Below are positions 1 to 64,000 of a stretch of 64,000 nucleotides of DNA, in pieces. The notes below the pieces were generated by a model, which worked only from the letters and a program-made list of their open reading frames with translations, did not search any database and was not told where the DNA came from. Positions within the stretch are counted from its first letter, which is position 1, and each line of letters starts with the position of its first letter. The stretch comes from Candidatus Physcocola equi (GTDB taxonomy: Bacteria; Bacteroidota; Bacteroidia; Bacteroidales; Paludibacteraceae). The stretch is taken from the NCBI GenBank assembly GCA_018064855.1, contig JAGHUM010000043.1:1-64000 (forward strand). The letters are read 5' to 3'. The position numbers and the translations under genes are program-made.

Positions 1-1
1 A

Positions 2-2965
2 TACAAATATGAATGGACAAAAGACGGCGCAAAGGTGGACAACAGCAACGCGGCTGAACTTGAAGCCAGCGCCGGCGCTTACTCGGTAACCATCCTAAAC
101 GGTTACTGCGACCCTACCAAGACACACACCGTGGCGGAAGGCTCCGGTGAGGTCAACGGAAGTCTGACCATCAACGGTGAAAAGGTCATCGGTTCGGGCA
201 AAGACCGTTCGTTCGGCAGCTGCGGTGAGGAACTTACCATCATCGCCGACTATGCGCACGATGCGGGTACCGACTTCGCGTGGGCAGTTGACGGTGTGGC
301 ACAAACCGCCACCGGCACCTCTCTCACGATTTCTCCTAACGCCGACGCTATGGTGACCATCGCGTTCACCAACGAATGCGCGGCATACGACACGATTTAC
401 ATCTCGATGAAGGACAGCGTGAAGCTGACCACCGCATCGGTCAACTCGGCTTGTGAGACCACTACCCTCTCGGTCAACAGCGACAACGCGACCGGCGTCA
501 CCTACACTTGGACTGACGCCGCAGGCAAAACACAGACCGGCAAGACCATCGAGGTCGCTTTGGCGGACTTCCCTTCCGGTGCCGGCTCGGTTTCTGTGCA
601 GGGTGTGGCAGACGGTTTCTGCGACAGCCGAATCGAAACGGTTGACTTCACCATCGACACGCTCGGCGTTGAGTTGAGCGGTCCGGCTACGGTCTGCAAC
701 GGAGGCTCTGCCGACTTGGTTGCCAATGCAGCCACTTCGTCATCGGAGGCTATCGCATACAGTTATGCGAGCCGTCCTGCCGGAAGTTCTTCGGCATTCA
801 CTCCTATCTCTGGAAGCGGCGACAAGCTGACTACCGCAGCGCTTACGGAAGACACTGAATTTGAGGTGACCGCATCGGCTGGTCAATGCACCAAGAAGGC
901 GGTCTTCACCGTGAAGATCGGTGTTCCTTCCCGCGACGGCGCGCTCACCGTAGATGGTGCGGCTTCCGGCATCAAACTGGTCGGCGGTGTGAAAGCGTTT
1001 GAGACTTGCGGCGACGTGGCTCCTACCTTGGCGGTGTCGCACACCGGCACCGACTTCGTCTGGATGAAAGACGGGGAGGAGATCGGTTCCGGCGCGTCTA
1101 TCACCGCTCCGGTTTCCAACACGGAGGCCCACACGGAAAGATACATTGTGAACTACACGAATGAATGTGCGGTTTCCGACACTATTGACATCATCGTCTC
1201 TCCTCTCTCTGCCATTGCCGACTGGACCGCATTCTCCGGCGAATACTGCGAGGGCGAGAGCGCGACCGCCACTTTGATTGTCAACGGATACGACGCCTCT
1301 AAGGCAGGGCACTACATCAAGTGGATGGTTGACGGCAGCGAAGACGTTTCGCTGGCTGGCATGACCACTCTTTCTTTCTCTGGCTTGAAAGCGGCCAACA
1401 GCGGCGAATACTCGTTTGAGGTCAGCAACGGCGTCTGCACCGTATCTGCCGACTCCAAAGGCACCCTGCTTGTGAAAGAGAAAGTGAACATCAGCGCGGA
1501 TCTCGCTGAAATCATCGTCGCTCGTGGCGAGGAGGTTTCCGTGGGCGCAAGCACCGACAAGGCAAATGTGAATATCGACTGGTTTGACGACGCCACCGGT
1601 TCACGCGTGGCTGCAGGTTCGGGCGCTCCGCTCGTGCTTCCTGCCGTTGACCGCGACTTCCAACTTACCGCTGTGGCTTCAAGCAGCGACTACTGCTCAG
1701 ACAGCGTCAAGGTGTCCATCCTCGTGGATGCGAAGGCCGTCGTTTCGCTCTCCGCCGACAGTCTCTACGCCTGCGCATTCGGCAAGAACACGCTGCACGC
1801 CGACACCACCGGCACCGGCACTGTTCGCTACCCTGGCAAATACAAACTCTCGTTCCTTGCGAAAGCAGAGGGTGAGGACTGGAAGGAAATCGGCAACGAC
1901 GCCACCGACTGGACTGTCAGCGTAAGGACCACCACCGACTTCAAGGCTGTGGTGACCTACGGCAACCAGCAGGTGGAAAGCGATGTGGTCACCATCACGG
2001 TGTTCCCTTCCGCAAGCGCCACTTTGAGTTATAAGGACAAAATCTGCACAGGCAGCGAAACGGAGATCGTCATCTCCGATCTCAAGCCTGCCGACACTGA
2101 AATCATCTGGGACAACAACGAGACGCTCAGCGGTTCGGGCACAAGCGTGGTTGTCTCTCCTACTGAAACGACCGAATACGGGTTCTTCTACTCGCAGAAC
2201 GAAGGTCTCTGCCGCGAACGCGCAAGCGTGATCGTCAGCGTGGAGAAACCTGCTGAGGTGATGGTGGAAGACACCACCATCTGTAAAGGCGACGCCACCA
2301 CCATCAAGATGACGGTGATGGGCAAGGCCACCAAGGTCACTTGGAGCATCGGCGACAGCGTCGTCTCTGAGATCCAGAACATGCGCGTGGCTCCTTCGGA
2401 GACTACCGTCTATACAGCCACTGTTTACAACGAGGTGTGCGACAGCGTCACTGCCAACCTCACCGTATCCGTAGCTGAACTTCCTGAAATCACAGAAGTG
2501 AAGCAGACCGGCACAAAGCAGGTACAGCTCTCCGCTACTGGCGGTGCCGAGCCTTACGAGTTCGCTGTGAAGGGAAGCGACTTCTCACGCGACGACAGAA
2601 TCGACTTGAGCACTTACGGTCTCCACACCTACTACGTTCGCGACCTCAACGGGTGCGTCAACTCTATCGACGACACGCTCAAGGCGCCTGAACTCAAGGT
2701 GCCTGCTGTCATCACTCCTAACGGTGACGGTGTGAACGACCTCTTTGAGGTGCCTGGTCTCGCCGACGCTTACCCTGACGCCAAGGTCAAGATCTACGAC
2801 AGATGGGGCAAGAAGATTGCCGAGTATGAGGCTGCCGACGGGGCTTGGGATGGCACTTACAACGGCAAGGTGATGCCAAGCACTGACTACTGGTACGAAA
2901 TCTACGTCTATGAACTCTACAAGACTTTCACCGGTCACTTCACACTCGTGAGAGATAAGGAATAA
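2..2965 (+). CDS. T9SS-secreted Ig/PKD-like repeat adhesin, C-terminal part (5' end outside window)
   Basis: The reading frame is open to the left edge of the window, so the start lies upstream; about 988 residues are visible. They form a long series of Ig/PKD-like beta domains, many opening with a Cys followed by a small-residue patch (ICTGSET, ICKGDAT, YCEGESA). The last ~85 residues match the T9SS type B sorting domain: P-A-V-I-T-P-N-G-D-G-V-N-D near the start, then KIYDRWGKKI and a closing YELYKTFTGHFTLVRDK. Such domains direct export through the type IX system, whose translocon SprA is encoded further along this window. The product is therefore inferred to be a secreted or surface protein, perhaps an adhesin. 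Base composition is GC-rich compared with the next gene. Confidence 0.85.
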   Translation, partial: YKYEWTKDGAKVDNSNAAELEASAGAYSVTILNGYCDPTKTHTVAEGSGEVNGSLTINGEKVIGSGKDRSFGSCGEELTIIADYAHDAGTDFAWAVDGVAQTATGTSLTISPNADAMVTIAFTNECAAYDTIYISMKDSVKLTTASVNSACETTTLSVNSDNATGVTYTWTDAAGKTQTGKTIEVALADFPSGAGSVSVQGVADGFCDSRIETVDFTIDTLGVELSGPATVCNGGSADLVANAATSSSEAIAYSYASRPAGSSSAFTPISGSGDKLTTAALTEDTEFEVTASAGQCTKKAVFTVKIGVPSRDGALTVDGAASGIKLVGGVKAFETCGDVAPTLAVSHTGTDFVWMKDGEEIGSGASITAPVSNTEAHTERYIVNYTNECAVSDTIDIIVSPLSAIADWTAFSGEYCEGESATATLIVNGYDASKAGHYIKWMVDGSEDVSLAGMTTLSFSGLKAANSGEYSFEVSNGVCTVSADSKGTLLVKEKVNISADLAEIIVARGEEVSVGASTDKANVNIDWFDDATGSRVAAGSGAPLVLPAVDRDFQLTAVASSSDYCSDSVKVSILVDAKAVVSLSADSLYACAFGKNTLHADTTGTGTVRYPGKYKLSFLAKAEGEDWKEIGNDATDWTVSVRTTTDFKAVVTYGNQQVESDVVTITVFPSASATLSYKDKICTGSETEIVISDLKPADTEIIWDNNETLSGSGTSVVVSPTETTEYGFFYSQNEGLCRERASVIVSVEKPAEVMVEDTTICKGDATTIKMTVMGKATKVTWSIGDSVVSEIQNMRVAPSETTVYTATVYNEVCDSVTANLTVSVAELPEITEVKQTGTKQVQLSATGGAEPYEFAVKGSDFSRDDRIDLSTYGLHTYYVRDLNGCVNSIDDTLKAPELKVPAVITPNGDGVNDLFEVPGLADAYPDAKVKIYDRWGKKIAEYEAADGAWDGTYNGKVMPSTDYWYEIYVYELYKTFTGHFTLVRDKE

Positions 2966-2979
2966 AGACGCTCAAAGGA

Positions 2980-3013
2980 GGATTTACGGGATTACGGATT
3001 TACGGGATTACGG
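2980..3013. repeat. 16-bp tandem repeat, two copies
   Basis: The unit ggatttacgggattac is present twice without mismatch (2980-2995 and 2996-3011), followed by gg. It lies just after the stop of the adhesin gene in non-coding sequence. Its function is unknown. Confidence 0.8.
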
Positions 3014-3063
3014 CTGGGTTCGGTGAACTTTGAGTTTATGTGATGTGAGTTATGAACTCCTAT

Positions 3064-3110
3064 AAAAAAGAACTGCACAACCTCGTTGAGGGTTGTGCAG
3101 TTCTTTTTTT
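3064..3110. terminator. Hairpin terminator, left copy of a duplicated element
   Basis: AAAAAAGAACTGCACAACC pairs with GGTTGTGCAGTTCTTTTTT around a short loop, with A and T runs on both sides, so it can terminate in both directions. A near-identical hairpin lies at 4867-4913, after the next gene, and the similarity extends upstream (CTCCTATAAAA) in both copies. Confidence 0.85.
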
Positions 3111-3201
3111 GCATAATTCATCACAAAATAGTGTTTACAGAAAACACTTGAAATAATTTTGAATATATATAAACAATTTCTATATTCTGCAATTAAAACA
3201 T

Positions 3202-3209
3202 TAACTTTG
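3202..3209 (+). promoter_or_regulatory. Putative -7 promoter box (TAACTTTG)
   Basis: TAACTTTG fits the Bacteroidetes TAnnTTTG -7 consensus and lies 18 bases before the ATG at 3228, giving a very short leader. The following GCAAAAAAC also follows the -7 box of the related gene starting at 22186. Confidence 0.5.
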
Positions 3210-3227
3210 CAAAAAACAGACTGACTT

Positions 3228-4835
3228 ATGGTGGACATCAAGGAAAAATACAAAGACTTACAGCCACTGCCTTGCGGGGTGCAGGATTTTGAGATAATCA
3301 GAACCAACGGGCAGCTTTATGCAGACAAGACAGACTACGTCTATAAACTGGCAAATGACAAAAACAGCTTCTGCTATTTCCTCGGTCGTCCACGTCGATT
3401 CGGCAAATCACTCTTCCTGTCCACCCTTGAATGCTATTTCAATGCACGCAAAGATTTGTTCGAAGGACTCAAAGTGATGGAACTTGAACAAAAATGGACG
3501 AAATACGAAGTGCTGAGATTCGATTTGAGCGGATGCAATACTGCTGAAAGTTTAAAAGATAAAATCAGCAGAACATTACGTAAATACGAAAGTATTTATG
3601 GATATACAGCATTAGACAAATCAGAAGGGGACAGGATGGCCACTCTTCTTGAAACCGCATCAAAAGGTGAGCAACAGCGTGTTGTTGTCCTCTTTGACGA
3701 ATACGACTCCGCACTTCAGCAAACCATGTATAACGAGGAGGAGCACGAAAAAATGCGCGACTTCTATCGCTCCTTCTTTGCTGTAATGAAGTCGGAAAGC
3801 CACTACATCTTCAAGATTTTCCTTACGGGAATCATGAAGTTCACGCAGTTGAGTCTGTTCTCGGTGCTAAACAACATTAAAATCCTGAGTGCAAGCGATG
3901 AATATGCAGGTGTTTGCGGTTTCACTCACGATGATTTACTGTCCTACTTCAAAAGACACATGGAAAGACTGGCCGATGCAAATGGAATGACATACGAGCA
4001 GGCATTTCAAGCCGTTTTAGACAGGTATGACAGTTATTCGTTCAGCAAAAAATTGACAAAGGTAATCAATCCTTACAGTCTGCTCAATGCGCTTGCCGAC
4101 TGTGAACTGAACAATTATTGGACTATTTCCGGTTCCACAAAGATGCTGATGGAAACTATTGACAATGGTGAGCACCAAATGCCAAACTGGGACTGCGAAT
4201 ACATAGATAAACTTTCGCTTGAAGGCAACGACGCAGACCGAAGCAACCTTGTGCTTTCGCTTTATCAGACGGGGTATCTGACAATCAAAGACTATGACAA
4301 GGATTTGGAGGCCTACAAATTGGGTGTGCCAAACCGTGAAGTGAAGGAAGCCATTTCAAAACTCATTGTTCCAAGGATATTGAAAAAAGATGAGAATGTA
4401 GTGGAATCTTCTATACTCCAGTTCAAAAAAGAATTTATCTTTGGCGACCTAAACAAAGCCATGCAGTCCCTTCAAGATTTGGTGGCTGGAACTCCTTATT
4501 CACAAGACCACACGTCAAAAGCAATTGAAGAACGGTTTCAGTTCATCATCGTACAGGTGCTTTTCCTGTGTGGATTCAAACCTCAATCGGAGGTGTCCAT
4601 CGCAACAGGAAGGATGGACATCGTCTGCAAGACTAAATGGCGCAATGCCATCTTTGAATTAAAAATGACCTCCAACGGAGGTCTTGATGCCGCAAGTGAA
4701 CAAATTGCCGACCGAAATTACGCAGCTCCGTTCCTTTCAGCAGACAAAGAATTGGTCACTTTCGCCATCGAATTCAACGCGGAAAAGAAAAGTCTTACAA
4801 GATGGTCAATTAGCAGGCCCTCCTGTGAGTCATGA
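3228..4835 (+). CDS. AAA-ATPase-like / PD-(D/E)XK nuclease family protein (DUF1703 type)
   Basis: This 535-aa protein has the two-part layout of the AAA-ATPase_like plus PDDEXK_9 family. The N-terminus carries the family signature YADKTDYV followed by a P-loop region GRPRRFGKSLFLS, and a Walker B-like VVVLFDEYD lies near residue 155. The C-terminus has a nuclease-like core, GRMDIVCKTKW then IFELKM, giving the D...E-x-K triad. The family is widely expanded in Bacteroidetes genomes and its biological role is not established. The gene stands alone and is flanked by two nearly identical hairpins, which suggests it was acquired or moved as a unit. A family relative is encoded at 20606-22186. The start is the ATG 18 bases after a good -7 box. 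Confidence 0.85.
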   Translation: MVDIKEKYKDLQPLPCGVQDFEIIRTNGQLYADKTDYVYKLANDKNSFCYFLGRPRRFGKSLFLSTLECYFNARKDLFEGLKVMELEQKWTKYEVLRFDLSGCNTAESLKDKISRTLRKYESIYGYTALDKSEGDRMATLLETASKGEQQRVVVLFDEYDSALQQTMYNEEEHEKMRDFYRSFFAVMKSESHYIFKIFLTGIMKFTQLSLFSVLNNIKILSASDEYAGVCGFTHDDLLSYFKRHMERLADANGMTYEQAFQAVLDRYDSYSFSKKLTKVINPYSLLNALADCELNNYWTISGSTKMLMETIDNGEHQMPNWDCEYIDKLSLEGNDADRSNLVLSLYQTGYLTIKDYDKDLEAYKLGVPNREVKEAISKLIVPRILKKDENVVESSILQFKKEFIFGDLNKAMQSLQDLVAGTPYSQDHTSKAIEERFQFIIVQVLFLCGFKPQSEVSIATGRMDIVCKTKWRNAIFELKMTSNGGLDAASEQIADRNYAAPFLSADKELVTFAIEFNAEKKSLTRWSISRPSCES

Positions 4836-4866
4836 GCTTTGAGCAGGGAGCAATGAGGGCTCCTAT

Positions 4867-4913
4867 AAAAAGAACTGCACAACCCCCATTGTGGGTTGTG
4901 CAGTTCTTTTTTT
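4867..4913. terminator. Hairpin terminator, right copy of the duplicated element
   Basis: AAAAAGAACTGCACAACCC pairs with GGGTTGTGCAGTTCTTTTT around a CCATT loop. It differs from the copy at 3064-3110 mainly in the loop. It closes both the plus-strand gene before it and the minus-strand methyltransferase remnant after it. Confidence 0.85.
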
Positions 4914-4960
4914 GCATTATTATGGTTTTTCAGTCTTGCAGTGAGAATGATTGGACAACT

Positions 4961-5461
4961 TTACAGCCATGGTACACCATATTCCGAGGTCTCTTCATAA
5001 ACAAACAAGATATTGTCTGGCGGTAGCATGATATTAGCCTTCACCAATTTGTCGAGATATCCGCTACGAATGGAGAGCGATTCGATTTCATTTCTTCTGG
5101 CTTTGCTCATGGCGAGAAAATCATCTTCCATTTCCAGACCAAGATACCGTCTGCCGAGCAGGTTGGCGGCAATGCCAGTCGTTGCGCTTCCGCTGAAAGG
5201 GTCGAGCACCCAAGCGCCCGGTTCGGTCGAAGCTTGAATGAGTCGAGCCAGCAAGCCGATAGGTTTTTGGGTGGGATGTTTGCCACAAGACTTTTCCCAC
5301 TGTACGATGGCAGGCAGCCGCCAAACATCCGTCATTTGTTTATTGTCGTTCAGTTGCTTCATGAGTTCGTAATTGAAGAAATGTGCGACTTTTGGAGACT
5401 TCCTTGCCCAAATGATAAATTCAAAATTCCAAACTGATTTTGTATCATAAAACCCGATTAT
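4961..5461 (-). pseudogene. DpnA-like (beta-class) adenine methyltransferase, 5'-truncated remnant
   Basis: The frame is open from 5461 down to the stop at 4961 but has its first ATG only at 5362; the reading before that ATG (GFYDTKSVWNFEF, IIWARK, FFNYELM) still looks like methyltransferase. The retained part carries LNDNKQMTDVW, GKHPTQKP and the SAM-binding DPFSGSATTG motif, the order expected for the C-terminal half of N6_N4_Mtase proteins such as DpnA of the DpnII system. The catalytic DPPY motif and N-terminal half are missing, replaced abruptly by the unrelated ORF that ends at 5458. It therefore cannot be an active methylase. In gene order it sits last in the minus-strand run, where dpnA would follow dpnM. 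Confidence 0.8.
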
Positions 5462-5805
5462 TCAATAGTCTTTAGCCAATTTGTATATTGTGCAAGTTGC
5501 CTTTCATCCAATAAATTTGTGAGAAAAGACAATTTTGCCTCTGCATTGGCAGTAGAAGCCAATTCCTTATAGATAGCTTCATAAGGTTCAAAACCTCTCT
5601 CCTTTATCCAAGGATTCTCCTTCAAGAGGTTCTCGAGCGCATCATGTTTGTCTTTGCCATAAGCACGCCCAAGCAGTTGGCAATTCTCGGAGTCTTCACC
5701 ATCTGGTGATTGTGTAAAGCCTTCGGTTGTGTAAAATATGAATTCTGTCATATCATTTGTTTTTTTAATCAAAAAAAAATCCTCTTTGTACTCTTCAAGA
5801 GCCAT
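5458..5805 (-). CDS. Small hypothetical protein of the DpnI-like locus
   Basis: This 115-aa acidic protein is not recognised. Its core, EFIFYTTEGFTQSPDGEDSE then NCQLLGRAYG and LLKENPWIKERGFE, looks like a compact single domain without membrane segments. A second ATG at 5751 gives a version that starts directly at MTEFIFYTTEG, which I find at least as likely as the start at 5805. The stop overlaps the first bases of the broken methyltransferase frame, so the gene sits exactly at the deletion or replacement joint. It is co-directional with the DpnI-like gene upstream. Confidence 0.55.
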   Translation of the reverse strand: MALEEYKEDFFLIKKTNDMTEFIFYTTEGFTQSPDGEDSENCQLLGRAYGKDKHDALENLLKENPWIKERGFEPYEAIYKELASTANAEAKLSFLTNLLDERQLAQYTNWLKTIE

Positions 5806-5819
5806 CCATTGACTGTAGG

Positions 5820-5957
5820 TTAATGATAAACATCAACCCATTTTTCCAAATCATCGCAAGATGATGCAGATCGCTTATCTTCATACGATAGCTTAATCTT
5901 GACAACTCTACTCTGTACGAAATCAAGGACAACGATGCAATTAGGTATCTGCTTCAT
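5820..5957 (-). CDS. 45-aa hypothetical microprotein next to DpnI-like gene
   Basis: A short frame starts MKQIPNCIVVLDFVQSRVVK and ends EKWVDVYH before a TAA at 5820-5822. Its ATG lies two bases after the stop of the DpnI-like gene, the spacing of a translationally linked operon gene. The product would be a small soluble protein with one beta-rich hydrophobic stretch. It is not recognised; a regulatory or immunity-type role beside a restriction enzyme is only a guess. Confidence 0.45.
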   Translation of the reverse strand: MKQIPNCIVVLDFVQSRVVKIKLSYEDKRSASSCDDLEKWVDVYH

Positions 5958-5959
5958 AA

Positions 5960-6727
5960 TTAAATCTTTCTATAAACTCCATTCCCTTTAAACTCTATAA
6001 TTCCTTTATCACGAAGGAATTGAAGTTGTTGGCGAATCTTATCAGGAATGTGATTGTTTCCCGGATATTTTACTTGTAACTCGTCAACGAAAGAATACAT
6101 TTGCTTGAGTGTAAATGTCTCATCAAGCCGTTCAACGAGGTGCAATGTATCAATCAGCCAGCCTCGGCTCTCCACCGATTTTGTTTGCAGGTTGAACACT
6201 CTATGATAATGCGAAACAACTTCTTGCACAGGAAGAGCGTTGCCATTTCTGATGATTGGAATCTTCGCAGTCGTTGGAATTTCTCTCATCAAGATGTTAC
6301 ATCCTTCCCAACCTGCTCGTCTGCAGCCACTTGCCAATGCATCACGTTTTTCAATAACTGATGGAGTAAAGAAGCATTTAGGCACTATGACCAGATTGTT
6401 AACCTCATAGCGGTCATAATGCATGAAGAAGAAACTTGGATTGTCGAGAGCTGTGATTCTACCTATCATGGTTCGATAAACACCATCTGCAACAGTTGAC
6501 TGAAAACTTTCGCTATCAGATTTTTTGCTTTTCAACTCATATTGTGATTTGCAATGTTCACACACATAATCCTTTACAGGTGCATTAGGTTCTGCACGCC
6601 TAATAGTAACTTCACCACAAATTGGACAATACATATTGCGTGCCAACCAATCTTCAGTCAACACTCTTGCTATTTGGCTTGGACTATTGTATCCTTCTGC
6701 TAATGATGTATTGAATCTCAAATCCAT
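5960..6727 (-). CDS. DpnI-like methyl-directed (type IIM) restriction endonuclease
   Basis: The 255-aa protein follows DpnI almost end to end, matching its 254-aa length. The N-terminus reads MDLRFNTSLAEGYNSPSQIA then RVLTEDW. A zinc site is visible as CPIC (34-37) and CEHC (56-59). The PD-(D/E)XK active site appears as D53 ... E64-L-K66. Also present are NNLVIVPK, RRAGWEGCNI and SRGWLIDTLHLVE. The C-terminal winged-helix segment KIRQQLQFLRDKGIIEFKG resembles the methyl-reading domain of DpnI. DpnI cuts only GATC sites carrying N6-methyladenine, so an active enzyme needs a host without Dam-type methylation. In agreement, both Dam-like methyltransferases beside it are broken. All catalytic and zinc residues look intact. 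Confidence 0.92.
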   Translation of the reverse strand: MDLRFNTSLAEGYNSPSQIARVLTEDWLARNMYCPICGEVTIRRAEPNAPVKDYVCEHCKSQYELKSKKSDSESFQSTVADGVYRTMIGRITALDNPSFFFMHYDRYEVNNLVIVPKCFFTPSVIEKRDALASGCRRAGWEGCNILMREIPTTAKIPIIRNGNALPVQEVVSHYHRVFNLQTKSVESRGWLIDTLHLVERLDETFTLKQMYSFVDELQVKYPGNNHIPDKIRQQLQFLRDKGIIEFKGNGVYRKI

Positions 6728-6738
6728 AACAACGACTT

Positions 6739-6936
6739 TTATTTAAAATGGCTTTCGTCACGTCTAACGATAGCAATCTCTTTACTTACGATATAATATG
6801 CACACTCTTCCTGAAAATTAAATTCATCTCGTACAAGTGCATCCATATCATCTTTGTATTCCTCGTAGGTCTCATCTGAAATGTCAATGATTTCAATCTC
6901 ATTCCATTCCCTATTCATTATTGCTACTTGATACAT
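6739..6936 (-). CDS. 65-aa acidic hypothetical protein
   Basis: The product (MYQVAIMNREWNEIEIIDIS, ending IAIVRRDESHFK) is a small, strongly acidic soluble protein that I do not recognise. Its ATG starts one base after the TAA that ends the KilA-N tail at 6938, and its stop is 11 bases before the DpnI-like start, so it belongs to the same transcription unit. The gene order suggests an accessory role to the restriction enzyme, but nothing in the sequence shows a function. Confidence 0.6.
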   Translation of the reverse strand: MYQVAIMNREWNEIEIIDISDETYEEYKDDMDALVRDEFNFQEECAYYIVSKEIAIVRRDESHFK

Positions 6937-6937
6937 G

Positions 6938-7328
6938 TTACTTCAGATATTTACTGTTTTCGGATTCTTCAAGCTGCAATATCACGCTGAGCGTATGTTC
7001 CACCATTGCGACCTGCCACGCACACGATACCGATTGCATTTGTCTGTTCTATCCATTTCGTAGGGCTAAGAGTGAAAGCATTACTTCCTGCCTCTTGGGA
7101 AAGGGGGTCGAAACCGTCCCCTTTAAATTGTGGGTTGTTGAGTTTCTCCCAAAGTCCCATATACTCGATGGTATTTTTTAGACGCATCCAATTTTTTACC
7201 ACGTCCTTAGGCTCGTCCGCATTCTTTTGACGAGCGATATCTGTAATACAAACATAATCTATACCATTCTGTTGCATAGTACGGATTAGCGTATCTTTGA
7301 CTTGTATATTTGCAACTTTCTTTACCAT
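6938..7328 (-). pseudogene. KilA-N domain protein gene with internal deletion
   Basis: The first ~116 residues are a KilA-N DNA-binding domain: DYVCITDIARQKN, VVKNWMRLKNTIEYMGLWEK, TKWIEQTNAIGI and AGRNGGTYAQRDIA. Where relatives normally continue past DIAF-EFA, the frame runs into TGA after two alanines. In the neighbouring frame the DNA reads QLEESENSKYLK and then TAA at 6938, one base before the next gene's ATG, as if the original C-terminal tail were still in place. The simplest reading is an out-of-frame internal deletion of the middle of the gene. KilA-N proteins are common in phage and mobile regions. Confidence 0.7.
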
Positions 7329-7362
7329 AACTAAGTAGTTTTGTGTCTTCTACATACTATAT

Positions 7363-7574
7363 TTAGAGTGCCATTATGCTCGTAAATCCTCGTTCTATGA
7401 TACTCTCCATACAACTTTCATCATATAAAATAGCATCGCACCGCCTCCCACAAATGGTTCTATATAAGTCACTTCATCCCAATATTCGAAGTCTTTTGGC
7501 AATTGAGCATCAAGCTGTTCGATGAGTTGAGTCTTTCCACCCACCCATTTGATAAAAGGTTTCGCCTTTGTCAT
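7363..7574 (-). pseudogene. DpnM/Dam-like (D12 class) adenine methyltransferase, N-terminal remnant
   Basis: A 59-codon frame (7574 to 7395) starts MTKAKPFIKWVGGKTQL and continues to YIEPFVGGGAMLFYMM. These are motif X (FIKWVGGK) and motif I (EPFVGGGAMLF) of the alpha-class D12 family that includes Dam and DpnM. Immediately after MLFYMM the similarity stops and a TAG follows. An alternative frame reads on to a TAA at 7363 (ending RGFTSIMAL), possibly the tail of the original or another gene. The catalytic DPPY region is missing, so the remnant is inactive. Its position first in the run mirrors dpnM in DpnII cassettes. Confidence 0.8.
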
Positions 7575-7644
7575 TTTTGATTAACTTTTATTTCTTTCTT
7601 TAGTCCGTTCAGAATTGCACATCAATTTACAAAGATATACAAAT

Positions 7645-7716
7645 GATCTAAAAAGATCTAAATCTTCATCCAAAGATCTAAGAAGATCTAAATAATTTGG
7701 TCAGGTAAAAAGGATC
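7645..7716. promoter_or_regulatory. Cluster of five phased GATC sites in a 30-bp-period repeat
   Basis: GATC occurs at 7645, 7655, 7675, 7685 and 7713. The first four belong to two copies of GATCTAARAAGATCTAAAT (7645-7663 and 7675-7693) that differ at one base and are 30 bp apart, so sites are 10 or 20 bp apart on one face of the helix. The cluster lies between the start of the dpnM remnant and the plus-strand gene at 7753, where an operator or methylation-sensitive control region would be. Confidence 0.7.
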
Positions 7717-7752
7717 TACGAATTTTGGCGAAAACTAAAGCACTATAGTATT

Positions 7753-7986
7753 ATGAACAGTGATTCTATTTCAACTGCCGAACTCTTGGCTTTTCTCAAA
7801 CAAAACCCTGACCGCGAAACTGAGTGTCGCCTCATTCTAAACTATGGAGTGGGCTCCACCCACTACTGGTACTGGGACACTTCCAAAAGATGCTTTATGC
7901 ACACACGAGATTGGCCTTTTTCTCCATTTTCGGAGAAAGAAGTGACGAAATGGTACGGCGACTGCACATGGAAAATCGAACAATGA
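7753..7986 (+). CDS. 77-aa hypothetical protein, first of a coupled pair
   Basis: The protein starts MNSDSISTAELLAFLKQNPD and has a Trp/Tyr/His-rich middle (THYWYWDTSKRCFMH). It is soluble with no signal sequence and I do not recognise it. Its TGA overlaps the ATG of the following gene (ATGA at 7983-7986), which supports both as real and co-translated. It is divergent from the decayed restriction locus, with the GATC repeats between. Confidence 0.6.
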   Translation: MNSDSISTAELLAFLKQNPDRETECRLILNYGVGSTHYWYWDTSKRCFMHTRDWPFSPFSEKEVTKWYGDCTWKIEQ

Positions 7987-8267
7987 ATAATCAACGACTA
8001 TTAGAAAGACTGCTGGTGAACGAACTGCGAAAACAAAATGCCCTGGAAGATGTTATCTGCGAATACGGAGTCGAAAATGTGCGTGCTTGCAACAACTGCG
8101 GGAAACTGATGAATGAAGGATGGCTGTATGCAGGCATTGAGACTTTTTGTTCCGACCATTGCCTAATGCAGAAACACCATGAAGAAAATTTGAAAACACT
8201 CAGACAACAAGCCAACAGCAATGACTCCGACACTTACTGGACCGAATGGGAGGGACCAGGAAAGTGA
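7983..8267 (+). CDS. Small zinc-ribbon-like hypothetical protein
   Basis: I chose the ATG at 7983 because it overlaps the upstream stop codon; a longer frame from 7824 runs through the coding region of that gene. The 94-aa product starts with a helical segment (LLERLLVNELRKQNALEDVI) and then has CNNCGKLMNEGWLYAGIETF followed by CSDHC, a CxxC...CxxxC pattern typical of a small zinc-binding treble-clef or ribbon. The function is unknown. The tail is hydrophilic and Gln/Asn/Asp-rich. Confidence 0.6.
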   Translation: MNNQRLLERLLVNELRKQNALEDVICEYGVENVRACNNCGKLMNEGWLYAGIETFCSDHCLMQKHHEENLKTLRQQANSNDSDTYWTEWEGPGK

Positions 8268-8311
8268 AATTCGCAACCTCAAAATCCACAAAACCATCCA
8301 TTCAACAAAAA

Positions 8312-8339
8312 GGGCCATACTCAATGCCGAGTATAGCCC
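8312..8339 (-). terminator. Terminator hairpin for the minus-strand lipoprotein gene
   Basis: GGGCTATACTC and GAGTATGGCCC pair on the minus strand and are followed by CTTTTTG, after the stop at 8364. Confidence 0.65.
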
Positions 8340-8363
8340 AAATAATATATCATCAATCAACAA

Positions 8364-9083
8364 TTACTTGCTGATTTTCTCAAATTTGCTGCCGTTCCAC
8401 GCATAAGTTGGACGGTGTCCGTCGATGTGCTCATCAATGGCATCATTGAAGTCGGTGAAGAAGTAAACCTTAAAGGTGTCGATACTCATACCCGGATTTC
8501 TATAAAGAAGCGACATGCTGAGATTCTTCTTTATTTCTCTGATTGCAGAAGCCTCAAACTTCGATTCGTCTTCCTTTGAAATAAACTCGCTGAAAGCAGG
8601 CTTTGGCAAGTCGAACTCCGCAGCGGTCAGTTTACCGTCTTTGTAGATGTAAGCAGCGGCTTCTTGAATCATAGAGCCATCGCATCCCACCTCATACATC
8701 CAATACACTTTGTAACTTTCCTCTCCTGCTATCGGATAGCACAAAAGGTCGAAATTACGGTGATCACATTCGCCTACCGATGAGTCGGCTGACAAACGTC
8801 TGCGATTGTAGTTTCCTTCCTCCAAATCCCATTTGCTGCGCTTCACATCACGAAACTCCTTTGGAAGCTCCGACTTTGAAATGAGATTGTAAACTTCAAG
8901 TGCGATATCCTTAACTTCTGCAGGTTTAGCAGGAGCTTCTTGAGATGCGCACTTTTTCGCAGAATCGCAAGAAGATTCAACAGCCGAGGTGTCTGCTGCA
9001 GACTTTGTGTCTGTTCCGCCATTGTTGGAAGTGCAGGCTGCCAATGCCAAAGCAGCAACTGCCAATAGATTTTTTGTATTCAT
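8364..9083 (-). CDS. Hypothetical lipoprotein
   Basis: The 239-aa protein begins MNTKNLLAVAALALAACTSN, a short signal peptide ending in a lipobox with Cys17. It should be lipidated and anchored in the outer or inner membrane. A Ser/Lys/Ala-rich linker follows, then a soluble domain with several Cys (SSCDSAKKCAS near the N-terminus). No known domain is recognised. It stands alone between a zinc-ribbon gene on the other strand and the DUF1015 gene. Confidence 0.75.
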   Translation of the reverse strand: MNTKNLLAVAALALAACTSNNGGTDTKSAADTSAVESSCDSAKKCASQEAPAKPAEVKDIALEVYNLISKSELPKEFRDVKRSKWDLEEGNYNRRRLSADSSVGECDHRNFDLLCYPIAGEESYKVYWMYEVGCDGSMIQEAAAYIYKDGKLTAAEFDLPKPAFSEFISKEDESKFEASAIREIKKNLSMSLLYRNPGMSIDTFKVYFFTDFNDAIDEHIDGHRPTYAWNGSKFEKISK

Positions 9084-9103
9084 AAGATTATTTTAATTTA
9101 AAA

Positions 9104-9136
9104 AAGGTGCCACCCCCAGAAGGAAGAAGCACCCTT
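9104..9136 (-). terminator. Probable terminator after the DUF1015 gene
   Basis: On the minus strand GGGTGC pairs with GGCACC around a long loop and is followed by TTTTTT. It lies 11 bases after the stop at 9147. The stem is short, so confidence is moderate. Confidence 0.5.
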
Positions 9137-9146
9137 GTATTTCAAT

Positions 9147-10394
9147 TTACGAAAGTTTGTGGATAACGAGACCCGAACGAAGTTTAGGCTCGAACCAAGT
9201 TGCCTTTGGAGGCATGATCTTGCCACTGTCGGCAATGCTCATGATCTGATTCATTGAGACAGGATAGAGGGCGAGCGCCAACTTCATTTCGCCATTGTCA
9301 ACACGACGTTTCAATTCCTTCAAGCCACGAAGACCGCCGACGAAGTCGATGCGTTTGTCGCTGCGAAGGTCGGTAATGCCGAGCTGCTTGTCGAGGATAA
9401 GACGTGAAGAGATATCCACATCGAGCACACCGATTGGGTCAGCATCGTTGAAAGTGCCAGCCTTAGCAGTAAGGCTGTACCATTCACCTTCAAGATAAAG
9501 AGAGAAGTTGTGCAACGCAGTTGGCTTGTAGATTTCAGCACCCTTCTTCTCCACTACGAAATCGGCTTCAAGGTCGGCCAGGAACTGAGCTGGAGTCTTG
9601 CCATTGAGGTCTTTTACCACACGGTTGTAGTCGAGGATGGTGAGCTGGCTTGCAGGGAAGCAGACTGCCATGAAGTAGTTGTATTCCTCGTCGCCTTTGT
9701 GGTTAGGGTTCTGCTTTGCCTTTTCCGCGCCAACGAGGGCAGCTGCAGCCGAACGGTGGTGACCATCGGCGATATAGAGAGAAGGCATTTTGGCAAACTG
9801 CTCGGTGATGACCTTCATGTCGGCATCGTCTGCAATCACCCAGAACTGGTGGCGGAATCCATCGATAGGAGCGATGAAATCGTATTCAGGCTTGGTGGCC
9901 GCATAGCGGGCGATGATAGCGTTGAGTTTGTCATCATCAGGATAAGCGAAGAACACAGGCTCGATGTTGGCATTGTTCACACGAACGTGCTTCATACGGT
10001 CTTCTTCCTTGTCGCGGCGGGTAAGTTCGTGCTTTTTGATGTGACCAGTCATATAATCGTCCACATAAGCGCAAACCACAAGACCATACTGAGTCTTGCC
10101 ATTCATGGTCTGGGCATAGATGTAATACTGTTCCTTATCATCCTGCTTCAACCAACCATTATCTTGGAATTTCTGGAAATTGGCAGCAGCCTTTTCATAG
10201 ACACGAGGGTCGTATTCGCTGGTACCAACAGGGAAATCAATTTCAGGTTTGATGATGTGATAGAGCGACTTCTCATTATCGCCAGCCTCAGCGCGGGCTT
10301 CTTCCGAGTCGAGGACATCATAGGGGCGGCTTTCCACCTGTTCCACTAAATCTTTTGGTGGGCGGATACCTTTAAACGGTTTAATAATTGCCAT
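9147..10394 (-). CDS. DUF1015 family protein
   Basis: The 415-aa product starts MAIIKPFKGIRPPKDLVEQV and contains RPYDVLDSEEARAEA, PVFFAYPD, ADGHHRSAAA and PLGVLDVD-like (DPIGVLDVDISSR) segments, the signature of the DUF1015 family. Its biochemical role is not established; in some Bacteroidetes it sits near serine biosynthesis genes. An upstream in-frame ATG at 10424 would overlap the queA stop region, and the ATG at 10394 starts exactly at the family N-terminus. It is the last gene of the queA run. Conserved H and D residues in ADGHHR suggest an enzyme. Confidence 0.85.
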   Translation of the reverse strand: MAIIKPFKGIRPPKDLVEQVESRPYDVLDSEEARAEAGDNEKSLYHIIKPEIDFPVGTSEYDPRVYEKAAANFQKFQDNGWLKQDDKEQYYIYAQTMNGKTQYGLVVCAYVDDYMTGHIKKHELTRRDKEEDRMKHVRVNNANIEPVFFAYPDDDKLNAIIARYAATKPEYDFIAPIDGFRHQFWVIADDADMKVITEQFAKMPSLYIADGHHRSAAAALVGAEKAKQNPNHKGDEEYNYFMAVCFPASQLTILDYNRVVKDLNGKTPAQFLADLEADFVVEKKGAEIYKPTALHNFSLYLEGEWYSLTAKAGTFNDADPIGVLDVDISSRLILDKQLGITDLRSDKRIDFVGGLRGLKELKRRVDNGEMKLALALYPVSMNQIMSIADSGKIMPPKATWFEPKLRSGLVIHKLS

Positions 10395-10424
10395 TTTATA
10401 TAAGTTTAAATGTTTTTTATTCAA

Positions 10425-11558
10425 TTAGTCGATCAAAAGCATGGCGTCGCCATACGAACCGAATTTATACTTTTCCTGGATTGCCACCTCATAGGCCTTC
10501 ATCACCAAGTCGTAGCCACCGAAAGCAGCCACAACCATAAGCAGAGTGGACAAGTTGAGATGGAAGTTGGAGATCATGCAATTGGCAACGCTGAAATCGT
10601 AAGGAGGGAAGATGAACTTGTTGGTCCAACTGTTGATTGGCTTCACAAAGCCCTCGGTATCGACGTTGCATTCAAGTGAGCGCATGACGGTAGTGCCCAC
10701 AGCACAAATCTTGCGGTTCAGTTTGCGTCCCTGGTTGATAATCTTGGCATTCTCCTCAGAAATGATAACCTGCTCGGAATCCATCTTGTATTTGGTCAAA
10801 TCCTCCACATCAATCTTGCGGAAATTGCCCAAGCCAGCGTGCATGGTGACATAAGCGAAATTCACATCGTTGATTTCAAGACGCTTCATCAGTTCACGGC
10901 TGAAGTGCAGACCTGCAGACGGAGCCACCACAGCACCCTCATTCTTAGCAAAGATGCACTGATAATACTCTTCATCCTCAGGAATAGGTTCAGCACAGCG
11001 CTCATCATTGAAAATCTCACGAGGAAGCGGAGTCTTGCCCAACGAATAGAGCGTTTTCTTAAACTCATCGTAATCGCCGTCGAACAGGAAGCGGAGCGTT
11101 CTGCCGCGTGAAGTGGTGTTGTCTATCACCTCAGCCACCAGCGAATCGTCTTCACCAAAATAAAGTTTGTTTCCGATTCTGATCTTTCTGGCAGGGTCCA
11201 CCAAAACATCCCAGAATTTCATTTCACGGTTCAGTTCGCGTAGCAAGAACACCTCAATCTGCGCGCCAGTTTTTTCCTTGTTACCCATCAGGCGGGCAGG
11301 GAAAACCTTGGTGTCGTTGAAGATCATCACGTCTCCGTCGCTGAAATACTCCACCAAATCCTTGAACACACGGTGCTCAATCTTTCCAGTCTTTTTATGC
11401 ACCACCATCAAACGACATTCATCGCGCGAGCGACAGAGGTTTTTCTCCTCGTCCGGCATATAAGCCTGAGTCTCTGGGTCCCAACGCAATTGCTTGATGA
11501 TAGGATACTGAGCGATAAGCTCTTCTGGAAGTTTGAAATCAAATTTTGAGAGTTTCAT
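10425..11558 (-). CDS. queA: S-adenosylmethionine:tRNA ribosyltransferase-isomerase
   Basis: QueA transfers and isomerises the ribosyl group of SAM onto 7-aminomethyl-7-deazaguanine in tRNA, making epoxyqueuosine. The 377-aa sequence has the family landmarks: [17 protein letters not shown] at the N-terminus, [36 protein letters not shown] and [15 protein letters not shown] near the C-terminal half. It lies downstream of truB, another tRNA modification gene, and just before the DUF1015 gene on the same strand. Confidence 0.95.
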
Positions 11559-11648
11559 ATTGCTAATGCTAAAGGATTTTTGAAGTTGTTTAAATTTTAG
11601 TTAGAGATTTTTATATGTTTATTTTTCAGGATGGAATTACGGATAAGC

Positions 11649-12362
11649 CTATTCGTGCTCAGATTCGTTATTCTTTTCAGCTTCTTGGCTGATTTGTTCC
11701 AGAAATTGCTCCAACTGCATACAGTTGTCAACGGTGACGTCACCAATGCGGGTTCTTCTCAAAGCAGTGAGGTGCGCGCCGCTGTTGAGCGCCTCGCCAA
11801 TATCGCGGGCCAAAGCTCGGATATAGGTGCCTTTGCTGCACACCACCCTGATTTTCACAACAGGCATAGCGTATTCCAGCAATTCGATTTCATCAATCAC
11901 CAACGTCTTGGCTTTGAGTTCCACCTCCTTGCCTTTACGGGCATATTCATACGCACGCTTGCCATCGACCTTCACAGCGCTATACACCGGAGGCACCTGC
12001 TGAATCTCGCCAAGGAAGCCTTTCAGTTTCTCCTCCACGAGTTCGCGTGTGATATGTTCGGTAGGGAAATGGGCATCCACCTCTGTCTCCATGTCGTAGG
12101 AAGGAGTGGTCTCGCCCAGCATGAGGGTGGCAATATATTCCTTGGTCTCATACTGCAGTTGCTCAATCATCTTGGTTTTCTTTCCCGTACAGACGATAAG
12201 CACACCGGTAGCCAAAGGGTCCAAAGTGCCGGCATGGCCGATCTTTGGTTTCTTGATGCCGAGTTTCTTTTTCAAATGGAATTTCAACTTGCTCACAAGG
12301 TCGAACGAAGTCCAACGCAGCGGCTTATCGAAATACAACACCTCTCCAGCGATAAAATCCAT
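11649..12362 (-). CDS. truB: tRNA pseudouridine(55) synthase
   Basis: TruB makes pseudouridine 55 in the T-loop of tRNAs. The 237-aa protein has the catalytic motif GHAGTLDPLATGVL with the nucleophilic Asp, plus KPLRWTSFDLV, YSAVKVDGKRAYEYARKG and CSKGTYIRALARDIG. Its start overlaps or abuts the uppP stop at 12362, indicating translational coupling in the ftsX-DUF3098-uppP-truB-queA cluster. Confidence 0.95.
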   Translation of the reverse strand: MDFIAGEVLYFDKPLRWTSFDLVSKLKFHLKKKLGIKKPKIGHAGTLDPLATGVLIVCTGKKTKMIEQLQYETKEYIATLMLGETTPSYDMETEVDAHFPTEHITRELVEEKLKGFLGEIQQVPPVYSAVKVDGKRAYEYARKGKEVELKAKTLVIDEIELLEYAMPVVKIRVVCSKGTYIRALARDIGEALNSGAHLTALRRTRIGDVTVDNCMQLEQFLEQISQEAEKNNESEHE

Positions 12363-13225
12363 CAGTCAACCATTTGAAGTGGGACATTACAAAGGATCAT
12401 CGCCAAAATAGCGCCGCCCACGACGATACGGTACCAACCAAACGCCTTGAAACCGTATTTAGTGAGGAAACTTACAAAGCCTTTCATGGCGGCAATAGCC
12501 ACTACGAACGACACCACGCAACCAATGGCGAGCTGAACCAGATTTTCAGAAGTAGCCCATGAAGAATCGGCCTCGCTGCCAAAGAAAAGCTGGAGCACGT
12601 CCAATCCCGTAGCCGCAGCCATGGTAGGGACAGCCAGGAAGAAAGAGAACTCTGCCGCACGTTTGCGGGTAAGCCCCTGCGCCATACCGCCCACAATGGT
12701 AGCCATGGAACGGGAAACACCCGGAATCATGGCGATACACTGAAACAAGCCAATGTTAAAAGCCTTTTTCTCGGTCAACTGCGTTTCTTCACTGCCTTTG
12801 TTGAATATCTTATCGCAGAACAGCATGAACACGCCACCAACAACCAGCATGAAAGCCACCACCTCCACTCTTTCGAGCAACTGGTCGATGACGCCTGTCA
12901 TCTTGGCCAGCAAACCGATAACTGCCGCCGGAATGAACGCCACAATCAGTTTCCAATAGAAGTCCCACTTATGAAGGAACTGCTGCAAAGCGGAACTGCC
13001 TTCCGGCGCGGGCGTGTTGTTGAGTTGGAAAAACTTGCTCCAATAAAGAACAACGACCGACAATATGGCAGCGAACTGGATGATGATGGTGAATGCCTTC
13101 ACGAAAGCATCACTCTCCACACCAAGCAGATTCTGCGCGATAATCATGTGGCCGGTGCTCGACACTGGCAAAAACTCGGTAAGCCCCTCTACAATGGCTA
13201 TGATAATAGTCTGAATAGTTGTCAT
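12362..13225 (-). CDS. uppP: Undecaprenyl-diphosphatase
   Basis: UppP (BacA) recycles the lipid carrier of cell wall synthesis by removing a phosphate from undecaprenyl diphosphate in the inner membrane. The 287-aa polytopic protein has VEGLTEFLPVSSTGHMII near the N-terminus and PGVSRSMATIVGGMAQGL then AAEFSFFLAVP, the two catalytic motifs with Glu, Ser and Arg. It sits between DUF3098 and truB. Confidence 0.95.
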   Translation of the reverse strand: MTTIQTIIIAIVEGLTEFLPVSSTGHMIIAQNLLGVESDAFVKAFTIIIQFAAILSVVVLYWSKFFQLNNTPAPEGSSALQQFLHKWDFYWKLIVAFIPAAVIGLLAKMTGVIDQLLERVEVVAFMLVVGGVFMLFCDKIFNKGSEETQLTEKKAFNIGLFQCIAMIPGVSRSMATIVGGMAQGLTRKRAAEFSFFLAVPTMAAATGLDVLQLFFGSEADSSWATSENLVQLAIGCVVSFVVAIAAMKGFVSFLTKYGFKAFGWYRIVVGGAILAMILCNVPLQMVD

Positions 13226-13248
13226 TACAAATGCGATATATTAACGGT

Positions 13249-13548
13249 CTAAAAAATCTCATCCTTAGATTCCGACACATTTGTCTTATCAGTGTCTGAA
13301 AGAATCAACGAATCATCTCTATTCTCCTTTGGCTTGCGAAGAATAGCATAAATCTCAAAGAAAAAGCCAAACACTGCAATGACAGTGCTGAGCGTAATAT
13401 GCTGGAAATTGTAGATTTCCGGATTAAACGCACTGCCTTCCGCACCGCCCCCAATCATCAAGGCGAAACCGATGATAATAATCACAAAACCGATAGCAAT
13501 CAGTTTGAAGTTTTCTTTTGGCAATGCCAAACCTGTATTGTTTCCCAT
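13249..13548 (-). CDS. DUF3098 small membrane protein
   Basis: The 99-aa protein has two membrane helices (KLIAIGFVIIIIGFALMIGG and a second from HITLSTVIAVFGFFFEIYAI) and a basic then acidic tail. It matches the DUF3098 family, which is nearly always encoded between ftsX and uppP in Bacteroidetes. The function is unknown; its neighbours point to cell envelope or division. Confidence 0.85.
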   Translation of the reverse strand: MGNNTGLALPKENFKLIAIGFVIIIIGFALMIGGGAEGSAFNPEIYNFQHITLSTVIAVFGFFFEIYAILRKPKENRDDSLILSDTDKTNVSESKDEIF

Positions 13549-13598
13549 TTTTTTATTATGAATTTATCTTTTTTTCAACTAAAAGCGACATGAACCCC

Positions 13599-14477
13599 TC
13601 ATATCAAATAAAGCGTAGAAACCTTCTGGCGAAGGTATTTGTTGACCGCCAAATATGTTGAGAGCTCCGTTATCAGAATGCCAGCCACCAAAATCACCGC
13701 GTAAGTGGTCAGGTAGAGGCGCGTGTTATGTAAATCGAGATAAAGTTCAAGATCCTCGCTCAGATCACCCATGCAGAAGAAGATTAAAGCCAAGACCGTA
13801 ATCGCCAGAAGAGACGACAACACGCCGATGACCAACCCCTGCTTCATGTAGGGCCGACGAATGAAACTACGAGTTGCCCCCACCTGCTTCATCGTGTGGA
13901 TAAGCAGGCGATCGGAGTAAATGAGCAATCGTATCGTATTGTTTATCAATGCAAACGAAATAAACAAAAGCACACCCGCCACAATAAGGAACGCCATCGA
14001 CACATTGCGCACGTTGCGGGCGAAACTATCCACGATATCATGCGGATAATCCACATCCACAATCATCTTGTTGCGCATGAGGTCGTTTTCTATGATTTTC
14101 AGGCTGTCTGACGTGATTTGAGGCGCTCTCAGGCTCACTTCAAAACTGTTTGGCAGCGGATTCTCGTCCAAAAACTCCATCGGGTCATCCCCCAGCATTT
14201 CCGTCAAGTCTTTCACAGCCTGCTCTTTGCTGACGTATTTTACATCCTTGATGTAGGTCTTCTGATAGAGAAAAGCATCCATCTCACCCACCGCTTTCTC
14301 ATCCATTCCATCCTTCAGCGTCAACTTGAAAATAAAATTCTCACGCACATGGTCCGAGAGGTTCTTACTGGTCAGCAAAAACATCGTAGTAATGCCCAGC
14401 AACACCAGCACAAGCGACACACTGACCACAGCGGTCAACTTGGAATTGAACAATTTATATTTCACAGATTGCGCCAT
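13599..14477 (-). CDS. ftsX: Cell division protein FtsX
   Basis: FtsX is the membrane partner of the ABC ATPase FtsE and regulates peptidoglycan hydrolases at division. The 292-aa sequence has an N-terminal membrane helix (TAVVSVSLVLVLLGITTMFL), an extracytoplasmic domain with KYVSKEQAVKDL and LPNSFEVSL, and three C-terminal helices including the conserved LIHTMKQVGATRSFIRRP. It is the first gene of the ftsX-DUF3098-uppP-truB-queA cluster. ftsE is not in this window next to it. Confidence 0.93.
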   Translation of the reverse strand: MAQSVKYKLFNSKLTAVVSVSLVLVLLGITTMFLLTSKNLSDHVRENFIFKLTLKDGMDEKAVGEMDAFLYQKTYIKDVKYVSKEQAVKDLTEMLGDDPMEFLDENPLPNSFEVSLRAPQITSDSLKIIENDLMRNKMIVDVDYPHDIVDSFARNVRNVSMAFLIVAGVLLFISFALINNTIRLLIYSDRLLIHTMKQVGATRSFIRRPYMKQGLVIGVLSSLLAITVLALIFFCMGDLSEDLELYLDLHNTRLYLTTYAVILVAGILITELSTYLAVNKYLRQKVSTLYLI

Positions 14478-14723
14478 TGCAAAACTATCTGAGTCTGAAA
14501 CTATAAAACCAAATAAAAATCAAGACATTGGCGTCACAAGTACGACTTTTGCCCCATAAAAGAGGCAATACTCTGCCAATTTCCTCACAAATATACAAAC
14601 GATTTTCAAGAATTGTGCCTTTCAAGACATTTTTTTCGCAGATGGTGAGGCAAGAGGGGAGGATTCTTACACATTGTTAATAACTTTCAGCACTCTTCTT
14701 GCGAAAAAACGACGTGGTAGCAC

Positions 14724-14731
14724 TACTTTTG
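14724..14731 (+). promoter_or_regulatory. Putative -7 box (TACTTTTG) for the TPR gene
   Basis: TACTTTTG fits TAnnTTTG, 48 bases before the ATG at 14780. The rest of the 14478-14779 gap between the divergent ftsX and TPR genes holds no gene that I can see. Confidence 0.5.
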
Positions 14732-14779
14732 CTTGAATTATTGTATTCTCACGTCGTTCAACAGTAAAAAAGTGCGGAA

Positions 14780-16192
14780 ATGAGTTATCAGAAACCTCAA
14801 TACGGTCCCGGTTCCCAACAGGAAGACTGCCTCCAGCGTTACGAAAAAGCGTTGGCTGAAGGCCGAATGGTCTATCTGGATGAAGAAGAGATGGAACTCG
14901 TTATCGACCACTATTTCGACCAACAACGGCTGAGCGAGGCTACTGTGGCCGCCAACTACGCCATCGACCTTCACCCAGACAGCGTATCCCTGCGCGCAAG
15001 CCTGGTGAAACTGCTGCTGATGGAAAAGAAAATGAAAGACGCCGAGACGCTGCTGAAACCTTTGGTGGAAGAAGCGCCTCAAAACATCAACGTCATGCTC
15101 TGCCACGGAGAGGTCTTACTCTATCACGAAAAGGAAGAAGAGGCGCTCAAACTTTTTAAAAGCATGCTGAAAAGCAATGCCGCGCCGGTTGACGAAATAT
15201 GCCTTTCCATCTCCTTTATTCTGGCGGACTACGAACTCTTTGACCAGGCCAACAGATACCTAACCTATGGTTACACCCACGGGGGAAGCGCCAACCGGGA
15301 CCTCTGCTTCCAGAGAGCGGTGGTGAAAGAGCAAATGGGGCTCCACGAGGAAGCCATCACAGCCTACAATGAGATTCTCGACAACGACCCTTATGACAAC
15401 GACGCCTGGTTTAACCTCGGACAGGTCTATTTCGCCCTCAACCGCTACGACGAGGCGCTTGAAGCCTACGATTACGCCTCTGTGACCGACAGACACGACT
15501 ACCAGGCATTCCTTCAGATAGCCCATTGCTATTTCCAAAAGGAAGCCTACATGAAAGCCATTGAGGAATACAAGAAATATGCGAAACTGAGCGGAGATGA
15601 CACTGCCCCGCTCTACATCTTCATCGGCGAATGCTACGAGCAGATGGGCATGCTGGACGAGTGCTACCAATATTTTTCCAAAGCCACAGAATGTGACCCC
15701 GACAACCCAGACGGCTGGGCAGGTCTCTGCATCTACGAAATGAGGAAGGGGAATCATACCGCCGCTTTGGAACACGTGAAGCACGCCATCTCCCTCAACC
15801 CCGACGTCAAAAGTTACTGGATGTATTTAGGAGACATCTTCCAGGAACTGGGCGAAGAAGACATGGCGCTGAACGCATTCAAGCACGCCGAAGCCATATT
15901 TGGCGAAGATAATCAAGAATTGCTGACCTCCATCGCCGAAATCCTGATCGACAAGGGACAATACGACGAAGCCTTCTTCTACACACAAAAGGCGTTGAGA
16001 GCGGAAGATGCACAAAACACCATTCCGGAGCTTCCGGTGGTTCACGCCATCGCATTATACAAAACCGGGCAAACCGATGCCGCCCTTGAATGGCTCAGCA
16101 TTGCCCTCGAACGGGATGAGAAAAACAAAGAGGCATTCTTCACCATTTGCGAAGAAGCCCAGACCGACCCCCGTTTTTTCAGATTCATCTAA
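14780..16192 (+). CDS. Tetratricopeptide repeat protein
   Basis: The 470-aa protein is built almost entirely of TPR units, for example AITAYNEILDNDPYDNDAWF, NLGQVYFALNRYDEALEAYD and QIAHCYFQKEAYMKAIEEYK. There is no signal peptide or membrane segment, so it should be a cytoplasmic scaffold. It is transcribed divergently from ftsX and is followed 15 bases later by a lipoprotein gene and aroE. The function is not deducible beyond protein binding. Confidence 0.85.
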   Translation: MSYQKPQYGPGSQQEDCLQRYEKALAEGRMVYLDEEEMELVIDHYFDQQRLSEATVAANYAIDLHPDSVSLRASLVKLLLMEKKMKDAETLLKPLVEEAPQNINVMLCHGEVLLYHEKEEEALKLFKSMLKSNAAPVDEICLSISFILADYELFDQANRYLTYGYTHGGSANRDLCFQRAVVKEQMGLHEEAITAYNEILDNDPYDNDAWFNLGQVYFALNRYDEALEAYDYASVTDRHDYQAFLQIAHCYFQKEAYMKAIEEYKKYAKLSGDDTAPLYIFIGECYEQMGMLDECYQYFSKATECDPDNPDGWAGLCIYEMRKGNHTAALEHVKHAISLNPDVKSYWMYLGDIFQELGEEDMALNAFKHAEAIFGEDNQELLTSIAEILIDKGQYDEAFFYTQKALRAEDAQNTIPELPVVHAIALYKTGQTDAALEWLSIALERDEKNKEAFFTICEEAQTDPRFFRFI

Positions 16193-16207
16193 ACACATCC
16201 ATTGATC

Positions 16208-16993
16208 ATGGCATCATTCTCGATAATAAAAAAACACCTGCGCCTTGCATTGGCCACGATAGCCGCAATCGGCGCAAGCAGTTGTTCCGAAGGGGAACAC
16301 GACTACGTTTATCTGGCGTGCAACAAAGCCAGCCAGTCCGTCAACCTCTCTTACAGGATACAAGGCGACAACTCCATTTACTACGACACGCTCGCACCCG
16401 GACAAACCGACACGCTCTGCTGGCGCAGAAATGTGACGGGAGACGACGTGTGGGATGTGGAGACCAGCGCGCAGATTTACATGCTGTCTGCCATTGAAGC
16501 CAACATAGGCGGAAAGGTTTTCACCGACAGCCTCCGCTTGAAGCGGGAATGGCAAGCCATGGAAGTAAACAATGAAGTCGGCGTTTACCGTCTCAACATC
16601 GTGGACGACCACTTTGTGAAGACCAACTACAACTACTACTTTGAGTTCACCAACCAAAGCGGCTTGCCAGTATTTTTCCAGGCAGCCATAAACGGAGAAA
16701 AGGCAAACATGGCCTGCGCGGATGGCGGCAAACTCATTTTCGGTCCGCATTCGGTTCTTGCCAAAGAGATATGCGACATATACGATCCCAATGCGAGCAA
16801 CTCGCGCATCCAGGCGCTGTCTCTCTCCAATATGTTTTGGATAGACGGGTTTGGGACAGAAAAGCAGGACACCATTTACGCCCAAGGGTTCAACCCCTCG
16901 CGTCGTTCCGAATGGACTTTCGACAAGGCGATGGGAGACGAAGCCCCCATCGGAGTGTATCGTCTCGTCTTAACCCCGAAAGTGTTTGAATAA
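16208..16993 (+). CDS. Hypothetical lipoprotein
   Basis: I start the gene at ATG 16208 rather than at an upstream TTG (16202) because this gives a clean signal: MASFSIIKKHLRLALATIAA then IGASSC, a lipobox with Cys26. The remaining ~235 residues are a beta-rich soluble domain with no recognised family. It lies 15 bases after the TPR gene and 21 bases before aroE, so the three may be co-transcribed. Confidence 0.7.
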   Translation: MASFSIIKKHLRLALATIAAIGASSCSEGEHDYVYLACNKASQSVNLSYRIQGDNSIYYDTLAPGQTDTLCWRRNVTGDDVWDVETSAQIYMLSAIEANIGGKVFTDSLRLKREWQAMEVNNEVGVYRLNIVDDHFVKTNYNYYFEFTNQSGLPVFFQAAINGEKANMACADGGKLIFGPHSVLAKEICDIYDPNASNSRIQALSLSNMFWIDGFGTEKQDTIYAQGFNPSRRSEWTFDKAMGDEAPIGVYRLVLTPKVFE

Positions 16994-17014
16994 ACCATTT
17001 TTGAAATTACATCA

Positions 17015-17755
17015 ATGAAAACATACGGACTCATCGGGAAGGTGCTTGTTCACTCATTCTCGAAAAAATTCTTCACAGAGAAGTTTGCCAAAGAGGGCAT
17101 CGACGCTCAATATGAACTGTTTGAAATGCCATCGGCAGAAGGTCTTCGTCAGTTGATAGCGGAAAAGCACCCCTCTGGTTTGAACGTCACCATTCCATAC
17201 AAACTCGACGTCATCCCGATGATGGACCAGCTCGACGAGACCGCCGCCGAAATTGGAGCTGTCAACACCATCAAGTTCTTCTACGGGGAAGATGGCGCCT
17301 ACAAGTTGATGGGATTCAACACCGACACCATCGGCTTCACCAACTCGCTGAAACCACTGTTGCAGCCTTGGCACAAAAAAGCGCTCATCTTAGGCACAGG
17401 CGGCGCATCTCTTGCGATTGCCTATTCCCTCCGGAAGTTGGGCATTGAATACAAATACGTATCGCGCTCCGGCAAAAATGAAGGTCTGACCTACGACCAC
17501 CTCACAGAAGAGGTAATGAACGAATACACCCTCATCATCAACTGTTCGCCGGTCGGCACATTCCCCAAGGTTGACGAAGCACCGGCCATTCCTTATCAGT
17601 TTGTCACCGGGAAACACCTGCTCTACGACCTCGTGTATAACCCCGAAGTCACCACTTTCATGAGACTTGGATTACAAAGGGGGGCCACCGTCAAAAGCGG
17701 TCTTGAGATGCTCCACGGACAGGCTGTCGCAAGCTGGGAAATCTGGAACAGATAA
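17015..17755 (+). CDS. aroE: Shikimate dehydrogenase
   Basis: AroE reduces 3-dehydroshikimate to shikimate with NADPH in aromatic amino acid synthesis. The 246-aa protein starts MKTYGLIGKVLVHSFSKKFF, with the substrate-binding Ser motif. It has catalytic Lys in NVTIPYK, the catalytic Asp in GFNTDTIGF, and the Rossmann loop LGTGGASLA. It is slightly shorter than the E. coli enzyme, as is usual in Bacteroidetes. The other shikimate genes are not nearby. Confidence 0.93.
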   Translation: MKTYGLIGKVLVHSFSKKFFTEKFAKEGIDAQYELFEMPSAEGLRQLIAEKHPSGLNVTIPYKLDVIPMMDQLDETAAEIGAVNTIKFFYGEDGAYKLMGFNTDTIGFTNSLKPLLQPWHKKALILGTGGASLAIAYSLRKLGIEYKYVSRSGKNEGLTYDHLTEEVMNEYTLIINCSPVGTFPKVDEAPAIPYQFVTGKHLLYDLVYNPEVTTFMRLGLQRGATVKSGLEMLHGQAVASWEIWNR

Positions 17756-17817
17756 TAACAGGAACCCTCAATTCATTTACCGATTACAGATAGATTACAT
17801 ATAGAACAAAACAAACA

Positions 17818-19464
17818 ATGAAACGTTTTTTACTAGGTGGCGCCGCCATTCTGTTCTGCAACTTTTCTTTCGCGCAGAGCGCAAGCGAGTCAATCGCCGC
17901 CTCCTCACCCGACACGCTGAGTTTGTATAAAGCAGAACCAGATTTGTCTTCCGACCTCCAAGAGAAAATATGGAAGACCAAGGCAGAACAGAAATATGGA
18001 TACTACACCCCACTCCGCGAATTGGAATGGACAGCAGTGCCACTCGTCAGTTTCGGTTTAATCGCCAAAGACAACAAGAAGAATTTCCGTGCCGCCAGAA
18101 ACAACTTTATCCCAACCTACAAAAACCGCATCGACGACCAGTTGCAGTTTGCCCCAATGGCCATCACCGCAGGTCTTCACTTCGCAGGATATGAGGGCCG
18201 CAGCAAGACCGGCAGATTCCTTGCCAGCAACGCGATGTCTTACGCTTTCATGATGGCTTTTGTAAACAGCATCAAATACACCGCCAAGGAAATGCGTCCC
18301 GACGGCTCCACCGCCAATTCATTCCCTTCGGGCCACACAGCCACAGCCTTCACCGCAGCCACCATCATGCACAAAGAATATGGTCTGACCCGCAGCCCGC
18401 TTTGGTCTATTGTGGCATACGGTTGCGCCACCACCACAGGTATCATGCGCACACTCAACAACCGCCACTGGATCAGCGACGTGTTGGTAGGCGCCGGCAT
18501 CGGTGTCGTATCCACCGACCTGGGCTATATGATGAGCGACCTTCTTTTCAAGAAAAACGGAATCAACAGATATCCCCGCACCGACATTTCAGACATGTGG
18601 GAAAACCCAAGTTTCTTCCGTCTCGGTCTCGGCATGCAGTTCAACAACGACATCAAACTGCCAACCAACACCCAGTTCCTCACCATGGACAACCTCTACA
18701 CCACACCTGGCGCATCCCTGATGGAAGATGACTTCTACAAAATCCAGCGCCACGGGAATCCATTCCGCATTCCAGACTCATACGACGCAGAGGCTTCGCA
18801 ACGCACGTTCAACAACTATGCTTCCGGCCAGCCAGCCTATGCGGAAAACGCCTCGCCAACCATCAAAGTGGCAATCGGCACAACGGTAGGCGCAGAAGCC
18901 GCTTACTTTGTCAACAAATATGTGGGTGTGGGCGCACGCGCACGCATCACCACTGCACCAGTCGTGGCTGAAGGCCTCTACACCTACGACCACGATGTCC
19001 GCATAGAGAACTCGGCATCAGTAACCGACGTGTGGTCGCTTGTCGATGCCAGCGCAGGTCTCTATTGCGCATGGCCTATCAGCCCCAAACACAACATCGG
19101 CGCCAAGTTCCTCTATGGCCGACGTTTCTTCGGCACAATGGACTTCGCAGCGGCATACGACCAGCAATGGAAAAACAAAGAGACCGGCGAAATCCGTAAC
19201 GTGACCATGTACGGTGACAACCTCTCGGTGGAGAAAACCAACACCGACAACTTCGCAGTGGGCCTCAACTACACCTACGCCTTGAATGCAGGCTGCGCCA
19301 TATCCGCCTATGTGGATTACGACCACTCTAAGCCTACATTCGACGTGGAATATTCACCATACAACACCGACCTCACCAAGATGATGCAGACCAACTCCGA
19401 ATTCTCATTCGAGCACAAAATGAATTCTTTCACCGTTGGTGCGACAATGACGGTGTTGTTCTGA
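17818..19464 (+). CDS. PAP2-family phosphatase fused to an outer-membrane beta-barrel-like domain
   Basis: The 548-aa protein has a signal peptide (MKRFLLGGAAILFCNFSFAQ). Residues ~130-240 form a PAP2 acid phosphatase core: K-TAKEMRPDG, then NSFPSGHTATAF, then NNRHWISDVLVGAG with the catalytic His and Asp. From ~residue 270 the sequence becomes alternating, aromatic-rich beta structure typical of an outer-membrane barrel (AAYFVNKYVGVGARARI, FAVGLNYTYALNAG) and it ends in VGATMTVLF with a C-terminal Phe, a common barrel ending. The likely role is dephosphorylation of a lipid or sugar-lipid at the outer membrane; the substrate is unknown. The Ser of the third PAP2 motif is replaced by Asn. Confidence 0.8.
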   Translation: MKRFLLGGAAILFCNFSFAQSASESIAASSPDTLSLYKAEPDLSSDLQEKIWKTKAEQKYGYYTPLRELEWTAVPLVSFGLIAKDNKKNFRAARNNFIPTYKNRIDDQLQFAPMAITAGLHFAGYEGRSKTGRFLASNAMSYAFMMAFVNSIKYTAKEMRPDGSTANSFPSGHTATAFTAATIMHKEYGLTRSPLWSIVAYGCATTTGIMRTLNNRHWISDVLVGAGIGVVSTDLGYMMSDLLFKKNGINRYPRTDISDMWENPSFFRLGLGMQFNNDIKLPTNTQFLTMDNLYTTPGASLMEDDFYKIQRHGNPFRIPDSYDAEASQRTFNNYASGQPAYAENASPTIKVAIGTTVGAEAAYFVNKYVGVGARARITTAPVVAEGLYTYDHDVRIENSASVTDVWSLVDASAGLYCAWPISPKHNIGAKFLYGRRFFGTMDFAAAYDQQWKNKETGEIRNVTMYGDNLSVEKTNTDNFAVGLNYTYALNAGCAISAYVDYDHSKPTFDVEYSPYNTDLTKMMQTNSEFSFEHKMNSFTVGATMTVLF

Positions 19465-19509
19465 TTTTTCCACATCAATCTCAAATAATAACTTTTCATT
19501 CTCCCGACA

Positions 19510-20472
19510 ATGAAGAAATCATTAAGCATCCTTTGCGCAACCCTGATGGCTCTCCTTTCGAGCTGCGACAAAGACGCCACCAACATAAAACTGGAAAAAG
19601 TCACCGGAACCTACAACGGCGACATCCTTGCGTCGCTCTACATGCCCGACTATAATGTGGAGCAGTCTAACATACTCCTGAACGAAAACAGCGAGCCGTC
19701 TCTGACCGACGACACCATCCGCAATGGCAAATTGGAGCTTTACTTCTCCAACAACGACGAGGCGCACTTCAGCATGAAGAATCTTTCAGGTGTGAAATTC
19801 CGCATTCCTTACATCTTATACCACTACAATAAAGAGTTCCCAGAATACAACTACGCAGAGATTCGCGACATTTACGCGGAAGGTGTTTTAGCCCGTGTGT
19901 ATGGTATCGTCAGCCGCATCTACGTCAATTCGTTTGTCAATGCCAAGACGCAGGCCGACAGCGCCGCTATCGAAGAACGTTTTTACAAATTCGTAGAATT
20001 GGCGTCGGTCCTCGAAGACACCGTCACTTTCAAAAACATCGAATGCGAGCCGCTCCAGATGCGCGAGGTGGGAGCAACTATCACGTCTTACGACTACGAG
20101 CAGAACTCCTACTACGAAAGGATCCGGCTCAAGCCGTTTGAGTTCACCCGCAAGTCAAACATCTCCTCCATCATAGCCTACATAGAAGCCAACTATAGTG
20201 CCGACCTCACAGCCGAGGACCGCACCTTCCTTGCATCCTGCAAAGAAAAGATTGTCTCTCAGGGCACTGTGAGCGATGCAACTGGTTGGTGCCTGCTTTC
20301 CTACTCCAACTATTCCCCAAGGTTGGAAATGACCATAGACAATGCCTCCGGCATTCTCGATGTGCTCACCACCGCCCTCTTCGGTCAGGAAAGCGAACAA
20401 AAGCAGTTGCGGTTTGAAATCGACTATTATGGCAATATCGACAAGATGGACTCTTATGAACTTGTGAAATAA
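19510..20472 (+). CDS. Hypothetical lipoprotein
   Basis: The 320-aa protein starts MKKSLSILCATLMALLSSCD, a signal peptide with lipobox Cys19. The mature part opens with KLEKVTGTYNGDI, like many beta-rich Bacteroidetes lipoproteins, but I cannot assign a family. It follows the PAP2-barrel gene by 45 bases and precedes a strong terminator. Confidence 0.7.
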   Translation: MKKSLSILCATLMALLSSCDKDATNIKLEKVTGTYNGDILASLYMPDYNVEQSNILLNENSEPSLTDDTIRNGKLELYFSNNDEAHFSMKNLSGVKFRIPYILYHYNKEFPEYNYAEIRDIYAEGVLARVYGIVSRIYVNSFVNAKTQADSAAIEERFYKFVELASVLEDTVTFKNIECEPLQMREVGATITSYDYEQNSYYERIRLKPFEFTRKSNISSIIAYIEANYSADLTAEDRTFLASCKEKIVSQGTVSDATGWCLLSYSNYSPRLEMTIDNASGILDVLTTALFGQESEQKQLRFEIDYYGNIDKMDSYELVK

Positions 20473-20510
20473 TGCAAGGGGAAGGCGGATTCTTCCGCCA
20501 TACTAGAACA

Positions 20511-20557
20511 AAAACGCGCAGATTCTTCCGCATCAGAAAGAATTTGCGCGTTTTTTT
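20511..20557 (+). terminator. Hairpin terminator after the lipoprotein gene
   Basis: AAAACGCGCAGATTCTT pairs with AAGAATTTGCGCGTTTT, followed by more T residues. A smaller GCGGA-TTC-TTCCGC hairpin lies just before it. Confidence 0.8.
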
Positions 20558-20580
20558 GTCACATTTTTATCGATCTATTA

Positions 20581-20597
20581 TACGGACATTAACGTTT
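20581..20597. repeat. 17-bp direct repeat, left copy
   Basis: TACGGACATTAACGTTT is identical to 22361-22377. The two copies bracket the AAA/PD-(D/E)XK gene at 20606-22186. Confidence 0.75.
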
Positions 20598-20605
20598 CAT
20601 TAACC

Positions 20606-22186
20606 TTAGATTTTTTCAATTTGGCAGGTGTGTACCTTCGTGTCCTTGTCGTAGTTGATGCCGACAAAGAGGACATCGCCATCGTATTGGTTGAGCGCCT
20701 GACAGTAGTTCTTTTCTTTGATCTGATTGATGGCGCTTTCCGCTGTTTTGTTGCACTTCAACTCGATCACCAACGCTGGGATGTTTGGCAGATATGGAAT
20801 CAAGACCAAATCGGCATAGCCCTTGCCGGTAGGGAGTTCCTTGATTAACGTGTATCGGGTGTTGGCGTAGAAATACGCCAGACAGATGGCACTCTGGAAA
20901 CAATGTTCGTCGTTGTAGGTGAGAGGACTGGTGACCTCGGTGTGGGCGGCTTCGAGGGAAGCTGCTACAGCATCGGCATCACCATTGACGGTGGCGTCGA
21001 GGAGTTTCTTGGAGGCGTTGACGATGGACATCAGTTTTTTGTAGTCGGGACTTAATCTTACTGATTTAATCCACTCTTGACGTACCTCCTCATTCGGGAT
21101 GTGGCAGGTTTGGTCTTTCCGATTGTAGCATAGATATCCCAAATGGATGAGGTAGGTGAACACATCGTCTTTCGACTCAAAGCAGTCCATCGTGTTTTTG
21201 AATGTGCCCACTTCGACTTCCACGCTTTCGCCGGAAATCATTTTGACAACATCCTGTCTGATTCCCTCAAAATCCATTAGTATATAATCTCTCAACGCTT
21301 CAAATGAGCCGGTGGCAGACCAGTGGCTGCCAAACTCGTTGTACATCACCGCTCTGACAATGGACAAAGGATTGCAGACGCTGACAGTGTCGTTCATCTT
21401 GTAACCATCATACCAGCGGATGCACTCTTCATAATCCGCATGATATATGTCGCAAAGATTTTTCACTTCCTCTTCTGTGAAGCCGATAGCACCAGCAAAC
21501 TGTCGGGGGGTAATCATGGTGTATTCCCAAAACTCGTTGAGTTTGGACTGGACTTTGTCCCTTACAATCGGCATGATGCCGGTGATATACGCCAAAGCAA
21601 TAGCAGGGCGGAGCGTAGTGTCTTTGAACAAACCGTTCAAAAAACTCAGATATTCTTTAAATAACTTTTCAGGAACCTGCTCACGAACCAAGACGTCGTA
21701 TTCGTCTATGATGATGACGAATTTATCGCCGGTTTCTCCATAAACCTTTGAGATGTTTGTTGCTATGGAACTTCCATTGTCAAACTCAATATCAGGGAAG
21801 ACTTTTCTAAATTCTTTCAGAAGGACATCGCTGATATACTTCATCAAAATATCGGTCTTGTCTTCATTTATGGATTTTTGATACCACCCATTCATGTCCA
21901 ACTTGATCACATTGAACTTATTGAGATACCTGTCATAGTCAGCCACCTGTCCGATTTTCATCTTGGAGAAAATCTCGCGAGTATCGCAACCTTTTGAGTA
22001 GTAGGCGGAAAGGAGGTTGCCCACCATGCTCTTTCCGAAACGGCGTGGGCGGGACATGCAAACAAAATTTGATTGTCCGCATACCAATTTGTTTGTTTCT
22101 TCAATAATGAGGGTTTTGTCAACATAGATTTGACTATTCAACCCCATTTGAAACGCATCCGCGTTTGGATTCAGATACAGGCCCAT
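20606..22186 (-). CDS. AAA-ATPase-like / PD-(D/E)XK nuclease family protein (second copy)
   Basis: This 526-aa relative of the gene at 3228-4835 has the same layout. The N-terminus has IYVDKTLII and MSRPRRFGKSMVGNLLSAYY, with VIIIDEYDVL as the Walker B-like segment. The C-terminus carries GKGYADLVLIPYL then ALVIELKCNK, the D...E-x-K nuclease signature. The role is unknown, as for the family. It is transcribed alone, opposite to the preceding lipoprotein gene, and is bracketed by a 17-bp direct repeat. Its start is preceded by a TATTTTTG -7 box. Confidence 0.85.
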   Translation of the reverse strand: MGLYLNPNADAFQMGLNSQIYVDKTLIIEETNKLVCGQSNFVCMSRPRRFGKSMVGNLLSAYYSKGCDTREIFSKMKIGQVADYDRYLNKFNVIKLDMNGWYQKSINEDKTDILMKYISDVLLKEFRKVFPDIEFDNGSSIATNISKVYGETGDKFVIIIDEYDVLVREQVPEKLFKEYLSFLNGLFKDTTLRPAIALAYITGIMPIVRDKVQSKLNEFWEYTMITPRQFAGAIGFTEEEVKNLCDIYHADYEECIRWYDGYKMNDTVSVCNPLSIVRAVMYNEFGSHWSATGSFEALRDYILMDFEGIRQDVVKMISGESVEVEVGTFKNTMDCFESKDDVFTYLIHLGYLCYNRKDQTCHIPNEEVRQEWIKSVRLSPDYKKLMSIVNASKKLLDATVNGDADAVAASLEAAHTEVTSPLTYNDEHCFQSAICLAYFYANTRYTLIKELPTGKGYADLVLIPYLPNIPALVIELKCNKTAESAINQIKEKNYCQALNQYDGDVLFVGINYDKDTKVHTCQIEKI

Positions 22187-22202
22187 TTCTACTCGTTTTT
22201 TG

Positions 22203-22210
22203 CAAAAATA
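22203..22210 (-). promoter_or_regulatory. Putative -7 box (TATTTTTG on minus strand)
   Basis: The box fits TAnnTTTG and lies 16 bases before the ATG at 22186. It is followed by GCAAAAAACG, much as in the promoter of the sister gene at 3228. Confidence 0.45.
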
Positions 22211-22360
22211 AACTTTTTTTGAACATTAATCGCCATTAATCGTTCGTTAATTAGGACCCTCCTAAATCCTCCCTTGAAGGAAGGACTTGTGATTAACGTA
22301 AAATTGTGCTTCGCATCCCTTCGAGACTCCCTGTCGGTCGCGACTACGCTGACGCTAGTT

Positions 22361-22377
22361 TACGGACATTAACGTTT
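22361..22377. repeat. 17-bp direct repeat, right copy
   Basis: TACGGACATTAACGTTT, identical to 20581-20597. The surrounding gap 22187-22472 has no gene; it holds related CATTAAT/GTTAAT stretches. Confidence 0.75.
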
Positions 22378-22472
22378 ACTTTTTCATCATCGGTAAAAGG
22401 TTAACCAGTTGGTGGTATAAGGTATTTTATGGGTATGGATTTCGTGGGCGGTGTTGTCGGCATCGCGCCACT

Positions 22473-22772
22473 TTACTTATTCAGTCTTTTGCGTTCAAAA
22501 ACAAACAGCCCAATCATCAGAATTGCGACCGCAATATCCACCACATTCCACATGGTTTTTCCCAAATGAATCTTCACAAAAGGTTGGAACAAGACGGCCA
22601 GCGACACAAATGTCACTGCCCATCCTGTCTTTTCTTCTTGAAATGAACGAAATGCCAACACCCCAAGAAACACCATACAGAAATAACGCACTAAGACGTA
22701 ATAACCATACGGCATCGAAAACAAGCAGAGCAACAATAATGCTGCGGTTATAAGATAAAGGTGTTTAATCAT
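22473..22772 (-). CDS. Small four-helix membrane protein (DUF6804-like)
   Basis: The 99-aa protein is almost entirely hydrophobic, with about four membrane helices, and has the segment SMPYGYYVLVRYFCMVFL then FQPFVKIHLGKTMWNVVD, which resembles DUF6804 proteins. The function is unknown. It follows the dynamin-like gene by 34 bases on the same strand and could be read as the last gene of that run, but may be independent. Confidence 0.6.
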   Translation of the reverse strand: MIKHLYLITAALLLLCLFSMPYGYYVLVRYFCMVFLGVLAFRSFQEEKTGWAVTFVSLAVLFQPFVKIHLGKTMWNVVDIAVAILMIGLFVFERKRLNK

Positions 22773-22806
22773 ACATGCCTTACTAACAGTATATTTATTG
22801 GGAAAC

Positions 22807-24447
22807 TTAATTATTTGTTACAGAAGACAGCCATGCTGACAATCTAACATCATAAGCAGCCAATGCATTTAATGAACTTTCTAAAGATTCAACCAACTTT
22901 CTTCTTTCCGCTTTCAACATGCTCATTTCAATGAAATGAGGTGCAAAATTCTTATAATATTCTTCAACTGGGTCATACATTTTATTTAATTCTTCAAATG
23001 AGTTGGTTATAAAATTCTTTAGTTCATTTTTTGCTTGTATAAAATCGTCTTTTGCTTTCTTTTTGCGCCAAAATAAAATTACATCGACCACAACATTTAA
23101 AGCGAGAACTATTTTTGAGAAATTCTTTGCTATATTAACAGCTTGCCATGGCTTAAACTTAAAAGAAGGTAAAACAATATTTCTGATTCCCTTCACCATA
23201 TCTCCTGTCATATTTACACTCTTCAATAGTTTTGTTCCTTCTCCAATAATACTAATAGAAGAATCTAATATACCCAAATTATTTTCATAAGAAACAGCAG
23301 CCAGACTTATAGAAGAGCTATTGTTATTGCCACACTCTGCAAGAAGTGATTCTATCTTTTGAACAAAAATACCACCAGTAACTTTTCCGTTTTCTGTTCC
23401 AATTTCTTCATCTAACATGCTAGAAAACGCCTCCATACCAGTATTATTGATTGTATGTATTAAATTCTGCCGATAAGATAGTAAACTATCAATCAATATT
23501 TTTTTATTATGAAGTAATTGCTTATTCAAATCATTTAATTCAAACTGAATATTCTCATGAGTTTTTTTTGCATTCAACAATGCTTTTTTAACTTGTTCAG
23601 AAGAGGTTCCTATCATTCCTTTAACAAGTTTTGTGATATCTCTGAACGATGCCATTATCGCATTTTTGTTTAACGATGCAATATCACTTGAACGATATGT
23701 ATTTTGAACTGCAGTTCTCAACACATTTATATGAGACCTACGAAGGTATTCATCAGGTTTCCCAAACCAATAAGCCAAACCTTTGCCTTTGGGATCTGCA
23801 GAAATACATATCACATTCATATTAGCTGCCTCAGTTGCGGTAAGACCTATATTTCGAGAAAGACCATCCACTAAAAACTTCTTTTTAATAGAACTTCCTC
23901 TTTGAAAATCGGATTCGTCTAATAGATCAAAACCGGCTTCATCCATCTTGTTGATTACGAATATTGTAGAAGATAGTTTAGACAAATCTTTTAATACCCA
24001 TTTCAACTTTTCAGAATGACTTTCTTTTACTGGGTCAACTGCATCAGTAACATACAAAACAATATGCGCTTCAGATATGTAGCGTTCTGTTATTGCTGAA
24101 TACACAACGTTTTTCCCCATAACCTCTTTTTCCTTACTACCAAAGAGACCTGGAGTGTCCACTATTTCTACCCCTCCGTCTATCTTATAAAACGTCAACT
24201 CATCCGATGACTCATCAAGGTCTATCTTCATATTCTCATGCAATCTTCCTAACATACCAGCAGCTGTTGTTGTTTTACCGTCACAGGTAGTACCAAGGAG
24301 AACTATTCTAAGAGTTTCGGTAGAAAGCAGTTTTTTTACACTCTCAATCTTCAATTTTATTTCACTAAGATCCAAATTATAATCTTTTTCTCCATCAAAA
24401 ATAATGGAAGACAATTCTGTTATTGCTTCATTATAAGATTTGCTCAT
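22807..24447 (-). CDS. Dynamin-like GTPase A (canonical G motifs)
   Basis: The 546-aa protein has a complete GTPase domain: P-loop GTTCDGKTT (52-60), VDTPG (G3) and INKMD (G4). The C-terminal half is helical, with coiled-coil stretches and a hydrophobic paddle-like segment (FSKIVLALNVVVDVILFW) followed by basic residues, as in bacterial dynamin-like proteins such as LeoA. These proteins assemble on and remodel membranes. It is encoded 12 bases after a second, different GTPase (24460-26160); paired dynamins often act together. It belongs to the AT-rich minus-strand run that begins with the JAB/E2/E1 genes. A role in phage defence or membrane repair is inference. Confidence 0.8.
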   Translation of the reverse strand: MSKSYNEAITELSSIIFDGEKDYNLDLSEIKLKIESVKKLLSTETLRIVLLGTTCDGKTTTAAGMLGRLHENMKIDLDESSDELTFYKIDGGVEIVDTPGLFGSKEKEVMGKNVVYSAITERYISEAHIVLYVTDAVDPVKESHSEKLKWVLKDLSKLSSTIFVINKMDEAGFDLLDESDFQRGSSIKKKFLVDGLSRNIGLTATEAANMNVICISADPKGKGLAYWFGKPDEYLRRSHINVLRTAVQNTYRSSDIASLNKNAIMASFRDITKLVKGMIGTSSEQVKKALLNAKKTHENIQFELNDLNKQLLHNKKILIDSLLSYRQNLIHTINNTGMEAFSSMLDEEIGTENGKVTGGIFVQKIESLLAECGNNNSSSISLAAVSYENNLGILDSSISIIGEGTKLLKSVNMTGDMVKGIRNIVLPSFKFKPWQAVNIAKNFSKIVLALNVVVDVILFWRKKKAKDDFIQAKNELKNFITNSFEELNKMYDPVEEYYKNFAPHFIEMSMLKAERRKLVESLESSLNALAAYDVRLSAWLSSVTNN

Positions 24448-24459
24448 AATTCATTAGTA

Positions 24460-26160
24460 TTAGATTTGATACATGCTTTTAACAATTGCTAAAACTTTAT
24501 ACACATTTGTAGCCTCTTTATTTATTTGATTTTCAATATTTTTCTGATATCTATCTAATATTTGGAAAGGACCATTCTGGAGAGAATCCGACAAACTTTC
24601 CTTGGCTTCTGATTTTGCTTTATTAATAGCTTTTCGTACTTCATCTTTTGCCTTAGTTTTACGCTCACTTGAACTGTCTCCAAAAATTAGACCTGCTAAT
24701 CCTCCCACTATTGCTCCAATACCAGTTCCAACTGGGCCAAAAAAACTGCCTATTGCAGCACCCGTGCCTGCAGTTCCTAATGTTGAAACTGATTGCATAA
24801 CAAAATCCCCAAGCCCATAACTTAAGGCATCTTCCGCATTATATGTATTAACATTTGTATCAATTCCATCAGAGGATGCATTTATATAGCCAACATTAAT
24901 AAATCTCATTTCTCTACGAAGAGTCTCCAATCTTTCATGAAGAGAATGCATCTCTGTTCTAAAAATCGAATTGATATCTTCAGTAATCGCTCTTCGACAT
25001 TTCTCTTGATCTGATGATGCGTATTTTTCTAAAATATCTGCATCTACATCACCACAAAGATCATCGTTCAACTCTCCAAAACGATTTTCTATTGATAAAT
25101 TACATTTACTTTCTATCGTTCTTTTCTCATCAGAAATTGCCGACATCATAGATTGCAAGTATCTCCCCATCTCTGACATGGCTGATTCCAAATCGGATGT
25201 AGGTATCTGCCTAATTTTGTCCTTCAATCTTAACTTAAGGCCATATAACTTTTGCTGGTTTGCTTGTTGTATCATTACAGGATATGATTGAGAAGCCCCC
25301 TTAACAAGTTGTTCTATTGCACTAAAACGGCTGAAATTGAAAGTATTTTCTGCACTTCCAAAATAAGAGATCAACTTATTTTGATACATTATAAGATCCT
25401 GTCGTCTAGGTGAAAATGAACCTTTAGCACACATTGCAAGTTGAGCCTGCATTATCACATTCCCTTTATAAACATCTCCCAAAATTCTCTTAAATTCAGC
25501 CTGTATAAGTAAGTCATTCTGTTTTACTAATTCAGTAAGAAGAGTTTCTCTTTCTTCTTCCTCATCATAATTACTCACTCCACCACGTACATTTTGAATT
25601 GAATAAACATATACCCATTGTCCTAAATAATTCTTGATTTTCTGAGCAGTACCAATGTCTGGTTTCTTATTATGTCCCTGCACATAAAAAACAAGATGCG
25701 CTTTATGAAGAGCATCCTTAATAACATCTCTAAACTCATTTTCATTACCTTCTATACCTGGAACATCTATCAAAGTGAATGGAACACCATTCATATTTAG
25801 TTTGTATTCATGGTAATCTCTTGTAAAATCAGACGAGCCATCACCAACAATTAAGCCATCATTACCTGGCATGTAATTTGGATCATAAAGAATACGAAAA
25901 GTTTCTATTATCGTACTCTTCCCTGCATTTGTTTCCCCAAAAAATGCAATCACCAAATTATCCCAAGCCATGCTATCAATCGCAAGTATTTCATTGGTAA
26001 TACTTTCAATTTCTTGTTTGATGACTGGAATGATTCTATCTCTTACTTCAACGCAACTATTATGATGAACAGGTATTGCATCAAGTGCGTTATTACAGTT
26101 TACCAACTGTTTCAAAAAATCTGAATATTGTGCTTTAGCACCCAAATAGTTATTGTTCAT
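24460..26160 (-). CDS. Dynamin-like GTPase B (degenerate G4, Gly-rich membrane segment)
   Basis: The 566-aa protein has P-loop GETNAGKST (75-83) and G3 DVPGIEG, with Val in place of the usual Thr. Where NKxD is expected the sequence reads YSIQNVRGG, so base recognition may be altered. Residues ~450-495 form a glycine-zipper-like hydrophobic segment (GTAGTGAAIGSFFGPVGTGI and GAIVGGLAGLIFG) that probably inserts in membranes. Long helical stretches surround it. It lies 12 bases after the DUF4407 gene and 12 bases before dynamin-like gene A, so all three should be co-transcribed. The pairing recalls LeoB/LeoC-type arrangements. Confidence 0.75.
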   Translation of the reverse strand: MNNNYLGAKAQYSDFLKQLVNCNNALDAIPVHHNSCVEVRDRIIPVIKQEIESITNEILAIDSMAWDNLVIAFFGETNAGKSTIIETFRILYDPNYMPGNDGLIVGDGSSDFTRDYHEYKLNMNGVPFTLIDVPGIEGNENEFRDVIKDALHKAHLVFYVQGHNKKPDIGTAQKIKNYLGQWVYVYSIQNVRGGVSNYDEEEERETLLTELVKQNDLLIQAEFKRILGDVYKGNVIMQAQLAMCAKGSFSPRRQDLIMYQNKLISYFGSAENTFNFSRFSAIEQLVKGASQSYPVMIQQANQQKLYGLKLRLKDKIRQIPTSDLESAMSEMGRYLQSMMSAISDEKRTIESKCNLSIENRFGELNDDLCGDVDADILEKYASSDQEKCRRAITEDINSIFRTEMHSLHERLETLRREMRFINVGYINASSDGIDTNVNTYNAEDALSYGLGDFVMQSVSTLGTAGTGAAIGSFFGPVGTGIGAIVGGLAGLIFGDSSSERKTKAKDEVRKAINKAKSEAKESLSDSLQNGPFQILDRYQKNIENQINKEATNVYKVLAIVKSMYQI

Positions 26161-26172
26161 ATATTTTCAGTT

Positions 26173-27678
26173 TTACTCTGTAGTAGTTTGATTTGTGTCA
26201 ACTTGGTCAGAATGTGTTTGTTCTAGACTTGACTGCTGAGAATCATTCTGGCCAGAACTTGTCTGATCTGTATTTGTTTGCTGTGAATTAATTTGTTCTG
26301 AACTTGAAGACATCGTATTTCTTGATGTTTGATTTGACTCAGACATATTTGTACGTATATAAGCAGAAGGATTTGCTCTAATTTTTTCCAATTCCTCTTC
26401 TCTCCACGCATCTATCGCAACCTGCAAAAGTTCTGCTTGTGCCAAAGCAATTCTGTCAAGGACGTCTTTATTTGCCTTAACTTCAGCCTCTAATCTATTT
26501 CTGTTTTTTTCTGTTGATATTTGGACTTCAGTATTGATATGATCATTTATGTCTGAAATAATTTTATCAGCCTTTATACTTATTTTGTGAACTTCGGATT
26601 GTAACATTTTATCATAAGCCCCAAAAGAAACCATCATTTTAAACAAAGTTGGAACAATTTCAATTATCACAAAAAGAAGCATTACCATTAACCTCGCAAT
26701 GCACAATGTGTGACTTTCTTCCCAACTTGTTCCTATATACAAAGCTTCTAACTGAGCAGCAAAATGATTTAATCCTTGAGTTGTGCTTATTTTTGAATCA
26801 TTTATCTCATCTATTTGTTTTTGAAGATGAGCCAAATCGCTATTGACCTGATCAATATCAGATTGAATACGTTTCCTGTTTTCTGTTATTACACTTTTCA
26901 GTTCTAAAGCTTCTTTGTTTGCTTTACTGGTGAGTTGATCCACCTCCCTTTGCTTAAAAGCTTGTTGTCTTTCCAATTCCTTTGCAGCAGGCCCTCTTCC
27001 AGCCTTATTAGTTACTCCAGTGCCATAAAGTTCCTTATACAACTTATCATTAATGGCATTCAACTCTTCATTTGCCTTTGCCAGTTGTTTTAATGTTTCT
27101 GGTGTTCCTGCTTGTTGGTTAGTCAATTCTTTAGAAAGAGAATCCTTTCGGGAAATTAAAGCAATTTTTTGAATCTCATAATCATTTTTTTGTGCGTCAA
27201 ACTTTCCATCTGCCTTTGCCTTTACAGTTGGAAGATTCTCGCTAATCACATCGTCGAAAATCTTCATTTCTATTGGAGTTGAGATTACCACACCTAAAAA
27301 AATTGCCAGAATAATTCGTGGCAAACCTCCTTTAATTTCTTCCCAACTGATTGTATGTTTTCCATCAGAATACATCGTATTAACCATAAACCTATCAAGG
27401 TTAAAGATTAACGCTCCCCAAAAAATACCGAACGGAATTGAATAATATAATGAATCAAAAATAAAATTCAATGCATATGCACCTGAAATAGATGCCATTA
27501 ATGCCGTGAACAAAATAGTTCCACCAGTTCCTGCATATTTGGCATAATCTGGAGGACACTGGCGAAGTACTTTTTTGTTTACCCCTGCACATGTCCATAG
27601 GAACTCGTTTATTAGTCCCCCCCATTTGATTTCTTTGTCTTCTAAATTTTCTATATTTATAGCGCTCTGTTGTTCCAT
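26173..27678 (-). CDS. DUF4407 membrane protein with Ser/Thr/Gln-rich tail
   Basis: The 501-aa protein has three membrane helices in the first ~140 residues (GTILFTALMASISGAYALNF, SIPFGIFWGALIFNLDRFMV, LPRIILAIFLGVVISTP), a long coiled coil (~150-300), a fourth helix (LMVMLLFVIIEIVPTLF) and another coiled coil. This is the DUF4407 layout, of unknown function. The last ~55 residues are a low-complexity tail in which Ser, Thr, Gln and Asn repeat as NSQQTNTDQTSSGQ. Its start overlaps the end of the Ig-like gene by 22 bases, indicating coupling. It could be the membrane anchor of the system. Confidence 0.8.
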   Translation of the reverse strand: MEQQSAINIENLEDKEIKWGGLINEFLWTCAGVNKKVLRQCPPDYAKYAGTGGTILFTALMASISGAYALNFIFDSLYYSIPFGIFWGALIFNLDRFMVNTMYSDGKHTISWEEIKGGLPRIILAIFLGVVISTPIEMKIFDDVISENLPTVKAKADGKFDAQKNDYEIQKIALISRKDSLSKELTNQQAGTPETLKQLAKANEELNAINDKLYKELYGTGVTNKAGRGPAAKELERQQAFKQREVDQLTSKANKEALELKSVITENRKRIQSDIDQVNSDLAHLQKQIDEINDSKISTTQGLNHFAAQLEALYIGTSWEESHTLCIARLMVMLLFVIIEIVPTLFKMMVSFGAYDKMLQSEVHKISIKADKIISDINDHINTEVQISTEKNRNRLEAEVKANKDVLDRIALAQAELLQVAIDAWREEELEKIRANPSAYIRTNMSESNQTSRNTMSSSSEQINSQQTNTDQTSSGQNDSQQSSLEQTHSDQVDTNQTTTE

Positions 27679-28712
27679 AATGATGAAATTGAATTTGTTA
27701 TTCTTTTTGTCAATGATTTACTAAAATCTTCCATTTTTTGCCACCAATCTTTTCTTGGCGTCAATTCTAACTGATGAAAAGGAATTGATGGAACATATAT
27801 CTCACTTTTTATCTGTCGGAAATCAGGAAATTTTCCAGTATCAACATTAATGTCAACTTGCAATTGTTTCTGTTCGAAATGCATTTCAACATTCAAAGTC
27901 TGATTAATTTGCGGTGTTGGCACCATTATTGATCGAATAAGAGGTAATGGATACATCCTTATTCGTTGATGATACTCTTGAACTCCAAAAACGTCAGTAA
28001 CTTTTAACGTGAATGTTTTTTCCTTATCACAATCAACGATTTTCTCTCCTTGATGTTCCACAATGCCAAAATCCGTCAATTCTACTTCTGATGCATTTTG
28101 AACATTCCAAGAGAGTTTAATAGGGACTCGTGGCAAAGTCACATTTTTATCGACTTCAAATTGCACAACAGAAACCTCAAACACACTGATTGTAACAATG
28201 TGTTTAAAAACTCTTCTGCCATCAAGACCCACGACTTCAAAAATATAGTCTGTCGTATTATCAGGCGACAACTCACGTTCGGATGTCAAATTGATTTCCT
28301 CATTTTCTCCAGAAATCAAATTAGCAGACAGTGCATTCTGAATATTCCACTTTATTTTACACTTCTCTCCTTTTCCTTTTCGAAGTTTATCCGTATTTTG
28401 TGTTATATAGAACGATGGAGTATCTAACACCTTTATTTGCAGAGATGAAGTTTTCTGCGTGCCCGCATTTTCTATACGAAGAATAAAACTCTGAAGCCCT
28501 GCATCTGACAGTTGATAACTATAAAAAGAATTTTCTACAGGAACCTCTTTGTCGTTTATGAATATTTTGGCTGCATCCTGGACTTCCCAACGAAAAATAA
28601 CAGATTCATCTTTATATCTGACAGGATTCCCATCAAAGGTGAAACTGATTATTTGAAGATCAAATGGCACATCTTCAAACATTCCTGTGCGTTCATTATA
28701 TCTTAAAGCCAT
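27657..28712 (-). CDS. Three-repeat Ig-like protein with shared N-terminal tag
   Basis: The ATG at 28712 gives MALRYNERTGMFEDVP, which aligns with the N-termini of two other proteins of this run; an ATG at 28724 would add MSLS. Three beta domains of ~85-95 residues follow, each with a W-x-V/I-Q-[ND]-A core: IFRWEVQDA, IKWNIQNA and LSWNVQNA. They resemble Ig-like domains. There is no signal peptide, so it is probably cytoplasmic. The C-terminal ~90 residues are amphipathic (WWQKMEDFSKSLTKRI). The likely role is a scaffold or adaptor in the complex. The stop overlaps the DUF4407 start. Confidence 0.65.
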   Translation of the reverse strand: MALRYNERTGMFEDVPFDLQIISFTFDGNPVRYKDESVIFRWEVQDAAKIFINDKEVPVENSFYSYQLSDAGLQSFILRIENAGTQKTSSLQIKVLDTPSFYITQNTDKLRKGKGEKCKIKWNIQNALSANLISGENEEINLTSERELSPDNTTDYIFEVVGLDGRRVFKHIVTISVFEVSVVQFEVDKNVTLPRVPIKLSWNVQNASEVELTDFGIVEHQGEKIVDCDKEKTFTLKVTDVFGVQEYHQRIRMYPLPLIRSIMVPTPQINQTLNVEMHFEQKQLQVDINVDTGKFPDFRQIKSEIYVPSIPFHQLELTPRKDWWQKMEDFSKSLTKRITNSISSLWNNRAL

Positions 28713-28755
28713 GGACAGAGACAATAATATAACAATACATTACAATGCACAATCT

Positions 28756-29220
28756 TCAGATATCACCCATCATATTATTTATGCGCTTATTTCTATATAA
28801 ATCAGAAGTTCCTTCGTAAATTAACCGAATATCACTTTCATAATAATAAATAAATATTGAACCATTGGATAAGAAGAAAGAAGCATGTGAACTTGTTTTA
28901 TCCTCTCTTATTTCTGGTGTTTTGCAATATTTCTTACACAAAGCAGAATACAAGTCTTCAAATAATTCTGTATTTGCTGGTTTTATATTGATCCTGATGC
29001 GTCGAACATCTCCATCTCTTTCTTCCAAACTAATTCTCGCATTAGGGATTCCGGCAAATGTACCTATTAAATCCCCCGTATTCTTTTTTACATACCCCCT
29101 TTTCAGGAACTGTGATTCGACAAATGCTTTCGAGCCTACCATTTCTACGCCGGCACATACCATGAAAGATTTTTTTGAATCTTCAAATTCTCCCGTTTTT
29201 TTATTAAATTCAAGTGACAT
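28756..29220 (-). CDS. 154-aa hypothetical protein with shared N-terminal tag
   Basis: The protein starts MSLEFNKKTGEFEDSK, the N-terminal motif shared with the Ig-like and 64-aa proteins of the run. The rest looks like a compact alpha/beta fold: VRRIRINIKPANTELFEDLY then ALCKKYCKTPEIRE and SIFIYYYESDIRLIYEG. I do not recognise the family. It lies 9 bases after the ClpB-like gene, so it is co-transcribed with it and might be a cofactor or chaperone adaptor. Confidence 0.65.
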   Translation of the reverse strand: MSLEFNKKTGEFEDSKKSFMVCAGVEMVGSKAFVESQFLKRGYVKKNTGDLIGTFAGIPNARISLEERDGDVRRIRINIKPANTELFEDLYSALCKKYCKTPEIREDKTSSHASFFLSNGSIFIYYYESDIRLIYEGTSDLYRNKRINNMMGDI

Positions 29221-29229
29221 AACTTATTT

Positions 29230-31827
29230 TTAATTTTGAAATATAAATACTCCATCAACACAGTCAACATTTATTGTTTTATCCTTCTCCACCTGGTGCG
29301 TCAGTAATTTTAGAGTCAACCCATTTACAATATTGTCATTAATTGCCCTCTTTACAGGTCTAGCACCCATAGAAGTATCAAAACTCAATTCCGTCAATCT
29401 GTTAATAACATTTTGTGAAAATTCTATCAACAAATTATTCGAAAGAAGATTATCCTTTAAACGATTCACCTGAAGATTTACGATTTTTTTTATATCCTCC
29501 TTTTGAAGCGGTTTAAACATTACAATATCATCTATTCTATTGACAAACTCCGGAGAAATCGAATGCTTCATGAGTGATATAATCTGATTTTTTATCATAT
29601 CCTCCTCCTGAATGTTTCCCTCAATATCAACAGAATCTGAAATGATATCTGATCCAATATTTGAGGTCATTATGATAATTGTATTTTTAAAATTCACCAC
29701 ATGCCCCTGGCCATCGGTCATACGTCCATCATCCAAAACCTGCAATAGTGTCTCAAAAACTTTTTTGTGTGCTTTTTCCACTTCATCAAGCAATATGACA
29801 CTATATGGTTTACGTCTCACCGCCTCTGTCAATTGTCCGCCTTGTTCATATCCAACATAACCTGGAGGTGCACCAAACAAGCGAGAAACAGAATATTCTT
29901 GCTGATACTCACTCATATCAATTCGAATCATCATGTCTCTACTATCAAACAAATACTCCGCAAGAGCTTTGCATAGTTCCGTTTTACCCACACCTGTGGT
30001 ACCCAAGAAAAGAAAAGACCCAATTGGCTTTCTTTGATCACCAAAACCCATTCGGTTTCTACGAATTGATTCAGAAACTACCTTTATCGCGTCATTTTGA
30101 CCTATAACCGAATTATGTAACACATCTTCAATATGCAACAATCGTTCGCTTTCATCCTGTGTCAGATTTGACATTGGTATTCCCGTCCAAGAAGTAACCA
30201 CTTTCATTATGTCTTTTTCATCCAAAGCGGTTTTCAAAAGAGGATTTTCTATGCTGCCGATTTCATCAAAGAGTTCCTCCACCTGCCTTCTTAACGAACT
30301 CTCTCGTCTTTGCAATTCCACCACCTCTCCAATTCTATTCCTTCCATGCAACTCTGCTTCCTCTATATGAATTTGCAATCGTTGTAGTTGTGATGTGAGT
30401 TCTTGATATTCTGTCAACCTTCTACATTCATTCTGCCATTTGGCATTAAGTTCATTCTCTTTTTCCTGTAAATCCGCAATTTCTACAGACAAGCAATCTA
30501 TTTGCTCTAACGATGCCGGACTTTCATCTTGTATCAAAGACTCTCGTTCTATCTCTTTATTCATGATTTGACGCTTTATCATTTCCAAATCATGAGGAGA
30601 TGAGAATCGATCAATACGCATACTTGAAGCAGCTTCATCAAGCAAATCAATTGCCTTATCCGGTAAAAATCTATCCGAAATGTATCTGCTTGACAATTTC
30701 ACAGCAGCAACTATCGCATCATCTAATATCTTAATATGATGATGATTTTCAAAACGAGACTTGATTCCGCGCATTATCGTAATCGCAGAATCTTCATCAG
30801 GTTCATTTATCAATATTTTTTGGAATCGACGTTCAAAAGCTTTATCCTTTTCAATATATTCACGATATTCATCAAGAGTTGTTGCCCCTATAATATTCAA
30901 GCCTCCCCTTGCCAATTCTGGCTTAAGAATATTAGCAGCATCCATTGCACCTCCATTTTTCCCGGCTCCAATGATTAGATGAATTTCATCAATAAACAAA
31001 ACAACATTTGGATTACTTTTTACATCAGTAATAACCTGCTTGAGTCTATGTTCAAATTCACCTTGCATTTGTGCTCCCGCAATTAAAGACGCCAAATCTA
31101 ATGAATAAAGAATTAAGTTCTTCAATTCATCAGGCACATCACCTCTAACTATTCTATGAGCCAATCCTTCAACTACCGCAGTCTTACCTGTTCCAGGTTC
31201 CCCTATCAAGATGGGATTATTTTTAGTTTTTCGAGATAGAATCTGTAAAATACGCCTTATTTCTTCATCTCTGCCTATAGCAGGTTCTATTGTTCTGTCC
31301 TCCGCTAAAACATTTAAGTTTACTCCATACTTTCTAAGATTTGGAAGGTTTTCCTCTTCGAATCGCGACGGTTCAGACGACAAGTCATCATCATGATGAT
31401 ATAAACGTATAGCATGCTCAATTTTTTGAGCAGTGACACCAAACTGTATCATCAAATCCTTCACGGGATTAGAGACACGAAAAAATGCCCAAAAGACAAA
31501 CTCCAAAGCAACAACATTAAATCCTTCATTCTCAGCCAACGTAGTAGCTTCTTCTAAAATTGACTCTAGTGTCGCTGTAAATTCAGGATCTAATACTCGA
31601 TTATGTTCAATTAAACGCAAAGAATCTCCAATAGCTGAAAAAAAAGCATTTTTATCAACTTCCATGGTATCTAACAAAAAAGGAACCATGTCATTACCTT
31701 CTTGAAAAACTGCAACCATCATCACCTGAGGCTCTACGCTTGCATACTGGCATTCTTTTGTTAGAGACACAGCTTTCAATAATGCACTTCGCGATTTATT
31801 TGTAAACTTTGTGAAATCTATTGACAT
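29230..31827 (-). CDS. Divergent ClpB-like AAA+ disaggregase
   Basis: The 865-aa protein has the full ClpB layout: a Clp N-domain (1-~145), NBD1 with GEPGTGKTAVVEG (209-221) and VVLFIDEIH, a coiled-coil middle domain (~410-520), and NBD2 with LGTTGVGKTELCKALAEYL and SVILLDEVEKAHK. NBD2 pore loop GAPPGYVGYEQGG keeps its Tyr, but NBD1 pore loop reads GAQMQGEFE, with Met where ClpB normally has Tyr. No ClpP-binding loop was seen, so it should unfold or disaggregate rather than feed a protease. Its place directly after an E1-like gene suggests it acts on modified proteins. It is clearly not a housekeeping copy given its AT-rich context. Confidence 0.85.
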   Translation of the reverse strand: MSIDFTKFTNKSRSALLKAVSLTKECQYASVEPQVMMVAVFQEGNDMVPFLLDTMEVDKNAFFSAIGDSLRLIEHNRVLDPEFTATLESILEEATTLAENEGFNVVALEFVFWAFFRVSNPVKDLMIQFGVTAQKIEHAIRLYHHDDDLSSEPSRFEEENLPNLRKYGVNLNVLAEDRTIEPAIGRDEEIRRILQILSRKTKNNPILIGEPGTGKTAVVEGLAHRIVRGDVPDELKNLILYSLDLASLIAGAQMQGEFEHRLKQVITDVKSNPNVVLFIDEIHLIIGAGKNGGAMDAANILKPELARGGLNIIGATTLDEYREYIEKDKAFERRFQKILINEPDEDSAITIMRGIKSRFENHHHIKILDDAIVAAVKLSSRYISDRFLPDKAIDLLDEAASSMRIDRFSSPHDLEMIKRQIMNKEIERESLIQDESPASLEQIDCLSVEIADLQEKENELNAKWQNECRRLTEYQELTSQLQRLQIHIEEAELHGRNRIGEVVELQRRESSLRRQVEELFDEIGSIENPLLKTALDEKDIMKVVTSWTGIPMSNLTQDESERLLHIEDVLHNSVIGQNDAIKVVSESIRRNRMGFGDQRKPIGSFLFLGTTGVGKTELCKALAEYLFDSRDMMIRIDMSEYQQEYSVSRLFGAPPGYVGYEQGGQLTEAVRRKPYSVILLDEVEKAHKKVFETLLQVLDDGRMTDGQGHVVNFKNTIIIMTSNIGSDIISDSVDIEGNIQEEDMIKNQIISLMKHSISPEFVNRIDDIVMFKPLQKEDIKKIVNLQVNRLKDNLLSNNLLIEFSQNVINRLTELSFDTSMGARPVKRAINDNIVNGLTLKLLTHQVEKDKTINVDCVDGVFIFQN

Positions 31828-31862
31828 TTTTCAACGGATAAAATAATTAATATCTTAATTTT

Positions 31863-33128
31863 TCATTCCTCAACAGACAATCCCGACATGTCTAGATTAA
31901 TCATATCACCATACTTACTTCTTATTGTTCCACCCTCATCAAGCAACACCTCACGATCTGAACATAAACTACAATTATCATTTTTTGGAATATGTGCACC
32001 ATACCACCTCATAATAGTAGGTTTTGAGCCTGCACCAGGCATAGCAGCCCAATTGGCATGTCTTCTTTCCCTACGATTTGCCCACATGTAATAATCATAA
32101 ATCAGTTCATTTTCAAGACATGAAATACCAGATTCCACTCCACGAGATAGTTCCATGAGAGCTAACTTTACCATCATATTACAGATTGGTTCAATATCTG
32201 CTGACAAACCGACCTGGACAAACGCATCTGCATCTCGTTCTGATACATATGCTGCAATTTGACCATTACGACGAGCACTTGCGACATTGGAAACCTCACC
32301 TTCTGACAATCCAAACCACTGATTTCCGATAAGGCAACAATAACAAGGGCCACCAGGTCTATATCTGAACACGTCGCCACCTTCAGCTCTTGTAACAGCC
32401 CTTCCGAACAAACCTACCTTTTTTTGATGTACAAGAGTTGATGAAAGATTGAATCGGCTTTCGTTATTGTCAGTTGCACATATTACAATATCAGCCTTTG
32501 CAACTTCATCTTCCATCAAATCAAGGTGCTCATTTATATTTATGGCATATTTTTTTACACAGGCATACGGATTTTTCCCTTTTATTGATTCTTCAATCAC
32601 ATCTGTTTTGAGACGACCTAAATCTTTGACCGTAGCTGTATGCCTTGCTAAATTATGGAGTTCAACTCTGTCAAAATCAAACAATGAGAACTCTCCAACA
32701 CCTGCTTTAGCTAATTCAATGGCGATTTGGGATCCAAAACTTCCTAGGCCAACAATCATTACCCGTTTCTCTTCTAAAACATTCACCTCCAAGATTCCTT
32801 TGTTTCTTGAATACAATTCTTGCTTTTTAGGAATATAATTGACCTCTACTTCGAAGGATTTGGAATGTACCTTTGCTGTTATTTCGTCATTTTGTTTAGA
32901 CACATACACAACATATAAATACTCCAAACCCTCATTGGCGTCATTATCTTCTTTCAAGAATAAAACATCATTACAAGATCCAAAAGAATGTTTTATTTTG
33001 TCAGTGTGGATATGCACAACATTCTCACCTTCCCACTCATACGCCTTCCCTACAATGGAAAAATCAGAAGAGTTGAAGAAAAACTCCAACTCTTCCTTGC
33101 TCATATAGATTGTTTTTTTCATAATCAT
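31863..33128 (-). CDS. E1-like (ThiF/UBA-family) adenylating enzyme
   Basis: The 421-aa protein has an N-terminal domain of ~115 residues that I do not recognise, then a ThiF/E1 Rossmann domain: VMIVGLGSFGSQIA (127-132 loop), FDFDRVELHNLARH (the DxDxVExxNLxR ATP-binding motif) and VICATDNNESR. A zinc site is formed by CYCC (262-265) and CSLC (386-389), as in MoeB/ThiF-type enzymes. E1 enzymes adenylate the C-terminus of a ubiquitin-like protein and pass it on via a thioester. Its ATG overlaps the stop of the upstream 64-aa gene by four bases; a second ATG at 33122 is possible. E2-like and JAB genes lie just upstream. Confidence 0.88.
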   Translation of the reverse strand: MIMKKTIYMSKEELEFFFNSSDFSIVGKAYEWEGENVVHIHTDKIKHSFGSCNDVLFLKEDNDANEGLEYLYVVYVSKQNDEITAKVHSKSFEVEVNYIPKKQELYSRNKGILEVNVLEEKRVMIVGLGSFGSQIAIELAKAGVGEFSLFDFDRVELHNLARHTATVKDLGRLKTDVIEESIKGKNPYACVKKYAININEHLDLMEDEVAKADIVICATDNNESRFNLSSTLVHQKKVGLFGRAVTRAEGGDVFRYRPGGPCYCCLIGNQWFGLSEGEVSNVASARRNGQIAAYVSERDADAFVQVGLSADIEPICNMMVKLALMELSRGVESGISCLENELIYDYYMWANRRERRHANWAAMPGAGSKPTIMRWYGAHIPKNDNCSLCSDREVLLDEGGTIRSKYGDMINLDMSGLSVEE

Positions 33129-33319
33129 AAAGCAAAACCCTCACTCGTCATATCTGTTACAATCATACCATCACCTTGCGTCGAACCCTGTGCAACAGTC
33201 TCAAACTCCCCAGTTGTCGGATTAAAAACTAATTCACTCATAGTTCCAGTTCCGCTTCCCGTTCCTTGTCCACCTTGGATTCGAACATCTTCTCCAATTT
33301 CATTTAAACCTTTTGCCAT
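33125..33319 (-). CDS. 64-aa Gly-rich protein with shared tag, in the usual ubiquitin-like gene position
   Basis: The product opens MAKGLNEIGEDVRIQGGQGT, continues with a GSGTG linker, then has MSELVFNPTTGEFE, the motif shared with two other proteins of the run, and ends MIVTDMTSEGFAL. An internal ATG before SELVF would give a 38-aa form. It is too short and too Gly/Ser/Thr-rich for a full beta-grasp fold and has no C-terminal GG. Its stop overlaps the E1 start by four bases and it follows the E2-like gene, exactly where a ubiquitin-like modifier is usually encoded. It may be a modifier, precursor peptide or substrate; this is inference. Confidence 0.6.
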   Translation of the reverse strand: MAKGLNEIGEDVRIQGGQGTGSGTGTMSELVFNPTTGEFETVAQGSTQGDGMIVTDMTSEGFAL

Positions 33320-33338
33320 ATTCTATATATTTTAATAT

Positions 33339-33764
33339 TTAACTTTGATGACTTAAATAATAATCCATGTCTTTGCCCGTTTTAAGATGAAGTTCATACA
33401 TATTCAACCACAACGCACATTTTATATATACTTTAAAAAGAGATACCATAGGGGTCCATGAACTTGATCCATAATGGCATATACGTGTATATCCATGTTC
33501 GGTAGGCAACGTATGCATCGCTGCACTTGCATCGTTCATAGATCTACCACTTTTTGTTTGTAACATTTTTGTAACAAACGCATGGGGAAGTTGATTTGGG
33601 AATCCCTTTAAATCTATACGTATGGTATAAACTTTCCCAATATTTGTTTTTACTGGCATCAAAACATAAGGTTCACTGGTACTCATATCCTTAAATACAC
33701 ATTGAACCATAGGCATTTCTTTTTGCAGTACTTGTTTTTCTAAATTCAATCTTTCAGGAGTCAT
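33339..33764 (-). CDS. E2-like (UBC-fold) conjugating protein
   Basis: The 141-aa protein shows the pattern of bacterial E2-like domains. A beta segment YTIRIDLKGFPNQLPHAFV recalls the UBC strand plus the YPxxP turn. It is followed by GYTRICHYGSSSWTP with a candidate catalytic Cys96, and a helical end CALWLNMYELHLKTGKDMD that resembles the W-x-x-x-YE-x-x-L-x-TG ending of CBASS- and Bil-type E2 proteins. It sits between the JAB gene (4-base gap) and the 64-aa gene. It would accept the activated modifier from the E1-like enzyme. Confidence 0.7.
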   Translation of the reverse strand: MTPERLNLEKQVLQKEMPMVQCVFKDMSTSEPYVLMPVKTNIGKVYTIRIDLKGFPNQLPHAFVTKMLQTKSGRSMNDASAAMHTLPTEHGYTRICHYGSSSWTPMVSLFKVYIKCALWLNMYELHLKTGKDMDYYLSHQS

Positions 33765-33768
33765 ACCA

Positions 33769-34812
33769 TCAAATTACATTAATATTTAACATTTTATAAT
33801 AAGTTACAAATGATTCATAAATATTGTCCCCACATTCCCATTTTACATGAGGTTCTATCACGTCACCATTTGATTTTTTAAAGATTGGGGCACTAAGGGG
33901 AAACTTATTCCCAAAATAAATTTCTATGTTATCATTCCCCGATATAACAACCAAATGAACTTTCTTTTCTTCATCCAAAAAAGGTTTAACTTGTGAAGTT
34001 GCGCCTCCTTGGTTTTTCAAAAAATCAATTATATTCTTTAAAACTTGATTGTTATTCTTATTATTCAACCAATACTCTTCATCATAATTTGGAGTAACCA
34101 TTGATGCATTGCCCATTGCCGATAAGATGTAGTTTGGTCCATAACTTGCCTTTGTTGTTCTAGGATGGCAAATCAAACCTCGTAAACTATTATCTATTAA
34201 ATTTCTATATGGACTTTCTATCTCAATAATTCTCCATGGCACATGCTTATATTGAGTGATACTATTAATATTGAATGAAAAAGCATTTAACGTTGAACGA
34301 GCGCTCCTATCACAATTTCCTATACATAAGAGAAAATTTTGGAAATTGTGACGTTGTATTCCATGAATGACAGTTAAAGCATCATGTCCACTTGGTTTAG
34401 CTAAACCTAATTGGTGATGAGAATGCCATTCTCCAATGTATCTAAGTCCATACTTTCGAGAAATTTCATTATAGACTGTCTGTAGATATTCTGTATCTTG
34501 ATTAAAAAACGTAACTTGATGATTTGCACTCTTTCCAGGACCAATTGCATAGCAAACAACAGCCACACCATCCTCTTGAAGGAAACCAAACAACTGACCT
34601 CCAGTTTCAATATTTGGATAGTCTCCTATACACCTACTTATATAATCCATTTCACTGCGATATATCACAGCCAATGGTGCGGTTTTAGATGCCTGTCCAA
34701 TTACAGAAGCCCCCTCTAATAAACCTGATGTTTGATTTTCAATCTTATTTATCTGTTTTTGATCCTTATTCGGTTTAACTTTTAATTTGTTTTTTTTCCC
34801 TTTTCGTCTCAT
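33769..34812 (-). CDS. JAB/JAMM peptidase with UBC/RWD-like C-terminal domain
   Basis: I prefer the ATG at 34812 (MRRKGKKNKLKVKPNKDQK, 347 aa); an ATG at 34914 would add 34 residues that look non-conserved. Residues ~45-175 are a JAB domain with NIETGGQLFG (Glu69), EWHSHH (His130, His132) and PSGHD (Ser141, Asp144), the zinc metallopeptidase site used by deubiquitinases. The spacing between HSH and S is one residue longer than usual. Residues ~280-347 (KVHLVVISGNDNIEIYFGNK then FPLSAPIFKK) look like a second, catalytically dead E2/RWD-type fold. It heads the ten-gene run and would trim or remove the modifier. Confidence 0.8.
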   Translation of the reverse strand: MRRKGKKNKLKVKPNKDQKQINKIENQTSGLLEGASVIGQASKTAPLAVIYRSEMDYISRCIGDYPNIETGGQLFGFLQEDGVAVVCYAIGPGKSANHQVTFFNQDTEYLQTVYNEISRKYGLRYIGEWHSHHQLGLAKPSGHDALTVIHGIQRHNFQNFLLCIGNCDRSARSTLNAFSFNINSITQYKHVPWRIIEIESPYRNLIDNSLRGLICHPRTTKASYGPNYILSAMGNASMVTPNYDEEYWLNNKNNNQVLKNIIDFLKNQGGATSQVKPFLDEEKKVHLVVISGNDNIEIYFGNKFPLSAPIFKKSNGDVIEPHVKWECGDNIYESFVTYYKMLNINVI

Positions 34813-35025
34813 GGCATCATCTGTATTTAAATAAAAATAATAACAAATTTTTTCAATAAATGTATTTAACATTACAACAAGCGATGAACAAAAGGTGTGC
34901 AAAACATTTTTCATTTTAACGACAATATAGATTATTTGTAAATCACCATTTGTAATTGTTTCTCATCTAAACATGAAGTTCCAAAATTTCTATTCACATT
35001 TAGTTGTCAACCTTCCGTCCAGACA

Positions 35026-35064
35026 CAAAAAAGCGTGGAGCCTGACTATTGTCCGCTTCACGCT
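35026..35064 (-). terminator. Terminator of the 6S-like RNA gene
   Basis: On the minus strand AGCGTGAAGC pairs with GCTCCACGCT (one G-U) and is followed by TTTTTTG. It lies directly after the closing stem of the RNA at 35062-35260. Confidence 0.75.
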
Positions 35065-35260
35065 CTGAGGCCTTGGAACTGCCCGATCAATCGAAAACGA
35101 ACAACGTGCAAGTCCCACGCCGATACTTATAAATATCCCAACAAAGCATACGCACTCTCCGTGCGTATGCCCGCTGAGGCATACTATAAATAGCAAACCC
35201 AAGGGACGTTGACCGTTGCATTTTGTTCTGATTGAGCTGAAGTGTTCCAAGTTTCAGAGC
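35062..35260 (-). ncRNA. ssrS: Rod-shaped structured RNA, candidate 6S RNA
   Basis: Read on the minus strand, the ends GCTCTGAAACTTGGAAC and GTTCCAAGGCCTCAGAGC pair to close a ~199-nt rod. Inside, TCAATC pairs with GATTGA, CAACG with CGTTG and GTCCC with GGGAC. The apex is a perfect 10-bp hairpin GCATACGCAC / GTGCGTATGC. A Rho-independent terminator follows. A long, imperfect, unbranched rod with a central open region and this length is the architecture of 6S RNA, which binds RNA polymerase. There is no coding frame of note. A -33-like TTTG with a TACTATAC box 20 bases on lies just upstream. The structure is seen; the 6S identity is inferred. Confidence 0.55.
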
Positions 35261-35264
35261 GAGA

Positions 35265-35474
35265 AACAAATGCGTATAGTAAACGCCTTATATGTCTTTT
35301 TCAAAAGTCGTCCTTTTGAAGTATATCCCCGCCCACCCTACTCTGCTTTCGCAGTTTCGGCGTGGACTTCGATAAAGCAAATATAATAATAATTTTGAAT
35401 AATGATTGTGATGTGTAAGATTTTTTTATTTTTTTTCGGGAGCCACAATGGAATGACGTATTTGATAATCCCCC
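35265..35474. other. Non-coding gap upstream of the structured RNA
   Basis: No gene is seen. It holds an inverted repeat TTCAAAAG...CTTTTGAA (35300-35320), which overlaps the probable -33 region of the RNA gene. A further AT-rich stretch lies next to the DUF4143 gene stop. Confidence 0.5.
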
Positions 35475-36767
35475 TCATTCAAACTGTGCCGCCATCGCAT
35501 ACAGTGGTATATTGACCATCCATTCTTGATCCCGATAATCAGACATTGACAACCTCACGCCTTTAAGACCTTTGTATTTGTTGACAAAGGCTTTCAAACT
35601 TTTAGACTTCAGATTTTCTTCCGCCTTTACCTCAATGGGAAAGACTTTCCCCTCTTTTTGAACCAAAAAGTCAATTTCACCAGAAGAATTCTCTGCCGAC
35701 CAATAATAAAGAGAGTCAACATTTCCCGACAATTGTTGGCAGACATATTGTTCGGTCAATGCCCCTTTAAACGTAGAAAATAGCGTATCTTCTTCCACCA
35801 AAATCGAACTATTCAACTGAGACATAGCACACAAAAGCCCCACGTCTAACAAGAACAATTTAAACGTTCCAAAATCTTCAAACGCCACCAATGGCAATTC
35901 TCCACTTTTTGTACGTTGGACCTTACGGATTAATCCTGCATCAGTAAGCCATTGGATAGCCAGTTCAAATTCTTTTGCTCTAGCACCCTCTTTCAAAACA
36001 TTATAGACAAAACGCTTATTTTCTTTGGAAAGTTGTCCCACGATAGAATCCCACACCATTTTTATTCTTGGGACTTCCTGCCCAGGTGCATGCTTGCTAA
36101 AATCCGAACTATAGGCATTGAGAATATTTAATTGTACTTTTCTGACTTTACTCATATCCATTGTGTTGATATAAGTCTGAACAGCCTCTGGCATACCTCC
36201 CACATAATAATAGCTTTTAAGCATATCTACGAACTGATCTTTTATTACAGGCAGAAGACTCCAATCATGCTCGTCCAATATTTTCAGCCACATATCCTTA
36301 CCATTTGCCATCAAGAATTCCCTAAAAGACAAAGGTTCCAAATCAAGAAAATCAACCTTGCCAACTGGGAATGAATCACCACTGTGCATACTGATGCCCA
36401 GAAGAGATCCCGCGGCTATGATAGGCAGATGTCTCGCATCCTCACAAAAATACTTCAAAGATGTCACACCACGCTTCGCAGCCTGAATCTCATCAAAAAT
36501 AAGTAACGTATCTTCTTTTATGACTACGTCTTTACGCAAGCTAATAGTACGTAGAATTCGGTCAATATTAAAATCATTCTCAAACACCTTTTGAAGAAAA
36601 GCATCTTCTTCAAAATTAATATAGACCCAATTATTCTCGAATTGATTTTTTGCGAAGTCTTTAGCAATCCATGTTTTCCCAACTTGTCTTGCACCTCGCA
36701 TAATCAAAGGTTTTCTGGTATCACTATTTTTCCAGTTCACAAGTTCTTTATAGGCTAATCTTTCCAT
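35475..36767 (-). CDS. AAA ATPase with C-terminal DUF4143 (PD-(D/E)XK-like) domain
   Basis: The ATG at 36767 gives MERLAYKELVNWKNS, the usual family start; an ATG at 36779 adds four residues. The AAA domain has Walker A GARQVGKTWIAK and Walker B TLLIFDEIQAAKRG. The C-terminal DUF4143 part has SSGEIDFLVQKEGKVFPIEV then KAEE, a nuclease-like E/D...E-x-K core. Such genes are numerous in Bacteroidetes and their role is unknown. It is a single-gene unit with tandem palindromes across its promoter, suggesting tight control. Confidence 0.87.
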   Translation of the reverse strand: MERLAYKELVNWKNSDTRKPLIMRGARQVGKTWIAKDFAKNQFENNWVYINFEEDAFLQKVFENDFNIDRILRTISLRKDVVIKEDTLLIFDEIQAAKRGVTSLKYFCEDARHLPIIAAGSLLGISMHSGDSFPVGKVDFLDLEPLSFREFLMANGKDMWLKILDEHDWSLLPVIKDQFVDMLKSYYYVGGMPEAVQTYINTMDMSKVRKVQLNILNAYSSDFSKHAPGQEVPRIKMVWDSIVGQLSKENKRFVYNVLKEGARAKEFELAIQWLTDAGLIRKVQRTKSGELPLVAFEDFGTFKLFLLDVGLLCAMSQLNSSILVEEDTLFSTFKGALTEQYVCQQLSGNVDSLYYWSAENSSGEIDFLVQKEGKVFPIEVKAEENLKSKSLKAFVNKYKGLKGVRLSMSDYRDQEWMVNIPLYAMAAQFE

Positions 36768-36788
36768 AAAACGCACCATTTAACGATA

Positions 36789-36796
36789 CAAATATA
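36789..36796 (-). promoter_or_regulatory. Putative -7 box (TATATTTG) of the DUF4143 gene
   Basis: TATATTTG on the minus strand fits TAnnTTTG and lies about 22 bases before ATG 36767. The duplicated palindrome at 36796-36851 begins directly upstream, over the -33 region. Confidence 0.6.
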
Positions 36797-36851
36797 CACT
36801 TTTTCCGACTTAAAAATGTAAATCATCACACTTTTTCCGACTTAAAAGTGT
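36796..36851. repeat. Tandem 20-bp repeat containing a palindrome (operator-like)
   Basis: ACACTTTTTCCGACTTAAAA occurs at 36796-36815 and 36828-36847, 32 bp apart (about three helical turns). The second copy sits in a perfect inverted repeat CACACTTTT...AAAAGTGTG; the first copy is an imperfect version. Confidence 0.75.
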
Positions 36852-36985
36852 GATAATGTTAACCCAATCAATTATTTGTCAATATCTTAAACACTTATCT
36901 ATTCCAATGAAACCTAAAATCATTTCCTATAAGTTTTTTCTATCGGAAGATTCATTCCTCTTTACCCACAAAATATAAAAAATAA

Positions 36986-37015
36986 CGGGGCCCCACTTTT
37001 TCAAGTGAAGCCCCG
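36986..37015 (-). terminator. Terminator after the transporter gene
   Basis: CGGGGC...GCCCCG with an inner CACTT/AAGTG stem forms a GC-rich hairpin; on the minus strand it is followed by GTTATTTTTTAT. Confidence 0.8.
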
Positions 37016-37038
37016 CCGCCTGAATATATATGAGCAAT

Positions 37039-38718
37039 TTAAAAGGCTGCCAACACCAAAATCTGAGCAGAGATGACACGCAAGAACATACTCAACGGAT
37101 AGACAGTGGAATAACCAACACTGACTTGGTCGTCCGGACAGATGCTGTTTCCATACGCCAATGCAGGAGGGTCGGTCAAAGCTCCCGACACCATGCCGGC
37201 AATGGAGAAATAACCAATCTTGAAGACTTTTCTCGCCAAAACGCCAACAATCATTATCGGCAAGACGGTGATAATGAAACCATACAACACCCACCAGTAA
37301 CCTCCGTTCAATACGGTGTCTATAAAACCGTTTCCAGCACCTATGCCGACCGATGCCAAAAACATCGTGATACCGATTTGACGCATCATCAGGTTGGCTG
37401 ATGATGTGGTGTAGGTCACCAATTTGAATTTGGTGCCAAACTTAGAGACTAAGATGGAAACGATGAGCGGACCTCCTGCCAGACCCAACTTGACGGGCAC
37501 CGACATTCCCGGCAAAAAGATAGGGATAGAACCAAACAGCACACCCAAAGCCACACCCATGAATATCGCCATAAGGTTTGGCTCGTCTAACTTCTTCACA
37601 TGGTCGCCAATCAACTCCTGCATTTTCTTCACGTCCGGAGCCTGACCTACCACAGTGAGGCGGTCGCCCATCTGCAAAACAAGGTCGGCACGCGGCATCA
37701 AATCGACACCCGCGCGCTTGATTCGGGAAATCTGAACATTGTATTTCTTACGCAAAGCCAACTTGCCCAACAAAGTGCCGTTTAATTCTCTGTTGGTGAG
37801 CACCAAGCGTTCACAGACCAATGTGTTGCGGTCTATATGGTCCCACTCTTCGGTCTTCATGCCCTCTACCACCTTACCGATGAGCGTCTCCATTGTAGAG
37901 ACTTCCTCTGGAGGAAGAACGATGAAAATCTTATCGCCCTTGCCAATTACAGTATCATCGTCAACCAATTCAATCTCGTTGTTGTGGGCGTGCATGATGC
38001 GCGTAATCACAATCTTCTCGCCACAGATCTGATGCAACTTGCGGATGGGCTGTCCGCAGATGCCATCGTTGGAAACCAAGAAGGTCAAAGCAAAAAGGTT
38101 TTCATTTGTCTGATTTTTATTCTTTTCGCTGTTGGCATCGGCCTGCGCCACTTTAACGCCAAAGATATATCTGAACAGCACAATGGAACCAATGATACCC
38201 ACCACCGCCAACGGATATGCCACCGCATAACCACGGGCGAAATCGAGATTGGAAGCACCATTGCTCATATCGCTGAACGTCTGCTGAGCCGCACCCAACC
38301 CCGGTGTGTTGGTGACCGCCCCATAGAGCACACCAATCATGGCAAACATATTCTCACCCGTGACCACATGGATGACATAACAGGTGACGCAAGAAAGGAT
38401 CACCAGCAAAGCGGCAAGCATGTTCAACGTGACGCCACCACTTCTAAACGACTCAAAAAAGCCTGGTCCCACCTGAATACCAATGGAATAGATAAACAAA
38501 ATCAGGCCAAACTCTTTAACGAAATGGCTTGTGGTATCATCCAAAACCAAACCAAGGTGTCCGGCAAAAATACCGACAAACAAAATCCAAGTCACCCCCA
38601 ACGAAATGCCACAAATTTTGATTCGGTTGAGGTAAAGACCGGCAGCGATAACCATCGCCACCAGCAAGATGGAGTGAGCGACGCCCGTGCCAAAAACCAA
38701 TGTTTCAATCCAGTTCAT
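37039..38718 (-). CDS. AspT/YidE-family transporter with two RCK_C (TrkA-C) domains
   Basis: The 559-aa protein has five to six N-terminal helices, two central cytoplasmic RCK_C domains (NGICGQPIRKLHQICGEKIV..., then LVLTNRELNGTLLGKLALRK with MGDRLTVVGQAPDVKKM), and five to six C-terminal helices (GLAGGPLIVSILVSKFG, GAGNGFIDTVLNGG). This duplicated YidE/YbjL-AspT design is found in aspartate:alanine exchangers and related carriers. The substrate is unknown. A LysR regulator gene ends only seven bases upstream on the same strand, so it probably controls the transporter. Confidence 0.85.
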   Translation of the reverse strand: MNWIETLVFGTGVAHSILLVAMVIAAGLYLNRIKICGISLGVTWILFVGIFAGHLGLVLDDTTSHFVKEFGLILFIYSIGIQVGPGFFESFRSGGVTLNMLAALLVILSCVTCYVIHVVTGENMFAMIGVLYGAVTNTPGLGAAQQTFSDMSNGASNLDFARGYAVAYPLAVVGIIGSIVLFRYIFGVKVAQADANSEKNKNQTNENLFALTFLVSNDGICGQPIRKLHQICGEKIVITRIMHAHNNEIELVDDDTVIGKGDKIFIVLPPEEVSTMETLIGKVVEGMKTEEWDHIDRNTLVCERLVLTNRELNGTLLGKLALRKKYNVQISRIKRAGVDLMPRADLVLQMGDRLTVVGQAPDVKKMQELIGDHVKKLDEPNLMAIFMGVALGVLFGSIPIFLPGMSVPVKLGLAGGPLIVSILVSKFGTKFKLVTYTTSSANLMMRQIGITMFLASVGIGAGNGFIDTVLNGGYWWVLYGFIITVLPIMIVGVLARKVFKIGYFSIAGMVSGALTDPPALAYGNSICPDDQVSVGYSTVYPLSMFLRVISAQILVLAAF

Positions 38719-38725
38719 ATCTTTA

Positions 38726-39634
38726 TTATTTCAGCCATTCGGCCATTTTATTACGCATTATGTTGTTTTCTGTCATTATTCTAAAGAACTCCTTTGCAGC
38801 CTCTTTTCTGTAATCCTCCTTCAGCATCTGGCAACTACCCTCCATTCTGGTACCGTCGGCGTCAATCGGTATCGCCACAAGGTCATGTTCGTTTTCCGCG
38901 GTTGTTCCGGAAAGAACGGTGATCAGCATACCCTTGCGCACCAGTTCAAGCAAAGGCGCCACCTGGTCGAGCTGAACTCTGGCATTGAGTTCCACCTGCG
39001 CATTGGCAGTTATACGGTCGAGCACATCGCGCGCATGCAGTCCAATGCTTGGCAATGCCAAAGGATATTCAGAAATCTCCTTGATGGACACCCGCTGTTT
39101 TTTTGCCAACGGATGATCTTTGCGGACTATGACCGACAAATGGTCTTCAAACAATGTGTGGCTCACCACCTGCGGATAGGCTTTGTCTTCCGGACGGTAA
39201 GACAGAACGAAATCCACCTCCCTTTTAAGCAACAACTCCATCAGTTCGCTCATCGTCTTATAGAAGATGTTGACTTTGATGCCCGGATAGGCCTTAAGGA
39301 ACGTCTGCAAGCTTTCCGTCAGGACAAGGCTAAACGAGTGAGTGACACCGATATTCAAAGTGCCGCATCTCATTTCAAGCAAATCATTCATACGGTTGAC
39401 GCAGTTGTCCGCCTTTTGAAGCGCCTGCTGAGCGAATGGCAGCAATTCCTTTCCCGCCTGCGTCAAGGTTGTCTCATGTGTGTTTCTATGAAACAAAGTC
39501 ACATTCAGTTCCTCTTCCAGTTGCTTGATGTTCTGAGAGAAAGAACTTTGATTGATGCACAATGCCTTAGCCGCCTCGCTGAAGTTTTGTAATTGTGCTG
39601 CTTTCACAAAAGCCCTTAACTGTTTAAGTTCCAT
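38726..39634 (-). CDS. LysR-family transcriptional regulator
   Basis: Starting at ATG 39634 gives a 302-aa protein with the LysR N-terminus MELKQLRAFVKAAQLQNFSE, then AKALCINQSSFSQNIKQLEE as the helix-turn-helix. The remainder is the effector-binding domain. It is immediately upstream of the AspT-like transporter gene and probably co-transcribed. An inverted repeat (39667-39688) between its -7 box and start may be an autoregulatory site. Confidence 0.9.
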   Translation of the reverse strand: MELKQLRAFVKAAQLQNFSEAAKALCINQSSFSQNIKQLEEELNVTLFHRNTHETTLTQAGKELLPFAQQALQKADNCVNRMNDLLEMRCGTLNIGVTHSFSLVLTESLQTFLKAYPGIKVNIFYKTMSELMELLLKREVDFVLSYRPEDKAYPQVVSHTLFEDHLSVIVRKDHPLAKKQRVSIKEISEYPLALPSIGLHARDVLDRITANAQVELNARVQLDQVAPLLELVRKGMLITVLSGTTAENEHDLVAIPIDADGTRMEGSCQMLKEDYRKEAAKEFFRIMTENNIMRNKMAEWLK

Positions 39635-39666
39635 TATTTCCTGTCTTTTTCTAAATCTGCCACGTT

Positions 39667-39688
39667 CGAAAAATGCCAACATTTTTCG
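39667..39688. promoter_or_regulatory. Palindrome in the lysR leader
   Basis: CGAAAAATG and CATTTTTCG form a perfect 9-bp inverted repeat with a 4-base centre, located between the putative -7 box (39708-39715) and the start of the LysR gene. It could be an operator. Confidence 0.5.
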
Positions 39689-39707
39689 ACGAAATCCCGA
39701 TTTTGTG

Positions 39708-39715
39708 CAAAATTA
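39708..39715 (-). promoter_or_regulatory. Putative -7 box (TAATTTTG) of the lysR-transporter unit
   Basis: TAATTTTG on the minus strand fits TAnnTTTG, 73 bases before ATG 39634. Confidence 0.45.
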
Positions 39716-39827
39716 TAATTAAAAGGCATGATAAATGCATCTTTTGTTAGTGTTTATTTCAAAAACGGTAATCGGATATTCCAAATGCCTACTGAAAAAA
39801 AAAATCAGACACGTTTTCCATCCATGG

Positions 39828-39871
39828 AATTAAAAAAGGCACAGCCAAACACCAGATGTGGTGTTTGGCTG
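39828..39871 (-). terminator. Terminator of the 24-aa microprotein gene
   Basis: CAGCCAAACACC and GGTGTTTGGCTG form a perfect 12-bp stem; on the minus strand it is followed by TGCCTTTTTTAAT. Confidence 0.85.
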
Positions 39872-39936
39872 CGTTGCTTGTAATAAATAAATGCCAAATC
39901 TGTCTGTTTGTCATTTATCTTGGTGCGTGTAGTCAG

Positions 39937-40011
39937 TTACTTTTTAGCAAAAAATATCTTGTAAACTGCACCAAATACAACCAAGATACCCATAATAATC
40001 GCCAATGTCAT
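39937..40011 (-). CDS. 24-aa single-helix membrane microprotein
   Basis: A short frame codes MTLAIIMGILVVFGAVYKIF then FAKK and TAA. It is a single hydrophobic helix with a basic C-terminus. The frame is supported by its surroundings: a TAACTTTG -7 box at 40073-40080, a ~60-base leader, and a very strong terminator 65 bases after the stop. This makes a dedicated transcription unit. I do not recognise a family; it could be a subunit or modulator of a membrane complex. Confidence 0.6.
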   Translation of the reverse strand: MTLAIIMGILVVFGAVYKIFFAKK

Positions 40012-40072
40012 GATATAAATCTTTTATTGTTTAACTTCGAATCGAGCAACAGATTTCTTTCTGTTTGCGATG

Positions 40073-40080
40073 CAAAGTTA
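40073..40080 (-). promoter_or_regulatory. Putative -7 box (TAACTTTG) of the 24-aa gene
   Basis: TAACTTTG on the minus strand fits TAnnTTTG, 61 bases before the ATG at 40011. Confidence 0.5.
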
Positions 40081-40270
40081 GGGCAAGAATCAGCGATTAC
40101 TAAGTGTTTGTTAGTGTTTGTTTGAATAACCATATTCACATTTCACAAAGAGAACAAACATTCTCTTTTCATTCCATACCATAATTCAGTTCAAGACATA
40201 TTTTTGTCCCATACCATATTTCATTCCCGAAAAAAGCGTAAATTTACACGCAACAAAACAAACATACGCC

Positions 40271-40546
40271 ATGAAGAAAACTATTTTATTACTGCTCACC
40301 TGCCTCACTCTTGGCATGACAGCCTGCGGCGAACTCACCAACATTGAGAAGTGTGAAAAAGCCAGAGACAACGGCACATTTGTCAACGTGACCTACACCA
40401 ACCGTTTGAACGTGAAGGTTACGGAAAAACTGAAGCCAATCGTCATTTTAGACGACAACGACGGCAGCACAAAAATCACATTTGCAGACGAGAACAATAC
40501 CGCCAGAATTCTCAACACAAACATCATTGAGAAAGTGGAGGAATAA
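40271..40546 (+). CDS. Small hypothetical lipoprotein
   Basis: The 91-aa protein starts MKKTILLLLTCLTLGMTACG, with lipobox Cys19. The mature part is ~70 residues, with NIEKCEKARDNGTFVNVTYT and a beta-rich rest. It is not recognised. It is convergent with the sulfatase-modifying-type gene, whose stop is five bases after its own. Confidence 0.65.
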   Translation: MKKTILLLLTCLTLGMTACGELTNIEKCEKARDNGTFVNVTYTNRLNVKVTEKLKPIVILDDNDGSTKITFADENNTARILNTNIIEKVEE

Positions 40547-40551
40547 CAGAC

Positions 40552-41559
40552 TTAGAAATCTTCCACCAAACGGAAACCAAGGAAAGGCAGTTTGTCGTTG
40601 GTTGTAATCAAGCGTTTGCGTTCAATCTCACAGTCGGTCACCACTTCGTTGGCGCATCCACCTTTGATGATAACCCATTCGGCAGTACCACGACCGAAAT
40701 TGTCGGCACAAAATTCCCAGACGTTTCCACTCATATCATAAAGGCCCAATTCGTTGGGCTTTTTTTGTGCCACATCCTTTGTGCCCGCACCAATCACGAA
40801 TTCCGGTTTGCACCAAGCCACCTCCAAAGCGTTGTTTCCGCCAGCATATTTGCAGCCTGTGCTTTTGAGACCGCCTTTCGCAGCAAACTCCCATTCTCGG
40901 GCAGTAGGCAGTCGAAACTTGCGTCCGGTCATTCTGTTCAGACGCGTGATAAAGGCATTCACCTCTTTCCATGTGACGTTTTCAACAGGATGGTGGTAAT
41001 AAGGCCATCCACTCGCTATTTCCGTCCATTCACTCGGGTTGCTCATCATCACGGTTATCCACAATTTCTGAGTCACCTCGGTCTGACACATCAAGAAGCC
41101 TTTGTGCAATACGGAATCTCTTTCCACACGCACTAACCCGAAACGGGTGCCATTGACGTTGCAAATCAGTGAAGAATCCAATGGCAGGATATCATCAGGA
41201 TCGAGTTGTAAGTCTTTGGCGGCATAATTTGTACTATCTGCCACCGGTTTCAAAGGCCATTTAAGCGACTTGATGAGGCGCGCATATATGTTTTCCGTGC
41301 TTGGCGCCACCCACACGGTGTCGCCTTTAAGTTGGCTGGCATCCACCTGATTGGCATAAACCTCTTTGATTTTTCGCGGACTTTCGCGGAGCAGCAGGCT
41401 GAGATACGAACTTTTATTATTCTTATAAATCGGATTGAGGTCGGTCTCCGTTTGGGCTGAAACGACAGAAACCAACGAGCAACCAACTGCGATTGCTCCC
41501 AAAACAGCGATGCGGGGAAAAAGACCGCACGCAGAAAAACTATGTGCATTAAGTTTCAT
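40552..41559 (-). CDS. Exported FGE-sulfatase (SUMF1-type) domain protein
   Basis: The ATG at 41559 gives MKLNAHSFSACGLFPRIAVL then GAIAVGCSLVSVVSAQ, a signal peptide, instead of the 27 extra residues from the upstream ATG at 41640, which would overlap the map gene. The C-terminal ~200 residues are an FGE-sulfatase fold: FLMCQTEVTQKLW, PVENVTWKEVNAFITRLNRM, FRLPTAREWEFAA, YDMSGNVWEFCAD and LGFRLV. The formylglycine-generating Cys pair is not evident, so it may be a binding or structural member. It follows the two map genes on the same strand. Confidence 0.8.
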   Translation of the reverse strand: MKLNAHSFSACGLFPRIAVLGAIAVGCSLVSVVSAQTETDLNPIYKNNKSSYLSLLLRESPRKIKEVYANQVDASQLKGDTVWVAPSTENIYARLIKSLKWPLKPVADSTNYAAKDLQLDPDDILPLDSSLICNVNGTRFGLVRVERDSVLHKGFLMCQTEVTQKLWITVMMSNPSEWTEIASGWPYYHHPVENVTWKEVNAFITRLNRMTGRKFRLPTAREWEFAAKGGLKSTGCKYAGGNNALEVAWCKPEFVIGAGTKDVAQKKPNELGLYDMSGNVWEFCADNFGRGTAEWVIIKGGCANEVVTDCEIERKRLITTNDKLPFLGFRLVEDF

Positions 41560-41585
41560 GGCAAAAATCCGTTTTAAGGTTGATT

Positions 41586-42467
41586 TTAGTAAGAAAGAAT
41601 TTCCAGACCATCTTCCGTCATGAGGAACGTATGCTCCCATTGCGCGCTTGGTTTCCCGTCCTTGGTGTAGATGGTCCAGCCAGTTTTGGAGTCGAGCACC
41701 ACATATCGGCTACCCATGTTGATCATCGGCTCAATGGTGAACACCATGCCAGGCACAATGAGCATTCCCGACCCTTTTCTTCCGAAATGCAGCACACAAG
41801 GCGCATCGTGGAAACGAAGTCCGACACCATGACCAGCCAGTTCATGCACCACGGAATAACCGTTTTTCATGGCGAATTTTTCAATGGCATAACCGATGTC
41901 GCCCGCAAAGCAATAAGGCTTAGCCGCCTTCATTCCGACGTGCAAGCACTCTTTGGACACCTTCACCAAGCGCTCCATCGAAGGAATGGTCTTTCCTCCG
42001 ACAATAAACATACGCGAGGCATCGCTGTAATAGCCATCGAGAACGGTGGTGATATCCACATTCACGATGTCGCCTTCTTTCAGCACCGTCATGGAATCTG
42101 GCACACCGTGGCAGACCTGATTGTTGATGCTGACGCATACGCTTTTCGGGAAGCCCTTATAATTGAGATCGGCAGGGAAAGCGTTGTGCTCGGTAAGATA
42201 GTTGAACACCAGTTGGTCGATTTCATCGGTAGTCATGCCCGGATGTATGGCAGCCTCCACCGCATCGAGCGCGCCAGTATTGACAACGCCACTGCGACGG
42301 ACCCCCTCAATTTGTTCCGCATTGAGCACCAATCTTCTTTCCGGCACAATGCGTCCGTTTTTCTGATGCTGGAGAATGATTCTGTCCATTTCGGTGGGTT
42401 CCTGTCCTTCAGGCACTTCCCATTTGTAGTCTTCTTCCCGTTTACTTACCGACTCTTCGTTTCCCAT
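41586..42467 (-). CDS. map: Methionine aminopeptidase, type I (second tandem copy)
   Basis: Map removes N-terminal Met from nascent proteins. The 293-aa protein keeps the five metal ligands: two Asp in NVDITTVLDGYYSDASRMF, His in AGHGVG, Glu in FTIEPMI and Glu in QWEHTFLMT. It has a ~45-residue N-terminal extension (ESVSKREEDYKWEVPEGQEP). It lies 46 bases downstream of a paralog (42514-43374) with the same ligands. Why two are kept is unclear; differences around YCFAGDIGYAIEKFAMKN suggest different substrate ranges. Confidence 0.93.
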   Translation of the reverse strand: MGNEESVSKREEDYKWEVPEGQEPTEMDRIILQHQKNGRIVPERRLVLNAEQIEGVRRSGVVNTGALDAVEAAIHPGMTTDEIDQLVFNYLTEHNAFPADLNYKGFPKSVCVSINNQVCHGVPDSMTVLKEGDIVNVDITTVLDGYYSDASRMFIVGGKTIPSMERLVKVSKECLHVGMKAAKPYCFAGDIGYAIEKFAMKNGYSVVHELAGHGVGLRFHDAPCVLHFGRKGSGMLIVPGMVFTIEPMINMGSRYVVLDSKTGWTIYTKDGKPSAQWEHTFLMTEDGLEILSY

Positions 42468-42513
42468 TGTTTGACGTATGTTTAAGGAGGTCCATAAATG
42501 ACCTCCACTATTA

Positions 42514-43374
42514 TTAATATGTAAGGATTTCCAGACCGTTTTCAGTCAAAACATAAGTATGCTCCCACTGTGCGCTTGGCAATTCATCTTCAGTCACCAC
42601 AGTCCAGTCATCGTCTTCATCGATAAACACCTTACGGGTACCCATGTTGATCATTGGCTCAATGGTGAACACCATGCCTGGGACCAAAAGCATACCAGGT
42701 CCGCCTTTTGGATTGTAATAATGGTCGATGTCCGGGTCTTCGTGAAATGCCAGTCCGACACCATGCCCTGCGAACTCACGCACCACGGTGTAACCGTTAT
42801 CATGAGCATGTTTCGTAATGGCTTTCGCAATATCCTGCGTGAATCCCCATGGTTTGACAGCAGCCGCGCCCAGTTCGAGACATTCTTTTGCCACTTTCAC
42901 CAAACGTTCGCGCTGAGGGTCAGTCTTTTCCCCCACAATAAACATGCGGGAAGCATCGCTGAAATATCCATTGAGGATGGTGCTGACGTCCACATTGATG
43001 ATGTCGCCCTCCTCCAGCACCTCGTCTTCACTCGGGATGCCGTGGCACACCACTTCGTTGACAGAAGTGCAGACGCTCTTAGGGTATCCCTCGTAATTGA
43101 GGTCGGCAGGGATGGCGCCATGATCGACGGTGTATTGATACACCAGTTTGTCAATCTCCTCGGTGCTGATGCCCGGACGAATGATTTTAGCCACTTCATC
43201 GAGCACACCGGTATTGATGACACCGCTTTTTCGGATGCCGTCGATCTGCTCGTCATTCAGCACCAATCTACGTTTTGGCACCAAGAAGCCTTTATCTTGA
43301 AAACCCAAAATTTTCTTATCGAAGTCAGTGGGTGTCTGTCCTTTGGGCACAACCCAATTGCGTTTAATTTTCAT
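42514..43374 (-). CDS. map: Methionine aminopeptidase, type I (first tandem copy)
   Basis: The 286-aa enzyme has the same layout as the next gene: extension KRNWVVPKGQTPTDFDKKIL, then Asp ligands in NVDVSTILNGYFSDASRMF, His in AGHGVGLAFH, Glu in FTIEPMINMG and Glu in QWEHTYVLT. All catalytic residues are intact. It is transcribed first of the pair, divergently from ruvA. A duplication of the housekeeping map gene is the simplest explanation. Confidence 0.94.
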   Translation of the reverse strand: MKIKRNWVVPKGQTPTDFDKKILGFQDKGFLVPKRRLVLNDEQIDGIRKSGVINTGVLDEVAKIIRPGISTEEIDKLVYQYTVDHGAIPADLNYEGYPKSVCTSVNEVVCHGIPSEDEVLEEGDIINVDVSTILNGYFSDASRMFIVGEKTDPQRERLVKVAKECLELGAAAVKPWGFTQDIAKAITKHAHDNGYTVVREFAGHGVGLAFHEDPDIDHYYNPKGGPGMLLVPGMVFTIEPMINMGTRKVFIDEDDDWTVVTEDELPSAQWEHTYVLTENGLEILTY

Positions 43375-43435
43375 TGCCTTGACGCTATAAGAGGAATAAT
43401 CAACGCAAATATAGGCAAAATCAAGTGATTTTTCG

Positions 43436-43443
43436 TAATTTTG
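43436..43443 (+). promoter_or_regulatory. Putative -7 box (TAATTTTG) of ruvA
   Basis: TAATTTTG fits TAnnTTTG, 27 bases before the ATG at 43471. Confidence 0.5.
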
Positions 43444-43470
43444 TGGCTAAGACTTAAGTTTGACTAAATC

Positions 43471-44073
43471 ATGTACGAGTTTATATCTGGAAAAATCGAT
43501 GAACTAACACCCACCTCAGCCGTACTCGAGACCGGCGGAGTTGGCTACATGGTTCACATAACGCTCAACAGTTATACAGCATTGGAAGGCAAAGAAGATG
43601 CGAAACTCTATATCGAAGAGATCATTCGCGAAGACGCACATTTGCTTTATGGCTTTGCCGATAAAAACGAGCGTGTTTTGTTTCGCCAACTGATTTCCGT
43701 ATCGGGCATTGGAGCCAATACAGCATCAGTCATTCTATCTTCATTTTCTGTTGCCGAACTTCAGCAAGTCATCACAAACGAAGACGTCAACGCCATCAAA
43801 AAGGTAAAAGGCATTGGCTTGAAGACCGCGCAACGACTCATTATCGACTTGAAAGACAAGATGCAACCGCTGGAAGGCGCTGCCGCGACAGCCTCAGGTA
43901 CCATCAATTTCGCATCGGAAAGAAGCCAAGACCGCAGCGAAGCCATCACGGCGCTCACCATGCTGGGCTATACAGCATCCGACTCTGCCGCTTTGGTGGA
44001 CAAAGTGCTTGCATCTCAACCAGACCTTCCTCTCAACAAATTGGTAAAAGAAGCGTTGAGACTCAACAAATAA
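43471..44073 (+). CDS. ruvA: Holliday junction branch migration protein RuvA
   Basis: RuvA binds Holliday junctions as a tetramer and loads the RuvB motor. The 200-aa protein has the N-terminal OB domain (MYEFISGKIDELTPTSAVLE), two helix-hairpin-helix motifs (VSGIGANTASVILSS and VKGIGLKTAQRLIIDLKDK) and the C-terminal RuvB-binding domain (EAITALTMLGYTASDSAAL). It is followed by sprA, an order seen in other Bacteroidetes. Confidence 0.96.
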   Translation: MYEFISGKIDELTPTSAVLETGGVGYMVHITLNSYTALEGKEDAKLYIEEIIREDAHLLYGFADKNERVLFRQLISVSGIGANTASVILSSFSVAELQQVITNEDVNAIKKVKGIGLKTAQRLIIDLKDKMQPLEGAAATASGTINFASERSQDRSEAITALTMLGYTASDSAALVDKVLASQPDLPLNKLVKEALRLNK

Positions 44074-44199
44074 AATCCCACCCAACCGATACTAAACAGG
44101 GATATTCTCCGTTATATAAGAAGGTGCAAAAAGTGAAACTTAAGTTTTGACACAAATAATCAGGGAGTTAACATCCCAATCGAAATCGCGATTACAATT

Positions 44200-47100
44200 T
44201 TGAAAACTGACTTGAAAAAATATACGACACCAGCCGCCGTGCTTGGTCTGATAGCGCTCTCCGCTACCAGCGCCTTTGCAGTTCCTGGCGATGATCAACC
44301 CGCACAAGCCACCCTGCCAGCGCCAATCGCCACCACAAAGGTGGACAGCAGCGCCACCGACAGTGTGCGCAGCGGCGACCTCATCTATCCCCTCCGCAAG
44401 AGCGAAATTGTCACTTACGAAGACTTGCAGGAAAAATCGGCTGCCGACTTGAAAGATCCTTCCAACGTTCATCACGAAGTGGACTACGACCCGGAAAACG
44501 GCTACTATATCTACCGCACCAAAGTGGGCGATATGGAAGTCAGCACTCCTTTTGTGCTCAACGAAAGCGAATATCAGGAACAAAGCTTGCGTGAAAGCAT
44601 GAACAACTATTGGGATCAGAAAAATGCTGAGAATCAGGATAGACAAAATAGTTACTCTCTTGAGAACCTACATGTTGACATAGGTAACACAGGCGACAAG
44701 ATTTTTGGTCCCGGCGGCGTGCAACTGAAGACACAGGGATCGGTTGACCTCACATTCGGATTGAAACACACCGTGCGCAAAAATCCGACCATTTCAGAGC
44801 GCAACCGTAAATCCACCATTTTCGATTTCGACACAAAAATCCAACTGAATGCTACGGGTAAAGTGGGCGACCGCGTGAAGTTTACCATGAACTACAACAC
44901 CGAAGCCTCTTTTGAAGCCGACCAGCAGTTGATCAACCTCAGCTATGAGGGTAAAGAAGACAACATCGTGAAAAAAGTGGAAGCAGGTAATGTGTCGCTT
45001 CCTCTTTCCACCCAACTCATTCAAGGCGCCTCTTCCCTCTTCGGTATCCGCACCGACTTGCAATATGGCAAGTTGAAAGTCAGCGCCATAGCCGCACAGC
45101 AAGAGAGTGAAAGAAAGACTGTACATACAAAAGGAGGCGGACAGAACACAGAGTTTGAATTCTCCGCTGCCGACTACGAAGCCAACAAGCACTTCTTCCT
45201 CTCACCTTACTTCAAAGAGCATTACGATGAATGGATGAAGGATCTGCCAGTGCTGAAAACCGGCATCGTCATCAACCGCATCGAAGTGTGGGTGACCAAC
45301 AGCTCAACCCAAGCCGACCGTTCCACACGTAACGTGGTGGCTTTGAGATACATTGACTACGATTCGCTGTACTCTCAAAGTCAGCCCAACGAATTGCCTT
45401 CCAACAAATCTGGCCACTACAAAGTTTTCAAGCAAGACCCGAACAACCTGCCTGAAAACTGGTTTATCAACGGCGAAAACTACGAAAAGATAAACAACGC
45501 GCGTATGCTTCGCTCCGACGAGTATGTGCTCAACCCGAACCTGGGTTACATCTCGCTGCGTTCAACACTCAATCCGAGCGACGTCATCGCTGTAGCCTAC
45601 GAATATACGACAGGTGATGGCAAAACCCACTATGTGGGTGAACTCACCACTTCCGTTCAAGGCGACACCATCTCCGACAAGCCATTGGCAGCAAAATTGC
45701 TGAAAGGAACCAACACCAGCCCAAGCCAGGCCGACCTGTGGGACTTGATGATGAAAAACGTGTATAACCTGCAGGCGTACAGCGTTTCTCCAAACAAATT
45801 CAAACTGGAGGTGGAATATTACTATTCAAACGACTCGCTTTCCACCTACATGAAATACCTTCCAGAAGGCGCCATCGCGAAGAAACCACTCATCAAGTTG
45901 ATGGATCTCGACCGACTCAACTCAAAGAGGAAAGCAAGTCCGGACGGATACTACGACTTTGTGGATGGCTATACTGTTGACGCCCGCAACGGACGTGTCA
46001 TATTCCCGACTGTGGAGCCTTTTGGCCGCAGCCTGATTGAGCAGATCAAACGCAGCGGAGGCAGCAACGCACTGGCAGAAAAGTTTGCCTTCACCGAACT
46101 TTACGACAGTCTGCAGGTGGATGCCAAAGAATTTACCGAAAAGAACAAATTCATCATCCGCGGTTCGTACCAGTCGGCATCCGGTTCTAAAATCCGTCTC
46201 AACGCAACCAACGTGCCACGCGGATCTGTCCGTGTGACCGCAGGCGGACGTCTGCTCACCGAAAACGAAGACTATACCGTCAACTACCAACTCGGCGAGG
46301 TGACCATCTTAAACGATGCCATTGCCTCCGGCAACACCCCGATATCGGTATCGCTAGAAGACGAAAGCGCATTCAGCACTCAGCGTAAATCGTTGCTCGG
46401 AACCACTTTGCAATATGGATTCAACGACCACTTCACGCTCGGCGGTACCATCATGCACCTCAACGAGAAACCGTTGACACAAAAAGTAGGTTATGGAGAA
46501 GACCCAATCTCCAACACTATTTGGGGATTGAACGCAGCCTTCACCACACCAAGCCAGTGGCTGACCGACATGATAGACAAGTTGCCACTCATCAACGCGA
46601 CTGCCCCTTCTTCCATTTCCCTCTCCGGCGAATTCGCCCAACTCATTCCTGGCCATGCCGATGGTGTGGATCAAAACGGACAGGGCGTTTCGTATATCGA
46701 CGACTTCGAGGGGACCAAGAGCAGCATCAACATCATGAGTCCATATTCCTGGACCCTTGCCAGCACGCCTAAAATCTCTTCAGGCGGTCAACCGCTCATC
46801 CGCGAAACCGACGCATTCTGGGGAGCCGACCTCAACACTTCAAAAGGTCATTTGGGCTATGGATTGAACCGCTCGCACTTCGCTTGGTTCCGCATCGACC
46901 AGGTGCTCAACAACCCGACATCGGAAACACCACGCCACCTGCGTACTGACAACGACCAGCAGAGCAACCACTTTGTCCGTCTCATCCACGAACAGGAAAT
47001 TTTCCACAACAAAGAGGCATTCTACGGAGAATCAACCATTCTTCCAACCCTCAACCTCTCGTTCTATCCAAAAGAACGCGGTCCTTACTGCTTGGATGTC

Positions 47101-50100
47101 AGTGGTATGCAACCAGACGGAACGCTCGACAACCCAACCCAACGCTGGGGTGGTATCATGCGCAAACTGGAAAACACCGACTTCAAGAAGAGCAATGTGG
47201 AATACATCGAACTTTGGATGATGGACCCATTCGTTTACGATACCGTCAACACCTCATCCGGCCGATTGGTGTTCAACCTCGGTGAAGTCAGCGAAGACGT
47301 ATTGCACGACGGCAAACTCATGTACGAAAACGGTATGCCGATCAATGAGAACGACGAGCATCGTGTTGACAGCACCATCTGGGGACGTGTGCCTCGCACC
47401 AATGCGATTGTTTACGCATTCGACCTGAGCAATCTGGATGCTCAAGACCTCGGTCTCAACGGTCTGTCTTCCGACGCCGAAAAATACACAGGTGCGTATG
47501 GTCGTTACCTCCAAGCCTTGGAAAGCAAACTCAACGCCAGTGCAAAAGCACGTTTCAACGATCAAATCATGTCGCCGCTCAGCGACCCTGCAGGCGACGA
47601 CTTTGTCCACTTCCTCGATGGCAAGTATTCAGACAGACGCGCTTCCATCCTCGACCGTTACAAATATTACAACGGTATGGAAAACAACTCGTCTTCGTCA
47701 TCGGCATCTTACTCAAGCAGCAGCAACACGCCAGACACCGAAGACTTGAATGGAGACAAAACGCTGAACGAAAAAGAGCAATATTATGAATATGTGCTTC
47801 ACATCGACAAAGACATTTTCGCCGACAGCACCCGTTGGAAAGAAAACCGAATTGCCAGCTGCGTAAACACCACCATCAAACTGAAAAACGGTGAGAGAGA
47901 AAACATCCGCTGGTATCAGATTAAAATTCCTATTGCCGAATACGACCGCAAAGAAGGTTCTATCAATGGATTCCAATCTATACGATACATCCGTATGTAT
48001 ATGACCGGTTTTGAAGATGAGACCTTCCTCCGTTTCGGTGCAATGAACCTTGTCCGTACCGACTGGCGTGTTTATTCACAAAACAAAAACTTGTTTGAAG
48101 GTGTTGCCAACGATGGTGTGAACAGCAACGAAGGTGACGGACGCATCGCCATTTCCGCTGTCAACATCGAAAACGACGCCGACAAACTTCCTGTTGCCTA
48201 TACCCTTCCTCCTGGCATCAGCCGTGTTATCGACCCAAGCCAGACCCAGGTACGTCAGGAGAACGAGCAGTCTATGCTCCTCGAAGTAGATAAATTAGGT
48301 CCTAAACAAGCACGTGCGGTTTACAAAAACACCACACTCGACACCCGTCGTTACAAGAGAATGCGTATGTTCGTTCACGCAGAAAACCGACTCGACGCAG
48401 ACCCTGTTTCGGACAACCGCCTCTACCTCTTCTTACGTTTGGGTAACGACCTGACAGAAAACTATTACGAATATCAGGTTCCTTTGGTGATGACAGCCGA
48501 AGGCGCAACCCGACGCGATGATGTATGGCCAGTTGAAAACGAAATCAACTTCCCATTTGAGTTGTTCACCAATCTGAAATTGAAACGCGACAGGCTCAAA
48601 GCATCCGGCCAGGCACACGTCAACGAACGATACACCGAAATGGATGGCAGAAACATCATCTCCGTTGTGGGTATGCCTTCATTTGGAGAAATTGAAAGCA
48701 TGATGATCGGTATCCGAAACGAAGACAACGAGACTCACAGTGCCGACATCTGGGTCAACGAACTCCGCATGGAAGGCTTTGACGAAGACGGAGGATGCGC
48801 AGGACTCGCCAACCTCGGCATCGTATTCTCCGACCTCGGTTCGGTAAGCGTGGGCGGACGAATTGAGCAAGCAGGTTTCGGTTCTATTGAAGACAATGTG
48901 GACGAAAGACTGCAGGAAGACCACTACCGTTACAACTGGGCTGCCAACGTGCAACTGGGCAAACTTTTCCCAGAGAAGGCGAAAGTCAACCTGCCATTTA
49001 CATACACGTTCTCTAAAGACATTGAACGCCCTGAATACGATCCGATGAACACCGACATCAAACTCGATGAAAGTCTCGACAACGCAGGCAGCGAAAGTGA
49101 AAGAAAGAAGATAAAAGAAAACGCCCTCACCACTTCCACATTCCACAGCTATACGCTGAACAATGTGCGCGTGGGCATCACCAGCGAAAAGCCAATGCCT
49201 TATGACCCTGCCAACTTCTCGATGAGCTTGTCGTATGATGAGACAACAGAGAAATCACCGGAAGTGGAATACGACGTCACCCGCAACTATATGGGCTCGC
49301 TGCACTACAACTACACATTGAGTCCTAAACCAGTGGAGCCATTCCGCAAGATGAAGGCATTTAAGTCGAACAACCTTAAACTCATCCGTGAGTTTAACTT
49401 CTACTATTTGCCAAACTCTTTGGCCTTCAGCACCACCATGCGCCGCTACTACAACGAGGTGCAACTGCGTGAACTGACTACCGGATATGAGCGCTCACAA
49501 GACTTCGATTACCTTTCATGGGACAAAGACTTCACCTGGAACAGAACAAGTGATATCAAATGGAACCTCAGCCGATCTCTGAAGCTGAACTTCAACACCA
49601 ACATGAACGCCGAAATCAACGAAGTCATTAAAGTGCGCACCGACAGCAGCTTCCGTTATATCGACGTTCCTGTAAACAAGTCTTACCTGAAAGAAGTCAG
49701 CGACGACTGGTACGAGAAATGGAAAGACGAAGTATGGAGCGAAATCCACCATTTCGGCTCACCTTTGGCCTACAACCAGCGTTTGTCGCTCTCATGGACA
49801 GTGCCTATCAACAAACTGCCATACTTAGACTGGATTTCGTCTAACGCGCAATACACTGCAGACTACAACTGGGACCGTGGCGCCATCAGCCAACTTGGCT
49901 CTCGCCATGCAGATGTGGGCAACATTGCCCAAAGCCGCCGCCAGTGGAATGGAGATGTCCGCTTCAATTTAGAGACGCTCTACAACAAATCAAGCTACTT
50001 GAAAGGAATCAACAAGAAGTTTGTAAAACAACGCAACATTCCTCAAGGAGCCAAGAAGAGCAGAGACGAAAAGCCTAAAGACGGAAAAGAAAACGAGGCA

Positions 50101-51792
50101 AAGAAAGACACCAAGGAAAAGAAGGCAAAAGAAAAGCCACAGCCAAAGGTTTACGAACGCAAAAACATCCGTTTGCGCAAAGGCAACAACACCCGAATAA
50201 GCCACCGACTGGGAACCAACAAGCTGAAAGTGGCGCTGACCGACAAAGACGGTAAAGAATACATCATCAAGCATAAAGTGATCGATGAAAACACCATCAA
50301 CCTCATCGGCACTGAAGACGTGAGCGGACTGTCGCTTCGCATTGAAGGCATCATCAAAGAGCGCACACCGCTCAACGATGTCTTGGATGTGACAGCACGC
50401 GTATTGATGAGCGTGAGAAACGTATCGGCATCATACCGCGAAGTTGATGGACTCACCCTTACCGGATATCGTCCGGAAAGCGGTTTCTTAGGTCAAGACG
50501 GATCTGCCCCTGGCTACGATTACACATTTGGCTTCTACAAAGCAAAGAATTTCTTCAACAAAGCCATTAAAAAGGGCTGGCTCTTCGACAAAGATAATGT
50601 GGAAGACAACAACGTCATCATCAATCCAGCCGTCATCACAAAAGAGCAAGACTTGCAGGTCAAAGCAAGCATCGTTCCATTCCCAGGCTTAAAACTCGAC
50701 TTGAACGGTGCGTGGATGAAGACAAGAGCCGACCAGTTCTATGTCATCAACGACCTTCGCCATTCATTTTCGGGATCGGCATCAAAGACCACTATTGGTT
50801 TTGGAACAGCATTCTCGGGCAAATCTTACAACTCGAAATTGTTCAGCAATTTCTTGAAGAATACAGAAACATCGCGCAACAACATAGTGAATGCAATGCG
50901 CAAAGAATATAACAGCGGCACAGGCGACTTTGAGCCAAACCGCGTACCACTCTATTCTTCAGACGTGCTTGTTCCTGCATTCGTCTCGGCCTACACCGGA
51001 CGCAGCATGCGCAAAGATCCGCTCGACGACATCATACCACAGATGACTCAGTTCTTGCCAAACTGGCGTCTTACGGTTGACTTGCTCAGCCGCTGGAGTT
51101 ATATGCAAGGAAAACTTAAGAGCTTCAACTTGAATCACTCTTACAAGTGCACACAGACCATCAACGCCTACAACTCATATACAGAATGGACAGGCTTTAA
51201 CGGTTATAACAGCGACTTTGGTATTGTAAGCACCGGAGAAGAGACAGACTACAACGGACTGACCACAAGCAACTATTATTACGCCGCATCTTACGCTGTA
51301 GATAATGTGACAATCAACGAGTCGTTCTCGCCTCTCATCGGAGCAGACGCCACGCTCAACAACAGCCTCACATTGAAGGCTGAATGGAAAAAGAGCCGAA
51401 ACTGCGGACTCGATGTTCCAGCCATTCAGGTTGTGGAATCGTACAGCGACGAACTCGTATTTGGAACAGGATACCGCATCGACGACTTTGGCGCTATTGT
51501 TCACCTCGCCAATCAGAAGCAAAAGATGATCAAAAACGACTTGAATCTCCGTCTGGACGTATCTTATAAGATGACCGACGCATTCGTCCGCAAGATCGAC
51601 ACCGAACTATCAGAACGCACCAGCGGCATCAATTCATTCATCATCAAGTTTGTTGCCGATTATGTAGTAAGCTCGAGACTTAACTTCCGATTCTACTACG
51701 ACCGCACCGCTTCAACACCAAAGGCTTCAACCTCATATCCAATGGTGACAAGCGACTTCGGTCTTGGAATCAGATTATTGCTAAACAAATAA
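44200..51792 (+). CDS. sprA: T9SS outer-membrane translocon SprA
   Basis: SprA (Sov) is the giant beta-barrel pore of the type IX secretion system. The 2530-aa protein fits the family size and has the expected landmarks: a signal peptide (YTTPAAVLGLIALSATSAFA), repeated SprA domains with GPGGVQLKTQGSVDLTFGLK, YIDDFEGTKSSINIMSPYSW, and a C-terminal SSRLNFRFYYDRTAS barrel strand. No ATG precedes the signal peptide in frame, so the start is TTG at 44200; the frame is open to about 44137 without an ATG. A Lys-rich linker (KKSRDEKPKDGKENEAKKDT) lies near residue 1950 and a Ser-rich loop near residue 1170. Confidence 0.95.
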   Translation: MKTDLKKYTTPAAVLGLIALSATSAFAVPGDDQPAQATLPAPIATTKVDSSATDSVRSGDLIYPLRKSEIVTYEDLQEKSAADLKDPSNVHHEVDYDPENGYYIYRTKVGDMEVSTPFVLNESEYQEQSLRESMNNYWDQKNAENQDRQNSYSLENLHVDIGNTGDKIFGPGGVQLKTQGSVDLTFGLKHTVRKNPTISERNRKSTIFDFDTKIQLNATGKVGDRVKFTMNYNTEASFEADQQLINLSYEGKEDNIVKKVEAGNVSLPLSTQLIQGASSLFGIRTDLQYGKLKVSAIAAQQESERKTVHTKGGGQNTEFEFSAADYEANKHFFLSPYFKEHYDEWMKDLPVLKTGIVINRIEVWVTNSSTQADRSTRNVVALRYIDYDSLYSQSQPNELPSNKSGHYKVFKQDPNNLPENWFINGENYEKINNARMLRSDEYVLNPNLGYISLRSTLNPSDVIAVAYEYTTGDGKTHYVGELTTSVQGDTISDKPLAAKLLKGTNTSPSQADLWDLMMKNVYNLQAYSVSPNKFKLEVEYYYSNDSLSTYMKYLPEGAIAKKPLIKLMDLDRLNSKRKASPDGYYDFVDGYTVDARNGRVIFPTVEPFGRSLIEQIKRSGGSNALAEKFAFTELYDSLQVDAKEFTEKNKFIIRGSYQSASGSKIRLNATNVPRGSVRVTAGGRLLTENEDYTVNYQLGEVTILNDAIASGNTPISVSLEDESAFSTQRKSLLGTTLQYGFNDHFTLGGTIMHLNEKPLTQKVGYGEDPISNTIWGLNAAFTTPSQWLTDMIDKLPLINATAPSSISLSGEFAQLIPGHADGVDQNGQGVSYIDDFEGTKSSINIMSPYSWTLASTPKISSGGQPLIRETDAFWGADLNTSKGHLGYGLNRSHFAWFRIDQVLNNPTSETPRHLRTDNDQQSNHFVRLIHEQEIFHNKEAFYGESTILPTLNLSFYPKERGPYCLDVSGMQPDGTLDNPTQRWGGIMRKLENTDFKKSNVEYIELWMMDPFVYDTVNTSSGRLVFNLGEVSEDVLHDGKLMYENGMPINENDEHRVDSTIWGRVPRTNAIVYAFDLSNLDAQDLGLNGLSSDAEKYTGAYGRYLQALESKLNASAKARFNDQIMSPLSDPAGDDFVHFLDGKYSDRRASILDRYKYYNGMENNSSSSSASYSSSSNTPDTEDLNGDKTLNEKEQYYEYVLHIDKDIFADSTRWKENRIASCVNTTIKLKNGERENIRWYQIKIPIAEYDRKEGSINGFQSIRYIRMYMTGFEDETFLRFGAMNLVRTDWRVYSQNKNLFEGVANDGVNSNEGDGRIAISAVNIENDADKLPVAYTLPPGISRVIDPSQTQVRQENEQSMLLEVDKLGPKQARAVYKNTTLDTRRYKRMRMFVHAENRLDADPVSDNRLYLFLRLGNDLTENYYEYQVPLVMTAEGATRRDDVWPVENEINFPFELFTNLKLKRDRLKASGQAHVNERYTEMDGRNIISVVGMPSFGEIESMMIGIRNEDNETHSADIWVNELRMEGFDEDGGCAGLANLGIVFSDLGSVSVGGRIEQAGFGSIEDNVDERLQEDHYRYNWAANVQLGKLFPEKAKVNLPFTYTFSKDIERPEYDPMNTDIKLDESLDNAGSESERKKIKENALTTSTFHSYTLNNVRVGITSEKPMPYDPANFSMSLSYDETTEKSPEVEYDVTRNYMGSLHYNYTLSPKPVEPFRKMKAFKSNNLKLIREFNFYYLPNSLAFSTTMRRYYNEVQLRELTTGYERSQDFDYLSWDKDFTWNRTSDIKWNLSRSLKLNFNTNMNAEINEVIKVRTDSSFRYIDVPVNKSYLKEVSDDWYEKWKDEVWSEIHHFGSPLAYNQRLSLSWTVPINKLPYLDWISSNAQYTADYNWDRGAISQLGSRHADVGNIAQSRRQWNGDVRFNLETLYNKSSYLKGINKKFVKQRNIPQGAKKSRDEKPKDGKENEAKKDTKEKKAKEKPQPKVYERKNIRLRKGNNTRISHRLGTNKLKVALTDKDGKEYIIKHKVIDENTINLIGTEDVSGLSLRIEGIIKERTPLNDVLDVTARVLMSVRNVSASYREVDGLTLTGYRPESGFLGQDGSAPGYDYTFGFYKAKNFFNKAIKKGWLFDKDNVEDNNVIINPAVITKEQDLQVKASIVPFPGLKLDLNGAWMKTRADQFYVINDLRHSFSGSASKTTIGFGTAFSGKSYNSKLFSNFLKNTETSRNNIVNAMRKEYNSGTGDFEPNRVPLYSSDVLVPAFVSAYTGRSMRKDPLDDIIPQMTQFLPNWRLTVDLLSRWSYMQGKLKSFNLNHSYKCTQTINAYNSYTEWTGFNGYNSDFGIVSTGEETDYNGLTTSNYYYAASYAVDNVTINESFSPLIGADATLNNSLTLKAEWKKSRNCGLDVPAIQVVESYSDELVFGTGYRIDDFGAIVHLANQKQKMIKNDLNLRLDVSYKMTDAFVRKIDTELSERTSGINSFIIKFVADYVVSSRLNFRFYYDRTASTPKASTSYPMVTSDFGLGIRLLLNK

Positions 51793-51827
51793 TTCATAAT
51801 CATTCATAATATCAATAATTAACCAAC

Positions 51828-52370
51828 ATGAAACTAAAATACGCAGCATTATTCTGCACTGCCATGTTTGTAGCAGAAAGCGCAAATGCAGGTTTGTTTT
51901 CTCGCAAGAAAGTTGATTCAATCAAGGAAGAGGCAAAAGAAGAAGCAAAAGCTGTTTTTGATTCAGTCGCAGTAGAAGTAGTAACGGACATTGTGAAAAA
52001 CGAAGTTCCTGCAAAAGCAGAACCACAAGAGCAGCCACCATTTGGTGAAATGAATTATGATGACGAATTGCGCAATCGCTGCATCAGAATGGTACGCAAC
52101 TACATGGACAGCGAAGAATGGGTTGGACAGAAATTTGAAGGTTTTACCGAACTATATCTGACTGGCAACGACTGGGGACGTGAATCGTGGAACAATGGTG
52201 CTGAAATCTTCCGCTACTGCACCCTCATCGGCGTTCGTGAGGAAAACGGAGTTGAAATGTGCTACGAATGGCGATTCAAACAACTTCAACAAGGATTTGG
52301 AAACTACAGTGAAGAACTGATTATGGGCAAAAACGCCAATAAGGTTTACCCACTCAAGAAAAAAGACTAA
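51828..52370 (+). CDS. Exported hypothetical protein
   Basis: The 180-aa protein has a signal peptide (MKLKYAALFCTAMFVAESANA), a short Lys/Glu-rich helical region (SIKEEAKEEAKAVFDSVAVE) and a C-terminal domain with Trp-rich segments (SEEWVGQKFEGFTELYLTGN, EMCYEWRFKQLQQGFG). No family is recognised. It follows sprA by 35 bases and precedes a strong terminator, so it is probably co-transcribed and might be an accessory to secretion, which is only inference. Confidence 0.7.
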   Translation: MKLKYAALFCTAMFVAESANAGLFSRKKVDSIKEEAKEEAKAVFDSVAVEVVTDIVKNEVPAKAEPQEQPPFGEMNYDDELRNRCIRMVRNYMDSEEWVGQKFEGFTELYLTGNDWGRESWNNGAEIFRYCTLIGVREENGVEMCYEWRFKQLQQGFGNYSEELIMGKNANKVYPLKKKD

Positions 52371-52387
52371 CTAACAAATAGCAAGAC

Positions 52388-52428
52388 AAAAAAATCCCGC
52401 TTCTGAATGTCAGAAGCGGGATTTTTTT
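52388..52428. terminator. Bidirectional terminator
   Basis: AAAAAAATCCCGCTTCTG and CAGAAGCGGGATTTTTTT form an 18-bp stem with a 5-base loop between the convergent genes. Confidence 0.92.
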
Positions 52429-52454
52429 GTCTTTAATTTGAAAGGACCATTCAA

Positions 52455-52910
52455 TCAGTTTTGCGACTGCTGAAGTTTCTCTTGTTTCATCTGGCGTTTC
52501 TTTTCCTTGTGATTGCACCATTTGGTGTGGATATTCAAGACAACAACAGCCAAAAAGGCTGGCCAACTAGCCAACGGAGCCATCATATAAACCTTGTTGA
52601 TGTCTGGAATCTTCAATCCGTAAGACAAAAGCGGGTAAAGAACAATCAAAACAGCAGCAAGGATGCCGACACCTTTGAGCGACTTGTAGTCGATGCACTT
52701 ATCTGCGATTTTCGCACGAATCACAATGTATGCCAAACCGCCGAGAACAGCAAACAGCATTACGACCAGCAAACAAGCCAGCATTTCAATTAAAAAAGGC
52801 AAGTCGTTTTGAAACAAAACGAAAAGAACATACAACAATGCAATAGCAGAGTAAGCGCAGACCAAATAATGATCTACAATGAAATCTTTTAATCTATGCA
52901 GAATATTCAT
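52455..52910 (-). CDS. Hypothetical four-helix membrane protein
   Basis: The 151-aa protein has about four membrane helices (YSAIALLYVLFVLFQNDLPF, LVVMLFAVLGGLAYIVI, VGILAAVLIVLYPLLSYGL, MAPLASWPAFLAVVVLNI) and a basic, Gln-rich cytoplasmic tail (KEKKRQMKQEKLQQSQN). It is not recognised. It lies downstream of rluD on the same strand. Confidence 0.65.
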   Translation of the reverse strand: MNILHRLKDFIVDHYLVCAYSAIALLYVLFVLFQNDLPFLIEMLACLLVVMLFAVLGGLAYIVIRAKIADKCIDYKSLKGVGILAAVLIVLYPLLSYGLKIPDINKVYMMAPLASWPAFLAVVVLNIHTKWCNHKEKKRQMKQEKLQQSQN

Positions 52911-52933
52911 ATTTTAAGTTTATTCGAGTTATT

Positions 52934-54034
52934 TTAAGAATTATTTGTTTCTTTACTTGCAGTATAAACACGCCACTTGTCTATCAGCGCCTGCATATCG
53001 GCAGGCAATTCGCTGTTGAAATTCATATATTCACCAGTGCGCGGATGCTCAAAACCGAGTGTTTTGGCATGAAGCGCCTGACGAGGGCATATTTCCAGAC
53101 AATTCGTGATGAATTGTTTGTATTTAGCGGTACGTTCGCCTCTCAATACGATATTGCCTCCATAGCGTTCATCGTTGAACAATGTGTGTCCAATATGCTT
53201 CATATGAACTCTAATCTGGTGCGTGCGACCAGTCTCCAGTTTACACTCCACGAGCGTGACATGGGCAAAGCGCTCCATTACACGGTAATGCGTCACCGCA
53301 TGTTTGGCATTTGGGTTTTCACCATTGGGGAACACCGCAAAGAGCATTCTATCGCGAGGGTCACGGCCAATATCTCCATCAACAGTACCACCATCCTCAC
53401 TAATCACGCCCCAGACGAGCGCATTGTAGAGGCGGGATGTCGTTTTATTGAAAAACTGTTTGCCAAGATGAGACTTTGCGTGCTCATTCTTTGCCACGAC
53501 CAACAATCCGCTGGTATCTTTGTCGATACGATGAACCAGTCCGAGTCGAGGATCGTTGATGTCAAACTTGGGATCATCTTTCAAATGCCAGGCTATGGCA
53601 TTCAGCAAAGTGCCTTCCCAGTTGCCAAAACCGGGATGTACCACCATACCTGGATTTTTGTTGACCACCATTAAGTCGTCATCTTCGTAAACGATATTCA
53701 GCGGAATATCCTGCGGTTCGATGTGGAACTCCGTTGGCGGGTAGGCCAAAACGATGGAAATCTCGTCGAACGGCTTAACTTTGTAATTAGATTTTACCGC
53801 CTTGCCATTCACCAAAATACTGCCGGCATCGGCAGCCAGTTGGATTCTGTTGCGCGAAATCTGGCTCATACAATTGACCAGATATTTATCGATGCGCACC
53901 ATGCTGTGTCCTTTGTCCACCACCGTACGGAAATGCTCATGCATTTGTCCGTCGCTTCCCAACTCAGCCTCCTCGCGTCCAAACGCAGGAGCTGTGGAGA
54001 AACCCAATTCGTCCATTTCTTCGTCTTGCAACAT
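52934..54034 (-). CDS. rluD: RluD-type 23S rRNA pseudouridine synthase
   Basis: The 366-aa enzyme has an N-terminal S4 RNA-binding domain (VRIDKYLVNCMSQISRNRIQ) and the RluA-family catalytic motif GLVHRIDKDTSGLLVVAKN with the nucleophilic Asp. ECKLETGRTHQIRVHMKHIG follows further along. It makes pseudouridines in helix 69 or a related site of 23S rRNA. It lies eight bases after the PASTA gene, a pairing common in Bacteroidetes. The first ~40 residues before the S4 domain are an acidic extension. Confidence 0.92.
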   Translation of the reverse strand: MLQDEEMDELGFSTAPAFGREEAELGSDGQMHEHFRTVVDKGHSMVRIDKYLVNCMSQISRNRIQLAADAGSILVNGKAVKSNYKVKPFDEISIVLAYPPTEFHIEPQDIPLNIVYEDDDLMVVNKNPGMVVHPGFGNWEGTLLNAIAWHLKDDPKFDINDPRLGLVHRIDKDTSGLLVVAKNEHAKSHLGKQFFNKTTSRLYNALVWGVISEDGGTVDGDIGRDPRDRMLFAVFPNGENPNAKHAVTHYRVMERFAHVTLVECKLETGRTHQIRVHMKHIGHTLFNDERYGGNIVLRGERTAKYKQFITNCLEICPRQALHAKTLGFEHPRTGEYMNFNSELPADMQALIDKWRVYTASKETNNS

Positions 54035-54042
54035 GGCACGAA

Positions 54043-54807
54043 TTATTTACGTTTCTTTACGGAAATATTGATTCTAAACTCACCATTGAGTTTAACATGA
54101 GCCTCTGGCGACTGGGCGTAAACGATGTAATCACGGTCAGCGACAGAAGGATCGTGTTTTCCACCTTCATAAGTCACCGTATAGGTGCGCTGAACATCGA
54201 ATATCTTATATTTCGCTTGCTCAAAATTCATACCCACTAGCACCGGCATTTCAACATCCTCCATTTCCTTGCCACGTCCCACTTTCAGCACGACAGCACT
54301 GCCTTCCTTGATTTTCTGGTTTTTCACAACGGGCTTGCCATCGAGTTCGACACCCAGCACCAAATCTTTATGCTCGTAAGTGACAAACTTAATATCTTTC
54401 AGTTTTAACCCTTTACCCTCAAGGCTATTGATGTACTGACGGAGTTGGACACTGTTGTAGTCTGGCAAAGAGACCATACGCGGATTGCGCGGACGAACAT
54501 GGAAATAGATTGTACGACCAGGCTTCACTTTGCATCCACTTACAGGAGAAGTCTCGATGATGCAACCCGGATCAACAGCAGAAGTGTAAATGGAATCAAA
54601 CACCACTCCAACAAGACCTTTGCTTTTCAAATCCGCTTGCGCTTCTTCCACCTTCAGGCCTCGATAACTTGGCAAATCAAACTCCTGTCCATGCAAGGTA
54701 TAGTCGTTAAGCCAAGACTTGACACCAAGAATTAAAAGCAGAACGATGCCGGCCGCGGCAACAAGACTTATCGTATATGCGTTAATGAACCAATTTTTTA
54801 TGTTCAT
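54043..54807 (-). CDS. Membrane-anchored PASTA-domain protein
   Basis: The ATG at 54807 gives MNIKNWFINAYTISLVAAAG, a short cytoplasmic start and one membrane helix; an ATG at 54825 adds six residues. Three PASTA repeats follow, for example LPSYRGLKVEEAQADLKSKG, with IIETSPVSGCKVKPGRTIYF, and MPVLVGMNFEQAKYKIFDV. PASTA domains bind peptidoglycan or muropeptides. No kinase or transpeptidase is attached. It precedes rluD. Confidence 0.87.
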   Translation of the reverse strand: MNIKNWFINAYTISLVAAAGIVLLLILGVKSWLNDYTLHGQEFDLPSYRGLKVEEAQADLKSKGLVGVVFDSIYTSAVDPGCIIETSPVSGCKVKPGRTIYFHVRPRNPRMVSLPDYNSVQLRQYINSLEGKGLKLKDIKFVTYEHKDLVLGVELDGKPVVKNQKIKEGSAVVLKVGRGKEMEDVEMPVLVGMNFEQAKYKIFDVQRTYTVTYEGGKHDPSVADRDYIVYAQSPEAHVKLNGEFRINISVKKRK

Positions 54808-55045
54808 GATGGTATAAATTTCCACAAATTTACCAAAAATTTAGCCAAAATTAGTCATTTTATGCATCTTATCTTTATATGGAGCAAAAAAAGCCTGCAT
54901 ATTGAGGCGCTTAGACAGTGCATAAATATTAGGTTTTTCGAGAATTTTGAGAATAAATATTCAAATTCGAGAGCCAAAACAACATTTTGGAATGGTTTTT
55001 GAATAAGTTTATATCAAAAGCGATATCGATAAAGCGAAAATTTAT

Positions 55046-55053
55046 TATATTTG
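55046..55053 (+). promoter_or_regulatory. Putative -7 box (TATATTTG)
   Basis: TATATTTG fits TAnnTTTG, 31 bases before the ATG at 55085. Confidence 0.6.
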
Positions 55054-55084
55054 TATAAACACTTAAAACAAGTATTGTAAAGAA

Positions 55085-56284
55085 ATGAAAGTTCTCATTA
55101 TCGGGGCTGGCGGTGTAGCCACCGTAGCTGCCCACAAAGTGGCACAGAACCACGACGTTTTTACCGACATTGTGATTGCAAGCCGCACTAAATCAAAGTG
55201 TGACAAGCTTGCCGCCGACATCCTGAAGCGCGAGAACGTCAAGGTGGAAACCGACCAGGTGGACGCCGACAGCGTTGCGCAGTTGGTAACCTTGCTGAAG
55301 AAGCACAAACCAGAATTGGTGATGAACCTGGCGCTTCCATATCAAGACCTTACCATTATGGACGCTTGTCTGGAATGTGGCGTGAACTATCTCGACACTG
55401 CCAACTACGAGCCAAAAGACGAGGCTCACTTTGAATACAGCTGGCAATGGGCATACAAAGAGAAGTTTGAAAAAGCAGGCCTTACCGCCATTCTCGGTTG
55501 CGGTTTCGACCCAGGTGTCAGCGGTGTATATACCGCCTATGCGGCCAAGCACCACTTCGACGAAATTCAATATCTCGACATCGTCGATTGCAACGCCGGC
55601 AATCACCACAAAGCATTTGCCACCAACTTCAACCCGGAAATCAACATCCGCGAAATCACCCAAAAAGGGCGCTATTGGCAAGATGGCAAATGGGTGCAGA
55701 CAGGTGCCTTGGAAATCCACAAAGACCTCACCTACCCTAACATCGGCCCTCGCGACAGTTATTTGATGTACCACGAGGAACTTGAAAGTTTGGTAAAAAA
55801 CTTCCCAAGCATCAAGCGCGCACGTTTCTGGATGACCTTCGGACAGGAATATCTTACCCACCTTCGCGTGATTCAAGACATCGGCATGGCACGAATCGAT
55901 GAGGTTGAATACAATGGTGTGAAAATCGTTCCATTGCAGTTCCTCAAAGCCGTTTTGCCAAACCCGCAAGATCTTGGCGAAAACTATGAAGGAGAGACCA
56001 GCATTGGCTGTCGTATCCGTGGCATCAAAGACGGCAAAGAAAAAACATACTACGTTTACAACAACTGCAGCCACCAAGAAGCCTACAAGGAAACCGGCAT
56101 GCAGGGGGTAAGCTACACCACTGGCGTACCAGCCATGATCGGCGCACTCATGTTTGCCAAAGGTCTTTGGAAGAAACCAGGTGTATGGAATGTGGAAGAG
56201 TTTGATCCAGATCCATTCATGGAGCAACTCAACAAGCAAGGGTTGCCTTGGCATGAAGTACACAACGGCGATCTTGAACTATAA
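55085..56284 (+). CDS. Saccharopine dehydrogenase-family enzyme, probably carboxynorspermidine synthase
   Basis: The 399-aa protein starts with the NAD(P)-binding KVLIIGAGGVATVAAHKVA. It continues with VMNLALPYQDLTIMDACLEC, NYLDTANYEPKDEA, ILGCGFDPGVSGVYTAYA and IVDCNAGNHHKAFATNF, a pattern of the Lys1/carboxynorspermidine dehydrogenase branch. That enzyme reduces the Schiff base of aspartate semialdehyde and a diamine in an alternative spermidine pathway used in gut Bacteroidetes. The decarboxylase partner is not nearby. A promoter box precedes it and a terminator follows. Confidence 0.85.
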   Translation: MKVLIIGAGGVATVAAHKVAQNHDVFTDIVIASRTKSKCDKLAADILKRENVKVETDQVDADSVAQLVTLLKKHKPELVMNLALPYQDLTIMDACLECGVNYLDTANYEPKDEAHFEYSWQWAYKEKFEKAGLTAILGCGFDPGVSGVYTAYAAKHHFDEIQYLDIVDCNAGNHHKAFATNFNPEINIREITQKGRYWQDGKWVQTGALEIHKDLTYPNIGPRDSYLMYHEELESLVKNFPSIKRARFWMTFGQEYLTHLRVIQDIGMARIDEVEYNGVKIVPLQFLKAVLPNPQDLGENYEGETSIGCRIRGIKDGKEKTYYVYNNCSHQEAYKETGMQGVSYTTGVPAMIGALMFAKGLWKKPGVWNVEEFDPDPFMEQLNKQGLPWHEVHNGDLEL

Positions 56285-56312
56285 AAAAAAGAACAACACA
56301 ACAATTCTCAAA

Positions 56313-56346
56313 AAAAACGCCTTCCAATTCTTTGAAAGGCGTTTTT
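56313..56346 (+). terminator. Hairpin terminator
   Basis: AAAAACGCCTT and AAGGCGTTTTT pair 30 bases after the preceding stop. Confidence 0.8.
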
Positions 56347-56432
56347 CAATGTTATAAAAACACATCATCTCACACATTCAGAATATCTGACAGATCAGCA
56401 ACGTAGATAAAACTATAAGAAATCAAAAAAAT

Positions 56433-57022
56433 ATGGCAAAGAAAAAACACTCGCTAAAAAATACCAATCAACCTTTTCCTTTTTCAAACAACAACTCCAA
56501 CAAGGATATAGAAGTACGAAACAATGATGTCAACTGTTCGGTTAACGAATCGGATTTTGAGACCTTCAATACGACTGCAGAATTACCTGGCGAAACAAAG
56601 CAAAACAAAATTTCAGTCAAAACCATCATAGCCATTGCAGCCATATCTATAGTTGCGATACTCGGCATCAGCAAACTGACAGGTTCTTCAAATGATGAGA
56701 CGGATGAAACAATCACTACTGAAATTGAAGAAGGTGTAGAGTATCTTACTGCTGAAGTAGTAGCGTGTGAAGAAGAGGAGACTCCTATTGTTGATGCAAT
56801 TCCAGAGAAGATAGTTGATGAGTAAGACACACCACAAGAGGAACAAGACCGAATTTACACAATGGCTGAACAGAAAGCCCAGTTTCCTGGCGGAACAAAA
56901 GCACTTCAAATAATGATGAAGCCATCCGTTTGGTAAAAAATATGCCAAATTGGGAACCAGCAAGGACCAATGACAAAAAAATCCGTACTAGTTTCTTGTT
57001 ACCTGTTAAATTCAATCCATAA
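56433..57022 (+). pseudogene. Wrecked TonB-like energy transducer gene
   Basis: The first 130 codons (56433-56825) give a Lys/Asn-rich cytoplasmic start, one membrane helix (VKTIIAIAAISIVAILGISK) and an acidic periplasmic linker, then TAA. In the same frame after the stop the DNA reads DTPQEEQDRIYTMAEQKAQF and then PGGTKALQ, the FPGG-x-xAL start of a TonB C-terminal domain. After a shift of frame it reads DEAIRLVKNMPNWEPARTND and then SFLLPVKFNP and TAA at 57022, the end of such a domain. So the gene carries an internal stop, a deletion of the middle of the C-terminal domain and a frameshift. The N-terminal part could still be translated. Confidence 0.75.
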
Positions 57023-57061
57023 CGACATTCAAACATATACAGGTGAGAGGTCACCATATAC

Positions 57062-57104
57062 AAAACCATCCAATCCGAAGAAAAATCGAATTGGATGGTT
57101 TTTT
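57062..57104. terminator. Bidirectional terminator
   Basis: AAAACCATCCAAT and ATTGGATGGTTTT pair between the tonB-like pseudogene and the convergent NSS transporter gene. Confidence 0.85.
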
Positions 57105-57124
57105 ATAGTAAGGTATTGTTATCG

Positions 57125-58516
57125 CTAAAACAAGTCAAACTTGTCACAGATTCCAAGAACAAAGACCGCCAGCACAATAAATGGCAAGACATAAGTGAGA
57201 TAGGCACCCATCCAACGCTGGAAGCGCGCTCCCTCACCGGTATTGGCTTCATCGTAGAAACCCTTCAAGCCCCATCCATACCTGCTTGTGCAGAACAAAC
57301 AGAACACCATGCCGCCCAAAGGCAAAAGGCAGTAAGAAACAATAAAATCTTCAAGGTCGAGAATGGTGCCGCCAAAAGCACCCAACCAATCCCACGACCA
57401 TGTGCTGAAACCAAGCACACAAGGTACCGACAATATCGAAATGATGAAGAAATTGTAGAACGACGACTGTTTTCGTGTCCATCCGAACTGTTCCGAGCAA
57501 CAAGTGATGACATTCTCGAAGACAGCAAACACTGTTGACAACGAAGCAAACGACATGAAAATAAAGAACATCGCCCCCCAGCATTGGCCAAAAGGCATAC
57601 GGTTAAACACCTCGGGCAACGTCACGAACAACAAGCCAGGGCCAGCGCTTGGCTCAACATTATAGGCAAAGCAAGCAGGGAAAATGATAAGGCCGGCAAC
57701 CAAAGCGACACCAGTGTCGAGCACAGCAATCATCATGCCCTCACGCAAAATGGTGTTCTTTTTAGACATATAACTACCAAAAATGGCCATCGAACCTATG
57801 CCGACACTCAAAGTGAAGAAAGCATGAGACATGGCATTGTATATAACGTTGGCAATACCAATCTCCTTCATTCGGTCGAAATTTGGAACAAGGTAAAACT
57901 CCAGGCCAGCCATTCCACCCTCCAGCATTATGCTGTTAATTGCCAACACGACCATGAGGCCAAGCAATATAAGCATCAGCACCTTAGAAACGCGTTCAAC
58001 ACCTTTTATCAGTCCACAGCCTACCGTCACACTACCAATCAGCACCACAATCACCATCCAAATGGCCATAGTAACAGGATCGCTTAGCAAAGCATCGAAC
58101 TGACCCGCCACAAAGCCTTGTGGCATATCGCCTGTAAACGTTCCCTTGGCTGTGGAAAAAATGTAGTGCAGCATCCAGCCTGCCACGGTTGTATAAAACA
58201 TCATCAGCATACAACTGCCGACCAGAGACACCCAACCCTGTATGTGCCATTTAGAGCCTTTAGGTTCCAGCGCTTTAAACGCCTTGATGGGCGACAAGCG
58301 TGAAGCACGCCCCACACCCAGTTCCATACAAAGCACAGGAATACCCAGCAGCAACAGGAACACAAAATAAATAAGCACGAATATGCCTCCGCCGCTCATA
58401 CCCGTAATGTAAGGAAACTTCCACACGTTTCCAATGCCAATAGCACAACCAGCGGCAACCAGGATGAAGCCAAGACGAGACGAAAGCAACTCGCGCTGTG
58501 AAGGATGTTCTTTCAT
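57125..58516 (-). CDS. Sodium-dependent (NSS/SNF family) transporter
   Basis: The 463-aa polytopic protein starts SSRLGFILVAAGCAIGIGNV then WKFPYITGMSGGGIF, the sodium- and substrate-binding helix 1 of the neurotransmitter:sodium symporter family. It has about 11-12 helices. Members import amino acids with sodium. The exact substrate cannot be told. No small subunit gene is seen next to it, unlike the second NSS gene at the end of the window. Confidence 0.92.
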   Translation of the reverse strand: MKEHPSQRELLSSRLGFILVAAGCAIGIGNVWKFPYITGMSGGGIFVLIYFVFLLLLGIPVLCMELGVGRASRLSPIKAFKALEPKGSKWHIQGWVSLVGSCMLMMFYTTVAGWMLHYIFSTAKGTFTGDMPQGFVAGQFDALLSDPVTMAIWMVIVVLIGSVTVGCGLIKGVERVSKVLMLILLGLMVVLAINSIMLEGGMAGLEFYLVPNFDRMKEIGIANVIYNAMSHAFFTLSVGIGSMAIFGSYMSKKNTILREGMMIAVLDTGVALVAGLIIFPACFAYNVEPSAGPGLLFVTLPEVFNRMPFGQCWGAMFFIFMSFASLSTVFAVFENVITCCSEQFGWTRKQSSFYNFFIISILSVPCVLGFSTWSWDWLGAFGGTILDLEDFIVSYCLLPLGGMVFCLFCTSRYGWGLKGFYDEANTGEGARFQRWMGAYLTYVLPFIVLAVFVLGICDKFDLF

Positions 58517-58645
58517 TATTTATCTCTGTATGTTAATATGGGAATTTATACTCAATATAGGTGAAGAAAAATCGACACCGTCAGTTGACGGTTCGAAATA
58601 CAACTGCAAAAATACCTTAAATTTTGCGAAAGTCACAACAATCAC

Positions 58646-58680
58646 AAAAAAAGAAGGGTGCCCGAATGAGCACCCTTCAT
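58646..58680 (-). terminator. Terminator of the aldolase gene
   Basis: GAAGGGTGC and GCACCCTTC form a perfect 9-bp stem; on the minus strand it is followed by TTTTTTTG. Confidence 0.88.
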
Positions 58681-58700
58681 TATTTATTGCTTCGCAAAAA

Positions 58701-59708
58701 TTAAGCTTTACCCTTGCTGCCAAGAACGTTAACGATCTTGTGAGTGTACATCTTAACCATTTCCTTACGAGCATCGCCACAGTACTGACGTGGGTCGAAG
58801 TGATCTGGATGTTCAGCGAAGTGCTTACGAACTGCACCAGTGAAAGCAAGACGTGAGTCAGAGTCGATGTTGATCTTACAAACAGCGCTCAAAGAAGCCT
58901 TGCGGAGCTGTTCTTCAGGGATACCGATTGCGTTAGGCAAGTTACCACCATACTGGTTGCACATTTCAACATATTCTTCAGGAACTGAAGAAGAACCGTG
59001 AAGAACGATAGGGAAACCACCCTGAGCTTTGAACTTTTCCATAACGCCGTCGAGAACGTCGAATGCCAATGGAGGTGGAACGAGCTTGCCTTCAGCGTTG
59101 CGAGTGCACTGTTCTGGAGTGAACTTGTAAGCACCGTGAGAAGTACCGATAGAGATAGCGAGTGAATCGCAACCTGTACGAGTAGCGAAGTCAACCACTT
59201 CTTCTGGGTTAGTGTAGGTGTGGTGGTCTGCAGAAACTTCGTCTTCAACACCAGCCAACACGCCAAGTTCGCCTTCTACAGTTACACCGAACTGGTGAGC
59301 GTAGTCACAAACCTTCTTGGTAAGAGCAACGTTTTCTTCGTATGGGAGGTGTGAACCGTCGATCATAACTGAAGAGAAACCGTTATCGATACAATCCTTG
59401 CAGAGTTCGAAAGAATCTCCGTGGTCGAGGTGAAGAACGATCTGTGGGTTTTCCCAACCGAGTTCCTTTGCATATTCTACAGCAGCCATACCGAGGTAAC
59501 GCAAGATTGTGCCGTTAGCATAGTTACGAGCACCCTTTGAAACCTGGAGGATAACTGGAGACTTTTCGGTTGCAGCTGCAGTTACGATAGCCTGGAGCTG
59601 TTCGAGGTTGTTGAAGTTGAACGCAGGCACAGCGTAGCCGCCGTTGAGAGCCTTAGCGAACATTTCCTTGGTATTTACCAAACCAAGATCTTTGTAATTA
59701 ACTGCCAT
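58701..59708 (-). CDS. fba: Class II fructose-bisphosphate aldolase
   Basis: The ATG at 59708 gives a 335-aa protein (MAVNYKDLGLVNTKEMFAKA), the usual length; an upstream ATG at 59747 adds 13 unlikely residues. Zinc and catalytic motifs are present: LHLDHGDSFELCKDCIDNGF, MIDGSHLPYEENVALT, VEGELGVLAG and AISIGTSHGAYKF. The enzyme splits fructose 1,6-bisphosphate in glycolysis. A TATCTTTG -7 box precedes it and a strong terminator follows, so it is a single-gene unit. Confidence 0.95.
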   Translation of the reverse strand: MAVNYKDLGLVNTKEMFAKALNGGYAVPAFNFNNLEQLQAIVTAAATEKSPVILQVSKGARNYANGTILRYLGMAAVEYAKELGWENPQIVLHLDHGDSFELCKDCIDNGFSSVMIDGSHLPYEENVALTKKVCDYAHQFGVTVEGELGVLAGVEDEVSADHHTYTNPEEVVDFATRTGCDSLAISIGTSHGAYKFTPEQCTRNAEGKLVPPPLAFDVLDGVMEKFKAQGGFPIVLHGSSSVPEEYVEMCNQYGGNLPNAIGIPEEQLRKASLSAVCKINIDSDSRLAFTGAVRKHFAEHPDHFDPRQYCGDARKEMVKMYTHKIVNVLGSKGKA

Positions 59709-59791
59709 TTTTAACTGTTTTTTTATATTAAAAATTTCTAATTTCAAATCAATGTGTTTCTAATTACCCAATTATACGCACAAATCTTATG

Positions 59792-59799
59792 CAAAGATA
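59792..59799 (-). promoter_or_regulatory. Putative -7 box (TATCTTTG) of fba
   Basis: TATCTTTG on the minus strand fits TAnnTTTG, 83 bases before ATG 59708, leaving an ~80-base leader. Confidence 0.5.
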
Positions 59800-59848
59800 A
59801 TTATTTATCGCAAATTACGCTTTTTATTTGGCTTTAATCTTTCGTTTT

Positions 59849-60904
59849 TTACGATTTTTTGTTGAAACGCCATATCTGCCAGCTGTTTATCAGATTCTGC
59901 CAAAGCACATAAGAAGCCGGAGCGATGGAGACGATGTCGAATTGCGGATCGAAAAAAGTTTGTGCGATCCATATCGCCAATATCGTGTTTTTTTGTCCCA
60001 GCGCCTGTCCGCCAACCACAGGGTCATTGAATTTGCGCCCGATCTTTCTGCCCACATAAAATTGCAGGCAGCAAGCCACCAAAGCACCTAAAGCCACCAT
60101 GGCGGCAAGCACGTACTCGTTGCTGGAGATAGCCAACAGATTGCCCATAGTGCGAGCCATCAACAACACGAGCGACAAGCACCACAGCCAGAATGAAATA
60201 GCCTGGTGGGTTTGGAAAAACAAATGGATGTTTGGTTTCACCCGTTTCACAATAAGCGCCACTGCGAAAGGTCCCAACGCAAGCGGTATTACTTTTTTAC
60301 AAATCGTCACAAAGCATTGCCAGAATCCCGCTTCCTCCCCTGCTTCGGCACCCACACCCATCAGAGAGAGAAACAAAGGTGCTATCAACGCAATCGCCAA
60401 ATTGCCGGCTATGCTGAACGTTGCAAGCATCGGGACACTGCCCCCAAGCATTCCGGTAATGACAGGCGCCGACGTTGCGGTGCAAATCATCACACACACG
60501 AAAGCACCATTTGCCACAGCCGCATTAAAAGGCATCAGCAACGCCCACAGCAACCAGCACCCAACCCACTGGGCCACCACAAGCCAAAGAAACATCGGGT
60601 TGTAGCGCATCTGGCTGGGACTCACCTTGCAGTAGGTGATAAACAACATGCAGAAAAGGAAGTATTTCGGCAAAACGGTCAAGTCGAACGGTTGCGGGTT
60701 ATCGACAAACAAGCCTATGAACCAACTCACGTCGGTAAACCAGGGAGAAAAGATAAAACCAACCGCCATCGAGATGAAGAGCGCATAGGTCTTTGCTCTC
60801 TTCAACCACTGCTTCAACCATGCCATTACATACGAGAATGAGATCTTGCGGGAATTGTCACAATCCTCCACGTCTGTTGTTTTGTTGTTAGTGTCTTCTG
60901 CCAT
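59849..60904 (-). CDS. BASS-family (bile acid:sodium symporter-like) transporter
   Basis: The 351-aa protein has a ~35-residue hydrophilic N-terminus and nine to ten membrane helices. Landmarks include FMLFITYCKVSP-like FCMLFITYCKVSPSQM, VCVMICTATSAPVITGMLGG (the discontinuous helix with Pro) and GGQALGQKNTILAIWIAQTF (the second crossover region). This is the bile acid:sodium symporter/arsenite-permease-related fold. The substrate is unknown. It lies alone between fba and a GlsB-like gene on the same strand. Confidence 0.82.
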   Translation of the reverse strand: MAEDTNNKTTDVEDCDNSRKISFSYVMAWLKQWLKRAKTYALFISMAVGFIFSPWFTDVSWFIGLFVDNPQPFDLTVLPKYFLFCMLFITYCKVSPSQMRYNPMFLWLVVAQWVGCWLLWALLMPFNAAVANGAFVCVMICTATSAPVITGMLGGSVPMLATFSIAGNLAIALIAPLFLSLMGVGAEAGEEAGFWQCFVTICKKVIPLALGPFAVALIVKRVKPNIHLFFQTHQAISFWLWCLSLVLLMARTMGNLLAISSNEYVLAAMVALGALVACCLQFYVGRKIGRKFNDPVVGGQALGQKNTILAIWIAQTFFDPQFDIVSIAPASYVLWQNLINSWQIWRFNKKS

Positions 60905-60935
60905 CTTTGTTTCACTTTTACGGCTGCAAAATTAC

Positions 60936-60968
60936 AAAAAAAGCCGCCTCCGAATACCGGAAGCGGCT
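60936..60968 (-). terminator. Terminator of the GlsB-like gene
   Basis: AGCCGC-CTCCG and CCGGA-AGCGGCT pair; on the minus strand TTTTTTTGTAAT follows. Confidence 0.8.
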
Positions 60969-60989
60969 GTAAAATCAACTAATACTTGT

Positions 60990-61229
60990 TTATTTCTTTG
61001 TGATCAAAGAAATGATCCACAAAAGAAGGACTGCACCGATTACTGCAGTGATAAAGCCTGCGATCATACCGCCGCCGAGCAATCCACCGAACAACCAGCC
61101 ACCGAGAATGCCACCGAAAACACCGATAACGCAGTCGATGATGATACCCTTACCTGATCCAGAGAAAAGTTTTGATCCAACAAAACCTGCCAATGCTCCG
61201 AGGAGCAAATCTACGATAATATCAATCAT
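60990..61229 (-). CDS. GlsB/YeaQ/YmgE-family small membrane protein
   Basis: The 79-aa protein has three Gly-rich membrane helices (LLLGALAGFVGSKLFSGSGK, GVFGGILGGWLFGGLLGGG, MIAGFITAVIGAVLLLWIIS), the pattern of the transglycosylase-associated/GlsB family. These proteins are linked to envelope or general stress. It is a single gene with its own terminator. Confidence 0.85.
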   Translation of the reverse strand: MIDIIVDLLLGALAGFVGSKLFSGSGKGIIIDCVIGVFGGILGGWLFGGLLGGGMIAGFITAVIGAVLLLWIISLITKK

Positions 61230-61275
61230 GGTAAATATTTATTTAATATAATTAAACGATTTACAGAAACGTAAA

Positions 61276-62022
61276 TTACATGTTCATACCACCGTCAACC
61301 TGGAACACCTGTCCTGATACATAAGAAGACATATCAGAAGCCAAGAAAGTAGCCACGTTAGCGATGTCTTCAGGAGTGCCGCCACGACGGAGCGGAATCT
61401 TCTTGCACCATTCAGCCTTCACTTCATCGCTGAGTTGGTCAGTCATAGCAGTGATGATGAAACCTGGAGCGATAGCGTTTGCACGGATGCCCTTAGAGCC
61501 CATTTCCTGAGCCACAGACTTAGCCAAAGCAATCATACCAGCCTTTGAAGAAGCGTAGTTAGCCTGGCCTGCGTTGCCATGAACACCAACAACAGAACTC
61601 ATGTTGATGATGCTACCACCGCGCTGACGCATCATGATAGGCAAGCAAGCGTGGATGAAGTTGAATGCAGACTTGAGGTTTACAGTCAGCACAGCGTCCC
61701 ACTGAGCCTCAGTCATACGAAGCATAAGACCATCTTTAGTGATACCTGCATTGTTTACAAGAATATCAATCTTGCCGAAATCGGCTTTGATCTGTTCTAC
61801 AATCTGATGAGTTTCCTCAAAATTAGCAGCGTTTGAAGCATAGCCCTTAGCCTTCACACCAAGTGCGGCGATTTCTGCTTCTGTTGCCTTGCCGTTTTCA
61901 TCGATCACCAAATCAGTAAATGCAACATCCGCGCCTTCTGCAGCGAACTTGAGGGCAAGCGCCTTGCCAATACCACGAGCAGCACCTGTTACGAGAGCTA
62001 CTTTTCCTTCGAGTAATTTCAT
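61276..62022 (-). CDS. fabG: 3-oxoacyl-[acyl-carrier-protein] reductase
   Basis: FabG reduces 3-ketoacyl-ACP in fatty acid synthesis. The 248-aa short-chain dehydrogenase has the cofactor loop VTGAARGIGKA, LVNNAGITKDG, the catalytic Ser in INMSSVVGVHGNAGQ, Tyr/Lys in NYASSKAGMIALAKSVAQE, and the C-terminal VSGQVFQVDGGMNM typical of FabG. A promoter box lies at 62076-62083. Confidence 0.95.
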   Translation of the reverse strand: MKLLEGKVALVTGAARGIGKALALKFAAEGADVAFTDLVIDENGKATEAEIAALGVKAKGYASNAANFEETHQIVEQIKADFGKIDILVNNAGITKDGLMLRMTEAQWDAVLTVNLKSAFNFIHACLPIMMRQRGGSIINMSSVVGVHGNAGQANYASSKAGMIALAKSVAQEMGSKGIRANAIAPGFIITAMTDQLSDEVKAEWCKKIPLRRGGTPEDIANVATFLASDMSSYVSGQVFQVDGGMNM

Positions 62023-62075
62023 ATTATTTTAATTGAATTATTGATATTTTTCCTTTGGATTTGTAACCAATTTGA

Positions 62076-62083
62076 CAAAAGTA
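62076..62083 (-). promoter_or_regulatory. Putative -7 box (TACTTTTG) of fabG
   Basis: TACTTTTG on the minus strand fits TAnnTTTG, 53 bases before the ATG at 62022. Confidence 0.5.
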
Positions 62084-62116
62084 ATGTTTTTTTCGCCCAC
62101 TTATACGAAAAAGCCA

Positions 62117-62209
62117 TTATTTTTTAAGAATCTGACGGTAAAGCCAGATTGTCAAAAGCACCACCGGCACCTGCACCAGCAGCATCATTATGATAGCCTC
62201 CGTTCGCAT
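62117..62209 (-). CDS. MetS-like NSS transporter small subunit (30 aa)
   Basis: A 30-codon frame reads MRTEAIIMMLLVQVPVVLLT then IWLYRQILKK and TAA. It is a single membrane helix and resembles the small subunits (MetS type) that partner NSS methionine/alanine importers. It starts 17 bases after the stop of the NSS gene on the same strand, where such subunits are encoded. The helix and basic end fit a transporter accessory peptide. Confidence 0.7.
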   Translation of the reverse strand: MRTEAIIMMLLVQVPVVLLTIWLYRQILKK

Positions 62210-62226
62210 ATCTTATGTTTGTTTTG

Positions 62227-64000
62227 CTATATAGTTGTATTGTTTTTCGGATGACGCGCAGTATAACGCACCAAGAGACAAAAGAAGACAAAAAGGAGCA
62301 AAAGCCCCAAGCGGGTCACATCGGAATAGAGCACCCTGTTTACGACCTGTCCTTTATAAAGTTCATCTCCCACAGTAAGTTGATCTCCCACCCTCACAGA
62401 TACCTTTGCATCATTTGGCAAGGCATACGTCTTATTGCCAACTGTGATGGATTGCGCATCAACAGCCGTCACCTCACCTTCATTTTCACAGAGGAAATGA
62501 TTGGAAGTCCATGTGTTGTTCGGGCCGATGGATTTGTGCTGCAGTTCAGCAATCACGCTGCTGTTGTCGAGTTCCCATCCTTTCCAGCTGACAAGGCTCC
62601 AATCGTCGTTTTTAGGCTTGATGCACGCACTCACAAAAATGATGATCAGCATGGTTGGCGTCACATATTTCATCACATATTTCAAAACCTTAGGCAACTG
62701 GATGCTGGCGTGGCTGTTGATCATCTCCCAGCCTTTATCCACACCCATCACCCAAGCGAAGAGAATGCACTCTATCATGCCATAAACGAAGAGAGAGATG
62801 GTTCCACCCCAGTAGTCATATTCATCAAACACACCTTCTGCAAACCAGATGACGGTTGGCAACCCCACCACCGAGAGCATCACTCCGAAAATGATGGAAG
62901 CACGCTTGCGCGAGAAAGAGAAGCCGTCCACCAAAAATTCAATGGTTGGCGTGGAAATGGACAAAATGGAGGTGATGCTGGCGAAAAACAGCAAACCGAA
63001 AAAGGCTGTTCCCGCAACAATGGAAAGAACCACACCCCATTGAGAGAACAAATAAGGCAGCGAACAGAATCCCAAGCCAAATCCGCCAGTCTGTGTCATG
63101 GCAATCACTTGGTCAATTCCGAAATAGCCAATCGCTATCGGAATGATAATGGCGCTTCCAAGCACCACTTCCGCCACTTCATTGGTGAAACAAGCAGTCA
63201 CGCTGTTGAGAGCGACATCATCGGTTGAGCGCAGGAAAGAAGCATAACACTGCAAAGCGCCCATGCCCAAAGAGCAAGTGAAAAACGTCTGCCCTGCAGC
63301 CGCCAACCACACCTTCGGATTAGACAACGAATCGAACTGAGGGTACCACAAGAAATCGAAGCCCAGCAAACCATCGTATATGGCGCCATCGACACCAGCC
63401 CTGAGCGTATATGCCCGAACAGCCAATATCACAGCCAAACCGAAAAGCATCGGCATCATCCATTTGGCCACTTTCTCAATGCCATTCTTGATGCCCCTTG
63501 CCAAGATGAGCCCATTAATGACAACACAAACGAGGTAAGACAGTACGTTTTCCATTGGGATACCCACTGTGCTTTTACCCAAGTCGAGATAGATTGTAAA
63601 AAACTCGCTCACCTGCTGCGCGGTCATTCCTCCAAACATATTGAACAAGGAAAAGACCGTATAACTCAACGCCCAACTTTCGATGTAACAGTAATAGGCG
63701 GAAATAACGAAACTGCTGAAAATACCCATCGTCCCCACATACTTCCACATTGGATTTTTGTGAAGCGACTGGGTGATCATAGGAGGTGCATGATGTCCTC
63801 TGAGTCCACCATACTTTCCGCTGGTCCATTCAATAATCGACAGCGGAATAGCCAACAACACAAAAGAAATAAGATAAGGAATGATGAAGGCGCCGCCACC
63901 ATTCTGAATAGCTTGAACGGGGAATCGGATGAAATTTCCCACCCCCACAGCGCTTCCGGCCATGGCAAGGATAAGTCCCACACGGGATCCCCAAGCCTGC
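62227..64000 (-). CDS. Sodium-dependent (NSS/SNF family) transporter with soluble insertion, 5' end cut by window
   Basis: The frame is open to the window edge: WGSRVGLILAMAGSAVGVGN then FIRFPVQAIQNGGGAF is NSS helix 1, so only a few N-terminal residues are missing. About 590 residues are visible, longer than the neighbouring NSS protein. The extra length is a ~90-residue hydrophilic stretch before the last helix (about 62325-62615) with GEVTAVDAQSITVGNKTYAL and RVGDQLTVGDELYKGQVV, a beta-rich, barrel-sandwich-like pattern. A 30-aa MetS-like subunit gene follows 17 bases downstream. It probably imports an amino acid with sodium. Confidence 0.92.
   Translation of the reverse strand, partial: QAWGSRVGLILAMAGSAVGVGNFIRFPVQAIQNGGGAFIIPYLISFVLLAIPLSIIEWTSGKYGGLRGHHAPPMITQSLHKNPMWKYVGTMGIFSSFVISAYYCYIESWALSYTVFSLFNMFGGMTAQQVSEFFTIYLDLGKSTVGIPMENVLSYLVCVVINGLILARGIKNGIEKVAKWMMPMLFGLAVILAVRAYTLRAGVDGAIYDGLLGFDFLWYPQFDSLSNPKVWLAAAGQTFFTCSLGMGALQCYASFLRSTDDVALNSVTACFTNEVAEVVLGSAIIIPIAIGYFGIDQVIAMTQTGGFGLGFCSLPYLFSQWGVVLSIVAGTAFFGLLFFASITSILSISTPTIEFLVDGFSFSRKRASIIFGVMLSVVGLPTVIWFAEGVFDEYDYWGGTISLFVYGMIECILFAWVMGVDKGWEMINSHASIQLPKVLKYVMKYVTPTMLIIIFVSACIKPKNDDWSLVSWKGWELDNSSVIAELQHKSIGPNNTWTSNHFLCENEGEVTAVDAQSITVGNKTYALPNDAKVSVRVGDQLTVGDELYKGQVVNRVLYSDVTRLGLLLLFVFFCLLVRYTARHPKNNTTI

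What the first reader, a model, noticed from the sequence alone, without database searches (positions are those of the whole stretch)
22807..34812. Ten-gene run joining a ubiquitin-like conjugation set (JAB, E2, E1) to a ClpB-like machine and a dynamin pair
Seen: all genes are on the minus strand with gaps of a few bases or overlaps, in AT-rich DNA unlike the flanks. The order is JAB, E2-like, 64-aa protein, E1-like, ClpB-like, 154-aa protein, Ig-like protein, DUF4407 membrane protein, dynamin-like B, dynamin-like A. Known: bacterial E1/E2/JAB sets (Bil, Bub, CBASS Cap2/Cap3) act in phage defence, and bacterial dynamins also occur in defence loci. I do not know of a described system that joins these parts with a ClpB-type unfoldase. 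Inference: modified proteins or membranes are recognised, unfolded and remodelled on infection or envelope damage.
Basis: partly seen in the sequence, partly recalled or inferred. Interest (0 to 1): 0.95.

Follow-up and report, generated by a model that had tools for sequence, protein, structure and literature searches.

The report
Ubiquitin-like system with tiny peptide tag
A gut bacterium carries a complete ubiquitin-like tagging kit whose likely tag is a tiny 64-residue protein unlike ubiquitin, and a piece of that tag is copied onto the front ends of neighbouring proteins; if confirmed, this would be a new kind of protein tag in bacteria.

Summary
The ten genes are real. They form one minus-strand run in an AT-rich island (35.5% versus 46.8% GC). 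They are two modules, not one.

Module 1 is JAB, E2, a 64-aa protein (here called S), E1, ClpB, a 154-aa protein, an Ig-like protein and DUF4407. JAB-E2-S-E1 recurs in 54 public E1 loci across Bacteroidota, Cyanobacteriota, Fibrobacterota, Kiritimatiellota and others, with the catalytic residues of E2 and JAB kept. ClpB (18 of 27 E1s in one clade) and Ig-DUF4407 (five other loci) are true companions.

Module 2, the dynamin pair, is LeoA/LeoBC. It sits beside no other E1 found; the one relative found lacks an E1.

S is the only other constant core gene. It has a "LxF(D/N)PxTGE(F/L)" hairpin motif and a conserved "(D/E)GF(A/F)" C-terminus followed by a short variable tail or an in-frame fusion to E1, like an unprocessed ubiquitin. 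It matches no ubiquitin, Pup, Pfam or PDB entry. Its motif recurs at the N-termini of 13 unrelated families of operon proteins and in none of 589 background genes.

Best reading: S is a non-ubiquitin-fold modifier. Conjugation itself is untested.

The parts
33769..34914 (-). JAB (JAMM) isopeptidase-like protein, 381 aa; JAB domain about residues 82-230, C-terminal helix-four strands-helix domain 287-375 (read as RWD/UEV-like, inference)
   Evidence: PADLOC JAB 1.4e-16; E103, H164, H166, S175, D178 kept in 50/50; AF2 pLDDT 85.7; Rpn11/CSN5 Z 17.0
33339..33764 (-). E2-like conjugating enzyme, 141 aa, catalytic Cys96, His84
   Evidence: PADLOC E2 3.9e-5; H84 and C96 in 54/54 loci
33125..33319 (-). 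S, 64-aa candidate modifier: helix, motif 1 hairpin, C-terminal block EGFA followed by one tail residue (L)
   Evidence: profile hit in 44 of 54 E1 loci, positional ORF in 9 more; low dN/dS; no match in Pfam, NCBIfam, PDB
33200..33226 (-). motif 1 in S (FNPTTGEFE)
33131..33142 (-). conserved C-terminal block of S (EGFA)
   Evidence: coordinates from the sequence
31863..33128 (-). E1-like adenylating enzyme, 421 aa; overlaps the S stop by 4 bp
   Evidence: ThiF 9.3e-31; ATP-site and CxxC/CxxC residues in 55/55; no other universal Cys
29230..31827 (-). ClpB-type AAA+ protein, 865 aa, a second, dedicated copy
   Evidence: 1016 bits to TIGR03346, below cut-off; another full-length relative at 48% identity in the genome; recurs in one E1 clade
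28756..29220 (-). 154-aa protein with N-terminal motif 1 (MSLEFNKKTGEFED)
27657..28724 (-). Ig-like protein with N-terminal motif 1 (MALRYNERTGMFED)
   Evidence: same body family in 9 other E1 loci
26173..27678 (-). DUF4407 membrane protein
   Evidence: 6e-66; follows an Ig protein in L015, L026, L028, L029, L046
24460..26160 (-). LeoBC-like dynamin GTPase (adjoining module)
   Evidence: 3.5e-88; not beside other E1s
22807..24447 (-). LeoA-like dynamin GTPase (adjoining module)
   Evidence: PADLOC 2e-123, NF041922 2.9e-125 over cut-off
22473..22772 (-). DUF6804 small membrane protein, last gene of the run; membership unsure
   Evidence: 6.4e-29; a similar-looking 127-aa gene follows DUF4407 in L046 (by eye)

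Best explanation
JAB-E2-S-E1 is a sporadically distributed ubiquitin-like conjugation module whose modifier is S, a protein of about 60 residues that is not a beta-grasp ubiquitin. Proposed cycle: JAB trims the short tail (or the E1 fusion) behind the (D/E)GF(A/F) block; E1 adenylates the exposed C-terminus and, having no universally conserved thioester cysteine, passes S to the E2 catalytic Cys96; E2 attaches S to targets; JAB removes it. The hairpin motif 1 of S is a recognition element read by a core enzyme, and membrane-anchored and Ig-like partner proteins carry the same motif as a permanent N-terminal copy that recruits the same reader. In the window's clade a dedicated ClpB would unfold S-marked or motif-bearing proteins near the Ig-DUF4407 membrane complex. 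Shown by sequence: conservation, intact active sites, motif sharing, fusions, repeats. The dynamin pair is an adjoining LeoA/LeoBC module.
For: S is the only gene besides JAB, E2 and E1 present in essentially every locus, including minimal ones, and was found nowhere without E1 in 344 genomes. E2 and JAB active sites are invariant. S ends in a conserved block with a variable tail of 0-5 residues or an in-frame fusion to E1 or another S repeat, the layout of ubiquitin-like precursors; fusions arose at least three times. S is under purifying selection. Motif 1 recurs at N-termini of 13 unrelated body families: 16/133 downstream genes against 0/589. Precedent: CBASS Cap2 conjugates cGAS, which lacks the beta-grasp fold, through a C-terminal Gly or Ala (PMC10097602). 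ClpB is tied to one E1 clade and is a second copy.
Against: No biochemical test. The GF(A/F) end is unlike the Gly end of most modifiers and its third position is Gly, Pro or Asp in divergent members, so the mature end is unknown. E1-S fusions could mean that a free S C-terminus is not needed. The E1 lacks a universal catalytic cysteine. The motif-1 reader and the targets are unknown; coordinates of S against E1 in the model could not be inspected. ClpB is absent outside one clade.
Confidence: 0.55

Rival explanations
1. S is a non-conjugated adaptor: motif 1 and the C-terminal block are docking peptides that hold E1, E2 and JAB together or inhibit them, and motif-1 proteins tether the enzymes to the membrane. 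The true modifier is another protein, of the host or not yet recognised.
For: In-frame S-E1 fusions in six loci; motif 1 also stands on proteins without the GF(A/F) block; cyanobacterial E1s end in S-like tails such as DDGFFG and DDNFFG.
Against: No other constant gene could be the modifier; the C-terminal block with variable tail and the tandem S of L066 look like a precursor.
Confidence: 0.27
2. The module makes or handles a peptide product: S is a RiPP-like precursor, E1 acts as in MccB (C-terminal adenylation of a peptide) and JAB is the leader or tail peptidase.
For: The E1 resembles MccB by sequence and fold; radical SAM/SPASM maturases (with YcaO in L037) lie about 230 bp behind the module in L037, L039, L040 and L042.
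Against: Most loci have no such enzymes; S has no variable core and its C-terminal block is conserved; an E2 with invariant Cys and His has no role in this reading.
Confidence: 0.08
3. One reading: all ten genes are one anti-phage or envelope-damage system with the dynamins as effectors.
For: Ten co-directional genes with gaps of 35 bp or less; relatives lie near a CBASS set (L067), NB-ARC ATPases (L057, L058, L061) and a caspase-domain gene (L053).
Against: The dynamin pair is next to no other E1 and stands without E1 in L073. No E1 relative in IMG/VR, and in Barnesiella the module keeps one chromosomal place, so defence is not the only fit.
Confidence: 0.1

Closest known systems
CBASS Cap2/Cap3 (E2-E1 fusion and JAB that conjugate the CD-NTase)
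   Same: E1, E2 and JAB act on a modifier without the ubiquitin fold; conjugation through a C-terminal Gly or Ala (PMC10097602). A distant cousin, L067, lies beside a CD-NTase ending in FGA, SAVED-Cap4 and TIR genes.
   Different: E1 and E2 are separate genes; no CD-NTase in the window; the candidate modifier is a 64-aa protein; a ClpB, Ig-like and DUF4407 genes are attached.
Bil (BilABCD) and Bub operons
   Same: Bacterial E1, E2 and JAB with a dedicated modifier gene.
   Different: BilA is a double ubiquitin-fold protein and BilD a pseudodimer E1 with a Cys domain (PMC11354881). S shows no ubiquitin similarity and E1 has one adenylation domain without universal thioester Cys.
Operon types 6a-6e of Iyer, Burroughs and Aravind 2006
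   Same: Sporadic operons of JAB, E1 and E2-like genes.
   Different: None of the rows read lists a 64-aa motif protein, ClpB, Ig-like or DUF4407 gene (PMC1779556).
Pup
   Same: A short modifier of about 64 residues working with an AAA+ unfoldase (own knowledge).
   Different: Pup is ligated by a glutamine-synthetase-like enzyme (own knowledge); here E1/E2/JAB; no sequence similarity.
LeoA/LeoB/LeoC bacterial dynamins (PMC4159319)
   Same: The two GTPases of the window match these families strongly.
   Different: They carry no motif 1 and are not conserved with the E1 loci.

Membership tests
Bacterial E1/E2/JAB conjugation systems (general kind) | E2 with catalytic Cys | tested here: met
   H84 and C96 in 54/54
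Bacterial E1/E2/JAB conjugation systems (general kind) | JAB with complete JAMM residues | tested here: met
   E103, H164, H166, S175, D178 in 50/50
Bacterial E1/E2/JAB conjugation systems (general kind) | E1 with ATP site | tested here: met
   GxGxxG, D151, R162, K174, D220 kept; ThiF fold Z 28.3, rmsd 2.2, 232 aligned
Bacterial E1/E2/JAB conjugation systems (general kind) | covalent conjugates formed in cells | not testable with these tools
   needs expression and mass spectrometry
Bil | ubiquitin-fold modifier (BilA) in the operon | tested here: inconclusive
   no Ubl family hit in any gene; S gives hhalign probability 0.1% to ubiquitin and a predicted helix-hairpin-helix; S could not be folded alone
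Bil | pseudodimer E1 with Cys domain (PMC11354881) | tested here: not met
   one adenylation domain and no universal thioester Cys
CBASS type II | CD-NTase in the operon | tested here: not met
   no such gene in the run; present only beside the cousin L067
Pup system | Pup-like sequence | tested here: not met
   hhalign probability 0.1%, one aligned column
LeoA/LeoBC dynamins | curated family cut-off or strong profile match | tested here: met
   NF041922 419 against 325 bits; PADLOC LeoBC 3.5e-88
Chaperone ClpB equivalog | NCBIfam TIGR03346 cut-off | tested here: not met
   1016 against 1232 bits: a divergent paralogue of the ClpB type

The most novel reading that the evidence does not exclude
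S founds a new class of protein modifier, a mini-protein outside both the ubiquitin fold and the Pup family, activated and conjugated by E1/E2 and trimmed by JAB. Its recognition hairpin has been copied as a built-in N-terminal tag onto unrelated membrane and Ig-like proteins, so that modified and genetically tagged proteins are read by the same machinery, with a dedicated ClpB as unfoldase in one clade.
Probability: 0.45. Interest if true: 0.93.

Novelty: new variant of a known kind. Interest (0 to 1): 0.82.

Why it matters
Described E1/E2/JAB systems in bacteria use a ubiquitin-fold modifier or, in CBASS, a whole enzyme. A modifier of about 60 residues with a portable recognition motif would show that E1/E2 chemistry is not tied to the ubiquitin fold, would give a minimal natural tag for engineering, and would join conjugation to a ClpB-type unfoldase at the membrane. 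It is directly testable with four small genes in a laboratory strain.

Tried and rejected
Dynamins as part of the conserved module: rejected, no recurrence; no LeoBC match in plasmids. Phage or viral origin of the module: no relative of the E1 in IMG/VR, only E1-like hits in phage records; a scaffold filed as phage (L068) belongs to another E1 group. S as beta-grasp or Pup: no sequence support. Motif 1 by chance: rejected. Motif-1 proteins acting in trans in six other genomes: one or two exact pattern matches each; these were not traced gene by gene, one in the L061 genome is an extra match. RiPP reading: kept as a rival only. BFVD search with the S-E1 model gave ThiF/E1-type and unspecific hits. 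The JAB C-terminal domain was barely tested by the fold search, as the JAB domain filled the list. Literature searches found no described system with this gene set, but most subscription papers and preprints were not searchable.

Full report
WHAT IS THERE. The window holds eleven co-directional genes on the minus strand (34914 down to 22473) with gaps of -22 to +35 bp, in DNA of 35.5% GC against 46.8% around it. Profile searches give JAB, E2, E1 (ThiF), ClpB, DUF4407, a LeoBC-type and a LeoA-type dynamin, and DUF6804; the 64-aa, 154-aa and Ig-like proteins match no family. The genome holds another full-length ClpB relative at 48% identity and only one DUF4407.

WHICH GENES BELONG TOGETHER. A scan of one genome for each of 84,980 species with three aligned E1s gave 54 loci in Bacteroidota, Cyanobacteriota, Fibrobacterota, Kiritimatiellota, Verrucomicrobiota, Spirochaetota, Chlorobiota, Caldisericota and a Bacillota MAG (most are MAGs, so single odd placements may be binning errors). 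JAB and E2 lie directly upstream in nearly all. ClpB follows in 17 of them; with the window these are 18 E1s, all inside one strongly supported clade of 27. L015, L026, L028 and L029 repeat JAB-E2-S-E1-ClpB-Ig-DUF4407, and L046 (Chryseobacterium, on the other side of the E1 tree) repeats JAB-E2-S-E1-Ig-DUF4407. The dynamin pair is beside none of them. A LeoBC relative was found in 2 of 296 sampled genomes of the phylum, counting the window's own, and the other is a LeoBC-LeoA pair with no E1 on its 7.8-kb contig. The ten-gene run is therefore two modules in one AT-rich island.

THE ENZYMES ARE INTACT. Over the loci E2 keeps H84 and C96 in 54 of 54, and JAB keeps E103, H164, H166, S175 and D178 in 50 of 50. 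E1 keeps the ATP-site residues and a CxxC/CxxC pair in 55 of 55, but no other cysteine is universal (the best are 41/55 and 31/55), so a conserved E1 thioester is not supported. The E1 was modelled on the natural S-E1 fusion of Spirulina subsalsa (L061; mean pLDDT 79.7, pTM 0.58). It matches ThiF (Z 28.3, rmsd 2.2, 232 aligned) and MoeB (Z 27.8, rmsd 2.4, 230) best, then UBA5, and MccB (Z 25.9, rmsd 3.5, 238). Matches to Atg7 that reach its N-terminal domain span residues 64-486, but at rmsd 15-16, so an Atg7-like layout is only suggestive. The JAB model (mean pLDDT 85.7) matches an archaeal Rpn11 homologue and CSN5 (Z 17.0, rmsd 2.2-2.5, 145-155 aligned). Its C-terminus is predicted helix, four strands, helix, which I read as an inactive E2-like (RWD/UEV) domain; that part was barely tested by the search and is inference.

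THE SMALL PROTEIN S. Between E2 and E1 lies a protein of mostly 56-86 aa (longer where fused or repeated), found by profile in 44 of 54 loci and as a divergent ORF at the same place in 9 more; in the remaining locus, L065, the E1 lies at the contig end. In 344 Bacteroidales genomes it was found in two: the window's own and one whose contig has the length of L052's. Pairs of relatives show dN far below dS (0.04 against 1.55; 0.065 against 0.67), so it is a real protein. It has an N-terminal helix, motif 1 (LxF[DN]PxTGE[FL], a predicted hairpin) and a C-terminal block ending [DE]GF[AF]. Behind the block comes nothing (12 loci), one residue (10), two to five residues that differ between relatives (13), or a fusion or long extension (8). 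In six loci S runs in frame into E1, on three separate branches of the E1 tree; in L066 S is a tandem repeat and in L015 it is duplicated. This is the pattern of ubiquitin-like precursors. S has no convincing match in Pfam, NCBIfam or PDB and no similarity to ubiquitin or Pup.

MOTIF 1 IS A SHARED TAG. Motif 1 stands in the first 45 residues of 16 of 133 genes downstream of E1 (20 with a looser pattern) and of 0 of 589 other genes in the same loci (Fisher 8e-13 and 6e-16, not corrected for kinship). Without the motif the bodies of 28 tagged proteins fall into 13 groups with no detectable similarity: Ig-like proteins (10), multi-pass membrane proteins (7), small proteins with a C-terminal hydrophobic segment, an FGE-domain protein and others. 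Three of the members (L037, L039 and others of the membrane group) were included on a degenerate motif, chosen by eye. In the window S, the 154-aa protein and the Ig-like protein carry motif 1; in the whole 2.99-Mb genome the pattern occurs in only two more places, deep inside unrelated proteins.

MECHANISM. Most likely JAB trims S, E1 adenylates its C-terminus, E2 conjugates it and JAB removes it; motif-1 proteins bring the same machinery to the membrane, and in this clade ClpB unfolds what is marked. Flavobacterial loci have a classical AAA ATPase after E1 in the same place, which fits an unfoldase theme. Only the anatomy is shown. CBASS gives a precedent: cGAS lacks the ubiquitin fold and is conjugated through a C-terminal Gly or Ala (PMC10097602). 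The biological role is open. Defence is suggested by CD-NTase, SAVED-Cap4 and TIR genes beside the Bradyrhizobium cousin (L067), NB-ARC ATPases by three cyanobacterial loci and a caspase-domain gene by L053. Against it, Barnesiella relatives keep the module in one chromosomal place, and Bub operons, similar in kind, have not been shown to protect against phage (PMC13373217).

NOVELTY. Searches of the open literature found no description of this gene set, of S or of the motif; subscription papers and preprints are largely outside that library. I file it as a new variant of bacterial E1/E2/JAB systems; if S is conjugated it founds a new class of modifier.

Noticed in passing
L055, L058, L061, L065, L056, L057, L059, L064: C-terminus of E1: Cyanobacterial E1s end in tails such as DDGFFG, DDNFFG or EDNIFA that look like the C-terminal block of S; possibly a pseudo-substrate or a second modifier end.
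   Followed up: partly
L067 3002-9372 (Bradyrhizobium barranii plasmid): JAB-E2-E1 with a degenerate S-like N-terminus on E1, next to a SMODS-type gene ending in FGA, SAVED-Cap4 and TIR genes: a CBASS-linked cousin in which the CD-NTase may be the modifier.
   Followed up: partly
L037 12245-19192, L039/L040 12894-18217, L042 12210-15438: Clusters of radical SAM/SPASM peptide maturases (with YcaO in L037) about 230 bp behind the motif-1 membrane protein.
   Followed up: partly
L030 9702-9929, L063 9765-10013: Fibrobacter S proteins carry a second DGFA/EGFA block near the N-terminus.
   Followed up: no
L021 9468-9818: An extra 117-aa-class ORF between E2 and S carries two motif-1-like stretches; L028 S carries a second degenerate motif after its GFA block.
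   Followed up: no
L013 11373-17691: Broken or duplicated ClpB pieces interrupted by a radical SAM gene (TIGR04133 over cut-off), then a full ClpB, in the window's closest relative.
   Followed up: no
L057 5630-7027, L058 483-1865, L061 6779-8149: NB-ARC/STAND-type ATPases on the opposite strand beside three cyanobacterial loci.
   Followed up: partly
L010 8406-12022 and L068 1-7371: Another E1 group: in L010 a gene whose product starts like a JAB protein stands before E1; in L068 (human gut scaffold filed as phage) the E1 is followed by a 1423-aa protein and a recombinase. A different, unexamined system.
   Followed up: no
window 35475-36779 and 20606-22186: ATPase-like genes flank the AT-rich island on both sides (DUF4143-like and AAA/nuclease-like by eye, not searched).
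   Followed up: no

What the first reader, a model, noticed from the sequence alone, without database searches (positions are those of the whole stretch)
28670..33245. Same short N-terminal motif on three different proteins of one operon
Seen: MALRYNERTGMFED (Ig-like protein), MSLEFNKKTGEFED (154-aa protein) and MSELVFNPTTGEFET (64-aa protein) share L-x-[FY]-N-x-x-T-G-x-F-E, while the rest of each protein is unrelated. Such a shared tag suggests a common docking site, for example on the ClpB-like N-domain, or a recognition tag for the E1/E2 enzymes. It also supports the start codons chosen.
Basis: seen in the sequence. Interest (0 to 1): 0.85.

Follow-up and report, generated by a model that had tools for sequence, protein, structure and literature searches.

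The report
Shared hairpin tag in E1-E2-JAB operon
A 13-residue hairpin tag, which also forms the core of a tiny protein encoded between ubiquitin-like E2 and E1 enzyme genes, has been placed on the front of many unrelated proteins in the same operons of gut bacteria, probably as a docking label that connects interchangeable effectors to one protein-modification machine.

Summary
L-x-[FY]-N-x-x-T-G-x-F-E occurs at the N-termini of the Ig-like protein and the 154-aa protein, and inside (residues 27-41, not at the start of) the 64-aa protein between the E2 and E1 genes. The rest of each protein is unrelated. The E1 gene led to 30 related loci from several phyla. The small protein is present in nearly all of them, with the hairpin as its core. 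18 loci, window included and all in one E1 clade, carry 26 N-terminally tagged proteins in 18 unrelated groups, many of them small membrane proteins. Searches of about 700 related genomes without regard to E1, and of 26 host genomes, found no N-terminal tag outside the operon. AlphaFold2 predicts a beta-hairpin in both contexts. In related systems the p154-like and Ig-like modules are fused to kinase-like domains; here the tag stands in their place. Best reading: a portable docking tag, copied from the small protein, that plugs interchangeable effectors into a JAB-E2-E1 conjugation core related to machinery found in a CBASS locus. ClpB docking is not excluded: ClpB accompanies tagged cargo in 15 of 18 loci but is absent from two well-covered tagged ones. 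Docking to any partner is inferred, not shown.

The parts
33772..34914 (-). JAB/JAMM metallopeptidase (381 aa), first gene of the core
   Evidence: PADLOC JAB 1.4e-16; metal-site motif WHSHH-x(7)-S-x2-D invariant in 23 homologues
33342..33764 (-). E2-like enzyme (141 aa), candidate catalytic Cys96 with His84
   Evidence: PADLOC E2 3.9e-5; C96 and H84 invariant in 24 homologues
33125..33319 (-). small protein (64 aa) between E2 and E1, with central hairpin motif and conserved C-terminal G-F-A
   Evidence: orthologues in the same position in 29 aligned loci; C-termini; no Pfam family
33197..33241 (-). hairpin motif MSELVFNPTTGEFET inside the small protein (residues 27-41)
31866..33128 (-). E1-like adenylating enzyme (421 aa) with zinc site and an N-terminal domain of unknown fold
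   Evidence: ThiF 9.3e-31; model of a fused orthologue matches ThiF/MoeB at Z about 24; only the four zinc cysteines are invariant
29233..31827 (-). ClpB-like AAA+ disaggregase (865 aa)
   Evidence: TIGR03346 1016 bits, below the equivalog cut-off of 1232; present in 15 of 30 related loci
28759..29220 (-). tagged 154-aa protein
   Evidence: no Pfam/NCBIfam/PADLOC family; residues 25-154 resemble the C-terminal domain of a kinase-like protein in L043, E 5e-5, 23% identity
29179..29220 (-). N-terminal tag MSLEFNKKTGEFED of the 154-aa protein
27660..28712 (-). tagged Ig-like protein: tag hairpin, three Ig domains (about 20-253), disordered stretch, C-terminal helix
   Evidence: AlphaFold2, pLDDT 79; Foldseek matches to multi-Ig proteins
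28671..28712 (-). N-terminal tag MALRYNERTGMFED of the Ig-like protein; predicted strands 3-6 and 11-14
26176..27678 (-). DUF4407 membrane protein (501 aa), untagged, partner of the Ig-like protein
   Evidence: PF14362 6e-66; same Ig-then-DUF4407 order in L042-L047, L055, L062-L064
24463..26160 (-). LeoB-like dynamin-family GTPase, possible further effector (membership of the operon not tested)
   Evidence: PADLOC LeoBC 3.5e-88; absent from the 30 related E1 loci
22810..24447 (-). LeoA-like dynamin-family GTPase, possible further effector (membership of the operon not tested)
   Evidence: NCBIfam DLP_LeoA_gen 2.9e-125; absent from the 30 related E1 loci

Best explanation
The motif is a portable docking tag: a short beta-hairpin (strand L-x-[FY]-[ND], turn x-x-T-G, strand [ED]-F-x-x-V). 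It is the central element of a small protein that belongs to a JAB-E2-E1 conjugation core, and in one clade of these cores it has also been placed on the N-terminus of unrelated effector proteins encoded in the same operon (short membrane proteins, Ig-like proteins partnered with a DUF4407 membrane protein, a UvrD-like helicase). The tag most likely binds the site on the core, probably on E1 or on an E1-E2-JAB complex, that recognises the small protein's own hairpin. Effectors are thereby recruited to, held by, or chosen as targets of the conjugation machine. The small protein may be the transferred moiety: JAB may trim it after the conserved G-F-A, E1 adenylate its C-terminus and E2 carry it on Cys96. 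Shown: motif, conservation, restriction to these operons, unrelated cargo, predicted hairpin, replacement of kinase-like domains. Inferred: binding to the core, the direction small protein to cargo, and the conjugation steps.
For: (1) The hairpin motif is present in 22 of 29 aligned small proteins in its strict form, and in looser form in the deeper lineages. (2) 26 tagged cargo proteins fall into 18 groups with no similarity once 16 residues are removed; eleven have predicted membrane segments. (3) No N-terminal tags away from the operon in 26 host genomes (43 of 48 off-operon hits inspected), in 300 family genomes or in 395 class genomes. (4) The small protein is fused to the N-terminus of E1 in L058, L070, L079 and in a Bradyrhizobium plasmid. 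(5) In L042, L043, L045, L046 and L047 the Ig module, and in L043 a p154-like domain, follow a kinase-like domain in VWA-PP2C-kinase operons; in L043 the order is p154-like, Ig, DUF4407 as in the window. Here those kinase-like domains are gone and the tag stands at that end. (6) AlphaFold2 gives hairpins in two different contexts. (7) All tagged loci lie in one E1 clade, support 100/100. (8) In G596, host of L058, the UvrD helicase has the tag in its variable linker, whereas the UvrD linkers that could be read in 18 relatives do not. (9) The C-terminal Ala of many small proteins fits the Gly/Ala rule for E1-E2 substrates in type II CBASS (PMC10097602).
Against: No complex was modelled and no binding shown; the partner is inferred from gene order and fusions. 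The related loci were found through E1, so E1 presence in that set is by construction. ClpB co-occurs with tagged cargo nearly as well as the core does. The hairpin in the small-E1 fusion model has low confidence (pLDDT about 56-61) and no reported contacts. In the deeper E1 lineages (L073-L081) the gene after E1 has a differently shaped N-terminal sequence or no tag. E1 has no conserved catalytic cysteine, so the usual thioester relay is not assured.
Confidence: 0.5

Rival explanations
1. The tag is a docking or delivery signal for the ClpB-like disaggregase: its N-domain grips the hairpin of tagged effectors and of the small protein, unfolding or releasing them.
For: ClpB-like gene in 15 of 18 loci with tagged cargo and 1 of 13 others, Fisher p = 4e-5; ClpB lies between the core and the tagged cargo or next to it.
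Against: Tagged cargo without ClpB in L060 (10 kb downstream read) and L072 (7.6 kb read), and in L067 (2.4 kb read); ClpB without tagged cargo in L082. The small protein keeps its hairpin in ClpB-less loci such as L054, L080 and L081. The association may reflect one shared ancestor. Housekeeping ClpB could stand in and was not examined.
Confidence: 0.15
2. The tag is a homotypic assembly motif: hairpins on the small protein and on cargo stack with each other, as effector-associated domains or amyloid signalling motifs do, to form a signalling complex.
For: The same short motif lies on adjacent unrelated proteins, the pattern described for EADs (PMC7159879) and for BASS motifs on neighbouring Bell and NLR proteins (PMC8086366); two tandem copies in L056.
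Against: The motif is short, rich in charged residues and built as a turn-stabilised hairpin. Small-type and cargo-type tags differ systematically (small mostly P, cargo mostly E/D/P, after [ND]), which fits one receptor better than strict self-pairing. No amyloid predictor was run.
Confidence: 0.17
3. The tag marks conjugation targets: E1/E2 attach the small protein (or another moiety) to residues in or beside the hairpin, and JAB removes it.
For: E2 Cys and JAB metal site invariant; conserved C-terminal G-[FY]-A with 0-5 extra residues, or in-frame fusion to E1, resembles a precursor processed by JAB.
Against: Position by position the tags have no conserved lysine; nothing distinguishes target from mere docking site.
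Confidence: 0.13
4. Coincidence, or a common beta-turn sequence without shared function.
For: x-x-T-G is a frequent turn; internal matches occur in unrelated proteins.
Against: N-terminal matches are essentially absent elsewhere in about 700 genomes but occur on 26 operon proteins.
Confidence: 0.02

Closest known systems
Effector-associated domains (EADs; Kaur et al. 2020, PMC7159879)
   Same: A small non-enzymatic element is shared by otherwise unrelated proteins of one operon and is thought to link a core to variable effectors; further copies elsewhere in the genome.
   Different: EADs are whole alpha or alpha+beta domains on NTPase-centred systems; this is a hairpin of about 13 residues, also embedded in a separate small protein of an E1-E2-JAB core.
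Bacterial amyloid signalling sequences (BASS; PMC8086366)
   Same: Short motif shared by neighbouring, otherwise unrelated proteins.
   Different: BASS motifs of 20-40 residues lie at the C-termini of Bell domains and N-termini of NLRs and act by amyloid templating; no Bell or NLR protein was recognised here and the motif is charged.
Type II CBASS Cap2/Cap3 (PMC10097602)
   Same: E1, E2 and JAB act without a beta-grasp Ubl on a C-terminal Gly/Ala; a distant relative of this core sits beside a CBASS cyclase and SAVED nuclease on a Bradyrhizobium plasmid.
   Different: E1 and E2 are separate proteins, no cyclase in the window, a small protein in its place, no conserved catalytic Cys in E1.
Bub pathways (Citrobacter BubCD/BubB/BubA structures)
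   Same: Bacterial E1-E2-JAB-type operon; the E1 model aligns to BubCD (Z about 20).
   Different: Only the generic E1 domain aligns (model residues 172-449); BubA contains a Ubl (own knowledge), none is recognised here. The Bub papers are not held.
E1-E2-JAB-Ubl operon type 6d (Iyer et al. 2006, PMC1779556; PRTRC type by own knowledge)
   Same: Separate JAB, E1, E2 and a small protein in one operon.
   Different: Type 6d has a beta-grasp protein with conserved C-terminal glycine; the small protein here is 56-82 aa with no family hit and ends in G-[FY]-A.
VWA-PP2C-kinase-Ig-DUF4407 operons (L042, L043, L045-L047 here)
   Same: Homologous Ig and DUF4407 proteins, and in L043 a p154-like domain in the same order.
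   Different: Kinase-like N-terminal domains and VWA/PP2C partners instead of the tag and the E1-E2-JAB core.

Membership tests
Type II CBASS | CD-NTase cyclase in the operon | tested here: not met
   none of the ten window proteins scanned from 22807 to 34914 matches a cyclase model in PADLOC
Type II CBASS | E1 and E2 joined as Cap2 with catalytic Cys in both | tested here: not met
   separate genes; E1 has only the four zinc Cys invariant, E2 Cys96 invariant
Type II CBASS | C-terminal Gly/Ala on the E1 substrate | tested here: inconclusive
   many small proteins end G-[FY]-A exactly, others have up to five more residues; substrate identity unknown
Bub pathway | beta-grasp Ubl (BubA) encoded in the operon | tested here: inconclusive
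   small protein has no Pfam match; its fold was seen only as a low-confidence N-terminal part of the fusion model
Bub pathway | E1 of BubCD type | tested here: inconclusive
   VIA-align Z about 20 over the common E1 domain, below ThiF/MoeB at about 24
Effector-associated domain system | shared non-enzymatic element on core and adjacent effectors | tested here: met
   tag on small protein and on 26 cargo proteins
Effector-associated domain system | element is one of the described EADs, a folded domain | tested here: not met
   13-residue hairpin; no Pfam match of the tagged proteins at the tag
BASS amyloid motif | amyloid formation | not testable with these tools
   needs fibre assays
BASS amyloid motif | Bell-domain effector next to an NLR | not tested
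   no dedicated Bell or NLR search was run; Pfam and PADLOC scans of window proteins name none
JAB-E2-E1 conjugation core | intact JAMM motif, E2 Cys, ThiF-type nucleotide site | tested here: met

The most novel reading that the evidence does not exclude
A minimal peptide-sized modifier without a ubiquitin fold is used by an E1-E2-JAB machine, and its recognition hairpin has been turned into a mobile code that any effector can acquire, including a housekeeping helicase in one host, so that new effectors join the system by gaining about 13 residues.
Probability: 0.35. Interest if true: 0.87.

Novelty: new variant of a known kind. Interest (0 to 1): 0.72.

Why it matters
If right, it shows how bacterial ubiquitin-like machines swap effectors through a tiny portable tag instead of a domain, gives a sequence signature for finding such effectors from raw genomes, and offers small, easily synthesised peptides to test which enzyme reads the tag. 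It also marks an unstudied small protein as the likely heart of an E1-E2-JAB system without a recognised Ubl.

Tried and rejected
Small proteins aligned together with E1 were scattered by MAFFT, so only natural fusions and E1 rows went into the structure job. The small-E1 fusion model did not place the hairpin on E1 with confidence. Pfam, NCBIfam and PADLOC give nothing for the 154-aa, Ig-like and small proteins. DNA similarity between the UvrD linker and the L058 cargo tag does not exceed a synonymous null (57 of 500 as high), so recent copying is not shown. The fold of the E1 N-terminal domain stays unassigned: VIA-align rows cover mostly residues 160-453. Full papers on Bub and bacterial Ubl diversity are not held. 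A literature search for DUF4407 gave nothing useful.

Full report
What was checked. The three motifs are at the stated places on the - strand. In the own genome the DNA form TWYAAYNNNNNNACNGGNNNNTTYGAR occurs five times: these three and two copies deep inside long unrelated proteins. The 64-aa protein needs a correction: its orthologues conserve the first 26 residues, so the motif is internal, at residues 27-41.

The operon. From 34914 down the - strand: JAB peptidase, E2-like, small protein, E1-like, ClpB-like, 154-aa protein, Ig-like protein, DUF4407 membrane protein, then LeoB- and LeoA-like GTPases. JAB keeps its metal site and E2 its cysteine in all aligned homologues. E1 keeps only four zinc cysteines; no other cysteine is invariant. 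Its catalytic domain matches ThiF and MoeB best.

Related loci. An alignment of three E1 proteins found 30 related loci in Bacteroidales, Kiritimatiellae, Fibrobacter, Treponema, a Planctomycetaceae MAG and a Desulfovibrionaceae MAG. Almost all have JAB, E2, small protein and E1 in that order. The small protein carries the hairpin motif: 22 of 29 aligned copies fit the strict form, and deeper lineages keep a looser version such as VELVIGEDGELEAM or KLTFDPVTGELII. Downstream genes carry it at their N-termini: 26 proteins in 18 loci, window included, which fall into 18 groups once the first 16 residues are removed, eleven of them with predicted membrane segments. All tagged loci lie in one E1 clade with 100/100 support.

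Specificity. In 300 family genomes 41 of 44 other hits were read and none is an N-terminal tag. In 395 class genomes 49 of 63 hits of an ATG-anchored pattern were read, with the same result. In 26 genomes that host the related loci, 43 of 48 off-operon hits were read; none is N-terminal. The exceptions are internal: in G596, host of L058, a membrane protein and the UvrD helicase carry the tag in proline-rich linkers, the UvrD copy being alike to the operon cargo well beyond the motif. Of 19 relatives with a UvrD match, the linker could be read in 18 and none has the tag.

Tag in place of a kinase-like domain. The Ig-like module has homologues in six family genomes, as the C-terminal part of longer proteins, each followed by DUF4407. 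In five of these the N-terminal part is kinase-like by motif (HGDL/HADL and DYD; inference, not scanned); in L044 it is a different domain. Where the upstream genes could be read they look like VWA and PP2C proteins (by eye). In L043 a second kinase-like protein ends in a domain similar to the 154-aa protein (E 5e-5, 23% identity), and the order p154-like, Ig, DUF4407 equals that of the window. In the window both modules lack the kinase-like part and begin with the tag. I read this as replacement of one connection to a signalling core by another.

Structure. AlphaFold2 predicts the tag as strands 3-6 and 11-14 in the window Ig-like protein, pLDDT 71-74, followed by three Ig domains above 90. 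In the natural small-E1 fusion of L058 it predicts strands 24-27 and 32-35, pLDDT about 56-61. The hairpin is thus predicted twice, with modest confidence, and no contact with E1 could be read.

Which partner. The small protein is found between E2 and E1, and is fused to E1 in L058, L070, L079 and a Bradyrhizobium plasmid, where the related core sits beside a CBASS cyclase and a SAVED nuclease and no cargo tag is seen. ClpB is the main rival: 15 of 18 tagged loci have it against 1 of 13 others, but L060 and L072 have tags without it and L082 has it without tagged cargo. Because the tagged loci form one clade, the association is not independent evidence for either partner.

The small protein as substrate. 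Its C-terminus is conserved as G-[FY]-A in the tagged clade, with 0-5 further residues or continuing into E1. In type II CBASS, E1-E2 act on a C-terminal Gly or Ala of a protein without ubiquitin fold, and JAB cleaves there (PMC10097602). A similar use of the small protein is plausible and untested.

Limits. Most loci are from MAGs. The E1-based set cannot show that tags need E1; the unbiased pattern searches cover about 700 genomes of the class, in which this E1 is rare (3 of 295 genomes in the order). Some hits were not read. No interaction was computed or measured.

Noticed in passing
L174 189-1016 and L173 458-955 (G596, host of L058): Housekeeping UvrD helicase and a small membrane protein carry tag-like sequences (NYVFDPVTGEFREEG, NYEFDPSTGEFVAKP) in proline-rich linkers; the UvrD linkers of 18 relatives that could be read lack it.
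   Followed up: partly
L273 5002-11372: Bradyrhizobium plasmid pBb323S2b: related JAB, E2 and small-fused E1 followed by a CBASS cyclase, a SAVED endonuclease and a TIR protein; the cyclase appears frameshifted near its start and ends in TFGA.
   Followed up: partly
L043 9939-11417 and 8057-9928: Family genomes hold VWA, PP2C, kinase-like, Ig and DUF4407 operons whose effector half matches the window's p154, Ig and DUF4407 genes.
   Followed up: partly
window 22810-26160: LeoA- and LeoB-like dynamin-family GTPases directly downstream of DUF4407; not found in any of the 30 related E1 loci.
   Followed up: no
window 31866-31960 (E1 C-terminus): E1 proteins of the tagged clade have an acidic tail after the last CxxC (for example LDTGDE...); the deeper lineages mostly lack it.
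   Followed up: no
L055 3027-3200, L065 3486-3653, L063 9690-10001: Some loci have a second small protein or a second tag copy (L063 ends in FGG), as if small proteins were duplicated.
   Followed up: no
L075 1781-3232, L077 3313-4491, L073 11253-11630: In deeper lineages the gene after E1 begins with a longer strand-rich sequence (KIRFPDGSVFDVETGEFEG, IITLRNGTRVDMSTGEIIS) ahead of FGE-sulfatase/SH3 or other domains; may be an older form of the tag.
   Followed up: no
L071 9127-10401: The E1 gene of the Desulfovibrionaceae MAG locus is split into pieces (frameshift or decay).
   Followed up: no

Follow-up and report, generated by a model that had tools for sequence, protein, structure and literature searches.

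The window, a stretch of 64,000 nucleotides from Candidatus Physcocola equi (contig JAGHUM010000043.1), contains a run of ten closely spaced genes on the minus strand. They encode a JAB peptidase, an E2-like protein, a small protein, an E1-like enzyme, a ClpB-like ATPase, two proteins bearing a common tag, a DUF4407 protein and two Leo-like GTPases (Table 1). The small ORF, whose product is MAKGLNEIGEDVRIQGGQGTGSGTGTMSELVFNPTTGEFETVAQGSTQGDGMIVTDMTSEGFAL, begins 19 nt downstream of the stop codon of E2, and its own stop codon overlaps the ATG of the E1 gene by 4 nt (ATGA). The initial annotation, made from the sequence of the window, placed this ORF where a ubiquitin-like modifier would be expected, and considered it an unusual modifier, a precursor trimmed by the JAB enzyme, or the substrate of conjugation. 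The operon is closed by the DUF4407 gene and an adjacent pair of dynamin-like GTPase genes (LeoBC and LeoA, 22807-26160), which were not seen in the loci of relatives.

Table 1. Genes of the minus-strand run and parts of the small protein (positions in the window)
Feature	Position	Strand	Evidence
JAB (JAMM) peptidase with C-terminal alpha-beta4-alpha domain	33769..34914	minus	E88, H164, H166, S175, D178 invariant (31 sequences); model, matches Rpn11, BRCC36, Cap3
E2-like protein	33339..33764	minus	catalytic Cys96 = codon 33477-33479; PADLOC E2 models; Cys96 and His84 invariant (26 sequences)
Small ORF, proposed peptide modifier (precursor)	33125..33319	minus	64 aa; homologous over the full length in 46/46 loci; under purifying selection
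N-terminal helix (residues 5-16, consensus LNxLAExVRxQ)	33272..33307	minus	conservation; helix 3-15 in L023 fusion model
Internal GG (residues 16-17), unconserved	33269..33274	minus	QGGQG in 5/46
Tag LVFNPTTGEFETV (residues 30-42), predicted beta-hairpin	33194..33232	minus	G37, F39 among most conserved columns; strands 25-30 and 35-40 in fusion model
C-terminal tail GMIVTDMTSEGFA (residues 51-63), proposed activated end	33131..33169	minus	G61, F62, A63 3.2-3.5 bits; next column 1.4
Leu64, proposed JAB-trimmed residue	33128..33130	minus	0-5 unconserved residues beyond motif in 41/41 unfused proteins
E1-like adenylating enzyme	31863..33128	minus	Pfam ThiF 9e-31; adenylation residues invariant; ThiF/MoeB fold, Z 27-28
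ClpB-like AAA+ disaggregase	29230..31827	minus	NCBIfam ClpB 1016 bits, under curated cut-off 1232; ClpB family in 25/46 loci
154-aa protein, N-terminal tag MSLEFNKKTGEFED	28756..29220	minus	
351-aa protein, N-terminal tag MALRYNERTGMFED	27657..28712	minus	Ig-like repeats judged from sequence
DUF4407 membrane protein	26173..27678	minus	Pfam 6e-66; same operon; none seen in relatives
LeoB/LeoC-like GTPase	24460..26160	minus	PADLOC LeoBC 3.5e-88; same operon
LeoA-like dynamin GTPase	22807..24447	minus	NCBIfam NF041922 above its cut-off; PADLOC LeoA 2e-123; same operon

Conservation of the small ORF

A search of 199 related genomes with the E2 protein found clear relatives in two of them (G044 and G146), both with the gene order JAB-E2-small protein-E1. 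With an alignment of E1 sequences as the only seed, 84,980 species genomes were scanned, yielding 45 loci besides that of the window (46 in total). These loci are mainly from gut and rumen Bacteroidales, and also from Kiritimatiellae, Fibrobacter and single metagenome-assembled genomes labelled Desulfovibrionaceae and Clostridium; because most loci come from such assemblies, single contigs may be taxonomically mislabelled. Directly upstream of E1, all 46 loci have a full-length homologue of the small protein, in 41 as a free protein and in five fused to E1 in frame, and the family profile detected a single full-length copy per locus. This indicates that the small ORF is more than a chance reading frame. 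Between the small gene and E1 the median distance is 4 nt, and a 4-nt overlap as in the window occurs in 9 of 37 cases. Silent changes dominate: in most pairs with usable dS the dN/dS ratio was between 0.02 and 0.23 (0.23 for the window and L012), the two highest values being 0.48, from a near-identical pair, and 0.53. The ORF was thus real, as initially called, and the poor conservation that would have spoken against the proposal was not observed.

The genes for JAB, E2, the small protein and E1 are the only ones present in essentially every one of the 46 loci. Two further loci, L069 and L076 (the latter in G860), came from other searches. Within the order, the small-protein profile matched 4 of 393 genomes, one of them probably by chance (in a 729-aa frame). 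The system is rare and patchy, a distribution that would suit a mobile module or one of the defence type. No relatives of E2 or E1 were found on viral contigs. The small protein matched no Pfam, NCBIfam or PADLOC model, and no description of the family was found in the literature searched (coverage without preprints and most subscription journals). In 9 of the 46 loci (L012, L042-L045, L052 and others), radical SAM genes from a single similarity cluster occur no more than 10 kb from the module. In a Fibrobacter assembly (L027, 15299-17305) the module is followed downstream by a gene whose product joins a dynamin-type GTPase to a formylglycine-generating-enzyme-like domain.

Structure of the small protein and the shared tag

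Column information in the alignment of the small proteins defines three conserved blocks, corresponding to the N-terminal helix, the tag and the C-terminus. The tag has the consensus LVFNPxTGEFExV, with G37 at 3.9 bits. At the C-terminus, conservation collapses in the column after A63. In the 41 free proteins the conserved core is followed by no residue (15 proteins) or by one (14), two (5), three (3) or five (4) residues. The core ends with GFA in 22, GYA in 6 and GWA in 2 of them, so that the last core residue is Ala in 30, and it is Phe or Tyr in the remaining 11. The aromatic ending requires three switches on the E1 tree, a quick tree with weak deep branches.

The initial annotation had singled out the internal GG (RIQGGQGTG). 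The QGGQG sequence was found in only 5 of the 46 proteins (the window, L012, L013, L027 and L055); therefore processing or conjugation at this GG is unlikely, and it was rejected as a processing site. What the alignment of homologues showed to be conserved, besides the helix, are the tag and the C-terminal G-F/Y-A, and the latter is the candidate site of processing or conjugation. The placing of the ORF in the position of the modifier is supported by its being a conserved member of the operon directly upstream of E1.

In a model of the L023 fusion protein, for which no more than 5 rows of the alignment covered the small part, this part consisted of a helix (residues 3-15), one hairpin (strands 25-30 and 35-40, pLDDT about 70-77) and a low-confidence tail (pLDDT about 48-61), an arrangement different from the beta-beta-alpha-beta-beta order of the beta-grasp fold. 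In a combined alignment of small protein and E1 the rows of the small protein were misaligned, and this alignment was kept out of folding. The C-terminus, G-F/Y-A, also differs from the GG of beta-grasp modifiers. A search of PDB sequences with the family brought up nothing but designed beta-propellers, which the tag matched weakly and with a score summed over repeats. No gene for a beta-grasp protein recurs in the operons of the 46 loci, in agreement with the original remark that none is visible in the run. The suggested search for an unlinked ubiquitin-like partner did find two proteins of the ThiS/MoaD family in the genome of the window, both encoded away from the operon. However, the same model matched 11 of 14 control genomes, so these proteins are expected for cofactor synthesis. 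The Prok_Ub model had zero matches in this genome but also zero in the controls, so its negative result carries no information.

In five loci (L023, L030, L035, L046 and L049) the small protein is fused in frame to the N-terminus of E1, which corresponds to two changes on the E1 tree (with the same weak deep branches). A distant relative, L069, has a single ORF of 160 aa with two tandem units, each ending with SIVKDGFA and joined by KNEGETAN; this ORF ends with MVK and adjoins two E2 genes. With both units ending in KDGFA, the arrangement resembles polyubiquitin. Ubiquitin itself is made as tandems and fusions, from which it is freed by a deubiquitinase. Bacterial operons with tandem polyUbl genes are also known (PMC1779556). 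The fusions and the tandem copy, like the C-terminal pattern, fit the idea of a JAB-trimmed precursor put forward in the initial annotation. They do not prove cleavage, and an uncleaved docking peptide would fit them as well.

The 154-aa and 351-aa products start with the tag of the small protein as well, and both this sharing of the tag and the Gly/Ser/Thr-rich linker of the small protein were confirmed. In related loci the tag heads membrane proteins that contain a bacterial SH3 domain, one family of which occurs in 17 loci, as well as Ig-like proteins, a UvrD-like helicase and short membrane proteins. Scores between tags averaged 16.7, far above those of shuffled tags, which averaged 10.2 (sd 0.6) with 12.1 as the highest value in 200 shuffles. 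The further idea that, locus by locus, the small protein's tag varies together with those of its operon partners was unsupported (mean percentile 0.55). In the genome of the window, which is 90% complete, the strict tag pattern had three further hits, one of them inside a large protein (44200-51792). None of these read as an N-terminal tag, the open frames at L059 and L064 having no such N-terminus; within this genome the strict tag therefore occurs in the operon alone. Some individual occurrences in relatives may be mentioned. L025 has, between E2 and the full small protein, a second small ORF (3486-3653, 55 aa) that consists of the tag only and ends with FFP. In L012 the stretch EELVYDTDTNDF, close to the end of a 194-aa protein (13655-14239), resembles the tag; this protein matches the ClpB family and apparently comprises its N-terminal domain only. 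In L034 (13947-15128), and also in L033, a protein with a UvrD-like helicase domain starts with the tag variant MPSIYNPTTGTITG; the genes after it encode an unknown protein and a TerB-like protein.

The JAB, E2 and E1 proteins

The active-site residues of all three enzymes are intact (Table 1). The JAB protein was modelled with a mean pLDDT of 86. Its C-terminal domain, predicted as a helix, four strands and a helix, looks like an RWD domain or an inactive E2 rather than a beta-grasp fold. The E2-like protein is matched by a PADLOC E2 model with an E value of about 4e-5, and its profile matched no PDB sequence. The best structural match of E1 had a Z score of 28.2 (rmsd 2.3 over 231 residues), and the matches include Bub E1 structures, Cap2 and MccB. 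Foldseek aligned Cap2 with E1 over 410 columns, a hint that the N-terminal region of E1 may resemble the wing domain of Cap2. The only invariant cysteines of E1 are C328, C331, C450 and C453 (L023 numbering), which look like a zinc site. Because there is no other invariant cysteine, a thioester on E1 itself is doubtful.

Possible function of the small protein

Conservation, gene order, intact active-site residues, C-terminal pattern, fusions and the tandem copy can all be read from the sequences. From these we infer a trimming site, conjugation, and roles for the tag and for ClpB, and propose, with a probability of about 60%, that the small protein is a non-beta-grasp peptide modifier similar in kind to Pup, which is trimmed, activated and conjugated at G-F/Y-A and uses its hairpin tag as an adaptor. 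The modifier would consist of a helix, the hairpin tag and a flexible tail. JAB would cut off whatever follows the ...EGFA end: Leu64 here, elsewhere up to 5 residues, the fused E1 or a second copy. E1 would adenylate the freed C-terminal Ala, Cys96 of E2 would carry the modifier to its target, and JAB could take it off again. The presence of the small protein next to E1 in 46 of 46 loci, although it was absent from the query, speaks for such a modifier, as do the high conservation of G-F/Y-A, the stop of conservation right after it and the 15 of 41 free proteins that end exactly there. Points against it are the Phe or Tyr endings of 11 of the 41 free proteins, the doubt about a thioester on E1 and the low confidence of the tail in the fusion model.

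Since the hairpin tag heads other operon proteins too, it probably works as a shared adaptor, by which marked targets and tagged proteins might be brought to a common receptor or to one another, and the marked proteins might be remodelled by the ClpB-like ATPase. The fuller version, in which a partly unfolded peptide made as a single, tandem or E1-fused precursor marks targets for tag-bearing effectors and the ClpB-like ATPase through the effectors' own adaptor, is more tentative, and we give it clearly less than an even chance.

The main rival is a docking or adaptor peptide that is never conjugated. Its aromatic C-terminal motif would bind E1, E2 or ClpB, and its tag would recruit the tagged proteins, which would be the real targets or modifiers. 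The tolerance of Phe or Tyr at the last position of the motif, the E1 fusions that hold the small protein in cis and the sharing of the tag with other operon proteins would suit such a peptide. We nevertheless regard it as rather unlikely, for in every free copy the motif lies within five residues of the C-terminus, and the loci contain no other conserved protein with an obvious C-terminus for activation by E1. That the small protein is instead the substrate, onto which another protein, perhaps a host carrier of the ThiS/MoaD type, is conjugated, seems improbable: the two ThiS/MoaD proteins would be available, but their genes are unlinked and of a kind found in most control genomes, and the lysines of the small protein are few (one in the window copy) and unconserved, its conserved part being the C-terminus.

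Two other pathways with E1-fold enzymes were weighed. A RiPP-like precursor matured by the ThiF-like enzyme, sometimes with radical SAM enzymes, would agree with MccB, a peptide-adenylating enzyme of the E1 fold, being among the structural matches and with the radical SAM genes near nine loci. The core of a RiPP normally varies, however, while the C-terminus of the small protein belongs to its best-conserved parts; most loci are without radical SAM genes, and E2 and JAB are unexpected in RiPP pathways, all of which makes this explanation very improbable. In some sulfur pathways, carriers are trimmed and activated by pairs of JAMM and E1 enzymes, and the small protein could similarly be trimmed by JAB and given a C-terminal thiocarboxylate by E1. 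Operon rows 4c-4e (PMC1779556) have been given for this point. An E2 with an invariant cysteine accompanies the small protein, however, and no recurring rhodanese or cysteine synthase gene was seen in the neighbourhoods; a sulfur carrier is the least probable of the explanations considered.

For a peptide modifier, the nearest precedent is CBASS, in which Cap2 conjugates a CD-NTase, a protein without the beta-grasp fold, via its C-terminal Gly or Ala (PMC10097602). Type II CBASS and the present loci have in common E1, E2 and JAB with intact active sites, and both Cap2 and Cap3 were among the structural matches. Like the CD-NTase, the proposed modifier lacks a beta-grasp fold, and in 30 of the 41 free copies its core ends in a small residue, Ala. 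The present loci differ from CBASS in that the protein is a peptide of about 60 aa with a hairpin tag, and that E1 and E2 are separate proteins, E1 having no invariant cysteine apart from those of the putative zinc site. In CBASS, conjugation is lost when the C-terminal residue is bulky (PMC10097602), and the Phe or Tyr endings of 11 of the 41 free proteins argue against strictly CBASS-like chemistry. No match to the SMODS model was found in the genome of the window (the model matches 3 of 14 control genomes), and none of the five hits of a CD-NTase motif scan of the 46 loci was convincing. On a Bradyrhizobium plasmid (L007, 10940-17310), related JAB, E2 and E1 genes lie beside genes for CD-NTase-like, dsDNA nuclease-domain and TIR proteins; the CD-NTase-like coding sequence is apparently split over two frames, with FGSTFGA as its last residues.

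Pup of M. tuberculosis is a disordered protein, also of 64 aa, which feeds an AAA+ unfoldase (PMC12288473). The small protein is likewise predicted to be largely disordered, but Pup relies on PafA and Dop and on a Gln/Glu side chain and not on E1, E2 and JAB, and no sequence relation was seen. The operon contains no PafA/Dop ligase or deamidase gene recognizable by Pfam or NCBIfam models, and the small protein ends with GFA, not Gln or Glu. The bacterial Ubl operons (6a-6e, Bil, Bub) also combine E1, E2 and JAB on mobile or patchy loci, and include, besides polyUbl tandems, RWD-like domains (PMC1779556); Bub E1 structures match the present E1. Their described modifiers, however, are beta-grasp proteins (a CD-NTase in CBASS), and no beta-grasp gene recurs here. 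In the FtsH ternary conflict systems the Ubl and the effector share the EAD1 adaptor, and JAB was proposed to release the modifier (PMC7159879). The use of the same adaptor by modifier and effector is similar, but EAD1 is a domain, the modifier a Ubl and an E3 is present, whereas the tag described here is a hairpin of about 13 residues.

A 2025 review names Cap2 as the sole ubiquitin-type transferase known to act on a protein without a beta-grasp fold, and states that noncanonical substrates may have kept others from discovery (PMC12355090). The small-protein family offers a concrete, testable candidate for a second case. If the fuller version of the proposal is true, the small protein would follow CD-NTase as the second modifier without a beta-grasp fold, and would be the first peptide to serve as modifier in an E1/E2/JAB system. 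The family would untie E1/E2/JAB chemistry from the fold of ubiquitin and link two solutions used by bacteria, the disordered tag of the Pup kind and the enzymes of the ubiquitin type.
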